DNA from: Cymodocea nodosa
Lineage: Eukaryota; Streptophyta; Magnoliopsida; Alismatales; Cymodoceaceae
Length of the DNA stretch: 64,000 nucleotides
Assembly: GCA_036874045.1 (NCBI GenBank)
Contig: CM072341.1
Location: 7,638,501-7,702,500 of the forward strand
Direction of reading: 5' to 3'
Part shown: piece by piece, positions 1 through 64,000 of the stretch
How positions within the stretch are numbered: the first letter of the stretch is position 1
Layout of the letters: every line of letters begins with the position of its first letter
The notes under the pieces: model-generated
The model's database searches: none
The model's input: the letters and a program-made list of their open reading frames with translations, nothing else
Told to the model about the DNA's origin: nothing
Translations under genes and position numbers: made by a program

Positions 1-939
1 GATCTCCTCTTCAGCATACAGGCATCAACCCGAAGCCAAGGCTAAAAGCTTTACGATCTCCTGAAATATGAGTCAGCGCTTGGTGAAAATGTCTTCCCTT
101 CCCGCGACACGATCACTCCTCATGGTTGTCAGGCACTATGTTTGGCTCGGAATCGACCCGACATCAGGCAAGTATCCTCACAGACCTCCGATGATTGGTG
201 ATTATGGTGGTGATACGATGGTTGGTGTGATACTTCAGAGAATCGCTAATACTATCTGTAGAAAGCTCGGTGCTCCTCCTCTGTATACACTGGCCGTCCA
301 TCGATCACCCTTTCTTCTTTTTTTCTTCTTTTCTTTTATATTTCTTCAGTAGTAACTACTTCTGCTTGAATGATCGGTTGGATTTCCTTCCTTTAGATCA
401 ACGGCGATGCTTCCTTCTCCATGCATGATTGAATTCCTGTGTGATACGTGCAAACGTGGTTTTTCCTTCCAACTGTCTGTTCCTGCAACCGCTACAATGG
501 CATTTTGGAAAATAACTATAAAATACATGCAATAAAGAAATAAGCCGCTAACCTAACGTGTTACCTTAGTGTATATTCATGTAACTCAACGCATATAGTT
601 ATGCTAACTTAACGAGTTATAACTTAAGTAAATCTACTAGCTCTCGACACGTGTCAACAGCAGTTTAAACATAAAATAACATTTCAGAGAGTTACAGGTA
701 TAACTATCCGATGCTCAGATGTATTTTCAGATACTTAAAAATTTCACAGCCTGCAATTTACCGACAGTTTATAAATGTACTAAATTAACATTAATTCCCC
801 AAAATTAAGCAGATTCTTCAATTAAAGCATATAACAGTGCAATTATAACATAATGGCTTAATTCTCATATGATAAGCTAAATATTATGCAAGTAACCATC
901 ATTTAACCGTTAATAATATGCACTTTTTCATTCTAAACA
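1..939 (-). repeat. Family C (Athila-like) LTR, left edge outside window (C0)
   Basis: The sequence is collinear with the inner and right part of the LTR at 40961-43020 and ends in the family terminus ATTCTAAACA at 939. The bases after 939 are not the purine tract that would precede a 3' LTR. This is therefore either a solo LTR or the 5' LTR of a minus-strand element lying to the left of the window. Its right flank is another copy of the same LTR, so it appears inserted into C1's LTR. Positions 1-540 are the GC-richer leader part of the LTR, which also recurs at 41810-42310, 48545-49075 and 62940-63450. Confidence 0.8.
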
Positions 940-2664
940 CGTATAGTTATGCTAACTTAACAAGTTAAACATATGTAGCTCACGTGACATACTAAAGCAT
1001 TTAATTTCAACACATACATGATGTAGGATCGTCTGTATCACAAGAGGGGGGGTGAATTGTGTCTTTAGTAATTAAATACTAGTGGATAAAACAAGAGCAC
1101 AAAACACTTGTAAATGAAATTCTATTCTTTTATTTCAAGACAGAATTTACAATATCCTTTCAGCAATCCCTTCTTGACAGTTTTGATATAGTAATGTTCG
1201 ATATACAATTCAAATAGGAAAACAAAGCTCTTATTCAAAACTAATTTTGAATTGTATATAACCTGATCTTTATGCACACATCTTCTTTCTTTCTCTTTGC
1301 TCAGCTTCTATATCTCTTCTTCTCCAGTTGTTGAATTTCCAGACTTCTTATGTTTGCAGCTTATTTTCTGAAATTGCTTGGAATTTCGAACTTCTTCTGA
1401 TGTTGGAGAATTTTTTAGAATATGAATATCCAAACTTATTTTCAGTTACGGATCCGGATTAAATATCCAGACTTGGTTTTTGAGATTGAGATCCTCTTTT
1501 TGTAATGTAGCTCATACTTTCTATTTGTAATCGAACTCTATTGTCTTTCACCTTCAGTATATTCATCCACTTGATCCACAATCCATTATCCATAATCCAC
1601 GTACTAATTTTCTCTTTAATCCAAATTACTTTCTATTTAAATTTCCACTTTCTTCACTGACAATCTTAGTTTCCATGATCTTCACTCGTAGATTCACCGA
1701 AATTTTATCTTCCTAGAGTCTTGTAGAATATCTTCTAAGTCTTCGATTTAGTCGAACATTTATCCTTTAACTCCTGTCAAAACTCGAACACTTATCCTTT
1801 AACTCTTCGAGTTCTTGCACCTGCAAAACACGTGACTAAACAAGGAAACTTATCTGTTCGTTAGTCCTTTTACAAAACTCGAACAGTTATCTATCCATGC
1901 GTATAAAAACTCGAACAGTTATCTAACTATTCGATTTTTCATTACCGAACGCACATGGAAAACAAGTGACAACTTAAAACATTAAAAACACACATGCGGA
2001 TAACTTAACTATACGAGTTTTTAACATAAAGTATTCGACAAAAATGAAACGTTAACTATTCGAAAGTTTTAACTATTGCAAATCTAGCTCTTCGAAAATC
2101 TTTAATTTATCTGACATAAAAATGAAACTTTCTGATAATCTGTTAACTATTATACTTAGAGAAATATTATGTAGACTTATTTAAATATGATAATAAAGCA
2201 TACATCATCAAAATTAAATACTTAACACATGATTCTAACTTAACGAGTTCAGATATTTCAAATACTTACGAACCTAACTATCCGATGCTCAAATGCATTT
2301 CAGATAGTTACCAGATAACTTACCGAAAATTCACTTAAGTCATGTATTACGGTTTCAACACGTGTACTCTAAGAAATAATAAAATATTCTTTTAACGTTT
2401 AAAACATAACTGTCCGATATATAAAATTAACTCTCTAAAATAATAGAAATTTCATATACTTAAAAATTTCATAGCCTGTAATTCATTGATAGTTCCAAAA
2501 ATGTACTTAATTAACATTAATTTCCTGAAATTATGAGATTCTTTCATTAAAGCATATAACAGTGTAATTATAACATAATGGCTTAATTCTCATATGATAA
2601 ACTAAATATTATGCAAATAACTATCATTTATTCGTTAATATTATGCACTTTTTCATTCTAAATA
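940..2664 (-). repeat. C1 3' LTR, interrupted by a solo A LTR
   Basis: It matches the plus-strand LTR of C2 (40426-40960) read in reverse. It ends at 2664 with ATTCTAAATA, directly followed by a purine tract on the minus strand (2665-2680), as expected of a 3' LTR. The insert 1022-2227 belongs to family A. The left limit at 940 is where LTR C0 begins. The C2 LTR is also interrupted only about 20 bases from the corresponding point. Confidence 0.75.
1022..2227 (-). repeat. Solo LTR of copia family A with target-site duplication
   Basis: The LTR runs from TGTAGGATCGTCTG to the end CTTAACA and matches the LTRs of element A (11536-12822, 24748-25991) throughout. It is flanked on both sides by the 5-bp duplication CATGA (1017-1021 and 2228-2232), and the C1 LTR continues on either side. 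No internal element sequence remains, so this is a classic solo LTR left by recombination between two LTRs. At 1206 bp it is slightly shorter than its relatives, partly because it has a single copy of the 32-bp unit that varies in this family. Confidence 0.93.
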
Positions 2665-4322
2665 CTTCCCTCATACTTAAATTTTGCTAGTCCTTTAGCA
2701 AACTAAGATCTAACTAGTTGGTCTTTCTAAAGTGCTAAAATTAATTCTTCATTTTTTTTCCTTTAGACTACATAAATTAGAGTACTATGAAGATATTCTG
2801 TATTTTTCAGTAATATATTTTAACATTGTTTTCTCCTCTTCAACGTGCAAATATATTTAAAACATATTAAATTACATGTAAAATATATTAGCATCACATA
2901 GGTGGTAATTATATTATCATTTTTTTCTTTTCAAACATCTACTATCCTGAATTTTTGAATATGATTTCCAGAATAAATTTCAACTACATACAAATCAAAA
3001 TACAATCCAACTCAATGTGATTAAAACAAGTAGAATAATGAATTGTATCTCAAATAAACAACTTCAAAAGTTTATTCTAGATTCATACTTCAATAATCTT
3101 AGATAATAGAAAATATACTTGATTCAAAAGATTTCTGTATTTCACAAAACACTTTTATCTTTTCAGAATAGTATATGCATATTTGTACTTTAAAAGTTAA
3201 TTTAAAAAGCTTGAATCATATAAGAGCTTTCTAATATACTCATGCATTGAGTTTTCAGTTAATAATCCTAGATCTGATCAAGATCTTAGGTTACCAGATT
3301 TAAAGAGTCCTTTTTCAGGTCAACAATCCTCACATACCTATCTACTCAAGTACAAAAGGCTTGTGATCAAACAAGTCAATAAACTCTCAAAGTTTTTCTC
3401 TTTTTTTCTTCTTTTCTTTCTTTTCAACACAATATATATATGTATTTCATGAATACAGATGCAATAAAACACAAATCTCATATAATCCTACTTCTATTAT
3501 TTACTGAAAATATAAATCCATATCAATAAGCTTATACTTTTTATGTAGTTTAATAAGATTTACACATAAATCATTCTACAAGTTTAATCAATCAAATTAA
3601 ATGTATCATTGATCATATGTATTTCATTTAATCTAAAAATCAGCATTTCAGCTCTTTCAAGATTTCAAATCATTTATTAAGTTTCAGTTAATCATTCTAT
3701 TTTCTTTTTAAAATCGTGAAACTATTAAACTCATAAAATTCAACAAAAACATAAGATACTATATCCAGATTTGTATTAATAGTAAAATTTGTAGCATCTT
3801 ATATAAGATTCTAAATATAACATTCATGCAATTACAATTCTTAAAAATTTGACAATCTCAATTATCAAATAGTTACAGCAAATTCATAAAAAAAAATTTA
3901 ATTTTCAGTTTCCACAAAAATTTGCAGTATCATTCTAATTCCTCTAATTAAAAAAGTTACTTGGCTTTTAATCTAATTACCTCCCCCCATACCTATATTT
4001 TGCATTGTCCTCAATGTAAAAGATTTTACAGTAAATACAATAATTTTTAGCAAGCATGAATATTATTTCATTGACTTAGCACATAACTCAACAAATTTAA
4101 TTCGTTGAGTTAATGAATAACTTCATGAACTAAGTTTGAATGTAAATTCAGGATAAGTAATCAATTACATACCTTGTTCTTTTGTATCTCCTTTAATATC
4201 CTTCAACTTTTGATTCTGAAAAACTTTTCATTCACAAATAAAAGCAAAATATATAACAAATTAACATTTAACAACAAAAAATATATTGTTAAATCAGTGT
4301 CTTGTGTGGAATCCAGGCTCCT
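2665..4322 (-). other. C1 3' noncoding region with terminal and internal purine tracts
   Basis: No coding sequence is seen. The region begins with the minus-strand purine tract next to the LTR (2665-2680). A second, similar purine tract lies at about 3979-3997, beside the motif for TTTTGCATTGTCCTC. The block between the two tracts (about 2800-3980) is collinear with 43036-44335 in C3 and 39060-40400 (inverted) in C2. It is also clearly related to 9205-10180 inside copia B1. The region is AT-rich with C/T runs. The F-box part of C1 begins further right, beyond the B1 insertion at 4323. Confidence 0.7.
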
Positions 4323-5914
4323 TGTAGGATTGTATGGCTACACAAGAGGGGGGTGAATTGTGTTTTTCAATATTTTCGAATATAATTGAAACTTTAAAAC
4401 TCAAAAAAAGTCGAGACATTATTTTCATAAAATCATTTTTATTCAAGGTTTCAATTACAATATACAATTCAATTCTCCTCAGAAATTGTAAATGCAATTA
4501 TATCTTGATACCATGTATCATCTAAACAATTTCATAACTATAAATAGAGAAAATTAATTTGCAGAATTTAAAAGATTTCTCCCTGTTTGAGATCTTTTTT
4601 TTTCTTCTTCTTCTTCTTTTTTCTTCTTCAGCAATTCTTCAATGACGAATATCTTGTCTTTTTATGCTTCACTGAATTTGCTTTCTTCTGATACTTCAAA
4701 TCTTCAGTAACGTAAATCTTACCTTTTTATGCTTCACTGAATTTTCTTCCACCTGAGAGATTTTCCCCGAAGAGTGTTTATGATCCTTGAAAAGATTTTT
4801 CTTTTGGTGTGTACGGATAGTTTGATCCCTAAAAAGATTTTTCATTTGATGTGTAGGGATAGTTTGATCAACGAGAACTTTATGTCTTTTATACTGTATG
4901 TTAATTTCATGCATATCCTCCATGTTTAATCACTACCAATTTTCCACTTCTTCACGTCTTTTCTTTTTCCTTCATCGAAATACACACATTCTGACCCACG
5001 TTTACATTTCAAATTTTCTTTAATCATCAATCTTGGATCTCTGAAAAATTTCCTGCAAAATAAACTTTCTCTTCCAAAATTTTTCATCGTGTAATAAGAA
5101 GTCGTTACTTTAATGTTAACTAAACGAGTAACACAAGTAGATATTAACTTAATGTTTCTAACTTAACGAGTTCCTCATGTGTCATTTCACGTGACAAGTA
5201 CTGTAGCTAATTCAACGAACTATTTCCATGGTGTTACGATAACTCAACGAACAATCTCCGTTGTGTTACAGATAACTCAACGAACCAGTAATAAACAAAT
5301 GTTTTTATAATAAGAATTTTACCACGTGCAAAAATAACAACTTAAGTTTATAACACTAACCTAACGCATTGCCTTAGTGTTCAATATAGCAACTCAACGC
5401 GTTTAGTTATGTTAACTTAACGAGTTAAACATGTGCACCTCACGTGATACAATATAACATTCATAACTTATAATTTCACTACGTGTATGACACTAACTTA
5501 ACGAGTTTGTCTCTTCTTTTACTCACTAACTCGACGAGTTCTCACGTGACCTATTTTAACCTTTAAGCCTCTAACTCAACGAGTTCTCACGTGACCTCTA
5601 TATAAATAACACTCTAACTTAACGAGTTGTCTAAACGTGCACTGTTCATGATATAGAAGATATAACTTTAAAACATATCTTACTTTTCAATAAAAAACAC
5701 ACGTTAACTTAATGTTTAGTTACATGAGAAATTAATACAATGAAACGATTAGTTATTTAATAGTATAATTTCAAATCCAATACAGACAAATATTTATATT
5801 AGTAAGTTTTTTCTGTATTAATTGATGTTTTTAATTTCTTTTCACAAGCAATAGTAATTGAGCAAATATGATTATTTTCATTCAGCACACATCATCAAAA
5901 CAAAATACTCAACA
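4323..5914 (-). repeat. B1 3' LTR
   Basis: It is 1592 bp, starting TGTAGGATTGTATGG and ending ATACTCAACA on the plus strand, next to the purine tract at 5915. It shares the CACCCCCCTCTTGTG-type U5 end with family A and is dense in ACGTG and AACTNAACGAGTT motifs. Confidence 0.93.
4781..4864. repeat. 42-bp tandem duplication inside the B LTR
   Basis: Two adjacent diverged copies (4781-4822 and 4823-4864) each begin TGATCC and contain AAAGATTTTTC. The same pair is recognisable in the 5' LTR near 30553-30640, so it predates this insertion and is a family feature. Confidence 0.75.
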
Positions 5915-5936
5915 ATCTCCCCCTTTTGATGATGAC
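5915..5936 (-). other. B1 polypurine tract
   Basis: Read on the minus strand this is GATGATGAC-related sequence followed by AAAAGGGGGAGAT, immediately before the 3' LTR. This is the plus-strand primer site for reverse transcription. The combination of a GATGATG motif and a G-run is characteristic of SIRE/Maximus copia elements. Confidence 0.85.
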
Positions 5937-6418
5937 AAAACCATATTAAATCAATTATGAAATATGTTTAACTCAACAAAGTACCTTCGTTGGGTTAACT
6001 TTTAATTCAACAAACAAGTTTGTTGACTTAAGTTCACTTAAGCTTATTTCTATTGTTTGTGTAAAAATCACTCTCAGAAATAAAACTTTCAGATGTCAAT
6101 AATTATATAAGTATCATTTCTCTCCCTTTCATTATATAATCATCTGTCAAATTACAATAACCATTTAAATATCATCTCCCTTTATAATATATGCAATTAA
6201 AATCGTAATCATCTTTTTATAACATTTCTCCTCCTTTTTATCATTAATGAAAAAGATAATTATAGATAATATATATAGTAAGAGATATATATTTACAACA
6301 ATGCTTTCTATAAACAATAATAAGAATTGTAAACATTTACAGAAAAATGTATTGTTTAATGAATCAAACAATGAATACAAATATTACATTTTATATTCAG
6401 AAACAAGCAAATAAACAG
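5937..6418. other. B1 noncoding stretch between aORF and polypurine tract
   Basis: AT-rich 3' untranslated part of B1. I see no ORF or motif of note beyond short C/T and TA runs. Confidence 0.6.
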
Positions 6419-8704
6419 TTAACGGCCCCTCTTAAGTATATCACTTATAGCATTACATATTTTATCTCCTACATGCCTAATATCATTTCTGATGTCGTTA
6501 AGCACTACATCTAAGTCAAGAGGTTTGGGTTTGCTATTCTGCGTGAATTGAATAACTTTGTTGTGGTTGTATATGTTTTGTACAATCAAGTTGTTGTCGT
6601 TGTTGTTGTTGAGGTTTATGCATGGCCTAGAATTTTTGCAAATCTTTGACACTAAAAGCTCTCATGCCTTTACTTTCAGAGGGCCAGTTGGATAAATTCA
6701 ATTGGCTTGCAATGAGTCTACAGACAGCATCACCATAAAATAATTTGAACTCATATGCTGTAGTTGAAAAGTGAAAACATCAAACCAATTGATTTGAATT
6801 CTATTCAGCAAACTATAAGTTGCATATAAACAACTTCTATTGACTTCCAAATTGTGTCCAACTCTCTGAAATAAATTTGCATGCAATATATTTGCAATGA
6901 ACCTTGCCTCTACATTTAGATTTTCCATTAATCTCATTTCAGAATATACATCTGGAATTTTTGATAAAGACTGAATGTTCCATTCTAGTTGTTTAATCAT
7001 GTCAAATCTATTAGTTACAACAACACCTTCATTCCTCAATCCCAAAACTTCAAAAATTAATTCAGGAGACAATATGAACTCCTGTTGATTTATTTAAGTT
7101 TTCAGAAAATTTCTATTCTTGACCAAATTGCTATAAAAAGCTGCAATAAATTCTGTGTATTGTTTCCATTTCGTTCCAACTAGCAAGAATTGAATGAGTC
7201 CTTGATACTCAAATAGATCTCTTATTGCCATCAAATTTCTGAATTTCATTGGTCGAGCATGTAGAATCTGACATGTAATCAGATTATTGTATTTCTACAA
7301 TGCTTCCTCAGATCTAAAATGAATTGAATTACCTTAAATTTGTAATATTGTACACAAAGAAGGTGATACCTGAAGCCGTGATTCAAAGTTTATTTCATCT
7401 TCAGGAATCTCTTCTTCAAAATGAATGTCATGTTGTTCCTTTGGAAAAATATTTTCTTGAAACTGCTTAGGTAAGCTTGATTCTTCAGCTTCAACATTGT
7501 AAGGAACATCTTCATTAAGCTCAACATTCATTGGATCAGTCTCTATAGAATGATCAGAGTTCAATTTTTCCACAAATTCTACAGTCGGTGTATCTATCTG
7601 TAATTATTTATTTTGTTCAACAGATATTTCCATCAATACATGCTGTGAATTCTGAGACTCTACTTCTATAGATTTTGAAAAAGGCTAGTTAACTTTTAGC
7701 TCTTCTGGAGTCTTAACATTTTCAATATCTACTACTCTAGATAATTCAGCTTGTGAACTAGTTACTGCCTCAACATTGTCAATTATATCTACAATAACTT
7801 ATTCAATGTTAGGTGCTTGATGCTCTGATTTTTAAATTTTTGCATCATAAGGACTTGAACTAATAGAAAAACTTGAGCTCATATTTGACTTGTATTTCTT
7901 CTCAAGTTTTCTAGCAAGAGAAAATAAAGTCTCATTATCATCAGTTTCAGTATGCTCAGAACTAATGAGTTTATCAGATGCACAAAAAGGTACAATGTCT
8001 AGACATACACCATCCTTTGGAAATAAATTTTCATCTGATTTTTCTTTTTCAATAGACTTTATCTTTGAAGACATAATTTTTCTGACTTTCCTTCTATTAT
8101 AAAATTTATGTTTCTCCTCTTCAAGTATTGCTGTTTTCTTTTCAAATTGCTCCATAAAAGTTTTCTGCTTTAATTCTTCAAAAGCACTTTCTATAGCTAT
8201 AGCCTTTCGAAGATTGTCAACTTTTCTTTTATCTACAGCAATATGTGATTCTACTTGTTTTGAATATAAAGGAGTAGGGATAGTTGATTCATGTTCTTCC
8301 TCAAATGCATGTAGTCTTGTACCGTTTATTGGTATTTGAGGAGTTCTAGTTAAAGTACCTACACCTTTTTCCAAATATTTTGCATACTGCTCGAAAAATG
8401 CAATCTCAACACATTTCATTCTGTATTCTCTATCAAATTTACTACGAATACCCATGTATGTAATATTTTCATCAATAATTTGAAGCTCTTGTCTAACTTC
8501 ATCTAGTATACCTTGAGGAAAGAAGTAATCTCTATAAATTTCTGCTAACCTTTTGACCACTCGAAATATTTTCTTGAACCAAGTGTGTGGAACTTCATCA
8601 TTCTCTATTTCTTTTCCTTTAGTATCTTCTCTACTTTTGCCTTTTCCTCTGCCACGACCTTTGTAGAACTTGGAGACCATTGTCGTAAGTTGTAACAGCA
8701 ACAA
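6419..8704 (-). pseudogene. aORF of B1: env-position third ORF, putative plant transposon protein type
   Basis: A coding region of about 760 codons lies downstream of pol, in the position of the env-like ORF of SIRE elements. The start is a basic, Gly/Arg/Lys-rich stretch (KGRGRGKGKS, just after a Met near 8680) that looks like a nuclear or nucleic-acid-binding tail. Then comes a charged region with coiled-coil character (HKFYNRRKVRKIM), an acidic linker, and a conserved middle domain (about 6698-7240: PELIFEVLGLRNEG, RFIANILHANLFQRVGH, LYATYSLLNRIQINWFD). It ends in a hydrophobic C-terminal helix. The middle domain resembles the Pfam 'putative plant transposon protein' family as I remember it, and I see no signal peptide. 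Related regions are at 13167-15731 and 50514-52586. It is broken, with about five interruptions. The function is unknown, and envelope function is not supported by the sequence. Confidence 0.7.
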
Positions 8705-10275
8705 GCGGGAAATATTTTCTTGACAGAGTTTACGGATAACCTAAGTGCTCGTGTAATAAGTGTTTAAATAGGATTTTTAGGTGACTAACTCGATGTGTAT
8801 AAGTCGGTTTTAGATTTCAAAAGAGTATTGAATAAAGTTTATTCAATCAAGGTACTTGAAATATTCAAGTATAACTCGTTGAGTTAACTAACCTAACGAG
8901 TAAAACACTATCTAGAGGTAGTTTTACACGTTACCTTATCTAACATAACGTCCAGTTAGTACACTTAAAACAATTTTCAGATGCTTCCAACTGAAATGTT
9001 CTGAACACATCACACAAGCTATACCTTAACATTTATAACATTATCTTGAGAACATTGTAAACTATTCTAACATTCCTATCCTTTGAATCTTAAATAGTTT
9101 GTTTATCTTTTTAAATTATTTCATCAAGCTTGTAAGAGGACATTAATTCAGATTAACCAAGATTTATATTCTGAATTATATTAATCTGTTTTGGACATTG
9201 TTAATCCTCCCCCTACAAATATACTTCATATATATTCAATAACATACAAAATATACTTGTATAACAATAGATGTTAAGTATAACTATACTTTTAAATTTT
9301 CTTTTCAGAAACTTTCGTTATTCTGACTTTATCAAAAATGATTTCCAGAATCAATTCCTATTGTATATGAATCAAAACATAACTTTGAACTCAATATGAT
9401 TAATTCAAGGAGAATAAAAGAATATATTTCAAATAAACATTTTCAAAAGTACTAATGTTGATTCAATAACTTAGTAGTCATATTGGTAGAAACTATATTG
9501 GATTCAAAGATATCTATAATTAATGAAACAACTTTTTCTTTTCAAAACAGTAATTATTGATAATTTTCTTTAAAAGTTAGTTTGAAAAGGTTGAATCATA
9601 CAAGAGCTTTCTAATGTACCTGTGTAATGAGCTTTCAATCAACAATCTCAGATCTAATCAGGACCTTAGGTTGCCAGATTTAAAGAATCCTTTTTCAAGA
9701 CAACAATCCTTACATACCTATCTGCTCAAGTACAAAAGGCTCGTGATCAAACTGATCAATAAACTCTCAAAGATTTTCACTTTGTAAGCACTTTTCATTT
9801 TAAGCACAGTATATATGTATTCCATTAATAGAGACGCAATAAAACACAAATCTAATACAATTTTTACTTCTATGATTGTAGTGAGAATATGAATCAGTTT
9901 CAATAAGCTTATACTTTTGATTAACAGTTTAAGATGAGTTACATATAACTTATTCTACAAGTTTAATCAATTAAGTCAAATTTATGCATGATCATATGCA
10001 CTTTCCTTGATTCAAAGAAAACACTTAATCAAAATTTCAGAATGTCAAAAGTATTTAATGATTTTCATTTACACTTCCACTTAAAATCGTAAAAACCATT
10101 AAAATTGATAAACTACTTAAAATCAATAAGATACTACTATGATTTTACAATAAATACATAGTATCTTAAGCAGCAGTTTAGATATTACTTTAGATATTTA
10201 TGATAAGTATATAATATCTATGAGGTGAACAACATCATCAATACTATTTATCTTTTTATGTCGAGTTTAAGCATT
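8705..10275 (-). other. B1 noncoding block between pol and aORF, shared with family C
   Basis: No coding sequence. From about 9205 to 10180 it is collinear with the 3' noncoding region of the Athila-like elements (about 2880-3810 in C1, 43160-44160 in C3). Matching landmarks include CAAGAGCTTTCTAATGTAC, AGATCTAATCAGGACCTTAG, CTCAAGTACAAAAGGCT and AAAATCGTAAAAAC. A minus-strand purine tract at about 9205-9217 (CCTCCCCCTAC on the plus strand) sits at its left end. It is followed leftwards by 8705-9200, which carries AACTCGTTGAGTTA and AACCTAACGAG motifs like those of the LTRs. It lies directly upstream of the aORF in sense direction. Confidence 0.75.
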
Positions 10276-11535
10276 TTACACATCACATAGCCTATAAATA
10301 CCCAAATTTAATCTAATGTTGTAGAATGTATTTTCGTCTAGAGGTTTTGTAAATATATCAGCTAATTGATTTTTACTAGACACAAATTCTAATTTAATTT
10401 TTCCTTTAATTATGTTATCTCTTAGAAAATGATGTCTAACCTCTATATGTTTTGCTCTAGAATGTAATACAGGATTTTTGGAAAGATTTATTGTAGAACT
10501 ACTGTCACAATAAATCTTAGTTGAATCATAAGATAATCCAAAATCTTCTAAAGCTTGCCTTATCCATAGAATCTGAGTGCAACACAATGCAACAGCAACA
10601 TATTCAGCTTCGATAGTAGAAAGTGCTACATAGTTTTGCTTTTTACTAAACCATGACACCAAATTATTTCCCAATAATTGACATGTGTCACTAGTACTCT
10701 TCCTATCAGATTTAGATCCTACATAATCAACATCAATATATCCTATAAGATCTATTGAACTATCCTTAGAATAATACAGTCTGAAATGTTTAGTTCCTTG
10801 TATATATCTAAATATTCTTTTAACTACAATTGAGTGTGATTCTTTAGGATTAGATTGAAATCTAACACAAACACACACAGCAAACATAATATCAAGTCTA
10901 CTAGTAGTTAATAAAGTAAAGAACCAATCATACTTCTGTATTTTCTTTGATCTATTGATTTTTCTATGTCATCAATATCTAACTTTAACGAAGTACTCAT
11001 AGGAGTTCCTCGAATCCTTGTATCATTAAAATTAAATTTCTTAAGCATTTCATCTGCATATTTTTCCTGATTTAAAAATATACCTTTATCCATTTGCTTA
11101 ATTTGAAGTCCTAGAAAATATGAAAGTTCTCCTATCATACTCATTTCAAACTGATTAGTCATCTCTTCTGAGAATATTTTTATCAGCTTATTAGAGGATG
11201 CTCCAAAGATTATATCATCCACGTATATTTGAACAACAATCTGATCTTTACCATCTCTCTCGATAAATAGAGTATGATCCACTTTTCCCATGATATAGCC
11301 TTTTTCTATTAAAAAAGTAGATAATCTTTCATACCATGATCTAAGTGCTTACTTCAAACCATATAAGGCTTTCTTCAATTTATACACAAAGTCAGGATTT
11401 TTAATATCTTCAAATCCTGGTGGTTGTTTTACATAGACTTCTTCATTAGTTAAACCATTTAGAAATGCACTCTTTACATCCATTTGATATAATTTAAAAT
11501 CCATATAACAAGCATAGGCCAATAATATTCTAATA
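10276..11535 (-). pseudogene. B1 reverse transcriptase (part) and RNase H
   Basis: In sense order the recognisable copia pol parts are: an RT N-terminal piece ([34 protein letters not shown], 11349-11555); the RT palm with the catalytic YVDDI box and ELSYFLGLQI (10908-11291); and RNase H with ADxxGxxxxRKSTS-like sequence, the invariant EAEYVA, and the copia signature HIEVRHHFLRD followed by ADIFTKPL (10276-10887). This enzyme copies element RNA into DNA and degrades the RNA strand. The remaining pol parts lie at 25997-27850, separated by the insertion of element A. Broken at several places. Confidence 0.9.
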
Positions 11536-12822
11536 TGTAAGATCGTCTGTATCACAAGAGGGGGGTGAATTGTGTCTTTAGTAATTAAATACTAGTGGAT
11601 AAAACAAGAGCACAAAACACTTGTAAATGAAATTCTATTCTTTTATTTCAAGACAGAATTTACAATATCTTTTCAGCAATCCCTTCTTGACGGTTTTGAT
11701 ATAGTAATGTTCGATATACAATTTAAATAGGAAAACAAAGCTCTTATTCAAAACTAATTTTTAATTGTATATAACCTGATCTTTATGCACACACCTTCTT
11801 TCTTTCTATTTGCTCAGCTTCTATATCTCTTCTTCTCCAGTTGTCGAATTTCCAGACTTCTTATATTTGCAGCTCATTTTCTGAAATTGCTTGGAATTTC
11901 GAATTTCTTCTGATGTTGGAGAATTTTTTAGAATATGAATATTCAAACTTAACTTTTCGGTTAGGGATCCAGATTGAATATTCAGACTTAGTTTTTGAGA
12001 TTGGGATCCTCTTTTTGTAATGTAGCTCGTACTCTCTATTTGTAATCGAACTCTGTTGTCTTTCACCTTTAGTATATTCATCCACTTGATCCATAATCCA
12101 TTATCCATAATCCACGTACTAATTTTCTCTTTAATCCAAATTACTTTCTATTTTAATTTCCACTTTCTCCACTAACATTTTGAATTTCCACGATCTCCAC
12201 TTTGTAGATTCACCGAAATTTTATCTTCCTGGAGTCTTGTAGAATATCTTCTAAGTCTTTGATTTAGTCAAAGATTTACCCTTTAAGTCCTATAAAAACT
12301 CGAACACTTATCTTTTAACTCTTCGAGTTTTTGCACCTGCAAAACACGTGACTAAACAAAGAAACTTATCTGTTCGTTAGTCCTTTTATAAAACTTGAAC
12401 AGTTATCTATCCATGCATATAAAAACTCGAACAGTTATCTAACTATTCGATTTTTCATTACCGAACGCACATGGAAAACACGTGACAACTTAAAACATTA
12501 AAAACACATGTGTAGATAACCTTAACTATAAGAGTTTTTAACATAAAGTATTCGAAAAAAAATGAAACGTTAACTATCCGAAAGTTTAACTATCCGAAAC
12601 GTTAACTATCTGAAAGTTTAACAATCTGAAACGTTAACTATCCAAAAGTTTAAACTATTGCAAATCTAACTCTTCGAAAATCTTTAATTTATCTGACAAA
12701 AAAAAAAAACTTTTCGATAATCTATTAACTATTATACTTAAAGAAATATACTTAGAGAATATTATGTAGACTTATTTAAATATGATAATAAAGTATATAT
12801 CATCAAAATTAAATACCTAACA
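11536..12822 (-). repeat. A 3' LTR
   Basis: 1287 bp, from TGTAAGATCGTCTG to AAATACCTAACA, with the polypurine tract immediately after. It carries three copies of the 32-bp unit at 12564-12660, against two in the 5' LTR of the same element. Confidence 0.93.
12564..12660. repeat. 32-bp variable tandem repeat in the A LTR
   Basis: There are three units starting GAAACGTTAACTAT at 12564, 12596 and 12628. The same site has two units at 25779-25845 (the other LTR of this element) and one each in the solo LTR (near 2048) and in A2 (near 56721). Confidence 0.85.
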
Positions 12823-13166
12823 ATCTCCCCCTTTTTGATGATGTCAAAACCTAATAAGTCACATAATTTATATCTCCCCCTTTTTGGCATTATAAAAAAG
12901 TAAACAAACTATTTTCTCCTCCTTTAAGAAGTTAAGCAAGTTAAATGTAAGGAAGGAAATCTTACTAAGTATATATTAATCAAAACGATAGTTTCAAACA
13001 TACATAGGATTTATGGATTAAGCATAAACTGTTTAATATCATAAACTATGAAAAATAATCACGTAACATTAAAATCAGTAAACAGTTTACATAATAGTTT
13101 TGGTTACAAATTACAAAAAATAAAACATGTAATACATAATTTGTATAATCACAAGCCTCTTTGTCT
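12823..13166 (-). other. A polypurine tract and 3' noncoding region
   Basis: The purine tract at 12823-12843 (minus strand: GATGATG-related, then AAAAAGGGGGAGAT) abuts the 3' LTR. A second C/T run CTCCCCCTTTTTGGC follows at about 12872-12886. The rest is AT-rich and I see nothing coding up to the aORF stop. Confidence 0.8.
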
Positions 13167-15731
13167 TCAAAAAATATCAATCAGAGTATCTAAAATTTTG
13201 TTTGCAATTTCTATACTAACTCTGTTTATCTGATCAAGTAATGCTTGATCTAAATCATTTTGAGAACCTTGTGATGGTTGCTGTAAGAATTCAGTATGTA
13301 TGTCTGTATCTATACCTGTATGTATTTCTGTATGTATACCTTGTTGTATATCTGTATGTTGCTGTGTTTCTGTAAATTGTGTGGATTGTTGCTATTGTGG
13401 TTGTGACTGTGTTTGCCGATCCTATTGTTGTTGTTGTCGGAGGACAGGTGTATCTGCTTCCTGGTATTTTTGGAGTTCCTTTGCAGAGAAAGATCTTGAC
13501 TTTAATCTTTTCTATGGCCAAGGTGTAATATCTGTTTGACTTGCCACAATTCTCAAAATCGTATCACCATAAAATAATTTACTCTGCAAATGTAAGATAT
13601 GAGAAACAAAAATATCATACCAGTTCACCTCTATATGGTTTATTAATGTGTATGTAGCATACAGACATCTGCCAACTTCTGCCCCATGATCAAACCTCTG
13701 AAACAATGTAGCATGCAATATTTTTGCAATAAAACGTGCTTGGCCATTTAAGTCATTTAGTAATCTCAATGGTTTGTTGGCAGTTGGATCTTTGGCTAAA
13801 CTTGTAATGTCTCATCCAAATCGATAAATTTGTTTTCTTTCTAATAATTTAACTCCTTCATTTTTCAGACCAATTACTTGATAAAATAAATCTGGAGTTA
13901 AATATATGTCATTGTCTTGAATATTAGAAACAGGAATACCTTCTTCAACTATTAAGTTTGAGTAAAAACAACTGATAAGTTCGAGTATAGCAAGATGGCC
14001 TGGCTGTTGTAGAAATAGAGTCAACAAGCCTTGAAATTCAAATAGTTCTCGTATGTGTGCCATCCCTTCAAACTTAACTAGTCTTGAATATAAAACTATA
14101 AAAGTTTTATATGTTTGAAATTTGTCATAATATGAACTATTTTTGAACCATAATAGTGCATTTTCATCTAAACTCTGTTCAGGATTAGGTATTTTCCTAT
14201 CATGATGTTCTGATCTAGGACTTGCTTTAATATTATCAGTAGCATCTATATTTTCAGATCTTTCAGAACTGGTGGAATTGCCATCAAAACTTGTATAAAT
14301 GTCTGAATATCTGTTATTGTTGTATCAATAATCTACTGAATTTCTTCTATTTGTTCTCTGGAAACATTTAGTAACAATAGTCTTTGTAGTAATCTGTATA
14401 TCAGCAACATATATATCTATATTTGATCTATTTAACTGTCTCTGTATGAAAGAATGTTCTATATCTGTTTGTGGAATAGAATCATCTTGTATTTCTAAAA
14501 TTTGTATATGTGAGACATTGGTAGTATCATATTCTATTTGTAACTGTGTATGTTGTTGATTATATACATTTATCAACAAGTATACTATATATTGTAACAG
14601 ACATAACCATATATGTAAAATGTAGTTTAAGCAACTATACCAAAATTCAAAAGTCTCTGTTCGAGATATAGTAAGAAGAAGAATATCTGTACATTCCTCT
14701 TCAGATGAAATATCTTCAAAATTCATAAACTCAGTGTCTATGTTGTCAAAAATATCATCAAATTGGATATCATCTATATATGTATCATCAAAATTTCCTA
14801 CATTCTCTCTTTCCGTAGGAAAAGAATGTGTGCTTGCAGAATTGTGTGAAAAACTATCCATTGTATTAAAAGATACATTATGCACTAATGTGACATAATG
14901 CCTTATAGTATATGCGTGTAAGCCAATATTTGTCACATCTATTGGGATTCCTAACAAAAATGTCTATCTAGCTTCTGCAATGGAGCATAGTTTTCCATTT
15001 TTCACTGATTCTTCTTTTTGCTGCAATATTTCTTGTACACCTACAGTTAGTCCAAAATATTCAATTGTCTTTTTCTTTTTCCGACTATATGTCTGCAGTG
15101 TTTCAGGTTGTTCAAGAGATTCTAAAATTGTCTTAATTTCTCCTGTTAAAGGCAAATAGGGTCTTGATGGTCCTTCACCATGATGCCTAGGTGGTAATAA
15201 TGGAATATAGAGTTTTAAGCTCTCCACCTCTGCCATTTTGAGTTGATAAACTCTTTGTCCTTCACTTCAAAGGCCCATTTTGCTAATGGTAGTTTTCTGT
15301 TCATCTATATATTATTTAATATCATCTAAAACAGCTAGGGGAAAATAATATTGGGAATACAAGGATTGTAATTCCCTATTTGCATTTTCGATCATTGGTC
15401 CCCACTTCTTTCCATAATAAGTGATAGACTGTATCGATGTCTCAAGTACATGTCCAGAACTTACAACCGTAGGGTTAGGTTGTAAATGTCTTTTCCATAA
15501 ATGCAATGCAGAAAGTTCAGTCTGTTTTAGTCTAAACTGTGTTTCAGCATAATTTCGAATAAATTTCCAACAAAAATTTTTCTCATCTTGAACAGCTTTT
15601 CTTATTTCATGCAATATTTCATTTGAAAAAGTGTACCTTGAATAGATGTCGTTAATTTCATTCTGCATTTTCTGAAGTTCCAGCTCTCTTTTCTGCATTT
15701 TTGTCATTCTACCACGTCCTGACATTGTCAA
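13167..15731 (-). pseudogene. aORF of A: long env-position third ORF with Q/T-rich tail
   Basis: A coding region of about 855 codons in one reading frame, downstream of pol. The N-terminal part is basic and coiled-coil-like (GRGRMTKMQKRELELQKMQNE). The middle domain matches that of the B1 aORF (ELFEFQGLLTLFL, ISCFYSNLIVEEGIPVSN, QVIGLKNEG, ARFIAKILHATLFQRFDHG, LYATYTLINHIEVNWYDIF) and resembles the plant 'putative plant transposon protein' family. A Gln/Thr/His-rich tail follows (encoded about 13290-13440, built from TGTATxTGTA-like DNA repeats). It ends in an amphipathic helix (ANKILDTLIDIF) similar in placement to the B1 C-terminus. It is broken about ten times. The function is not known. 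It is clearly related to, but much diverged from, 6419-8704. Confidence 0.7.
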
Positions 15732-16660
15732 TTAATCTTCGCTTTGCACTATAGAACTTAGTGGAAGTAAAGATTGTGAAGCTAGGGTTTTACCAAGGTA
15801 GAAACACGAAAGGTTGTTAGTAAAACATTTATAACTCTTCGAGTTTATAAATGGATAAACGAATTCAATCATTGGAATCATAAATATAAGATCCGTTACC
15901 GATAAATAACTCGAGTGTTTGCAATAACTGTACAAGTTTTACAACCAACAATTGTACAATACTTAGCGTAACTGTTCATATAAAGAAAATAACTTCAAGC
16001 TAAGTGAAAAGTAAGAAAACTCGAAGACTTATGATAACTGTTCGAGTTTCTCGAAGGAATAAGTGTGAAAAGTCAAAGAGTTAAACATAACTGTTCGAGT
16101 TTTAGCTGAGACATTATAAAGCAGTGAAATTCAACACGTGCATAATTTGAACTTAAGGTGTTCAGAAAGTTTCGGACATTTATAAACCTAACTATCCGAT
16201 GCTCAGGTACATTTCGAAGAGTTGCAGATAACCTTCTGAAAGATAACTTAAGTCAATCTTCTAGATAACAACATGTGTACTTAAGTAGTTTTATAATAAA
16301 GAGATGTTTCGGATAGTTACAAATCTAACTATCCGATGCCCAAACGCATTTCAGAGAGTTACAGATAACTTACCAAAAATCCACTTAAGTCATGCATTAT
16401 GGTGTCGACATGTGTACCTCAGGAAATAATAAAATAGTCTATTGAACGTTTTAAAACACAACCGTACGATACTTGCAATATAACTTGCCGAAACAATAGA
16501 GAATTCAGATACTTAAGAATTAAAAAACCTGCAAGTCACCGACAGTTCAGAAATGTACTTAATTAAAGTGTATTTCCTGAAATTATGTAGATTCTTTCAT
16601 GAAAACATATAATAGTTCATAAGAACTAAATTATGATACGAGAAATTACTCCCCCTACAT
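15732..16660 (-). promoter_or_regulatory. C-LTR U3-like segment plus purine tract upstream of the A aORF
   Basis: Between about 16130 and 16640 the sequence is collinear with the U3 part of the family C LTR (compare 42400-42990). Shared landmarks are AACTATCCGATGCTCAGGT, ACTTAAGTCATGCATTATGG, GGAAATAATAAAATA, CACCGACAGTTCAGAAATGT, and the stretch with TTTCCTGAAATTATGTAGAT. It is followed at about 16647-16660 by CTCCCCCTAC, a minus-strand purine tract, just as a 3' LTR would be. In the element's sense direction this places a gypsy-like purine tract and U3 immediately before the aORF. Promoter activity is inference only. Confidence 0.65.
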
Positions 16661-17767
16661 AAATGTAGTGTAAAGAATCTATGGCGTACTTAATGTATGT
16701 TGTGTAATTAGATTTGACTTTAAAAGGTCAAATAGCTTACTTAAAGAGGATGCTAAGCCTTAAATAGATTTGAGTCTTTCTTTTTCTTTTTCTTTTTTTT
16801 AATTTAATTTGAATTAAATACATAAATAAGTAGTAGAGTTAACAATTTAGACTTTCTGGCTTTTATCTTATTCAGTTTACAAAAGATAATTCATAAAGAT
16901 ATACCTGCAGAAACTTAAAAATAATTCAATAATGAGTACACAAAACTTAAGGCAATAAATATCGTACATTATGTGTAAAGAGTAGATAATAACAAAAAAA
17001 AAAATAAGTATTATATGCACAGATTATGGCAGGATTGTTGTAACACCTTGAAAGATAAATTAAGCTTGAGTACATTGCCCCCTTTCCTTCTTTTTTTTGT
17101 TTATATTCATATATATATATATATATTTTATGTATTACCTCCCACAATATCATCTTTTTACGTGATCACAATCCCTTGCTTAGGGGAAAGATAACCAGTT
17201 ACTCAATGACAAGTGAGAACAGGTAATAATAAATTTTTTTTTTTTAAAATATAATCTGAATTACTTGCAAAATGAGTTTTCAGTCAGCACATCCCAAACC
17301 AATTGGTTTAAGTGACTAGGGTTTAAGATCCCCCAACGGACTTAATTACTCAAGTAATTACAAACAAAAACAAACAAAAAATAAAACAAGACAGTAAATT
17401 AAATTAGAGGCAACCGCAAGACTTAATTTTTCTAATAGAATGTTAATAACTTTCCTTTAATAAAAAGTACATACTTTCTATGTATTTTCTTATTAAAATC
17501 TCTGTAATAGCACAGACATAAGTAACAAAAATATAGTTGACACTCATATTAAATTAATTTAACTGTCTTTAAGTAATCTTTTCTGAATTTTTCTTGAATA
17601 AATTGACTTCAATAAAAATCAGAATTTCATAAATTCTTGACTACCAGAAAACTATAATTCGAAAATAGATGTTCTGTTTTGTTTTTGTTTTTTTTTGTTT
17701 TTAATGATAAAGACATTAAATTCTAAAACTACCTTATAACAAACCAAAATACAATAAATAGGACCAT
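16661..17767 (-). other. A noncoding block between RNase H and the U3-like segment
   Basis: No coding sequence. It contains a TA microsatellite (about 17109-17127) and long C/T runs. Landmarks such as GAGTTTTCAGTCAGCACATC and TTACTCAAGTAATTAC sit in the same order as related motifs in the C/B1 noncoding module, which suggests distant homology. Confidence 0.5.
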
Positions 17768-18778
17768 TTAAATATCAGATAACCTATAGATACCAAGTTC
17801 TAATCGTAATTTTGAGAAAATATTTTCATCTAAAGGTTTTGTAAATAGATCTACTAATTGTTCTGTGGTAGGAACAAAATTTAATACTATTTTTCCTTTT
17901 ATAACATTATCCCTTAGAAAATGATGTCGAACTTCTATATGTTTTGCTTGTGAATGTAACACAGGATTTTTAGATAAACTTATTGTGGAACTACTATCAC
18001 AGAAAATCTTAGTTGGTTCATAGTCTAAATTAAAATCTTTTAAGGTTTGTCTGATCCATAGGATTTGAACACAGCAAAGTGCAGCAGCTATATATTCAGC
18101 TTTAGTTGTAGATAATGCTACACAATTTTGCTTTTTGCTGAACCATGATACTAAAGAATTACCTAACAATTGACAAGTGCCATTGGTGCTTTTTCTTTCA
18201 GACTTACATCCTGCAAAATCAGCATCACTATAACCTACTAAGTTGAAAGAACTATGTTTAAAGTAAAATAGTCTGAAATTGATAGTTCCTAATAGATATT
18301 TAAAAATTTGTTTAACAACAAGTAGGTGTGATTCCTTAAGATTAGATTGATATCTAGCATAAGTACATACACTAAACATAATATCTGGTCGGCTAGTTGT
18401 TAAATAGAGTAATGAACCAATCATACTTCTATATTGTTTTACATCTACAGTTTTTTCAGAGTCATCTTTATCCAACTTGGTGATAGTACTCATTGGTGTA
18501 TTCTTTGTTTTAGTGTTGTCTAAACCAAACCTCTTTAATAAATCTTGAGTATATTTTTCTTGTGAAATAAAAGTACCCCGATCTAATTACTTAATTTGTA
18601 AGCCTAGGAAAAATGATAGTTCACCCATCATACTCATTTCAAATTGACTAGTCATGTTTTTCAAAAAGGACTCAACTAATTTAACATTTGTTACTCCAAA
18701 TATGATGTCATCTACAGAGATTTGAACTACTAATATATCTTTTTCGATCTTCTTGATAAAAAGAGTGTGATCTGCCTT
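17768..18778 (-). pseudogene. A RNase H and C-terminal half of reverse transcriptase
   Basis: The RNase H and connecting region are recognisable from RPDIMFSVCTYARYQSN, GYSDADFAGCKSERKSTNG, LVSWFSKKQNCVALST, KAEYIAAALCC and HIEVRHHFLRD, followed by the final FTKPLDENIFSKLRLELGIY. To the right, up to 18778, lie degraded RT palm sequences. A solo B LTR interrupts RT here, and the N-terminal RT part continues at 20529. It is closely related to 52708-53379 in A2. Broken. Confidence 0.88.
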
Positions 18779-20528
18779 TGTAGGATCGTATGGCTACACA
18801 AGAGGGGGGTGAATTGTGTATTTTTAATATTTTCTGAAATATAATTGAAACTTTAAAAATCAAAAACAAGTCGAGACATTGTTTTCATAAAATCATTTTT
18901 ATTCAAGGTTTCAATTACAATATACAATTCAATTCTCCTCAGAAATTGTAGATGTAATTATATTTCGATACCATGTTTCATCTATACAATTTCATAACTA
19001 CAAATAGAGAAAACTAATTTGCGGAATTTAAAACATTTCTCCTTGTTTGAGATCTTTCTTCTTCTTCTTTCTTTTTCAGCAATTCTTTAGTGACGAATTT
19101 CTTGTCTTTTTATGCTTCACCAAATTTGCTTCCTTTTGATACTTCAAATCTTTAGTGACGAAAATCTTACCTTTCTATGCTTCATTGAATTTTCTTCCAC
19201 TTGAGAGATTTTGCCCGAAGAGGTGTTTTTGATCCCTAAAAAAGATTTTTCTTTTGGTGTGCAGGGATGGTTTGATCCTTGAAAAGATTTTTCGTTTTGT
19301 GTGCAAGGATGGTTTGATCAACGAGAACTCTATGCCTTTTATATTGTATCTTCATTTCATGCATATCCTTCACGTTTAATCACTACCAGTTTTCCACTTC
19401 TCCACGTCTTTTCTTTTTCCTTCATCGAAACACACACATTCCAACCCACGTTTATATTTCGCATTTCCTTTAATCATTAGTCTTGGATCTCTGAAAAATT
19501 TCCTGCAAAATAAACTTTCTCGTCCAAAAATTTTTCATTAGTGTAATAAGAAGTCGTTACTTTAATGTTAACTAAACGAGTAACACAAGTATATATATAT
19601 AAATTAATGTTTCTAACTTAACGAGTTCCTCATGTGCCATTTCACGTGACAAGTACTGTAGCTAACCCAACGAACTAAGTCCGTGGTGTTATGCTAACTC
19701 AACGAACCAGCTTAACCTTTCTTTCGAAAGGTTAAATGATAACTCACCGAAAATAGTTTAAGTTTCGGATAGTTATAGATGTAAGTCACCGAAAAACTCT
19801 TTATATTATAAAACTAGTGAGACACGTGTCAAGACCTGAAAACATGACTTAAGTTACCTTTCGGATAGTTACGATTGTAAGTCTCCGAAAAACGTTAACT
19901 CACCGATTCAGTAATACACAAATGTTTTTATAATAAGAATTTTACCACGTGCAAAAATAACAATTTAAGTTTATAACGCTAACCTAACGTGTTGCCTTAG
20001 TGTTCAATATAGCAACTCAACGCGTTTAGTTATGTTAACTTAACGAGTTAAACATGTGCACCTCACGTGATACAATACAACATTTGTAACTTATAATTTC
20101 ACCACATGTATAACACTAACTTAACGAGTTCGTCTCTTCTTTTAGTCACTAACTTAACGAGTTATCACGTGACCTATTTTAACCTTTAAGCCTCTAACTT
20201 AACGAGTTCTCACGTGACCTCTATATAAACAAAACTTTAACTTAACGAGTTGTCTAAACGTGCACTATTCATGATACAAAAGATATAACTTTAAAACATA
20301 TCATGTTTTTCAATAAAACCACATGTTAACTTAACGTTTAGCTAAATGAGAAATTAATGCAACGAAACGACTAGTTATTAACTTCAGATCCAATACAGAC
20401 AAGTATTTATATCAATAAGCTTTTTCTGTATTAATTGACGATTTTAATTTCTTTTCACAAGCAATAGTAATTGAGCAAATATGATTATTTCCATTCAGCA
20501 CACATCATCAAAACAAAAATACTCAATA
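18779..20528 (-). repeat. Solo LTR of copia family B with target-site duplication
   Basis: It runs from TGTAGGATCGTATGG to ACTCAATA, flanked by the 5-bp duplication GCCTT (18774-18778 and 20529-20533), with RT sequence on both sides. At 1750 bp it is longer than the other B LTRs because of an extra stretch at about 19705-19915. That stretch has CGGATAGTT/AACTC-type motifs and ACACGTGTC otherwise typical of the C LTR, and begins with a 10-bp stem, 4-base loop hairpin (19712-19735, TTAACCTTTC/GAAAGGTTAA). It shows that family B was active after element A had inserted. Confidence 0.92.
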
Positions 20529-20533
20529 GCCTT

Positions 20534-22432
20534 TCCCATAGAATACCTTTTTTCCATAAGAAATTTAGATAATCTTTCATACCAAGACCTAGGAGCTTGC
20601 TTAAGGCCATATAGTGCCTTCTTAAGCTTGTAAACATATTAAGGATGTTTTGAATCTTCAAAACCTGGAGGTTGTTTTACATACACTTCTTCTTTTATAC
20701 ATTCATTTAAAAAAGCATTCTTAACATCCATTTGATATAATTTGAAATCCATATAACAAGCATAAGCTAACAAAATTCGTATTGATTCTAGTCTAGCAAC
20801 AGGAGCAAATGTTTCATCATAGTCAATTCCTTCATCTTGCTTGTAACCTTGAGCAACTAATCTAGCTTTATTTTTAACTATATGTCCATCTTAATCTACT
20901 TTGTTTCTAAATACCCACATTGTTCCTATTATGGACTGATTTTTAGGTGGTGGAACTAGATCCCATACCTCATTTCTTATAAATTGATTTAGCTCATCTT
21001 GCATAGCTAAATACCAAAATTCATCTTCTAAGGCATCTTCAATTTTCTTAGGTTCTAGCAAAGAAATAAATGAATAAACACCACGGATGTTGACTACTGA
21101 TGACCGAGTCCTAACTCCTTGATTAGGATCGCCTATTATCTGATCAATAGGATGAGATGAAGCATAACACCAATTTTTATGTTGTTCCACATTTTCTATA
21201 GGTATGACATTATTTTCTTCTAAATTTTCATCATTAAAACTTAGATTTCTTATTCCGTCAAATAATCTATCAATTTCTCTGTCAACATCATTTGGTACTA
21301 TTCTTGAGAGAATTTATGAATCGAAGTTTTCAACATGTCTTAAATTCAAATGAGAATTTTCATGAAATTTTACAAGCAAGGTTTCCTCAATGGTTTTTGT
21401 TGATTTATTATAAACTCTATATGCTTTACTTCTAATGGAATAACCAACAAAAATACCTTCATCTGATTTAGATTTAAATTTGTCTCTTCATTCCTTAGTG
21501 TTTAAAATAAAACACTTACAGCCAAAGGGTTTTAAATAACTTATTTTGGGAACCTTGTTATACCATATCTCATAAGGAGTTTTATCTAAAATTGGTCTTA
21601 GATGTACTCTATTTATAACATAGCATGCTGTATGAACTGCTTCTGTCCAGAGAAATAGGGGTAACTTATTCTCATTTAACATGGTTCAAGACATTTCCTG
21701 AAGTGATCTGTTTTTACGTTCTACTATCCCATTTTGTGAAGGAGCTCTTGGAAATGAGTACCTATGATCTATGCCTAATTCTTCAATAAAGGTGTCCATT
21801 TGATCATTATCAAATTCTGTACCATGATCACTCCTAAGTTTTTGAATTTTAACATTTTGCTCATTCTGAACTTTATTACAGAATATCTTAAATATTTCAA
21901 AAACTTCAGTTTTATTAGCTAGAAAATAGACCCAAGTGAATCTAGAATAGTCATCAACTAGTACAAAAACATAATGTTTACCTCCTAGACTGGTTGTTCT
22001 AGTAGGTCCAATTAAATCTATATGCACTAGTTCTAATACTCTTTTGCTTGTTATTTCATTTAAGCTTTTAAAAGATGTTTTATGTAATTTACCTAGTTGA
22101 CATGCATCACACATAAACTCTTTTGAGTACTTAATACTAGGTAAACCTCAAACTAGATTCTTTTTAGACAGCTTTTGTAATAATTTTAAGTTTGAGTGTC
22201 CTAGTCCTCTATGCCAGAAAATGACTTCATTCGATTTTGCAATTAAGCAAGCATTGTCTTTAATAATATCAAAAGGCAAATTTATAATACAAACAGATCC
22301 TTTCTTGTATACAGTGAATAAAATTTCATTTGTAGACATGTCCATAATTTTATAGGAATCTTTTTCAAAAATTACTTTGTAAATCTTCATTAAAATAGGA
22401 ACACTCAATAAATTAAAACCTAAGTTTTTCAC
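20534..22432 (-). pseudogene. A integrase and N-terminal half of reverse transcriptase
   Basis: In sense order: the pre-integrase zinc-binding region (FWHRGLGHSNLKLLQKLSKK, 22148-22432, with CDACQLGKLHK just after); the integrase core with VLELVHIDLIGPTRTTSLGG, YVFVLVDDYSRFTWVYFL, KLRSDHGTEFDN and a final Glu in GIVERKNRSLQEM (21686-22114), which matches the D-D-E pattern; the integrase C-terminal part (PLFLWTEAVHTACYVINR, 21488-21682); and the RT start (IEDALEDEFWYLAMQDEL, NEVWDLVPPPKN, 20891-21190). Integrase inserts the DNA copy into the host chromosome. Broken at several places. Confidence 0.9.
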
Positions 22433-24645
22433 TAATAAAACATCATTTATAAAGCATTTCTCAATTACCTAAACCTTGCCAGACCCAAGGATATTTGTTT
22501 TGCTTTTATTTCCAAAGGTAACTTGTCCGTTCTTGGTCTTTGTTATTTCTGTAAATAATCATATATCTCCAATCATGTGGCTGGATGCTCCACTGTTCAT
22601 TATCCATTTTGATTTGTATACCTACAAAACAGTCAAAAAGAGATTTTATCTCTTGGAACCCATTTTTGAGTGGGTCCAAGAATTTTAGAGAGAGTCATAT
22701 CAAAATAATCTATATTTTTAGACTTCAACTTATCTATTTTCTGATAATTATTCTTGCATTCCTTTCTCTTTGTGTTATAATTATCAGAACATTTGTCTCT
22801 ATGTAAACTAGAGTTGAAATTTACATTTCTAACATTACTTGATTTCCAATATCCGATATTCTTTATATATGAAGAAAATTGATCAAGAATATTAAAATTC
22901 TTAAATGTCTTAGCTTGATTCTTCTTAAGATTTCTTTTGAAATTCTTGCATCATATGCTATCATTTATATGCTGCATTTTATCAACTTGCACATATTTTT
23001 CTCCCTTTTTAATCACATACGAAATAGTTTTTCTCTCACTATTCTTAGTACTGGAAATAAAGACATTATTTTTAGTAGTACCATCATGCAATATATAATT
23101 TTCAAAAGATGCATCGTGTAAACCAATACCATGTTTTCCTACATTTGATATTTTGCCACTAAGTTCATTTGTTATAGTTTGACTATTATTCCATTTAATT
23201 AATATAGCCTTTTGATCGCATACTTTAATCTTTTACACATCAATTTTTGAATTTAAATCAGTAATAGTCAGTTCTAGTTTTTCAATTTCATAGATCATTT
23301 TCTTCTTATCAGCAATTAAATTTTCACAATCAGCATGCAATTTTCTTTCTATAGTAGTGAACTTTAAAATTTCCTAAGCATGCCTTTGATTTTCTTCTTT
23401 AAATTTATTCAACGTAGAGTTCAGAAAATCAATCTTATTTTCAGATTCATCTAGCATTTTCCTAGTGTCCTTTCTTTCTGTTTTGACTTTCTTATATTTT
23501 TTGGTCAGTCTATTGTATTCAATAAGTAATCCATCAAAACTATCAAAATTTGCATTTTGATCAGAGGGTACCTCTCTGGATTTTGCCATAAAGCATACAT
23601 TTGCTAGATTTTCTTCTGAATCTGATGTTGATGAGGATTCGTTGTCTGATGTTGAATCCTTTGTTTCTTCACTTTGTGAAGCTAAAGAGTCATCCCATGT
23701 CACTTTAAGTGTCTTTCTCTTTCTGAATTTCTTATTCCTGAAATTCCTCCTTGAATTCTTCTTATCTTTGTTGAGAGGACAATCAGTTTGAAAGTGACCC
23801 AGCCTGTTGCACTTGTAGCATATACTTCTGTCTTTCGTGAATGACTTCTTCTCCAAATCTCTAGATGTCTTTACTGACCTGAAGTTCCTGCGTTTTTTCA
23901 ACAGATTTCTAAATTTTCTAGTCAATAACAGTAAATCATCATTAAAATGACTAGTGACTTCTAAGACTTTATCAGCCTCAAAAACCAGATCCCTTCTAGG
24001 ATTTTTCCCTTTTGGATCTAAATGTTGTACTTCATAGGCTGTTAGATTTCCTATGAGATCATCAAGAGTATATGTATTTAAGTCTTTGGACTCTTCAATA
24101 GATGTTGTCTTTTGAGCCTAAATTTTAGTTAAAGATCTAAGGATCTTTCTTACCAAGTCTTTTTCCTCAAATTTCTTGCCTAAAGATTTTAATGAATTTA
24201 CAATCTCAAGAAAACGGGAAAATATGTCAAAGATACATTCATTTTCATGCATTTTAAAAAGCTCATATTTATGTACTAACATATTGATCTTAGATTCTTT
24301 GACCAGATTAGTACCTTCGTTGGCAACTTCTAAAGCATGTCATATCTCATATGCAGTTTGATATGCACAAACTTTATTAAATTGATCATGAGATAAAGCA
24401 CAAAACAAGATGTTTAAACCTTTAGCATTCAGTGTCATTCGCTACTTTTCATCAAAAGTCCAAGTATCATAGGGAGTCGTAACTAACACTATAGGATTGC
24501 TAATTATACGCCATAATTTGAAATCAATTGACTGAAAGAATACTTTCATCCTATATTTTTAGTAGCCATAATTGCTACATTCGAATATAGGAGGACGATT
24601 AGTGGTCTGTCCTTCAGTCATAACTAAAATTTTAGAATTATCCAT
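22433..24645 (-). pseudogene. A gag with zinc knuckle, coiled coil and protease region
   Basis: It starts at a Met codon near 24645 (MDNSKILVMTEG) about 100 bases after the LTR. Parts in order: a UBN2-type copia capsid region; a basic patch; the zinc knuckle CYKCNRLGHFQTDCPLNKDK (encoded near 23760-23830); an acidic Ser-rich stretch (DSTSDNESSSTSDSEENLAN); a long coiled coil (MLDESENKIDFLNSTLNKFKEE and onwards); then the degraded protease region near 22440-22700. A zinc knuckle plus a long coiled coil fits SIRE-type gag. Gag forms the virus-like particle in the cytoplasm. It is nearly parallel to 53440-55646 in A2. Broken several times. Confidence 0.88.
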
Positions 24646-24733
24646 TTTAAACAGATGATCCAAAGTAAATAACAGGAAAAAAACCAATTCCTAAATAGAG
24701 AAATGAAGGCTTTTAATTATGATAATAATGAAA

Positions 24734-24745
24734 GCTCTGATACTA
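24734..24745 (-). other. A primer-binding site
   Basis: The minus strand reads TAGTATCAGAGC two bases after the 5' LTR, a one-base variant of the initiator-Met-tRNA complement TGGTATCAGAGC used by most plant copia elements. It primes minus-strand DNA synthesis. Confidence 0.88.
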
Positions 24746-24747
24746 GT

Positions 24748-25991
24748 TGTAGGATCGTCTGTATCAAAAGAAGGGAGGTAAATTGTGTCTTTAGTAATTA
24801 AATACTAGCGGATAAAATAAGAGCACAAAACACTCGTAAATGAAATTCTATTCTTTTATTTCAAGACAGAATTTACAATATCTTTTCAGCTCAATTCCCT
24901 TCTTGACGGTTTTGATACAGTAATGTTTGATATACAATTCAAATAGGAAAACAAAGCTCTTATTCAAAACTAATTTTGAATTGTATATAACCTGATCTTT
25001 ATGCACACAGCTTCTTTCTTTCTCTTTACTCAGCTTCTGTATCTCTTCTTCTCTAGTTGTCGAATTTCCAAACTTCTTACGTTTGCAGCTCCTTTTCTAA
25101 AATTGCTTGGAATTTCGAACTTCTTCTGATGTTGGAGAATTTTTTAAAATATGAATATTCAAACTTAACTTTTCAGTTAGGGATCCGGATTGAATATTCA
25201 GACTTGGTTTTTGAGATTGGGATCCTCTTTTTGTAATGTAGCTCGTACTCTTTATTTGTAGTCGAACTCTGTTGTCTTTCACCTTCAATATATTCATCCA
25301 CTTGATCCACAATCCATTATCCATAATCCACGTACTAATTTTCTCTTTAATCCAAATTACTTTCTATTTTAATTTCCACTTTCTCCACTAACATTTTGAA
25401 TTTCCACGATCTCAACTTCGTAGATTCACCAAAATTTTATCTTCCTAGAGTCTTGTAGAATATCTTCTAAGTCTTCGACTTAGTCGAATATTTATCCTTT
25501 AAGTCCTGTAAAAACTCGAACACTTATCTTTTAACTCTTCGAGTTTTTGCACCTGCAAAACACATGACTAAACAAAGAAACTTATCTCTTCGTTAGTCCT
25601 TTTATAAAACTCGAACAGTTATCTATCCATGCGTATAAAAACTAGAACAGTTATCTAACTATTCGATTTTTCATTACCGAACGCACATGGAAAACACGTG
25701 ACAACTTAAAACATTAAAAACACACGTGCAGATAACCTTAACTATACGAGTTTTTAACATGAAGTATTCGAAAAAAATGAAACGTTAACTATACGAAAGT
25801 TTAACTATTCGAAACGTTAACTATCCGAAAGTTTAAACTATTGCAAATCTAACTCTTCGGAAATTTTTAATTTATCCAACATAAAAATAAAATTTTCCGA
25901 TAATCTGTTAACTATTATACTTAGAGAATATTATGTAGACTTATTTAAATACGATAATAAAGCATATATCATCGAAATTAAATACCTAACA
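24748..25991 (-). repeat. A 5' LTR
   Basis: 1244 bp, from TGTAGGATCGTCTG to AAATACCTAACA, followed by the duplication TAATA. It has two units of the 32-bp repeat (25779-25845). Confidence 0.93.
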
Positions 25992-25996
25992 TAATA

Positions 25997-27850
25997 CTTT
26001 CTAACCTAACCATAAGAGCAAATGTTTCATTATAATCTAGTTCTTCTTCCTATGTATACCCTTGCGCAACTAATCTAGCTTTGTTCCTTATAACTTAACC
26101 AGTTTCGTTAGTTTTGTTTCTAAAGATCCACTTTGTACTTATTATGGACTGATTTTCTAATAGAGAGACTAATTCCCAAACATCATTTCTGATGAATTGA
26201 TTTAGTTCTTCTTGCATTACCATTATCTAATTTTCATCAGATAATGCTTCTTCTATATTCTTTGGTTCCACCATAGAAACAAACAAACACATATTATTTA
26301 ATTTTACTGAAGCTCTAGTTTTAACTCCCTCATTAATATTACCAATGACTTGAGTAATAGGATTTGATGAAAAATAACGCCAATTTCTCTGATTTTCCTC
26401 AATATTCTCATCAACATCTGAAGGTCCATCACTTTCATCATTAGTTTGATCATTTAAGTTCATCTTTTTTATTTTCTTAGATAAATCTTCAATCTCTCTA
26501 TTGATCTCTAGTTCTTTTTGAAAATTGATCAAATCATCATTATCAACTTTAGATTGAGATTTTCTAAAAGAATTTTCATTGAAACTTACATGGAGGGTTT
26601 CTTCAATAGTCCTAGAAGTCTTATTACATACTCTATAGGCTTTACTTCTAGTAGACTAACCTACAAAAATTCCTTCATCCGCTTTGGCTTGAAATTTATC
26701 TCTTCCATCCTTAGTATTAAGAATAAAACACTTTCAACCAAATGATTTCATATAGGAAATTTTTGAAACCCTATTAAACATAATTTCAAAATGAGTTTTA
26801 TTAACACGAGGTCTTCAATGACTTCTGTTAATAACATAACAAGTTGTATTCACTGCTTCAGCCCAAAAGATTTTGAGGTAACTTATGTTCATTCAACACA
26901 GTTCTGGCCATCTCTTGAAGTGATCTATTCTTTCTCTCAACAACACCATTTTGACACGGTGCTCTTGGAAAAGAAAAACTATGATCAATGCCATGATCTA
27001 TATAATAATTATTCATTTGATCATTATCAAATTCAGTACCATGATCACTCCTGAGTCTTTGAATAGAGACACTTTATTCAATTTGAACAAAATTACAAAA
27101 CATTGTAAACTTTTCAAAAACTTCTGTTTTAGATGCTAGAAAATATACCCAAGTGTATCTAGATAAGTCATCTACTAAAACAAATACATACCGTTTACCA
27201 CCAAGACTCATGATTCTTGTTGGTCCAAATATATTCATATGTATAACTTCAAAGACTCTCTTGCTTGAAATATCAGTTTCGGATTTAAAAGAGTTTTTAT
27301 GAAGTTTACCTAACTCACATGCAGTACACATAAAGTCCTTTGAGTATTTAATCTTTGGTAAACCTCTCACTAAATGTTTTCTAGATAGTTTATGTAACAG
27401 TTTCATATTTATATGCCCAATCCTTCTATGCCACAGATATACATCACTAGTTTCAACTAGCAAACATGAATTTAAATCAACTGCACTAGAAGGTAAAGAT
27501 AAAATACATACAGAACATTTTCTTTTAGCAATAAACTTAATTTCATCTGTATTTTTATCAACAATTTTGCATGCATTATCTTCAAATACTACATAATATC
27601 CATTTTCAGTTAGTTTTATAACACTCAGCAAATTAAATCCTAGGTTTTCTACATATAGTACATTCAAAATAACACAAATCGGAGTTATTTGAACATTACC
27701 CATACCTATGATTTTATCCTTGCTTTTCTTTCCAAATGTTACAATTCCATTCATGGTATTTGTAAAATTTTGTAGTAGACTTTTCTGTTCGGTCATGTGA
27801 CTTGACGCTCCACTGTCCAAGATCCATTTTGATGTTGTTTCCTCCTACAA
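25997..27850 (-). pseudogene. B1 protease, integrase and start of reverse transcriptase
   Basis: The protease signature MDSGASSHMT opens the 248-codon stretch ending near 27074. The pre-integrase HRRIGHINMKLLHKLSRK and CTACELGKLHKNSF follow, then the integrase core VFEVIHMNIFGPTRIMSLGG and YVFVLVDDLSRYTWVYFL. To the left lie degraded integrase remnants (26520-27070) and the RT start (26227-26532, WRYFSSNPITQVIGN, EPKNIEEALSDE). It is continuous with 10276-11535 once element A is disregarded. Broken many times. Confidence 0.88.
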
Positions 27851-29901
27851 AACAAATTAAGAAAAACTTTTTCTTAGAACCCAATATTGTTGAGGACCAA
27901 GTTCATTAAAAGCATATTTTTTCTTTTTGTTTAAAAATAGTTTAACATTATCATTTACATTCTTATTTTTTGCACAAAAATTTTCAGATTTATCACATGT
28001 AGAATGAGTAATGGTCTAACACCAGTGTTTTGAATTACATGATCGGGTTTCTAAATTTTCAGTTTACTACAATTGTCTGAAATTTTAGAAACATTAGAAA
28101 CTGAATTTCTAGAACAAGAAACAAAAATTTTAGAAACATTAATAGTCATGTTAGAAGTACAATTTGACAAATCACATTGATTTTTATTATTACTACATGA
28201 TTCATCCCTTGAAGTACCTACTTCTACATGTTTATTACCTTGTTTCATGATAAAAGGAATTTTAGTCTTAGATTTACTTAAACTATAACTAACAAATCCT
28301 TTATTGGCTTGAGATTCAAGATATACAGGATAATCAAATCCTAAGCCAAATTTATATGACACCGTGGAAGTACTAGTTAGTTTGTCTAACTTAGTTTGAC
28401 TTAAATTCCATTTCTCAATGATAGAATTTAAATCTAGCTCTCTCAATTTTAATTTATCTATCTCTAATTCAAGTTCATTTATATTGTTTCTCAACATTTC
28501 ATTTTCAGATTCTATCTTTAATTTTTTAACATTTATATTCTATATTTGTTCATAGAAGACACATTCATTAAATCTAAATTTATGCAAATTTCTAGCATGA
28601 TTTTTATTATCACATTTAAATTTTTCTAAAGTAGTAGATAGGAAACAATTTTCTTCTTCCACAATGGATAAAAAGTTTCTAATATTCTTATTTTCCAGTT
28701 TACAAACTTTAAATTTTTGTAATAATACATGATAAGTACATAATAATTCATCAAAGTTAAAATCTGAATGACTTTCAGGATCAGATATTACCTCAGACTC
28801 ATCTGCCATGAAGCACATATGAGCAACGTCTTCTAACTCTTGTTCTCCTTCTGAATGTGAAGATTTTGATGATGATTCTTCAGATTCAGACTCTTCAGAC
28901 GTGTCATCCCAAGTGGCATTCAAGGCCTTTTTCTTGTAAAACTTTTTCTGAGTTTTCTAAGCCATCTTGTTCTGATTTGTCCTACTTTGCTTTTCATTTT
29001 TCCTTATAGGACAATCTGGAGAAAGATGTTCAGGTTTCTTACAGTTGTAACATACATACTTTCTGGATGAAGAATTCTTGTCATTTAGTAATTTTGATAT
29101 TGAGGGTTCGTCATTTCTGTTCCTTTGCTATTTCCTAGCTTTCCATGCTTTCTTGAATTTCCTAGTCAACAAAATCAAATCATTGTTAAAATCAGTAGAT
29201 ATATCAGAATCTGAATTAATTTCGAAGGCTATTTCTTTCTTCATTTTTGGTTTGTTGTGACTCAGTGATTCATTTAATTGAACTTCATAAGCTCTTAAGT
29301 TTCCTATAAGTTCATTCATGGTATAAACATTTAAATCTCATAATTCCTCAATTGATGTTACTTTCTGAGACCATTTAGAACTTAGGGATCTGAGAATTTT
29401 CCTCACCAAATCCTTCTATTCAAAATTCTTTCCTAAGCATTTTAAAGAATTTATGATATCAAGAAATCTGGAAAACTTCTCAGAAATACTTTCATCTTCA
29501 TGCATCTTAAAGAGTTCATACTTATGAATCAACATGTTTATTTTAGTCTCTTTAACTTGAGAAGTACATTCATGTGAAACTTCTAATGCATGTCACACCT
29601 CATAAGCAGATTTATATGCCGACACTTTACTGAACTATTCATAACTCAATGCACAAAATAAAATATTTAAGCCATTGGCATTCAAAGTTTTATTTTCTTT
29701 TTCGGTAATTGTACAAGTATTATAAGGGGTAGATAACGGAGTATATGGTTTAGAAATCATGAACCACAACTTATGATCTATACTTTGAAGAAAAATAGTC
29801 ATCCTATATTTCCAATATTCGAAATGTATTCCATCAAATAAAGGAGGACGATTAAGATTTTAGCCTTCATATAAAGAAAAATTACCATTTCCAGTAGCCA
29901 T
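27851..29901 (-). pseudogene. B1 gag with zinc knuckle and coiled coil
   Basis: It starts at a Met codon near 29901 (MATGNGNFSLY). Parts in order: a UBN2-type capsid region (29350-29900); a linker (MNELIGNLRAYEVQLNES, 29128-29319); a zinc-knuckle region (about 29000-29060); an acidic Ser-rich stretch (DDTSEESESEESSSKSSHSE, 28860-28920); a coiled coil (NINELELEIDKLKLRELDL, about 28430-28500); and a poorly conserved tail towards protease. It is closely related to the plus-strand copy 34221-36480 in B2. Broken many times. Confidence 0.85.
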
Positions 29902-30087
29902 CTTACCATAGATTTTTCAACCTATTTGATTTTAAACAGTCTAAAAACTTTAAAATAACTTGAGACTTAAATCAAGAAAGTTAAACGTATGCTCAGGTAT
30001 TAATGTCTGTTTAAAAACAAGGAAGGCAGAATAAACAATGATATTGAATAAGTTGGTATCGATTTTATATCAAAGATTATTAACAAA

Positions 30088-30099
30088 GCTCTAATACCA
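30088..30099 (-). other. B1 primer-binding site
   Basis: The minus strand reads TGGTATTAGAGC two bases after the 5' LTR, a one-base variant of the initiator-Met-tRNA complement. Confidence 0.9.
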
Positions 30100-30101
30100 C
30101 T

Positions 30102-31685
30102 TGTATGATCGTATGGCTACACAAGAGGGGGGTGAATTGTGTTTTTCAATATTTTCGAACATAATTGAAACTTTAAAACTCAAAAACAAGTCGAGACATT
30201 GTTTTCATAAAATCATTTTTATTCAAGGTTTCAATTACAATATACAATTCAATTCTCCTCAGAAATTGTAGACACAATTATATCTTGATACCATGTATCA
30301 TCTAAATAATTTCATAACTACAAACAGAGAAAACTAATTTGCGGAATTTAAAGCATTTCTCCCTGTTTGAGATCTTTCTTCTTCTTCTTCTTTCTTCTTC
30401 AGCAATTCTTCAATGACGAATATCTTGTCTTTTTATGCTTCATTGAATTTGATTTCTTCTGATACTTCAAATCTTCAGTGACGTAAATCTTACCTTTTTA
30501 TGCTTCAGTGAATTTTCTTCCACCTGAGAGCTTTTCCCCAAAGAGTGTTTATGATCCCTAAAAAGATTTTTCTTTTGGTGTGCATGGATAGTTTGATCCC
30601 TAAAAAGATTTTTCGTTTGATGTGCAGAGATAGTTTGATCAACGAGAATTTTATGCCTTTTATATTGTATCTTCATTTCATGCATATCCTCCACGTTTAA
30701 TCACTATCAGTTTTCCACTACTTCACGTCTTTTCTTTTTCCTTCATCAAAATACACACGTTCTGATCCACGTTTACATTTCCAATTTTCTTTAATCATCA
30801 ATCCTAAATATCTGAAAAATTTCCTGCAAAATAAACTTTCTCGTCCAAAATTTTTCATCAAGTGTAATAAGAAGTCGTTACTTTAATGTTAAGTAAACGA
30901 GTAACACAAGTAGATATTAACTTAACGTTTCTAACTTAACGAGTTCCTCATGTGCCATTTCACATGACAAGTATTGTAGCTAACTCAACGAACTATCTTC
31001 GTGGTGTAACAATAACTCAACGAACCATCTCCGATGTGTTACAGATAACTCAATGAACCAATAACAAACAAATGTTTTTATAATAAGAATTTTACCACGT
31101 GCAAAAATAACAACTTAAGTTTGTAACGCTAACCTAACACGTTACCTTAGTGTTCAATATAGCAACTCAACGCGTTTAGCTATGTTAACTTAACGAGTTA
31201 AACATGTGCACCTTAGGTGATACAATATAACATGCGTAACTTATAATTTCATCACGTGTATAACACTAACTTAACGAGTTCGTCTCTTCTTTTACTCACT
31301 AACTCAACGAGTTATCACGTGACTTATTTTAACCTTTAAGCCTCTAACTCAACGAGTTCTCACATGACCTCTATACAAATAACACTCTAACTTAATGAGT
31401 TGTCTAAACGTGCACTATTCATGATACAGAAGATATAATTTTAAAACATATCATGCTTTTAAATAAAAAACACACGTTAACTTAACGTTTAGTTACATGA
31501 AAAATTAATGCAATGAAATGACTAGTTATTTAACAGTATAATTTCAGATCCAATACAGACAACTATTTATATCAATAAGTTTTTCTGTATTAATTAATAT
31601 TTTTAATTTTTTTCACAAGCAATAGTAATTGAGCAAATATGATTATTTTCATTCAACACACATCATCAAAACAAAATACTCAACA
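30102..31685 (-). repeat. B1 5' LTR
   Basis: 1584 bp, from TGTATGATCGTATGG to ATACTCAACA, followed by the duplication CTCCT at 31686-31690. It holds the 42-bp tandem pair near 30553-30640. Confidence 0.93.
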
Positions 31686-32412
31686 CTCCTATACCTTTGG
31701 TGGCTCACAAGCAAGCTAATTGGTTTCCCAGAATAGATACCAACAAATTAGATTGATAGTTTGTCTTTTTTCTTTTTCTTATAAAATAAAACTAAAGCTA
31801 AAAGTTTTTCTTTCTTCTTCTTTTTTTCTAAAAATAAATGCAAAATTCACACAATATTAAAAGTACAAAATCACAATTTAAGAACATGATTGAAAAGTAG
31901 TGACAAATGAAATAAATGTGTTAGTTCAAGTAAACTTTTTAGGCATAATTCTTCTTGCTATTAATTCTATTTTAATGCAGTCTGTTTTCTTTTTTAACTT
32001 GTAAGCTTGTATTATGTTATCAATACTAAATATAAATGTATTACCATTAATAAATTGAAATGCAAAAAGGGATCCTTTTTTATTCCAAGATAATGTAGTT
32101 TTTTATATTTCTACGTATATGTCAATATATTCCTCTTCCCACTTCCATTCATTTAGGTCTTTCATAATCAATATTTGAAATTTTATCAATTCATCCCACA
32201 TCTTATCAAACATAAAGTAGGATCATCATATTCATTATACCACATTCCTAATTAAATTTTATCATATTCTACAGATGGTGGTTTAGCTATATCACTCGGT
32301 ATAGGTAATATTTCTATAAAGTCATCTTCATAACTACTATGTTTACTATATATAAATTAGATCTAAATGCAACTAATATATCTAATACTAAATATATATA
32401 TCCATCAAGTAT
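31686..32412 (-). pseudogene. C1 remainder: C-terminal part of the captured F-box gene
   Basis: Outside B1 the C1 body resumes with ATACCTTTGGTGGCTCACAA, exactly as in C3 at 44600. From about 31878 to 32412 it is collinear with the C-terminal part of the F-box protein gene at 44731-45858 (minus strand), including the region encoding the F-box-associated repeats. It is more decayed than the C3 copy. It ends where the B2 LTR begins; the last five bases (AGTAT) would be B2's target site. Finding the same gene in two separate C elements shows that it moved with the element. Confidence 0.75.
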
Positions 32413-34021
32413 TGTTGAGTATTTTATTTTGATGTGTGTTGAATGAAAGTAATCATATTTGCTCAATTACTATTGATTGTGAAAAGAAATTAAAATCATC
32501 AATTAATATAGAAAAAACTTATTGATATAAATACTTGTCTATATTGTATCTGAAATTATACTAAGTTAATAACTAGTCGTTTCGTTGCATTAATTTCTCA
32601 TTTAACTAAACGTTAAGTTAACGTGTGTTTTTATTGAAAAGCATGATATGTTTTAAAGTTATATTTTCTATATCATGAACAGTACACGTTTAAACAACTC
32701 ATTAAGTTAAAGTGTTATTTATATAGAGGTCACATGAGAACTCGTTAAGTTAAATGCTTAAAGGTTAAAATAGGTCACGTGAGAACTCGTTGAGTTAGTA
32801 AGTAAAAGAAGAGACGAACTCGTTAAGTTAGTGTTGTACACGTAGTGAAATTATAAGTTACGAATGTTATATTGTATCACGTGAGGTGCACATGTTTAAC
32901 TCGTCATGTTAACATAACTAAACTCGTTGAGTTGCTATACTAAACACTAAGGCAACGCGTTAGGTTAGCGTTATAAAACTTAAATTATTATTTTTGCACG
33001 TGGTAAAATTCTTATTATAAAAATATTTGTCTATTACTGGTTCGTTGAGTTATCTATAACACAACGAAGATGGTTCGTTGAGTTATCGTAATAACACAGA
33101 GATAGTTTATTGAGCTAGCTACAATACTTGTCACGTGAGTTGGCACATGAGGAACTTGTTAAGTTAGAAACGTTAAGTTAATACCTACTTGTGTTACTCG
33201 TTTAGTTAACATTAAAGTAATGACTTCTTATTACACTTGATGAAAAGTTTTTTTTGAATGATAAAGTTTATTTTGTAAGAAATTTTTCAAAAATCTAAGA
33301 TTGATGATTAAAGAAAATTGGAAATGTAAACGTGAGTCAGAACGTGTGTATTTCGATGAAGGAAAAAGAAAAAACGTGAATAATTGAAAGACTAATAGTG
33401 ATTAAACGTGGAGGATATGCATGAAATGAAGATACAATATAAAAGGCATAGATTTCTTGTTGGTCAGTTATCCCTGCACACCAAAAGAAAAATCTTTTCA
33501 GAGATCATCAAAAACACCTCTTCGGGGAAAAGCTCTCAGGTGGAAGAAAATTCAATGAAGTAGAAAAGGTCAAATTTATGTCACTGAAGATTTGAAGTAT
33601 CAGATGGAAGATAATTCAATGAAGCAGAAAAAGGTAAGATATATGTCACTGAAGAGTTAAAGTATCAGAAAAAAGCAAATTCGGTGAAGCAGAGAAAGAC
33701 AAGATATTCGTCACTGAAGAATTGCTAAAGAATAAAAAGAAGAAGAAAGATCTCAAATAAGGAGAAATGTTTTAAATTCCGCAAATTAGTTTTCTTTGTT
33801 TGTAGTTATGAAATTGTATAGATGAAACATGGTATTGATATATAATTGCATTTACAATTTCTGAGGAGAATTGAATTGTATATTGTAATTGAAACCTTGA
33901 ATAAAAATGATTTTATGAAAACAGTGTCTCGACTTATTTTTGAGTTTTAAAGTTTCAATTATATTCGAAAATATTGAAAAACACAATTCACCCCCCTCTT
34001 GTGTAGTCATACGATCCTACA
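32413..34021 (+). repeat. B2 5' LTR
   Basis: 1609 bp, TGTTGAGTATTTTATTTTGA to GATCCTACA. This is the one B LTR in the window in sense orientation, so its layout is easy to read: U3 with ACGTG and AACTCGTTAAGTTA motifs, then a TATA box, then a leader with tandem repeats, then the U5 end with CACCCCCCTCTTGTG. Confidence 0.93.
33438..33444 (+). promoter_or_regulatory. Likely TATA box of the B LTR promoter
   Basis: TATAAAA, followed by GGC, lies between the motif-rich U3 and the conserved leader, about 580 bases before the LTR end. It is also present in the B1 LTRs (minus strand, near 30655-30665). The position fits an RNA polymerase II core promoter; activity is inferred. Confidence 0.55.
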
Positions 34022-34023
34022 AG

Positions 34024-34035
34024 TGGTATCAGAGG
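34024..34035 (+). other. B2 primer-binding site
   Basis: TGGTATCAGAGG lies two bases after the LTR, matching the initiator-Met-tRNA complement in all but the last base. Confidence 0.9.
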
Positions 34036-34220
34036 TTTGTTAATAATTTTTGATATAAAATCGATACCAACTTATTTAATATCATTGCTTATTCTGCGTT
34101 CCTTGGTTTTAAACAGAAATTTATATCTGAGCATTCGTTTAACTTTCTTAATTTAAGGCTCAAGTTCTTTTAAAGTTTTAAAATATTTAAAATCAAATAG
34201 TTTGAAAAATCTAATGTAAG

Positions 34221-36480
34221 ATGACTATTGGAAATGGTAATTTTTCTTTATATAAAGGCCAAAATCTTAATCGTCCTCCTTTATTTGATGGAATACACTT
34301 TGAATATTGGAAATATAGGATGACAGTTTTTCTACAAAGTATAGATCATAAGTTGTGGTTCATGATTTCTAAACCATATACTCCATTATCTACCTTTTAT
34401 AATACTTGGATAATTAATGAAAAAGAAAATGAAACTCTAAATGCTAAGGGCTTAAATATTTTATTTTGTGCATTGAGTTATGAACAGTTCAGTAAAGTGT
34501 CAGCTTATAAATCTACTTATGAGGTGTGGCATGCATTAAAAGTTTCACATGAAGTTACTTCTCATGTTAAAGAGACTAAGATAAACATGTTAATTCATAA
34601 ATATGAACTCTTTAAGATGCATGAAGACGAAAGTATTTCTGAAATGTTTTCCAGATTTCTTGATATCATAAACTCTTTAAAATGTTTAGGAAAGAATTTT
34701 GAACAGAAGGATTTGGTGAGGAAAATTCTCAGATCCCTAAGTTCTAAATGGTATTAGAAATTAATATCAATTGAGGAATCACGAAATTTAAATATTTATA
34801 CCATGAATGAACTTATAGGAAACTTAATAGCTTATGAAGTTCAATTAAATGAATCACTGAGTCACAATAAACTAAAAGTGAAGAAAGAAATAACCTTTGA
34901 AATTAATTCAGATTCTGATATATCCACTGATTCTGACGAGGATTTGATTTTGCTGACTAGGAAATTCAAGAAAGCATGGAAAGCTAGGAAACAGCAAAGG
35001 AATAAAAATGATAAACCCTCAACGTCAAAATAACTGAATGACAAGAATTCTTCATCCAAAAAGTATGTATGTTATAATTGTAAGAAACTTGGACATCTTT
35101 CTCCAGATTGTCCTATAAGGAAAAATGAAAAGTATAGTAGGACAAATCAGAAGAAGACGGCTTAGAAAACTTAGAAAAAGTTTTACAAGAAAAAGGCTTT
35201 GAATGTCACTTGGAATGACACGTCTAAAGAGTCTGAATATGAGGAATCATCATCAAAATCTTTACATTCTAGAAGAACAAGAGTTAGAAGATGTTGCTCA
35301 TGTGTGCTTCATGGCAGATGAGTCTGAGGTAATATCTGATCCTAAAAATCATTCAGATTTTAACTTTGATGAATTATTATGTGCTTATCATGCGTTATTA
35401 CAAAAAGTTAAAGTTTGTAAACTGGAAAATAAGAATATCAGAAACTCTTTGTCCATTGTGGAAGAAGAAAATTGTTTCCTGTCTACTACTTTAGAAAAGT
35501 TTAAATGTGATAATGAAAATCATGCTAGTGATTTGCATAAATTTAGATTTAATGAATGTGTCTTGCATGAACAAATACAGAATATAAATGCTCAAAAATT
35601 AAAGATAAAATCTGAAAATGAAACGTTGAGAAAAAATATAAATGATCTCGAGTTAGAGATTGATAAATTAAAAATGAGAGAGCTAGAGTTAAATTCTACC
35701 ATTGAAAAAATGGAATTTAAGTCAAACTAAGTTAGACAAACTAACTAGTACCCCTACAGTGTCATATAAATATGGCTTAGGATTTGATTATCTTGAATAT
35801 CTTGAATCTCAAGCCAATAAAGGATTTATTAGTTGCAGTTTAAGTAAATCTAAGACTAAAATTCCTTTTATCATGAAATAAGGTAATAAATACGTAGAAG
35901 TAGGTAATTCAAGAGATGAATCATGTAGTAATAATATAAATCAATGTGATTTGTCTAAATGTACTTCTAACATGACTATTAATGTTTCTAAAAATCTTGT
36001 TTCTTGTTCTAGAAATTCAGTTTCTAATGTTTCTAAAATTTTAAACAATTGTAGTAAACTGAAAATTCAGAAACCCGAGCATGTAATTCAAAACACTGGT
36101 ATTAGATGAATTACTCATTATGCATGTGATAAATCTGAAAATTCTTGTGCAGAAAAAGATTTTGTATGCACTGAAAATTCAAATATAAGTACAAAATCTT
36201 AATATGAACTTACTGAAATATATGAGCATGACCAAAATAAATTAACATCTGATAAAAATCAGTTTGGTCTTGATTATACTACATCTAAAAACAAAAAGAA
36301 TGATTATAAGAGCAATAATGCTATAAGTATGATGCTAATGATAAGTCAATAGTACTTACAACTAATAAGAATGTAAATGATAATGTTAACCTGTTTTTAA
36401 ACAAAAAGAAGAAACATGCATTTAATGAACTTGGTCCTCAACAACATTAGGTACCAAGAAAAAGTTTTTCTTAATTTGTT
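34221..36480 (+). pseudogene. B2 gag with zinc knuckle and coiled coil
   Basis: It starts at Met 34221 (MTIGNGNFSLYKGQNLNRPP). A UBN2-type copia capsid region fills the first 178 codons (FEYWKYRMTVFLQSID, SAYKSTYEVWHALKVSHE, FKMHEDESISEMFSRFLDII). It is followed by a linker (34803-35033, DSDISTDSDEDLILLTRKFK), a CCHC zinc-knuckle region near 35068-35110 (CYNCKKLGHLSPDCP), and a coiled-coil section (35203-35730, EQIQNINAQKLKIKSENET). The tail towards 36480 is Asn/Ser-rich and decayed. It is a sister of 27851-29901. Broken several times. Confidence 0.87.
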
Positions 36481-36481
36481 T

Positions 36482-36868
36482 TGTAGGAGGAAACAACATC
36501 AGAATGGATCTTGGACAGTAGAGCATTAAGTCACATAACCGGACAGAAAAGTCTACTACAAAATTTTACAAATACCATGAAAGTAAGTGTAACATTTGGA
36601 AACAAAAGTAAAGATAAAATCATAGGTATGGGCAATGTTTAAATAACTCCTACTTTGTGTTATTTCGAATGTATTATATGTAGAAAACTTAGGATTTAAT
36701 TTGTTGAGTATTATAAAACTAACTGAGAATGGATACTATGTAGTGTTTGAAGATAATGTATGCAAAATTATTGATAAAAATACAGATGAAATTAAGTTTA
36801 TTGCTAAAAGAAAAGGTTCTGTATGTATTTTATCTTTACCTTCTGGTGTAGTTGATTTAAATTCATAT
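36482..36868 (+). pseudogene. B2 start of pol: protease and pre-integrase remnant
   Basis: The sequence is collinear with the B1 protease region at 27480-27850 (landmarks: a degenerate D-S-G-A-like motif, KSLLQNFTNTM, ENGYYVVFED, ADEIKF-like sequence). It stops near 36868, where unrelated sequence begins. Broken. Confidence 0.75.
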
Positions 36869-37702
36869 TTCAATCTGTAATAGTTCTCGTATATGTGCCA
36901 TCCCTTCAAACTTAACTAGTCTTGAGTATAAAACTGTAAAAGTTCTATATGTTTGAAATTTTTCATAACAGAAACTATTTCTGAACCAGAATAATGTAAT
37001 TTCGTCTAAACTCTGTTCAGGATTAGGTATTTTCCTATCATGATGTTATCAACAGTATCTATATTTTTAGAGCTTTCAGAATTGGTGGAATTTGTATCAA
37101 AGTTAGTATAAATGTCTGAAATATCTGTTATTGTCATCTCAATAATCTACTGAAATTCTTTTATTTGTTCTTCTTGTGACATATGAGTAGCAACAGTCTA
37201 TATCAATCTGTCTATCAGCAACATTTATATCTATGATTGATCTATATAACAACTGTCTCTGTAGGAAAGAATGTTCTATAATAGATTCATTTTGTATTTC
37301 TGAAATTTTTATACTTGAGACATTGGTAATGTGATATTCAATCTGTAACTGTGTATGTTGTTAATTATATACATTTATCAACAAGTATATTATATATTGT
37401 AACAGACATAACCATATGTATAAACTACAGTATAAGCAACTATACCAAAAATCAAAAGTTTCTATCCGAGATATAGTTAGAGGAAGAATATCTGTACATT
37501 CCTTTTTAGATGAAATATCTTCAACATTCATAGACTTAGTGTCTATATCATCAAAAATATCATCAAAATTGATATCTTCTGTATATGTATCATCAAAATT
37601 TCCTACATGTTCTCTTTCCGTAGGAAAAGAATGTGTTCTTGTAGCATGATGTGAAAAACTGTCCATTGTATTAAAAGATACATTATGCACTAATGTGACA
37701 TG
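36869..37702 (-). pseudogene. Inverted fragment of a family A-type aORF
   Basis: It is collinear with 14040-14900 of element A on the minus strand: SFNTMDSFSHHATRTHSFPT, NFDDTYTEDINFDDIFDDID, then a decayed stretch. It lies between a plus-strand copia B2 and a plus-strand gypsy C2, with its own orientation reversed. The right junction falls within a few bases shared by both partners (ACAT/ATGAGT). The patch looks like a rearrangement product rather than an insertion with its own ends. Confidence 0.75.
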
Positions 37703-38668
37703 AGTATAGATGCTATTAAACTTAGATATATCCCTTTTGCTTTAAAAGACACAACTAAGAGATGGTTATATACTCTATCGCCTGATTCAATTTCTGCATG
37801 GACTAAATTTTGCTTTGTTTTTCTAGAAAAATATTATCCAACACATCAAATGATTAAAAAGAAAAAAGAAATATTAATGTGTAGCCAAAAACAGGGAGAA
37901 TCATTTTGGAAATATTTTGAAAGATTTAAAGATTTACTGACTCAATGTCCACATCATGCAATGAGTAAAGCACAATTAATAAGTATAATTTATGAAGGCA
38001 TAGATGTTTCAATGAAATCTTTATTAGAATCTACTTGTCAGAATGAATTTTTAAAACTATGTAACGAAGAAGCATGAGCATATTTAGAAAACTTTGCAAA
38101 AAGAACTACATAGTGGGAAAACTCGATTGAAGCCATTACAGATAAAAGAATATTGCTAAGGGAAATGCATGAAATAAATTCAAGCACTATGTTTGAAGTG
38201 AAATTAACTGAATTAACAATGAAAATAGAAGAGTTATCATTAAATCAAAAACTAGCAGAAAAGAATGCAAACATTAATGATCTAGATATTATTTATGCTA
38301 GAAACCAGAAAGATAACTTTGGGAATTCTTATAACCCTAATTGGAGAAATCATCCAAATTTATCTTGGAGAAACAATAATTTCCAAGGAGGAGAAAATAT
38401 AAATGACAAGAATATAAGTTATGAAGCATTAATTGAATAATGATCTAGAATAGAGAAATTAGAAAAGATAATCCAACAATTAAACAATCGTTTGGATCTT
38501 GTATTTGGAAATGCCGTAATTCAAAATCAAAATAGAAACATACCACTTAGACAGAAGGAATCAATGGAAGTAAGACCTACTGGAGGATTGCCAATACAAG
38601 CAATACCTAACACTGTGAATAGAACTGTTAATGAAATTGATACCTCCTCTAGGAGGGTAGCTGAATGA
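37703..38668 (+). pseudogene. C2 gag (Athila-type capsid and C-terminal part)
   Basis: The retrotransposon gag domain is recognised from IDAIKLRYIPFALKDTTKRW, LYTLSPDSISAWTKF, FLEKYYPTHQ and KQGESFWKYFERFKDLLTQC (37700-38077). The conserved Athila C-terminal motif YNPNWRNHPNLSWRN is at 38320-38370, within a coiled-coil-like Glu/Lys-rich stretch (KLTELTMKIEELSLNQKLAE). A stop at 38666-38668 closes the reading frame, with CTGAATGAAAAAG shared with C3. Gag builds the particle that packages element RNA. It is a sister of 46039-47382. Broken about twice. Confidence 0.85.
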
Positions 38669-40425
38669 AAAAGTATAAGGAAGTAACTACGTATTAAAAA
38701 AAAAAAAACAAACAAAATATCAATCCAGTTTGTTGGTATCTGTTTTGGGAAACCAACTGGCTTGATTGTGAGCCACCAAAGGTATAGGAGCCTGAGTTCC
38801 ACACAAGACACTGATTTATCAATATATGTTAAATGTTATTTTGTAATATATTCTGCTTTTATATGTGAATGAAAAGTTTTTCAGAATCAAAAATCAGAAT
38901 ATACAGAAGTAGATACAAATGAAACAAAATATGTACTTGATTACTTATCCTGAATTTAGATTTAAACTCAGTTCATTGAGTTAGATGCTAAGTCAACGAA
39001 ACAATATTCATGCCTGCTACAATTACTCTATTTATTGTCAAATCTTTTACATTGAGGACAATGCAAAAAAAAATAGGTATGGAGGAGAGGTAATTAAAGT
39101 AACAGCCATGTAAGTTTGTTAATTAAAAGAATTAGAATGGTACTACAAAGTTTTGTGGAAATTGAAACTTTTTATGAATTTAATGTAACTATTCGATAAT
39201 TGAAACTACAAAATTTTTAAAGAACTGTAACTACTTAAATGTTATATTTATAATCTTATATAAGATGTTACAAATTTTACTACTCATACAAATCTAGATA
39301 TAGTATCTTATGTTATTGCTAAATTTTATGAGTTTAACAATTTCACGATTTTAAAATGAAATCAGAATGCCTAACTAAAACTTAGTAAATTATCTGAAGT
39401 ACTGAAAGAGCTGAAATGTTGATTTTTAGATTAAATGAAACACATATGATCAAAGATACATTTAATTTGACTGATTAAACTTGTAGAATAATTTATGTAT
39501 AGATCTTATTAAACTACAAAAAAAAGTATGAGTTTATTGATATGGATTCATATTTTCAGTAAATAATAGAAGTAGGACTATATGAGATTGGTGTTTTATT
39601 GCATCTGTATTAATGAAATACGTACATATACTATGTTGAAAAAAAAAAGAAAAAAAGAAAAGAAAAACTTTGAGAGTTTATTGACTTAGTTTGATCACGA
39701 GCCTTTTGTACTTGAGTAGATAGGTAAGTAAGGATTGTTGACCTGAAAAAGGACTCTTTAAATCTGGCAACCTAAGATCCTGATCAGATCTGGGATTGTT
39801 GATTGAAAGCTCGATACACGGGTACACTAGAAAGCTCTCGATATACGGGTACACTAGAAAGCTCTTGTATGATTCAAGCTTGTCAAATTAACTTTTAAAG
39901 TACAAATATACATATATTATTCTGAAAAGATATAAGTGTTTTGTGAAATACAGATATCTTTTGAATCGAGTATATTTTATGTTATCTAAAATTGCTAAAA
40001 TATGAATCGAGAATAGACTTTTGAAGTTGTTTATTTGAGATACAATTCTTTATTCTACTTGTCTTAATCATATTGAATTGGATTGCGTTTTGATTCGTAT
40101 GTTGTTGAAATTTATTCTGGAAATCTTATTGGAAAATTCAAGATGATAGACGATGAAAAGAACAAATTATAATATAATTAACACCTATGTGATGCTGATA
40201 TATTTTGTATATAATTTACATATATTCTAAGTATATTTACAGGTTGAAGAGGAGAAAATAATGTTAAAACATATTACTGAAACATACAGAATATCTATAT
40301 ACTAATATAAGTTCTTATGCTAAAAAGAAGAACAAAAGGAAGAATTAACTCTAACACTTTAGAAAGACCAATTAATTAGATCTTAGTTTGCTAAGGGACT
40401 AGCAAAATTTAAGTATGGGGGGAAG
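38669..40425 (+). other. C2 3' noncoding module and polypurine tract
   Basis: No coding sequence. An internal purine tract lies at about 39080-39096 (TATGGAGGAGAGGTAATT), close to GAGGACAATGCAAAA, and the terminal tract AAGTATGGGGGGAAG (40411-40425) directly precedes the LTR. Between them is the module shared with C1, C3 and copia B1 (landmark CCTTTTGTACTTGAGTAGAT near 39710). A short duplicated stretch (GATACACGGGTACACTAGAA / GATATACGGGTACACTAGAA, 39813-39861) is unique to this copy. Confidence 0.7.
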
Positions 40426-40960
40426 TGTTTAGAATGAAAAAGTGCATAATATTAACGGTTAAATGATGGTTAATTACATAATTTTTAACTTATCATATGA
40501 AAATTAAGCCATTATGTTATAATTGCACTGTTATATGCTTTAATGAAAGAATCTGCATAATTCCAGGAAATTAGCATTAATTTAGTGCATTTCCGAACTA
40601 TCGATAAATTACAAGATGTGAAATTCTTAAGTATCTGAATTTTTTGTTATTTTGAAGAGTTATGTTTAATGTACCTAACAGTTATCTTTTAAATATTTAA
40701 AGAATATTTTATTATTTCCTGAATTACACGTGTTGAAATTGCAATGCATGACTTAAGTGAATTTTCGGTAAGTTATCTGTTAACTATCCGAAATGCATCT
40801 AGGCATCGGATAGTTAGTTTCCTAAGTGTCCAAAATATTTGAACTTGTTAAGTTAGAATTATGCACGTGTTGAATTTAAATGCTTTAGTATATTACATAA
40901 GATGCACATGTTTAACTCGTTAAGTTAGCATAACTGTACGCGTTGAGTTACGTGAATACA
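40426..40960 (+). repeat. C2 3' LTR, first part
   Basis: It starts TGTTTAGAATG right after the polypurine tract. It resembles the C1 LTR (940-2664, inverted) more than C3's. It continues to GTGAATACA at 40960, where the minus-strand C3 LTR begins; the last five bases (ATACA) would be C3's target site. Confidence 0.85.
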
Positions 40961-42154
40961 TGTTTGGGTTTTCCCAACACTACATTAGAAAAACTTGGAT
41001 TTGTTACTTCTGTTTTTACTTAGTTAATTTATCTTTATGCCTATTCCTTCTTTTAGAAGTAAACAAACAACCTTTAATACAATTTAGATATTAATTTCAA
41101 TTTGTACTTTAACTGCAAGTGCACAGTGTCTATTGTATCAGTGTGCAAGTACAGGTCGATCTCATAGGGAATTGCTGAAAAGTTCAGAACTATCCATTTG
41201 TTAACAATCAAATTTATATATTCAATAAGCTCTCCATTGAATTACAGTTAACTCAACGGATAAAGTTCGTTGAGTTATGGATAACTCAACAGACTAACAT
41301 CGTGGACTTAAGTTAACTCCACGAGCTTGTCTTTTCTTTTTAATACTGCTATTTACAGATGAATTCGGCCATCCATTAGGCGATTCCACAGATTGTAAAT
41401 AACATCAATTAAGCTCTTTAATGTTAGTAAACACTAGATTTATCATTAAGCAATACTAACATTCAGATAATTTAAATAGTAACCATTAAAATCTTTAAGT
41501 CTTTTGAACAAACCAATTTCAGTAAACTGTAAAACTAAAACAAACATAAAACAATCACAACACTGATGAAGATAACATTAATCACCATACAACACTCAAA
41601 TACAACCTACAAACATAGATAAATTGTTTTTGGTATTTTTGTTTTAATATGAACATGGAATGGGGCGAAAGGTGAAATGTAAAGTAATCTCACTCAACAG
41701 TAAATACTTCCGACACTACTTGCAACGTGATTACACCATTGAAAATTAAACCACTTACAATTATATCTCCTCTCCCTATAGAATAGTAAGTCCAGAATTG
41801 CAAGATAATCTTCTCTTCAGCATACAGGCATCAACCCGAAGCCAAGGCTAAAAGCTTTACGATCTCCTGAAATATGAGTCAGCGCCTAGTGAAAATGGCT
41901 TCCCTTCCTGCGACGCGACCACTCCTCACAGTGGTTGTCAGGCACTGTGTTTGGCTTGGAATCGACCCGACATCAAGAAAGTATTCTCACAAACCTCCGA
42001 TGGTTGGTGATTATGGTGGATATGGTGGTGGTAACGATGGTTGGTGTGATACTTCGGAGAATCGCCAATACTGTCTGCAGAAAGCTCGGTACTCCTCCTC
42101 TGTATACACTGGCCATCCATCAATCACACACCCCAGATTTCTTTTTCTTCTTTT

Positions 42155-42164
42155 CTTTTATATT
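42155..42164 (-). promoter_or_regulatory. Likely TATA box of the C LTR promoter
   Basis: The minus strand reads AATATAAAAG, at the boundary between the motif-rich U3 and the GC-richer leader. The same box is at 48711-48721 in the forward LTR, and a weakened form is in the D LTR. The position is as expected for a core promoter; activity is inferred. Confidence 0.5.
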
Positions 42165-42573
42165 TCTTTAGTAGTAACTGCTTCTACTTGAATGATCGGT
42201 TGGATTTCCTTCATTCATATCAACGGCGATGATTTCTTCTCCCTGTGTAATACATGCAATCGTGGTTTTTCTTCCAACTGTCCTGTTTCTAGAACCGCTA
42301 CAGTGGCATATTAGAAAATAAATAGTCTATGGAGTTACAGATAACTCAACGAACTTTCTTCGTTGATTTAACTATAAAACACGAGCATAAATTTAACTAT
42401 CTAATGCTCAGGTGCATTTCGGATACTTATAAACTTAACTATCCAATGTTCAGATGCATTTCGGATAGTTATAGCTAACTCACCAATATATAACTTAAGT
42501 AAATCTACTAGATCTCGACACGTGTCAACAGCAGTTTAATAATAAAATACCCATTTCGGAGAGTTACAGGTAT

Positions 42574-42608
42574 AACTATCCGATGCTCAGCTACAATTTC
42601 GGATAGTT
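42574..42608. repeat. Inverted repeat AACTATCCGA/TCGGATAGTT
   Basis: A perfect 10-bp stem with a 15-base loop in the C3 LTR U3. Similar pairs recur about every 60-150 bases in this LTR, in other C LTRs (for example near 63704-63740) and in the U3-like segment of element A. Confidence 0.85.
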
Positions 42609-43020
42609 AGAGATAACTCACCGAAAGTTCACTTAAGTCATGCATTATGGTTTCGACACGTGTACTTCTGGAAATAATAAAATATTCTTTCAAAACATAA
42701 CTGTTCGGCAATATAAACATAACTATTCGACATATTCGGTCTATTAAACATAACTGTTCGAAATATATTTGGTATGTTAAACATAACTGTCTGAAATATC
42801 AGAAAATTCGGAAACTTAAGAATTTCACAACCTGCAACTTACCGACAGTTCAAAAATGTACTAAATTGACATTAATTCCTCAAAATTAAGCAGATTCTTC
42901 AATTAAAGTATATAACAGTGCAATTATAACATAATGACTTAATTCTCATATGATAAACTAAATATTATACAATTAACCGTCATTTAACCGTTAATAATAT
43001 GCACTTTTTCATTCTAAACA

Positions 43021-44730
43021 CTTCCCCCATACCTAAATTTTGCTAGTCCCTTAGCAAACTAAGATCTAATTAATTGGTCTTTCAAAAAGTACTAGAATTA
43101 ATTCCTCTTCTTTCTTTTTTTTCTGTTCAGCTTAAAAATATATATTCTGTAAGTTTCAGTAATCAACCTGCAAATATACTTAGAATATATGTCAATTACA
43201 TACAAAGTATATCATCTTCACATAGGTGTTAATTATATTATCATTTGTTCTTCTTTTCATCATCTACTATCCTGAATTTTCCAATAAGATTTCTAGAAGA
43301 ATTTTCAACAACATATGCATCAAAGTACAATCAAATTCAATATAATTAAGACAATTAGAATAAAGAATTGTATCTCTATTAAAACAACTTCAAAAGTCAA
43401 TTCTAAATTCATATTACACCAATTCTAGATAACATAAAATATACACGATTCATAAGATATCTGTATTTCACAAAACACTTGTATCTTTTCAGAACAGTAT
43501 ATGTTTTTTTTTTTTTTTCGATCTTTAAAAGTTAATTTGACAAGCTTAAATCATATAGGAGCTTTCTAATGTACCCATGTAACGAGCTTTCAATCAATAA
43601 TCCCAGATCTGATCAGGATCTTCGGTTGCTAGATTTCAAGAGTCCTTTTTCAGGTCAACAATCCTTACATACCTATCTGCTCAAGTACAAAAGGCTTGTG
43701 ATCAAACAAGTCAATAAACTCTCAATTTTTCCTTTTTTTTCCTTTTTTCTTTTTTTTTCAATCAAAATACACACAAAACAAAGCATTAATCACATACTGT
43801 ATATGTACGTATTTCATTAATATAGATGAAGTAAAACACCAATCTCATATAGTCCTGTTTCTATCATTTACTGAAAATATGAATCCATAACAATAAGCTC
43901 ATACTTTTTATGCAGTTTAATAAGATCTACACATAAATCATTCTACAAGTTCAATCAGTTAAATTAAATGTATCTTTAATCATATGTGTTTCATTTAATC
44001 TAGAATTTACATCTCAACTCCTTCAGGACTTCATATAATTTACTGATTTTTCATTAAACATTCTGATTTCATTTTAAAATCGTGAAACTGTTAAACTCAT
44101 GAAATTCAGAAAAATCATAAGATACTATATCTAGATTTGCATAAATAATAAATTCTATAGCATCATATATACCCTTCAAAATATAACATTCAAGCAGTTA
44201 CGATTTATAAATTTTACAGTCTCAATTATCGGATAGTTACAGCAAGTTCATAAAAATTTTCAATTTCCACAACTTTGCAGTACCATTTTAATTAACAAAC
44301 TTACATGGCTATTACTTTAATTACCTCCCCCTCATACCTACATTTTGCATTGTCCTCAATGTAAAAAACTTGACAATAAGTACAGTAATTGTAGCAAGCA
44401 TGAATACAGTTTTGTTTGATTTAAAATTCAAGGTAAGTAATTGGTTACATACCTTGTTACATTTGTCTCTCCTTCTGCATATTCTGATTTTTGATTCTGA
44501 AAACTTTTCATTCATAGATAAAAGCAAAATATAAAACGAAATAACACTTAACAGATATTAATAAATCAGTGTCTTGTGTGGAACCTAGGCTCCTATGCCT
44601 ATGGTGGCTCACAAGCAAGCCAATTTGTTTCCCAGAACAGATACCAACAAATTGGATTGATATTTTGTTTTTTTTTGTTTTTATACTTAAACGTAGAATA
44701 CATACAACATTAAACACACAAAATTACAGC
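43021..44730 (-). other. C3 terminal polypurine tract and 3' noncoding module
   Basis: The terminal tract is at 43021-43035 (minus strand: TATGGGGGAAG before the LTR). A second, internal purine tract is at about 44325-44337, next to the complement of GAGGACAATGCAAAA. The block between them matches 2800-3980 (C1), 39080-40400 (C2, inverted) and 9205-10180 (copia B1). The stretch 44338-44730 links it to the F-box stop codon. No coding sequence is seen. Confidence 0.75.
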
Positions 44731-45858
44731 TTAAGAACATGATTGAAAAGTAGGAACAAATGGAATAAATGTATCTGTCCAAGCAAACTTTTTAGGCATC
44801 GTTTTTCTTGCTATTAATTCTGTTTTCATGCAGTTCTTGTTTCTTCTTAATTTGTAAATGTGTAATATATTATAAATTCCAAATACAAGTGTATTACCAT
44901 TAATGATATGAAATGCAGAAAGGGATCATTTTTTGTTCCAAGGTAATGTAGCAGTTTCTATTTCTACATCTATTTCAATATACTTCTCTTCCCACTTCCA
45001 TTCATTAATGTCTTCCATAATCCATATTTGAAATTTCATCAGTTCATCCCACCATCGTATCAGACATAAAGTAGGATCATCTTCTTCATTATACCACATT
45101 CATATTTGAATTTTATTAAATTATGTAGATGGTGGTTTAGCTATATCACTCGGTATAGGTAAAATTTCTATATATTCATCATAATTGTCTATGCTCACTA
45201 TGTATAAATCAGATCCAAATGCAATTGAAATATCTGTGACAAGATATATATATCCATCAAGTATGACATGTAATGATTTCTGTCCTAGATATATCACAAT
45301 ATTTTCATTCCAAGATCTATTCAAAAAATTATACACACTTAAGCGTAAATCTTCACCCCAATTTCTTGTAGGTCTCCAATAATATAATTTTTCAGGAATT
45401 GTAGAATTTTTATCAGAAAATATTAAAGCTGATCCACAATTTACAGTTGGTACTTCAAATCTATTAGGTCTTCCTATATTCCATTCTTCTCCTGTTATAA
45501 GATTTCTTATCAAAATATTAGGTAATAATAAACTTGCATACATTGGTCTCGTCTTGTATATGATTAATCCTTCATCTATCCCCATAATATGATTTATTCC
45601 TTCTAATGCATTGGGTGGAATTCCAGTAGTTTATTCCATAGCCAGATATTCATGATTAATTGAACTACGATTAAATGACCTCCATATGAATCCATCTCTA
45701 AACTTAGTCATTTTTGCAGCTTGTAGTCCTTGAAAATATTTTTCTTCAATACAGTTTTTAATTTCCTTTGATACACAACACAGCCTGCACAGATCTTTGG
45801 ATGACAAGTTACTTAGTACTTCCCTTAGTGCATCCAATAGTAATTGCATCAATTCCAT
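44731..45858 (-). pseudogene. Captured F-box protein gene inside C3
   Basis: A host-type F-box gene of about 375 codons in one reading frame, intronless, on the element's sense strand just after gag. The N-terminal F-box is clear (ALREVLSNLSSKDLCRLCCV then SKEIKNCIEEKYFQGLQ, about residues 10-45). It is followed by the F-box-associated propeller-like region: PNILIRNLITGEEWNIGRP, KLYYWRPTRNW, VSIDNYDEYIEILPIP, a WWDELMKFQIWIMED stretch, EWKWEEKYIEIDVEIET, GNTLVFGIYNILHIY, and a closing AWTDTFIPFVPTFQSC. Such proteins are substrate receptors of SCF ubiquitin ligases; the F-box binds SKP1. It is interrupted about three times, so it is not expected to make full protein as it stands. The C-terminal part recurs in C1 (31878-32412), but the gene is absent from C2. 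The assignment is firm from the motif order; the donor gene is unknown. Confidence 0.85.
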
Positions 45859-46038
45859 TTGTTGATTCTGTATAACACAAACAAAAATTTAGCAAAGACA
45901 AAAAATTAACATAACTACTGCACACCCTCGTGGAGTTAAGGAATAACTCAACAGACTAAGTTCATTGAGTTAAGGACTAACTCTATGATACTATTAACTA
46001 AAAAATAAAAACATATATACATACAGATAGTTGCTTTT

Positions 46039-47382
46039 TCATTCAGCTATCCTCCCAGAAGAGGTATCAATTTCATAGATCGTTCTATTGACAGGATTAG
46101 GTATAGCTTGTATTGGCAATCCTCTAGTAGGTCTACCTTCCATTGGTTCCTTCTATCTAAGTGGTATATTCCTATTCTGATTTTGAATTGCAGCACTTCC
46201 AAATACAAAATCTAGACGATTGTTTAATTGTTGGATTATCTTTTCTAATTTCTCTATTCTAGATCCTTGTTCCAATAATGCTTCATAGCTTATATTCTTC
46301 TCATTTATATTTTCTCCTCCCTAGAAATTATTGTTTCTCCAAGATAAATTTGGGTGATTTCTCCAATTAGGATTATAAGAATTTCCCAAGTTATCTCTCT
46401 GGTTTCTAGCATAAATAATATCTAAATCATTTATGTTTGCATTCTTTTCTGCTAACTTTTGATTTAATGATAACTCTTCTATTTTCTTTGTTAATTCATT
46501 TAATTTCACCTCAAGCATAGTATTTGAATCTATTTCATGCATTCCTCTTGGCAATATTTTTTTATCTACAATAGCTTCAGCCGAATTTTCCCACTATGTA
46601 GTTCCTTTTGCAAAGTTTTCTAAATATGTCCATGCTTCTTCACTACATAACTTTAAAAATCCATTTTGACAAGTATATTCTAATAAAGATTTTGTTGAAA
46701 CATTCATGCCTTCATAAATTATACCTATTAATTGTGCTTTACTCATTATATGATGTGGACATTGAGTCAATAAATCTTTAAATCATTCAAAATATTTCCA
46801 GAATGATTCACCCTGTTTTTGGCTACACATTAAGATTTCTTTCTTCTTTTTAATCGTTTGATGTGTTGGATAATATTTTTCCAAAAATATAGAGCAAAAT
46901 TCAGTCCACGTAGAAATTGAATCAGGCGATAGAGTATATAACCATCTCTTAGATGTGTCTTTTAAAGAAAAAATGATATATCTAAGTTTAATAGCATCTA
47001 CACTCATGTTCGGCATTTTCATCATTTGACAAACTTCATTAAATTCTCTAAGGAAATAATAGACATCCTCTCTTTCTAAATCATGAAAATGTGGCAATTG
47101 ACTAATATAATTAGATTTCAATTCAAACCTATCTCCCTCAAAGTTTGGCAATTGAATACATGAAGGTTCATCAATTAATTCCAGATACTAAATCTCTCCT
47201 AATGGTTTTTCTATTGGAACAGCCATCTCTACGTTCTCCTTGAAAGAAAGTTTAGCTACACCCCAAAGAATTTCGTTAAAGTTCAGTTTAGAAAATTTTT
47301 CAATACTCCTTTGCAATGAAAATTCCTAGATAGGTGTTCTTACTAATCGCTTAGTGCTTAGAGAACGAGTCCATGTGCTCAT
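46039..47382 (-). pseudogene. C3 gag (Athila type)
   Basis: A region of about 448 codons in one frame, from a Met at 47382 (MSTWTRSLSTKRL) to the stop at 46039-46041. It carries the retrotransposon gag domain (QLPHFHDLEREDVYYFLREF, DAIKLRYIIFSLKDTSKRW, LYTLSPDSISTWTEF, YYPTHQTIKKKKEIL, KQGESFWKYFE; 46783-47151) and the Athila C-terminal motif YNPNWRNHPNLSWRN (46321-46370), within a Glu/Lys-rich coiled-coil-like section. Only about 50 bases separate the start from the B LTR piece, so the leader is not seen. Protease and pol are not present downstream; the F-box gene follows about 180 bases later. It has about half a dozen breaks. Confidence 0.87.
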
Positions 47383-47430
47383 AAATAAATAGCAGAATAT
47401 TAATTACATACCAGTCTGAAGCTTTCTATT

Positions 47431-47586
47431 TGTAGGATCGTATGGCTACACAAGAGGGGGGTGAATTGTGTATCTCTACTATTTTCTGAAATATAATTAA
47501 AACTTTAAAACTCAAAAACAAGTCGAGACATTGTTTTCATAAAATCATTTTTATTCAAGGTTTCAATTACAACATAGAATTCAATT
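47431..47586 (-). repeat. Short piece of a family B LTR
   Basis: It starts with the LTR terminus TGTAGGATCGTATGG and follows the B LTR to about 47586, where the minisatellite begins. No other part of that element is adjacent. Confidence 0.85.
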
Positions 47587-47701
47587 CTCGCAGACCGCTT
47601 GAAGCTAGCCGACTACTCGAAAGCTCGCAGACCACTTGAATCTCGTCAACTGCTCGAAAGCTCCTAGACCGCTTCAAGCTCGCCAACCACTGGAAGCTCG
47701 C
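47587..47701. repeat. GC-rich minisatellite, about six 18-19 bp units
   Basis: Units begin at 47587, 47605, 47624, 47642, 47661 and 47679, with a partial unit at 47697. They alternate between two types, CTCGCAGACCGCTTGAAG and CTCGTCAACTGCTCGAAAG, so the higher-order period is about 37 bp. Base composition is far richer in G and C than anything else nearby. It is not found elsewhere in the window. The right end abuts the first base of a C LTR. Confidence 0.85.
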
Positions 47702-49219
47702 TGTTTAGAATGAAAAAGTGCATATTATTAATAGTTAAATGATGGTTAATTGCATAATATTTAGCTTATCATATAAGAATTAAGCCATTATGTTATAATT
47801 GCACTATTATATGCTTTAATTGAAGAATTTGCTTAATTTGGGGGAATTAATGTTAATTTAGTACATTTATGAACTGTCGGTAAGTTGCAAGCTGTGAAAT
47901 TTTTAAGTATCCGAATTTTCTGATATTTTGGACAGTTATATTTAACATACCGAATATATTCGGACAGTTATGTTTAACAGACCGAACATGTATCGAATAG
48001 CTATGTTTAAATTGCCGAACAGTTATGTTTTGAGAGAATATTTTATTATTTCCTGAAATACACGTGTCGAAACCATAATGAATGACTTAAGTGAACTTTT
48101 GGTGAGTTATCTATAACTATCCAAAATTGCAGTTGAGCATCAGATAGTTATCCTTGTAACTCTTCGAAATCTCTTTTTATTTAGAAAATAGCTGAGGACA
48201 CGTGTCATGTTCTACGAAAGTGACTTAAGTGGATTTTCGGTGAGGTAGGTGTAACTATCCGAAATGCATATGAGCATCGAATAGTTAGACCTGTAACTCT
48301 CCAAAATGTTATTTTATGATTAAATTGCTACTGACACGTGTCGAGATCTGGTAGATTTACTTAAGTTATATATCGGTGAGTTATTTATAACTATCCGAAA
48401 TGCACCTGAGCATCGAATAGTTAAGTTTATAAGTATCTGAAATGCACCTGAGCATCGGATAGTTAAATTTATGCACGTGTTTTATAGTTAAATCAACAAA
48501 GAAAGTCCGTTGAGTTATCTGTAACTCCACAAACTATATATTTTCTAATATGCCACTGTAGCGGTTGCAGGAACAGATAGTTGGAAGAGAAAAACCATGT
48601 TTGCACGTATCACGTAGGAATTCAATCGCGTAAGGAGAAGAAAGCATCGCCGTTGATATGAATGAAGAAAATCCAACCGACCATTCAAGCAGAAGCAGTT
48701 ACTACTGAAGAAATATAAAAGAAAAGAAGAAAAAAAAAAGAAGTGTGTGATCGATGGGTGGACAATGTGTACAAAGGAAGATCGACGACGCAATTCTCTG
48801 AAATACCACACCAACCATCATCATCACCATCACCACACCATAATCACCAACCATCGGAGGTCTGTGAGGATACTTGCCTGATGTCGGGTCGATTCCGAGC
48901 CAAACACAATGTCTGACAACCACTATGAGGAGTGATCGTGTCGCGGGAAGGGAAGCCATTTTCACCAAGCGCCAACTCATATTTCAGGAGATCGTAAAGC
49001 TTTTAGCCTTGGCTTCGAGTTGATGCCTGTATGCTGAAAAGGAGATCATCTTGCAATTCTGGACTCGCGATTCTATAGGGAGAGGAGACAGAATTGTAAG
49101 TGGTTTAATTTTCAGTGATGTAATCACGTTGCAAGTAGTGTCGGAAGTATTTTTTGTCAAGTGAGATTACTTTACATTTCACCTTTCGCCCATTTCCATG
49201 TTCATATTAAAACAAAAAT
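47702..49219 (+). repeat. Family C LTR, forward orientation, partial
   Basis: It starts TGTTTAGAATG and is collinear with the reverse complement of 40961-43020 up to the CCATGTTCATATTAAAAC region, with the TATA box (48711-48721) and leader (48545-49075). No purine tract precedes it, so it is a solo LTR or a 5' LTR. At 49220 a B LTR terminus follows directly. Confidence 0.85.
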
Positions 49220-49613
49220 TGTAGGATCGTATGGCTACACAAGAGGGGGGTGAATTGTGTATTTTTAACATTTAAGCCTTTAACTTAACGAGTTCTCACG
49301 TGACCTCTATACAAACAAAACTCTAACTTAACGAGTTGTCTAAATGTGCACTATTCATGATACAAAAGATATAACTTTAAAACATATCATGCTATTCAAT
49401 AAAAACACACGTTAACTTAACGTTTAGTTAAATGAGAAATTAATGCAACGAAACGACTAATTATTAACTTCAGATCCAATACAGACAAGTATTTATGCTA
49501 GTAAGCTTTTTCTATATTAATTGATGATTTTAATTTCTTTTCACAAGCAATAGTAATTGAGCAAATATGATTATATTCATTCAGCACACATCATCAAAAC
49601 AAAATACTCAACA
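49220..49613 (-). repeat. Shortened family B LTR
   Basis: Both LTR termini are recognisable (TGTAGGATCGTATGG at 49220 and ATACTCAACA at 49613), but the copy is only 394 bp. No target duplication is found: the left flank is the C LTR and the right flank is unrelated sequence, so the right junction is rearranged. Confidence 0.85.
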
Positions 49614-50513
49614 CCATTCAGTAAATATTCATTGTCGGATGAAGTTGAATCAATTGCTTCTCCTTCCAGTTCCTCCAACGCATTCTCCTTTCTTTTAAAA
49701 GTGATGGTAACTCGTAAATAACATTTTGGTTTATATATATAATGTACATCCATAAAGTGAATAAATCTCGTTGCAAGAACGTGTCTTGCAACGTGCATCG
49801 TGGTTCCTATTTTTATGGATATGTGTACCACTATTAATTTTAAATTTTGGTAACCGCTAAACCAACGAAGTTTCGTTCGTGGTTAAAAGAATAACTATTC
49901 TGCTTAATCCACGAACTAACCTCGTTGAGTTACAGATAACTCAACAGAACACAGTCGATTACTATTGCTAACTCCACGGACTAACTTCGTTGAGTTACAA
50001 GTAACTCAACGGAGTGACCTTATATTATATTACTGACCTCGTGGAGTTACAGTTAACTCAACGTACTTACTTCATTGAGTTAACACTTAGTAACCTCTAA
50101 GCTTTACTCTCGTAAATTCCTCTCTGTTATTTTCTATTTCATTATGCTAACTGAAATAAAGTTAAATCTATGTCATTAATGCATCATTCTCATCAAAATT
50201 CATTTAAATCTGAACATTATATAAAGATTTAACTTGTAGGTCATTTTATGTTATGCAGAATTTACATTTTACCTTGCAACATGCAGAAATTTTTAAGCAT
50301 TTATCTTGTCATTCAGCAAATTGTAAATCTATTACATATTCATTCATAAAGTTCCACAAATTATATAATATTCAATAAATTCCATTCATTTCATATTCAC
50401 AACACGTATGAAAATTGCATCTGAAAAATTATATTCATTAATATGAATCAATTACATTACAAATACATCATACAATTTCATATAATTTTACATAAGTAGA
50501 CGAACAATACAAT
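49614..50513 (-). other. Noncoding stretch 3' of the third aORF
   Basis: There is no clear gene. The minus strand at 49614-49831 is open (TFKRKENALEELEGEAIDST, then SDNEYLLNG), but I do not recognise it. From 49850 to 50080 it carries repeated inverted motifs such as AACTCAACGGA and TTCGTTGAGTTA, much like 41220-41340 and 56930-57060, which links it to the gypsy family C/D. The remainder is AT-rich. Confidence 0.5.
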
Positions 50514-52586
50514 TTAATCTCTATTCCTAAGTTCATCTACTTCCTTCTAGAGTTTTTTTAATTGAAGTTCTAATTGATTAATTCTTTCTATAGCTCCTGT
50601 AAAGCCTCCAAAAGCTACAGCTATCTCTGCAGCTACAAAATTTCTGTATTCTTTCACTGAAATGGTTCTTGATCTGATCCTTTTTTATATCCATTTAGTG
50701 AAATCGATACAGTCCACCATCAGTAGTGGAATCAAATCTCCATAAAACAATTTTTTCTTGACTACTTTCAGTTTGGAGATAAAAACTGCAAACCAATTTA
50801 TTTGAATCTTGTTTACTACTGCATATGTGGCTCATTTGACAAATTGACTCAGTTCTATGTCATGGCCCTATCGTTGATAGACATTCTTAATTAAAATGTT
50901 AGCTACCATGTGTGCTTTACCATTTAAATGCTTCAGTCTATTTAATAAAGGCACACCAGGATTGATAGCCAAACTATCCTTGATTTCTTGTTCTGTCCAC
51001 TTGACGGCAGTTGTACTTTCCAAAATTTCCTATCCTTCATTCTTTAATCCAAAAATGTTGTGGAGAAGCTCTAGTGTTATTTGTACATCAGCTTCCTCCA
51101 CGTTGGAAATTAATTTTCCTTCTTCCTCTCTCAAATTTGCATAAAAACAAGGCACTAGATTCTCATACACTACATGCCCTCTTTCTTGAGAAATAAACTG
51201 CATTAGACCTTGGAATTCAAATAAATCTTTTATTTCTTGCATTCCATCCTAATTTACTAGTCTATTGTAAATAATATCGTAACCTATTATTTCTTGATAT
51301 TTGGTATAGGCTTCCTGACTACAAAAATGTACTTTATTCAAAATTATTGTTTCAATCGGGTCAGGAAGGTGACTTTATTGTTCTAGAGGGATTTGTTCTT
51401 GCTCTTCCTCTTCTATAGGCTGCATTTGAACATTCTTTACAGATTCCTGAATTTTTGCTTTTGCTTCTGTCTATGGTGGTGAGTCGGCAGAACTCTCCAC
51501 TCTGTCTTGAATTCTTTTCATATATTGCTGAAGAGTTTCTTGCTCTTCAGTGGAATCTATGAAATTATTTTTGTCCAAATGGCTTCTTTCGTTCTCTTCA
51601 TTTTCTACTCTTTCTTCTTCCTCCTAACTAACAATCTGTTCTGTTACTGTTCTTTCCGATTCTATAACAGATTGGGATGGAGTCTCGGGCAATTCAGTTT
51701 CTACCCTAATTTCTGTTTCTTCTTGTACAGGCTATAGACTAATTTCAGCCTGATTTTCTTCTTTTCTTTGCTCTTGCTATTGCAGCTCCTCCTACTCCTC
51801 AAAATCGGATAGCAGGTTGATAAAAATTTTCTCCACAGGCCCTGTAAAAATTGGTACTTCAGATTTAATTTCCTCATTTTCAGGCATTTTTTCTTTTCCT
51901 TCTTTTTTCTGATTAGTTGTGCCTGTTCTTCCTCTTCATCTTCTGAAATTAAATCTACAAAAGTAGGCTCCACAAGCGCTCGAGCCACAGGTACTGACTC
52001 TTCCTGTTTAACTTTTTCTATAATTGCTAGTCTCGAAGGACCAGCTTCATCTCCTTTTGCAGCAGGTTTGGCAATAGCTTCTTGATGCTATTTAATTTTG
52101 ATTTTATATTGAGCTTTCAAATTTTCTACAACCCTTTTTTTGTAAAGTGCATCAAACACCAGGTGTGCTTTAGCCACTGCCATATCTTATGATTCTCCTT
52201 GGTTTTTCCCAACTTGAACTAGTGCTTGAAATTCCTTTAACACTTCTTCAGTTGAAGGCCCCATCATTTCTGCTCGTGCCAACAGCTTAAATGGTGGAAC
52301 TGAAGGTCCTAGCTGTTGTTCCTCAGGAACAGGTCTTTGAGCAGTTGGCTAATCTTGTTCTTCAATTGCCTCTTGTTGTTCTTGCTGCCATATTTCCCAA
52401 CTTCCACGACTAGCAATGCACCTTTTGAACCATAATCTGGCCTTGCGCTGGATTAGCTCTAGGGCTACTTCATTATTCGCCCTGATTCTTCTTTCTTTAC
52501 TAACTGCAATTTCTATTGCTACTCTGATTCGTGTCTCCATTATCTGGGGTATTTGTATACCATAATCTACTAATATTCTTCTTAAT
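50514..52586 (-). pseudogene. Third, diverged aORF (putative plant transposon protein type)
   Basis: The middle domain is recognised from EIKDLFEFQGLMQFISQERG, LVPCFYANLREEEGKLISN and LLHNIFGLKNEG (51030-51242), which parallel the A aORF (IRELFEFQGLLTLFL, CFYSNLIVEEG, QVIGLKNEG) at roughly half identity. The N-terminal part (52349-52580) is Arg-rich and helical (RIRVAIEIAVSKERRIRANN), followed by a long Glu/Gln-rich linker. The C-terminus is coiled-coil-like (INQLELQLKKL, KEVDELRNRD), with a stop at 50514. Ownership is uncertain: it adjoins A2 at 52587 but lacks the usual noncoding block, and may be the env-position ORF of gypsy D into which A2 inserted. Broken several times. Confidence 0.6.
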
Positions 52587-52707
52587 CTAAAAACTATAAT
52601 TCGAAAATAGATGTTTTGTTTTATTTTATTTTTTTTGTTTTTAATGATAAAGACATTAAATTCTAAAACTACCTTATAACAAACCAAAATACAATGAACA
52701 TGACCAT

Positions 52708-53379
52708 TTAAATATCAGATAACCTACAGATACCAAGTTCTAATCGTAATTTTGAGAATGTATTTTCATCTAAGGGTTTTGTAAATAGATCTACTAATTG
52801 TTCTGTGGTAGAAACAAAATTTAATACTATTTTTCCTTTTATAACATTATCCCTTAGAAAATGATGTCGAACTTCTATATGTTTTGCTCGTGAATGTAAG
52901 ACAGGATTTTTAGATAAACTTATTGCAGAACTACTATCACAGAAAATCTTAGTTGGTTCATAGTTTAAATTAAAATCTTTTAAGGTTTGTTTGATCCATA
53001 GGATTTGAGCACAGCAAAGTACAACAGCTATATATTCAACTTCAGTTGTAGATAATGCTACACAATTTTGCTTTTTGCTAAACCATGACACTAAAGAATT
53101 ACCTAACAATTGACAAGTGCCATTGGTGCTTTTTCTTTCAAACTTACATCCTGCGAAATCAGCATCACTATAACCTACTAAGTTTAAAGAACTGTGTTTA
53201 AAGTAAAACAGTTCGAAATTGATGGTTCCTAATAGATATTTAAAAATTCGTTTAACAGTAAGTAGGTGTGATTCCTTAGGATTTGATTGATATCTAGCAC
53301 AAGTACACACACTAAACATAATATCTGGTCGATCTTCTTGATAAAAAGAGTGTGATCTGCCTTTCCCATAAAATACCAT
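52708..53379 (-). pseudogene. A2 RNase H and adjoining RT end
   Basis: Motifs: RPDIMFSVCTCARYQSNPKE, ESHLLTVKRIFKYLLGTINF, GYSDADFAGCKFERKSTNG, SWFSKKQNCVALSTTEVEYI, KNPVLHSRAKHIEVRHHFLR, and the end LVDLFTKPLDENTFSKLRLE. This is the copia RNase H and the conserved pol C-terminus. It is very close to 17768-18493. The 223-codon stretch is open. The pol upstream of it is incomplete. Confidence 0.9.
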
Positions 53380-53439
53380 TTTTCCATAAGAAATTTAGAT
53401 AATCTTTCATACCAAGACCTAGGAGCTTGTTACTAATAA

Positions 53440-55646
53440 GACATCATTTATAAAACATTTCTCAATTACCTAAACCTTACCAGACCCAAGGATATTTGTT
53501 TTGCTTTTATTTCCAAAGGTAACTTGTCCGTTCTTGGTCTTTGTTATTTCTATAAGTAATCGTATATCTCCAGTCATGTGGCTGGATGCTCCACTGTCCA
53601 TTATCCATTTTGATTTGTGTATCTACAAAATAGTCAAAAAGAGATTTTATCTCTTGGAACCCATTTTTGAGTGGGTCCAAGAATTTTAGAGAGAGTCATA
53701 TCAAAATAATCCATATTTTTAGACTTCAACTTATCTATTTTCTGATAATTATTTTTGCGTTTCTTTCTCTTAGTGTTATAATTATCAGAACATTTATCTC
53801 CATGTAAACCAAAGTTGAAATTTTCATTTCTAACATTATTTGATTTCCAATATCCGATATTCTTTAAATATGAAGAAAATTGATCAAGAATATTAAAATT
53901 CTCAAATGTCTTACCTTGATTCTTCTGAAGATTTCTTTTGAAATTCTTACATCGTGTGCTATCATTTATATGCTGCATTTCATCAATTTGCACATATTTT
54001 TCTCCCTTTTTGATTACACACGGAATAGTTTTTCTCTTACTATTCTTAGTACTGGAAATAAAGATATTATTTTTAACAGTACCATCATGCAATATATAAT
54101 TTTCAGAAGATGTATCGTGTAAACCAATACCATGTTTTTCTACATTTGATATTTTACTACTGAGTTCATTTGTTAAAGTTTGACTATTATTCCATTTACT
54201 TAATATAACCTTTTGATCGCAGACTTTAATCTTTAGCACATCAATTTTTGAATTTAAATCAGTAATAGTCAGTTCCAGTTTTTCAATTTCACATATCATT
54301 TTCTTCTTATCAGCAATTAAATTTTCACAATCAGCATGCAATTTTCTTTCTATAGTAGTGAACTTTAAAATTTCCTATGCATGCCTTTGATTTTCTTCTT
54401 TAAATTTATTCAACATAGAGTTCAAAAAATCAATCATATTTTCAGATTCATCTAGCATTTTCCTAGTGTCCTTTCTTTCAATTTTGACTTTCTTATATTT
54501 TCTGGCCAGTCTATTGTATTCAACAAGTAATCCATCAAAACTATCAAAATTAGCATTTTGATTAGAGGATACCTCATTGGATTTTGCCATAAAGCATACA
54601 TTTGCCAGATTTTCTTCTGAATCTGATGTTGATGAGGATTCATTGTCTGATGTTGAATCCTTTGTTTCTTCACTTTGTGAAGCTGAAGAGTCATCCCATG
54701 TCACTTTAAGCGCCATTCTCTTTCTGAATTTCTTATTCCTGAAATTCCTCCTCGAATTCTTCTTATCTTTGTTGAGAGGACAATCAGTTTGAAAGTGACC
54801 CGGCCTGTTGCACTTGTAGCATATACTTTTGTCTTTTGTAAATGACTTCTTCTCCATATCTCCAGATGTCTTTGCTGACCTGAAGTTCCTGCGTTTCTTC
54901 AACAGATTTCTAAATTTTCTAGTCAACAACAATAAATCATCGTTAGAATCACTAGTGACTTTTGAGACTTTATCAGCCTCAAAAGCCAGATCTCTTCTAG
55001 GATTTTTCCCTTTTGGATCTAAATGTTGTACTCCATAGGCTGTTAGATTTCCTATGAGATCATCGAGAGTATATGTATTTAAGTCTTTGGACTCTTCAAT
55101 AGATGTTGTCTTTTGAGCCCAAATTTTAGTTAAAGATCTAAGGATCTTTCTTACCAAGTCTTTTTCCTCGAATTTCTTGCCTAAAGATTTTAATGAATTT
55201 ATAATCTCAAGAAAACGGGAAAACATGTCAGAGATACATTCATTTTCGTGCATTTTAAAAAGCTTATATTTATGTACTAACATATTGATCTTAGATTCCT
55301 TGACCTCATTAGTACCTTCGTTGGCAACTTCTAATGCATGCCATATCTCATATGCAGTTTGATATGCAGAAACTTTATTAAATTGATCATGAGATAAAGC
55401 ACAAAACAAGATGTTTAAACCTTTAGCATTCAGTGTCATTCGCTCCTTTTCATCAAAAGTCCAAGTATCATATGGAGTCGTAACTAATACTATAGGATTG
55501 CTAATTATATGCCATAATTTGAAATCGATTGACTGAAAAAATACTTTCATCCTATATTTCCAGTAGCTATAATTGCTACCTTCAAACATAAGAGGACGAT
55601 TAGTGGTCTGTCCTTCAGTCATAACTAAGATTTCAAAATTATCCAT
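53440..55646 (-). pseudogene. A2 gag (446-codon open stretch), coiled coil and protease start
   Basis: The long open stretch 54375-55715 encodes MDNFEILVMTEGQTTNRPLM (Met at 55646 is the likely start, matching the A and B gags). It has a UBN2-type capsid region (YSYWKYRMKVFFQSIDFKLW, FKMHENECISDMFSRFLEII, KDLVRKILRSLTKIW), the zinc knuckle CYKCNRPGHFQTDCPLNKDK, a basic patch (SRRNFRNKKFRKR) and an acidic Ser-rich stretch. The coiled coil continues in 53634-54341 (LIADKKKMICEIEKLELTIT), ending GPTQKWVPRDK before the protease region near 53450-53640. Gag is nearly whole, with about one or two breaks. Confidence 0.9.
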
Positions 55647-55736
55647 TTTAAACAGATGATTCGAAGTAAATGACAGGAAAAACCAATTCCTAAATAGAGA
55701 AATGAAGGCTTTCAAATGCTTTAAACAGTTTAAAAT

Positions 55737-55748
55737 GCTCTGATACTA
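55737..55748 (-). other. A2 primer-binding site
   Basis: The minus strand reads TAGTATCAGAGC, as in element A, two bases after the LTR. Confidence 0.88.
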
Positions 55749-55750
55749 GT

Positions 55751-56916
55751 TGTAGGATCGTCAGTATCACAAGAAGGGGGGTGAATTGTGTCTTTAGTAA
55801 TTAAACTAAGGGATAAAACAAGAGCACAAAACACTCGTAAATGAAATTCTATTCTTTTATTTCAAGACAGAATTTACAATATCTTTTCAGCTCAATTCCC
55901 TTCTTGACGGTTTTGATACAGTAATTTTTGATATACAATTCAAATAGGAAAACAAAGCTCTTTTTCAAAACTAATTTTGAATTGTATCTCTTATTCTCCA
56001 ATTGTCGAATTTCCAGACTTCTTAAGTTTGCAGCTCCTTTTCTAAAATTGCTTGGAATTTCGAACTTCTTCTGATGTTGGAGAACTTTTCAGAATATGAA
56101 TATTCAAACTTAACTTTTCAATTAGAGATCCAGATTGAATATTCAAACTTGGTTTTTGAGATTGGGATCCTCTATTGTAATGTAGCTCGTACTCTCTATT
56201 TGTAGTCGAACTCTATTGTCTTTCACGTTCAGCATGTTCATCCACTTGATCCACAATCCATAACCCATAATCCTCGTACTAATTCTCTCTTTAATCCAAA
56301 TTACTTTCTACTTAAATTTCCACTTTCTTCACTAACAATCTGAGTTTCCACGATCTCCACTCGTAGATTCACCGAAACTTTATCTTCCTAGATTCTTGTA
56401 GAATATCTTCTAACTCTTCGATTTAGCCGAACATTTATCTTTTAACTCCTGTCAAAACTCGAACACTTATCCTTTAACTTTTCGAGTTCTTGCACCTACA
56501 AAATACGTGACTAAACAAAGAAACTTATCTATTCGTTAGTCCTTTTATAAAACTCAAACAATTATCTATCCATGCGTATAAAAACTCGAACAGTTATCTA
56601 ACTATTCGATTTTTCATTATCGAGCGCACATGGAAAACACGTGACAACTTAAAACATTAAAAACACACGTGCGGATAACTTAACTATACGAGTTTTTAAC
56701 ATAAAGTATTCGACAAAAATGAAACGTTAACTATCCGAAAGTTTAACTATTGCAAATTTAGCTCTTCGGAAATCCTTAATTTATCCGACATAAAAATGAA
56801 ACTTTTCGATAATCTGTTAACTATTTTATACTTAGAGAAATATACTTAGAGAATATTATGTAGACTTATTTAAATACGTTAATAAAGCATACATCATCAA
56901 AATTAAATACCTAACA
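55751..56916 (-). repeat. A2 5' LTR
   Basis: 1166 bp, TGTAGGATCGTCAGTATCAC to AAATACCTAACA, with one unit of the 32-bp repeat (near 56721). It is the shortest A LTR here. Confidence 0.92.
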
Positions 56917-57228
56917 CAACTATTAATATTTTATCTACGGTCAAAACTACAGTACTCCGTTGAATTATAGTTAACTCAACAGAATAAGCTCGTTGAGTAA
57001 CTCAAAACTCAACAGAGTAAGCTCGTTGAATTAAGCATAACTCAACAAACTCCCTATACAAACAAATATAATAATAAAAATACTACAGATAATAGTTTTT
57101 CTTTTTTTTCTCTCGGTTTAACCGATACTATGTTTCGATCAGACCTAATTTTTTCAAAAATTAATATACATATTTTCTTATGTTCCAGTCATATCAATGG
57201 ATCCGATCGACTGAACTGTAACGATTTT

Positions 57229-57260
<32 letters not shown>

Positions 57261-57440
57261 TTTTAATGTATGTTTTTTTATTATTTAAATTTAAACATAA
57301 AAACTGATTTCTTACTAAGTAAAGCTCGAGTAATCCTCTACTCTGACTTCTTCTATAATTCCAAAGGAGCTTTTTGGTATTTTCAGAATAAGTCTAAGTC
57401 TTTGTCCATTTACTTTAAATATATTCTAATTTTTAAGATT
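56917..57440 (-). other. D noncoding region after pol, with a TA microsatellite
   Basis: No convincing ORF. 56930-57060 holds repeated AACTCAACAGA and GCTCGTTGAGT inverted motifs. A (TA)n run occupies about 57234-57261. Confidence 0.6.
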
Positions 57441-57446
57441 TTCAAT

Positions 57447-58540
57447 TTAAATAACTCTAGAATGATAAATATTTCGAACTATATAAGGTCCTCCCCATCT
57501 ATATCTTAATTTTCCTAGATGGTTATGGAGTTTAGCTATATAAAGATATACTTCTTGTCCTATTTCAAAGATTTTTGGAATAATTTTTCTATCATGCCAA
57601 AATTTAATTTTCTCTTTTTCTCTTACCGTCTTCGAATAAGCTTCATTTCTAAATTCTTCTAATTCAATTAGTTGCATTTTTCTATTTTCAGCAGCTTGAT
57701 TTAAATTAGTGTTCAGAGTTTTTCATGCCCAATAAGCTTTATGTTCAATTTCAGTAAGTAGATGACAACTTTTTTCATATACTAGCCTAAAAGGTGACAT
57801 ACTTAAGCTTGTTTTATAAGCAGTTCTATAAGCCCAAAGTGCATCTATCAATCTATTAGCCCAATCTATTCTAGTAGGATTTACTACTTTTTCTAAGATT
57901 AACTTAATTTGTTTGTTTGCACTTTCTACTTGTCCACTTGTTTGCAGATGATATGATGTTGCAATTTTGTGGTTTACTCCATATTTCTTCATTAAGGCTT
58001 CAAAACTTCTATTACATAAATGAGTTCCTCTATCACTGATAATAGCTTTAGGTATTCCAAATCTGGCAAATATATTTGTTCTTATAAATTGTATTACCAC
58101 ATTGTTATCATTAGTTTTTGTAGGAATAACTTCTATCCATTTAGATACATAATCCACCCCCAACAATATGTAATTAAATTGATTAGACATAGGAAATGGA
58201 ACCATAAAATCTATTCCCCACACATCAAAGATTTCAACCTCAACAATAGGATTAAGAGGCATCATATTCCTCTTTGATATTCTTCCTATTTGTTGACATC
58301 TTAAACAACTTAAGCAATATTTATGAGCATCTTTGAATAGTGTTGGCCAATAAAACCCACATTGCAGAATTTTTGCAGTAGTTTTCCCTGAACCAAAATG
58401 CCCTCCACAAGCTTGGTCATGACAAAAAGACAATATGCTCGGATATTCAGTTTCTAGAACACACCACCTTAAAACCAGATCAGGACATTTCTTAAATAAG
58501 TATGGGTATTCCCAATAGTAATATTTTACTCTTGAGAAAA
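57447..58540 (-). pseudogene. D integrase
   Basis: It includes the zinc-binding HHCC region (CHDQACGGHFGSGKTTAKIL, then CLSCLRCQQIG), and the catalytic core with WGIDFMVPFPMSNQFNYILL, VSKWIEVIPTK, IISDRGTHLCN and GQVESANKQIK, which supply the D-D-E residues (57723-58433). The C-terminal region has FEIGQEVYLYIAKLHNHLGK and LRYRWGGPYIV, a GPF/Y-type module (57447-57677). It is typical of Athila and related gypsy integrases. Broken about twice. Confidence 0.92.
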
Positions 58541-58556
58541 ATAATTTCTTATCCTA

Positions 58557-60400
58557 TCAATTCCAATCCTTAGGTGTTAAACCAGTAACTAAGTAATTAA
58601 CTATGTCTGCATACCACGACATTGTGTTGATGGTCATTAATTGTTCATCAGGAAAATTATCCTTAATTTCAATATTTGATTTTTCTAATTGTAATCTTGA
58701 TAAATAATCTACAACTACATTCTCACAACCTTTTTTATCTTTAATTTCTAGATCAAATTCTTGTAATAATAATATCCATCGGATCAATCTAGGTTTAGTC
58801 TCTTTTTTCTTTATTAGATGTTTTAAAGCCAAATGATCTGTGTATACTATCACTTTAGCTCCAATAAGATATGATCTAAAATTTTCTAAGGCAAACACAA
58901 TAGCTAATAATTCTTTTTCAGTAGTTGTGTAATTAACTTGAGCATCATTTAAGGTTTTGCTTGCATAATGAATCACTCTAAGAGATTTTTCTATTTTATG
59001 TCCTAACACTACTCCTACAGCAAAATCAGAAGCATCGCACATTAATTAAAATGGATGGTTCGAATCAGGTGCTTAAATTATAGGAGTTGAAATTAAGGTA
59101 GTCTTAAGTCTGAAAAATAATTCCTTGCAATTTTTATCAAAGTTAAATGAGACATCTTTTAATAGATTAGTTAAAGGTCTAGCTATTTTGCTAAAGTCTT
59201 ATAAATCTTCTATAAAAACTAGCATGTCCTAGAAATGATCTAATATCTTTTACTGATTTAGGTTCTTGTAGATTAGAAATTACTTCTATTTTAGCTTTAT
59301 CTACTTCCAACCCTTTCTTAGAAACATGCCCTAAGACTATTCCTTGTTTAACCATGGAGTGACATTTTTCCCAATTTAAAACCAGATTTTTTTTCCACAC
59401 AACGTTTTAATATTTGGTCTAAATTGCTTAAACAAACTCATATGTGTTGCCATATACAATAAAATCATCCATAAATATTTTTAAGAAATCTTCAGTCATT
59501 CCAGTAAATATGCTTTGCATGCACCTTTGAAAGGTAGGTGGTGCATTGCATAATCCGAATGGCATTCTCTTAAAAGCATAAGTTCCATTAGGACATGTGA
59601 ACGTTGTTTTCTCTTGATCCTCTAATGCTACTGAAATTTGATTATAACCTAAATACTCGTCTAGGAAACAAAAATATTCTTGCCCTGCTAATCTTTCCAG
59701 CATTTGATCTATAAAAGGTAAGGGAAAATGATCTTTCCTAGTCATAGCATTTAGCTTTCTATAGTCTATACATACTCTCCAACCTGATTGAATTCTAGTA
59801 GGTATCAAGTCTTGACTTTCATTCCTAATAACTGTTAATCCTGATTTCTTGGGAACTACATGGATTAGGCTAACTCACGAGCTATCAGAAATCGGATAAA
59901 TTATGTCATTATCTAACCATTTCACTATTTACTTCTTGACTAATTCTTTAAGGTTTGGATTTAATCTCCTCTCAGGAATTCTAATAAGTTTAGCATTCTC
60001 TTCTAAATATATGTGGTGACAACATAAAGTTGAGTTTAACCCTTTTATATCAATCATAGTCCATCCTATTACTTCTTTATAACTTTTTACTACATTTTTT
60101 TAATTTAGCTATTTTATCCTCTTTTAAATCTGAAGCAATAATGATTGGACAGGTTCGTTTATCTTCCAGAAACATATAGGTTAATTCAGGAGGTAAAGGT
60201 TTTAAGTCTAAATGCTGCCCATCAGAAGCTAGAGCTCCTAATTGAACATCATCATTTTCTAAATTACTTTCTTCTAGATCTCCTTCTATGTTTATGATTT
60301 CACTTTCCTCTAAAGTTTCAGAATTGATTTGCCTATTTAATTCTTCTTGAATCACATCATCTAACATATCTCCTTCATCCTCTAAAAAGTCTATGGTATG
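58557..60400 (-). pseudogene. D reverse transcriptase and RNase H
   Basis: In sense order: a spacer with the Athila-type LKPLPPELTYMFLEDKRTCP (60077-60367); the RT fingers and palm with WRVCIDYRKLNAMTRKDHFP, LPFIDQMLERLAGQEYFCFL, FKRMPFGLCNAPPTFQRCMQ and the catalytic FMDDF box (59428-59808); the RT thumb and connection (GIVLGHVSKKGLEVDKAKIE, VKDIRSFLGHASFYRRFI, 59191-59400); and RNase H with [34 protein letters not shown] and [11 protein letters not shown] (58557-59042). It copies the genomic RNA. Broken several times. Confidence 0.92.
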
Positions 60401-60448
60401 TAAGGATATTTCTAATTCCTAAAACCTTTCTGGTTTGAAAATATTTAA

Positions 60449-60961
60449 TTAAGTATCCTCATTACCATATGCTAGCTTCATTACTCCAGTTTTACAATTT
60501 ATAACAGCCCCTAATGTTGCTAAAAATGGTATTCCCAAAATTAAAGATGTATCACTATTTTTATGCTTAATTTGTTGGGAATCCAAAATTACAATATCAA
60601 TAGGATATATAAAGTTTTTGATTTTAATCAAGACATCCTCTATTTTTCCTCTAGGGTATCCTATACTTCTATCAGCTAATTGAATAACCGTACTAGTAGA
60701 AGTTAAGCCTTCTAATCCTAAGGATGCAAATATATCACTTGGCATAACATTTATACCTGCACCTAAGTCTATTAAGGTTCTTTCTAGAATGGTATTTCCT
60801 ATGGTGCATGATATAACACGAATTCCAAGATCAGATAACTTTTTAAGAATTTGTGACAGAAATAGGGAACTACTTCGCTCAGCTAAAAAGACCTTTCTAA
60901 GAACTTTTCGCTCTCTTTTCTTAGTACACCAATCCTTCAAAAATTTAGCACAAGGTGGCAT
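60449..60961 (-). pseudogene. D aspartic protease
   Basis: MPPCAKFLKDWCTKKR is the usual Athila link from gag to protease. The active-site region reads LIDLGAGINVMPSDIFASLG, with flanking IGNTILERTLID and ADRSIGYPRGKIEDVLIKI. It ends ILGIPFLATLGAVINCKTG. The 170-codon stretch is open. It processes the gag-pol polyprotein in the particle. Confidence 0.88.
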
Positions 60962-61027
60962 TTTCTACAATAGATCTAACAAAGGAATGTTAACTTGTAC
61001 TTTTTAAAAAATTTCTCTGATTTTTTC

Positions 61028-61956
61028 TTATTTTTCAGGTATTGTTTGTTGTAATCTTTCAGGATAGGGTGCTAAAGATTTTGATTTCAAAGATTCTTTT
61101 TCTTTCATTTGATTAGTTTGATCCTTTTTAGCTTCATTAGTAGATTCAGATTGTTCTTTAGTGATTTCTAGATTTTCAGATATTACATTTTTATTATTAT
61201 TTTGATTTTTACTCTTATCCACCTTCATATCATTCTCATTTTGAGTTCTTGGTGGTATATCAGTTCCAGATCTTAATGTTACACATACATCTTCTAGATT
61301 TTCATTACTCTTATAATGTTTTTGTATATCATTTTCGTAATTATGATATTCAATTGTTTTAAGTTTTAAAGTGCATACTTTAAATTCTCTTACATTAATA
61401 TTTTCTTTTGGCTGTGTATTTTGCAAATTATGCAGGTTTATAATATTATAATTTTCATTGTCTTGTTGCATAACTTGTATTTTCATTGTATATTCGTCCA
61501 ATGCTTTTAATTTTCTTTCCAGATCATCTAATTTCATTGCACTCAATTTTTGATCAATTTTCATTATGGTTTTTTCAGTTTCGTAAATTATATCCTTTTT
61601 AGGTTCTGAATATGATTCCTTATAGTTTAATTGGTTGACTTCTTGTTGCTGACACATAAAGTATTCCAGTTTGTCAAGGTTTTGCTCTATACTATGCTTT
61701 AGTCTGTCATACCTATCCCAAACTTCTGTGTCTCTCAACATATTACACATTCTATACTGACCATCAGTTGGGTAAACTATAGGATTCTCATACTCGACTC
61801 TATTATATTGAGGATAATTCATTTGTTGTTCATGGGATCTAACCATCTATAAATGTCTCAATTTCAAATAGTCAGAAATGTCATGTCCTTCAGAATTACA
61901 GAATTCACATATGCTAATTACAGGTTTTAGAAATCTTTGAGCATAAGCATATGCCA
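61028..61956 (-). pseudogene. D gag C-terminal region with zinc-finger-like motif
   Basis: It begins at a Met near 61956, about 100 bases from the primer site (MAYAYAQRFLKPVISICEFC), giving a CxxC-GH motif reminiscent of the Athila gag zinc finger. A Glu/Lys/Gln-rich coiled-coil-like stretch follows (TIMKIDQKLSAMKLDDLERK). Then come the Athila markers CVTLRSGTDIPPRTQ and YPERLQQTIP. The capsid domain seen in C2 and C3 is not recognised here. Broken about twice. Confidence 0.75.
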
Positions 61957-62060
61957 TATTCTCAATTACAGAAGAAAACACACAACTCTGGCTATTAAAA
62001 CAAAACAGCTCTAACAGTTGCGTATATTAATTCAATTCAATTCAAGTCAATTCAATTCAA

Positions 62061-62079
62061 TTCCCTAGCAACGGTGCCA
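62061..62079 (-). other. D primer-binding site (Asp-tRNA type)
   Basis: The minus strand reads TGGCACCGTTGCTAGGGAA, seven bases after the LTR end CCCAAACA. It resembles the TGGCGCCGTTGCC site of Athila and Tat elements with one or two changes. Confidence 0.85.
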
Positions 62080-62086
62080 TAAAACT

Positions 62087-64000
62087 TGTTTGGGTTTTCC
62101 CAGCACTACACCAAAAAAACTTGGATTTCTTACTTCTGTTTTTACTTAGTTAATTTATCTTTATGCCTATTCCTTCTTTTAGAAGTAAACAAACAACTTT
62201 TAATACAATTTAGATATTAATTCCAATTTGTACTTTAACTGCAAGTGCACAGTATCTATTGTATCAGTGTGCAAGTACAGGTTGATTCCACAGGGAATTG
62301 CTGAAATGTTCAGAACTGTCTATTTGTTAACAATCAAATTTATATATTCAATAAGTTCTCCGTTGAATTACAGTTAACTCAACGAAACGGATAAGGTTCG
62401 TTGAGTTATGGATAACTCAACGGACTAACCTCGTGGACTTAAGTTAACTCCACGAGCCTATCTTTTCTTTTTAATACTGCTATTTATAGATGAATTCGGC
62501 CATCCATTGGGCGATTCCACATATTGTAAATAACATCAATTAAGCTCTTTAATGTTAGTAAATACTAGATTTATCATTAAACAATACTAACATTCAAATA
62601 ATTCAAACAGTAACCATTAAAATCTTTAAGTCTTTTGAACGAATCAATTTTAGTAAATTGTAAAACTAAAACAATCACAACAATGATGAAGATAACATTA
62701 ATCACCATACAACACAAACAATACAACACTCAAATACAACCTACAAACATAGATAAATTGTTTTTGGTATTTTTGTTTTAATATGAACATGGAATGGGGC
62801 GAAAGGTGAAATGTAAAGTAATCTCACTCGACATTAAATACTTCCGACACTACTTGCAATGCGATTACACCATTGAAAATTAAACCACTTACAATTCTGT
62901 CTCCTCTCCCTATAGAATCGCGAGTCTAGAATTGCAAGATAATCTTCTCTTCAGCATACAGGCATCAACCCAAAGCCAAGGCTAAAAGCTTTACGATCTC
63001 CTGAAATATGAGTCGACGCTTGGTGAAAATGGCTTCCCTTCCTGCGACGCGATCACTCCTCACAATGGTTGTCAAGCATTGTGTTTGGCTCGGAATCGAC
63101 CCAACATCAAGAAAGTATTCTCACAGACCTCCAATGGTTGGTGATTATGGTGGATATGGTGGTGGTAACGATGGTTGGTGTGATACTTTGGAGAATCGCC
63201 GATACTGTTTGCAGAAAGCTCGGTGCTCCTCCTCTGTATACACTGGTCGTCCATCAATCATACACCTCGGATTTCTTTTTCTTCTTTTCTTTTGTATTTC
63301 TTCAGTATTAACTACTTTTGCTTGAATGATCGGTTGGATTTCCTTCATTCATATCAATGGCGATGATTTCTTCTCCCTACGCAATACATGCAATCATGGT
63401 TTTTCTTCCAACTGTCCTGTTTCTGCAACTGCTACAGTGGCATATTAGAAAATAAATAGTCCGTGCAGTTACAGATAACTCAACAGACTTTCTTCGTTGA
63501 TTTAACTATAAAACACGAGCATAAATTTAACTATCTGATGCTTAGGTGCATTTCGGATACTTATAAACTTAACTATCCGGTGCTCAGATGCATTTCGGAT
63601 AGTTACAACTAACTCACTGATATATAACTTAAGTACATCTACTAGATCTCGACACGTGTCAACAATAGTTTAATAATAAAATACCCATTTCGGAGAATTA
63701 CAGGTCTAACTATCCGATACTCAACTACAATTTCGGATAGTTAGAGATAACTCACCGAAAGTTCAATTAAGTCATGCATTATGGTTTCGACACGTGTACT
63801 TCTAGAAATAATAAAATATTCTTTCAAAACATAACTGTTCGGCAATATAAACATAACTATCCGACATATTCGGTCTGTTAAACATAACTGTCCGAAATAT
63901 ATTCGGTATGTTAAACATAACTGTCCGAAATATCAGAAAATTCGGAAACTTAAGAATTTCACAGCCTGCAACTTACCAACAGTTCAGAAATGTACTAAAT
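62087..64000 (-). repeat. D 5' LTR, right end outside window
   Basis: It starts TGTTTGGGTTTTCCC next to the primer site and is collinear with C3's LTR for over 1.9 kb. About 145 further bases are expected beyond 64000. It contains the conserved leader (62940-63450), which on the plus strand holds a 105-codon ORF parallel to those at 41874-42191 and 68-352. The U3 part has repeated TCGGATAGTT/AACTATCCGA pairs. Confidence 0.92.

What the first reader, a model, noticed from the sequence alone, without database searches (positions are those of the whole stretch)
44731..45858. F-box gene captured and multiplied by a gag-only Athila-like retrotransposon
A nearly full-length F-box protein gene (F-box plus associated C-terminal region, about 375 codons, intronless) lies on the sense strand between gag and the 3' noncoding region of C3. 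The same gene, at the same place, is found in C1 (31878-32412) but not in C2. Presence in two separate insertions shows that it was copied along with the element. The position is where related elements keep an env-like ORF. Some plant viruses use F-box proteins (for example polerovirus P0) to disable RNA silencing, so an anti-silencing or other host-manipulating role is conceivable. That role is speculation; the gene's identity is not.
Basis: partly seen in the sequence, partly recalled or inferred. Interest (0 to 1): 0.88.

Follow-up and report, generated by a model that had tools for sequence, protein, structure and literature searches.

The report
Spliced F-box gene in plant retrotransposon
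A large plant retrotransposon family carries a gene for an F-box protein, a part that directs protein destruction, in the place where retroviruses keep their envelope gene, has copied it thousands of times in this genome, and appears able to splice out the gag gene that lies in front of it.

Summary
The F-box gene is real: 45858->44731 (minus), PF00646 E 3.2e-8, plus an F-box-associated region (TIGR01640 E 1.3e-6, below cut-off). The window copy is dead (four in-frame stops). "Gag-only" is wrong: a continuous locus elsewhere shows that C3 and the pol genes at 57-61 kb are one Athila-type element (40961 to beyond 64000) split by nested copia insertions, in the order LTR, PR, RT, RNase H, INT, extra ORFs, gag, F-box, LTR.

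A 26-base F-box probe hits 3,873 sites in the 375-Mb genome (control 0). In 20 of 20 loci fetched with 10 kb, the F-box is followed by the same 3' region and LTR; 5 of these 20 have an open frame of about 379 codons. Eleven pairs of intact copies show pN/pS 0.30-0.56 against 0.85-1.22 simulated neutral; fixed-versus-singleton tests are mostly not significant.

Two of the 20 loci lack exactly a GT-AG intron (47411-45868 in window terms) that contains gag; both splice sites were among candidates listed earlier. So spliced RNA was probably reverse-transcribed, and the F-box looks like an env-position, spliced accessory gene. Its substrate is unknown; SCF-mediated loss of a host restriction or silencing factor is inferred.

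The parts
44731..45858 (-). F-box gene (F-box plus F-box-associated region), decayed copy
   Evidence: PF00646 E 3.2e-8; TIGR01640 E 1.3e-6; four in-frame stops
45868..47411 (-). Intron containing gag; donor GTATGT at 47411, acceptor ATACAG ending at 45868
   Evidence: Both among the 3 donor and 5 acceptor candidates; exactly this stretch is absent in L011 and L018; donor GTATGT in 14 of 14 loci where the region was found
46039..47226 (-). gag-like frame (Retrotrans_gag), broken by stops
   Evidence: PF03732 E 2.7e-10 on 46783-47187; sequence, open pieces
43021..44690 (-). 3' non-coding region ending in polypurine tract GGTATGGGGGAAG
   Evidence: shared with C2 and with 2662-4320
40961..43020 (-). 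3' LTR of the element (TGTTTAG...CCCAAACA, 2060 bp), inserted in the LTR of C2
62087..64000 (-). 5' LTR of the same element (runs off the window); 94.1% identical to the 3' LTR over the shared part (1783 of 1895)
60965..62086 (-). PBS-like site and 5' ORF region without a PF03732 hit
57225..60964 (-). pol: protease, RT, RNase H, integrase
   Evidence: PF00078 5.7e-22, PF17917 4.2e-34, PF00665 7.7e-14; Asp_protease_2 1.1e-4, just below its cut-off
52594..56916 (-). Nested copia-type insertion splitting the element
   Evidence: 281 bp of L012 (109-389) have no counterpart in the window here
49614..52593 (-). Post-pol ORF region of the same element
   Evidence: aligns at 93.2% with L012 390-3360
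47431..49613 (-). Nested copia LTR material, itself containing an Athila LTR fragment (47702-49218)
31878..32412 (-). C1: 3' part of a second F-box copy, cut by a copia insertion at 32413
2228..4320 (-). 3' continuation of C1 beyond a copia insertion with target duplication AGGAG
37698..40960 (+). C2: related copy whose gag runs straight into the 3' region, without F-box

Best explanation
This is an Athila-type Ty3/Gypsy retrotransposon lineage that acquired a plant F-box gene and keeps it downstream of pol as an env-position accessory gene. Shown: the domain, its fixed place in the element, thousands of copies, intact frames, one element with pol, and two copies that lack exactly a GT-AG intron containing gag. 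Inferred: unspliced RNA gives Gag and Pol, and spliced RNA gives the F-box protein. In the two spliced copies the region upstream of the intron is still present, so whether a further splice from the 5' leader makes a short F-box mRNA is unknown. Inferred and untested: the protein binds SKP1, and its FBA-like C-terminal part picks a target for SCF ubiquitination, most likely a host factor that restricts or silences the element.
For: Domains. One element: L012 upstream DNA maps in order to 57024-56917, 52593-49614 and 47430-45859, and the two LTRs are 94.1% identical. Copy number: 1933+1940 probe sites, control 0. Constant anatomy: F-box, 3' region and LTR in 20 of 20, gag (some of it partial) next to it in 18 of 20. 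Integrase upstream on the same strand within 15 kb for 7 of 41 F-box hits (the window element is one of them), 0 downstream, 0 opposite, with only 150 of 5,238 INT candidates listed. Of 6 INT hits in the part of contig C1 covered by the 100 listed probe hits, 5 have the probe within 20 kb downstream on the same strand. Open frames of about 379 codons: 5 of 20 and 5 of 7 element-borne TIGR01640 hits that were fetched because they had long open frames. Constraint: 11 overlapping pairs of intact copies, pN/pS 0.30-0.56, neutral 0.85-1.22, P 0.037 or less in each. Splicing: candidate sites; exact junction in L011 and L018.
Against: Both window copies are dead. C1-C3 has pN/pS 0.58 against 0.85 neutral (P 0.066), and a wrong frame of the same alignment reached P 0.04 as well; stop changes were 6 against 5.4 expected. 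Fixed-versus-singleton tests: p 0.03 for one clade pair against clade-A singletons, but 0.10 against all singletons, and 0.61, 0.75 and 0.11 for the others; codon-position test p 0.16. In one search second codon positions were depleted at P 0.05 or less in only 6 of 11 pairs. Intact pairs are chosen for intactness, and L032-L036 also from the top of an HMM list. The acceptor G is kept in 21 of 26 copies. No RNA data, no SKP1 test. The structure model is poor (pLDDT 46.5) and no PDB fold match reached E 0.001. FBA scores of L019 and L033 are below cut-off.
Confidence: 0.72

Rival explanations
1. Passenger capture: the F-box was picked up once and carried along without use to the element; high copy number comes from the element's own success.
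For: Most sampled copies are broken (15 of 20 not open to about 379 codons); fixed-versus-singleton tests mostly not significant; C2 lacks the F-box yet exists.
Against: Intact copies from clades 9-15% apart keep the frame and show pN/pS 0.30-0.56. Donor conserved in 14 of 14 loci where found, and precise excision in two. A relative with 33% amino-acid identity also lies next to an integrase-end-like stretch.
Confidence: 0.2
2. The gag-less copies arose by DNA deletion rather than from spliced RNA, or by one event inherited by both.
For: Only 2 of 20 loci show it; no RNA evidence; other loci carry other deletions. L011 and L018 are 92.8% alike over the last 401 nt before the F-box, and tree supports are low.
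Against: Both breakpoints coincide with a GTATGT donor and an AG acceptor listed beforehand, among 3 donor and 5 acceptor candidates. L011 and L018 are not grouped in the F-box tree and are 85.5% alike over 2.7 kb further upstream, while L011-L012 are 91.8%.
Confidence: 0.08
3. The post-pol module (extra ORFs, gag, F-box) came from recombination with a second retroelement, so the F-box was first carried by another, possibly gag-only, element.
For: A gag-type domain lies after pol and no PF03732 hit was found between LTR and protease in the two copies read there. C2 shows gag and 3' region in the same order.
Against: Of 19 other loci 16 share more than 2.5 kb upstream of the F-box with L012 in the same order. 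This rival concerns origin, not the present structure.
Confidence: 0.3
4. The F-box protein regulates the element's own products, for example turnover of Gag, instead of a host factor.
For: Splicing would make Gag and F-box alternatives of one transcript.
Against: No direct evidence either way.
Confidence: 0.2

Closest known systems
Phalaenopsis Gypsy elements with an AlkB/2-ODD m6A demethylase ORF (PMC9289625; abstract, section list and section 12 read)
   Same: Large plant Gypsy elements with an additional, host-type protein domain in many copies.
   Different: The domain is an RNA demethylase, not an F-box. Section 12, on a screen of 121 angiosperm genomes, names PMD, G-patch, AIR1, DUF1409, YgdH, L26, B3, ArgoL2 and 2-ODD out of 15 domains; the word F-box does not occur in the paper's held text (listing).
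Env-like sense aORFs of Athila and barley Bagy2 (PMC7264820; abstract and passages read)
   Same: Sense ORF between pol and 3' LTR; splicing reported there for Bagy2.
   Different: Here the ORF is an F-box gene and the intron holds a gag-like frame located after pol.
Host genes captured by plant LTR retrotransposons: maize Bs1, tomato Rider, rice and sorghum surveys (PMC13317346, PMC3726574; passages read)
   Same: Transduction of host genes into LTR elements; some sorghum captures under purifying selection.
   Different: [quoted passage not shown] this one is in thousands and at a fixed place.
An F-box-family 'LTR-gene' (TaChr6G576) in Thlaspi arvense (PMC8764390; passages read)
   Same: An F-box gene associated with an LTR retrotransposon by retroduplication.
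   Different: Described there as a host gene-family expansion by retroduplication and tandem duplication; no element family with a fixed F-box ORF was mentioned in the passages.
Polerovirus P0, a viral F-box-like silencing suppressor (PMC3588083; passages read)
   Same: Mobile or viral element encoding an F-box-type SCF adaptor.
   Different: P0 acts on ARGONAUTE; no substrate is known here, and the protein is a plant-type F-box/FBA protein.
VANC anti-silencing proteins of VANDAL transposons (PMC5735166, PMC10398659; search listing only)
   Same: Element-encoded protein that counters host silencing.
   Different: Not an F-box protein; VANDALs are DNA transposons (recalled).
TR-GAG elements (PMC8704663; search listing only)
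   Same: C3 alone looks like gag plus LTR without pol.
   Different: C3 belongs to an element with full pol.

Membership tests
Plant F-box/FBA proteins | F-box domain at the N-terminus | tested here: met
   PF00646 E 3.2e-8 window, 1.4e-10 L019, 3.3e-9 L033, all over cut-off
Plant F-box/FBA proteins | C-terminal F-box-associated domain | tested here: inconclusive
   TIGR01640 1.3e-6 to 1.3e-8 but below the curated cut-off in window, L019 and L033; over the cut-off in L029 (50.1 bits). In one search, 33 of 145 listed matches are over it outright and 5 more with neighbours in the frame (my count)
Plant F-box/FBA proteins | Binding to SKP1 in an SCF complex | not testable with these tools
   needs experiment
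Athila lineage of Ty3/Gypsy | Gypsy order PR-RT-RNase H-INT | tested here: met
   (protease just below cut-off)
Athila lineage of Ty3/Gypsy | RT placed in the Athila clade by a tree | not tested
   The name rests on recalled features (PBS, NHPN-type gag motif, long LTR) and the gag Pfam hit; no RT tree was built
Athila lineage of Ty3/Gypsy | gag 5' of pol | tested here: inconclusive
   No PF03732 hit between LTR end and protease in the window, nor in collinear L052, 96% over 1122 bp; the 5' ORF there may be a diverged or shortened gag. The PF03732 frame lies after pol. Only two such copies read; L051 is rearranged
Gag-only non-autonomous elements (TR-GAG) | No pol in the element | tested here: not met
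Env-like spliced 3' ORF of plant retroelements | 3' ORF reached by a spliced RNA | tested here: inconclusive
   Two of 20 genomic copies with the exact junction; no RNA data, so by proxy only
Env-like spliced 3' ORF of plant retroelements | Env-like protein with transmembrane region | tested here: inconclusive
   The ORF is an F-box protein; no transmembrane prediction was run

The most novel reading that the evidence does not exclude
An old Athila lineage carries its own SCF substrate adaptor as a working accessory gene in the env slot. It makes Gag from unspliced and F-box protein from spliced RNA, with gag lying inside the intron and after pol, and uses the host ubiquitin system to remove a factor that silences or restricts retroelements.
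Probability: 0.35. Interest if true: 0.92.

Novelty: new variant of a known kind. Interest (0 to 1): 0.82.

Why it matters
A review (PMC7264820, abstract) describes transduced genes in plant LTR retrotransposons as present in one or a few copies. Here one sits in thousands, at a fixed place, with open frames and a splice signal. An F-box adaptor has an obvious readout (SKP1 binding, substrate loss), so the question of what plant env-position ORFs do becomes testable. Element-borne copies may also inflate F-box gene counts in plant annotations.

Tried and rejected
Gag-only element: rejected. Segmental duplication of C1 and C3: not favoured, since their LTRs differ (C3-A 72.3%, C2-A 80.7%) and their flanks differ. 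"C2 lost the F-box because C1 and C2 are sisters": LTR sites favour C2 with A (75 against 48 and 30), but in the 3' region C2=A is 121, C3=C2 114 and C3=A 62, so this stays open. An early 3'-region identity of 79% from BLAST included LTR; the internal regions are 84-87%. A control run failed through an index error, which also left that call's mutation spectrum resting on C3-C2 alone; it was repeated. My first reading that the window's pol element had a post-pol spacer homologous to the gag-F-box spacer is superseded: both belong to one element. Protein searches of the F-box gave no hits; a gag search gave 10 short metagenome proteins without context. Viral contigs gave none. PDB sequence searches gave nothing useful. 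A poor fold model gave matches whose titles are mostly of propeller-bearing proteins, none at E 0.001. No host parent gene was found: the eight open TIGR01640 hits that I fetched, out of 145 listed, were seven in this element family and one (L029) beside an integrase-end-like stretch. Genome counts for gag, INT and the spliced junction were asked for, but the machine stayed busy.

Full report
The gene. On the minus strand 45858->44731 is a 375-codon frame with four stops. The open first piece hits Pfam F-box at E 3.2e-8, over the curated cut-off. With X at the stops the rest hits TIGR01640 at 1.3e-6 and FBA_1 at 0.012, both below cut-off. Naturally open copies elsewhere in the genome score better on the F-box (PF00646 1.4e-10 for L019, 3.3e-9 for L033) and on TIGR01640 (2.6e-7 and 1.3e-8, still below cut-off). 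So the identity stands, and the window copy is a pseudogene.

C1 and C2. C1 holds only the last 535 bp of the gene (84% identity). It is bounded by two copia insertions: an LTR begins at 32413 on the plus strand and another at 31685 on the minus strand. The second insertion's other end is at 4321, with the same target duplication AGGAG, so the 3' region at 4320->2228 continues C1. C2 has gag running straight into the 3' region.

One element, not gag-only. The window also holds PR, RT, RNase H and INT at 60964-57225 on the same strand, and an LTR at 62087-64000 that is 94.1% identical to C3's 3' LTR (1783 of 1895). In locus L012, where the DNA is continuous, the 4.9 kb upstream of the F-box maps in order to window 57024-56917, 52593-49614 and 47430-45859. 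The gaps are copia insertions; 281 bp of L012 (109-389) have no counterpart in the window. Hence C3 is the 3' half of an element with pol. The order is LTR, PBS-like site, 5' ORF, PR, RT, RNase H, INT, several ORFs (one weakly like Transposase_32, 9e-6, below cut-off), gag, F-box, 3' region, polypurine tract, LTR. No PF03732 hit was found between LTR and PR in the window, nor in L052, which is collinear (two copies); the 5' ORF there may still be a diverged gag. With LTR divergence K 0.0616 the window element is some 2.4-4.4 million years old, using recalled rates.

Copy number and constancy. A 26-base probe from the F-box gives 3,873 sites with up to three mismatches and none for the reversed control. 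The DNA search scored 40 of 4,388 candidates and listed 41 matches. Of those I took 20 with 10 kb each, so they lean towards C3. All 20 have F-box, 3' region and at least part of the LTR in order; 18 have gag, in some cases partial, next to it. Of the 19 other than L012, 16 share more than 2.5 kb of upstream sequence with it and three (L020, L024, L025) only 0.8-0.9 kb. Integrase: 7 of the 41 F-box hits have one of the 150 listed INT hits within 15 kb upstream on the same strand (the window element is one of the seven), with 0 downstream and 0 on the opposite strand. Three distances are 5380-5426 bp. For Pfam F-box hits the counts within 10 kb are 4, 0 and 0 of 150; for TIGR01640 hits 2, 0 and 1 of 145. 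On contig C1, 6 of the 9 listed INT hits lie in the part covered by the 100 listed probe hits; 5 of these 6 have the probe within 20 kb downstream on the same strand, four at 5.0-6.4 kb.

An older relative. The best TIGR01640 hit of the genome (L029) is 33% identical to C3's protein over 250 columns. It begins about 250 bp after an integrase C-terminus-like stretch (52.8% over 36 residues, E 4e-9). No other pol part was found in the 5.5 kb upstream (L037), which holds copia-type frames, and a gag-like stretch follows the F-box relative. It suggests that the association is older than this family, but it is one locus.

Selection. Five of 20 loci are open to about 379 codons, as are five of the seven further element-borne copies, which were chosen for their open frames and HMM scores. 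In 11 overlapping pairs of intact copies pN/pS is 0.30-0.56; simulation with the copies' own mutation spectrum gives 0.85-1.22 (P 0.037 or less in each), and second codon positions are depleted at P 0.05 or less in 6 of the 11. Against this: the unselected pair C1-C3 gives 0.58 against 0.85 (P 0.066). There second codon positions are depleted (16 against 29.0, P 0.0015) and amino-acid changes are milder than expected (P 0.005), but a wrong frame of the same alignment also reached P 0.04, 0.02 and 0.02 on pN/pS, mildness and identity, and stop changes were not fewer than expected (6 against 5.4). Fixed-versus-singleton tests gave p 0.03, 0.61, 0.75 and 0.11 against clade-A singletons, 0.10 for the first comparison against all singletons, and 0.16 for codon positions. 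For gag, C3-C2 gives 0.30 against 0.79 (0 of 2000 simulations). I conclude that constraint on the F-box is likely, weaker than on gag.

Splicing. Before looking at other copies I had listed three donor and five acceptor candidates between 47437 and 45840, among them ACTG|GTATGT at 47411 and TTATACAG at 45868 ahead of the ATG at 45858. Of the 20 loci, the two without gag (L011, L018) read GAAAGCTTCAAACTG or GAAAGCTTCAGACTG directly followed by AATCAACAA and the ATG. This is the exact 47411-45868 excision. The donor is GTATGT in 14 of 14 loci where the region could be found; six loci had none, including the two spliced ones. The acceptor A is kept in 26 of 26 and its G in 21 of 26. L011 and L018 are not neighbours in the F-box tree, though supports are low; they are 85.5% alike over 2.7 kb upstream and 92.8% over the last 401 nt. 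The simplest account is reverse transcription of spliced RNA, at least once and perhaps twice. In both copies the sequence upstream of the intron is present, so a short env-type mRNA is not shown.

Mechanism. Unspliced RNA would serve gag and pol, spliced RNA the F-box. An F-box protein acts as an SCF adaptor (established knowledge); the FBA-like part would pick the target. A target among host restriction or silencing factors is my inference, by analogy with P0 (PMC3588083, passages).

Known or new. Ten paper searches (two returned nothing) showed, in listings and the passages I opened, no report of an F-box ORF as a fixed gene of a retrotransposon family in the held library; most listed papers were not opened. 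One paper mentions an F-box-family 'LTR-gene' in Thlaspi arvense (PMC8764390, passages). A screen of 121 angiosperm genomes names other domains in the section I read. So I file it as a new variant of plant LTR elements with an acquired domain.

Noticed in passing
L029 (G000:C7:17066100-17068300): Divergent F-box-associated relative (33% identity) about 250 bp after an integrase-end-like stretch, with a gag-like stretch after it; perhaps an older F-box-bearing lineage.
   Followed up: partly
27966-31685 and 32413-36156: Two copia elements head to head form a 3.7-kb inverted repeat (89.7%) around the C1 F-box fragment; both seem inserted into the same Athila copy.
   Followed up: partly
60965-62086 and 46039-47226: A PF03732 gag domain lies after pol and no such hit was found between LTR and protease in two copies; an unusual gene order.
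   Followed up: partly
13812-15731 and 6698-8740: Related-looking long ORFs without gag, one very weakly like Transposase_32 (E 0.0075), the first beside LTR-like sequence at 16133-16619; perhaps other members of the Athila group.
   Followed up: no
F-box copies C3 and L009-L028: Private changes are dominated by C to T and G to A, as expected for methylated DNA.
   Followed up: no
whole genome: Best TIGR01640 score is only 49.8 bits and belongs to L029 (150 of 1,637 candidates scored); no high-scoring host FBA gene appeared in that list, which would be odd for a flowering plant.
   Followed up: no
1-940: Start of another C3-type LTR, apparently inserted in C1's LTR and running off the window.
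   Followed up: no
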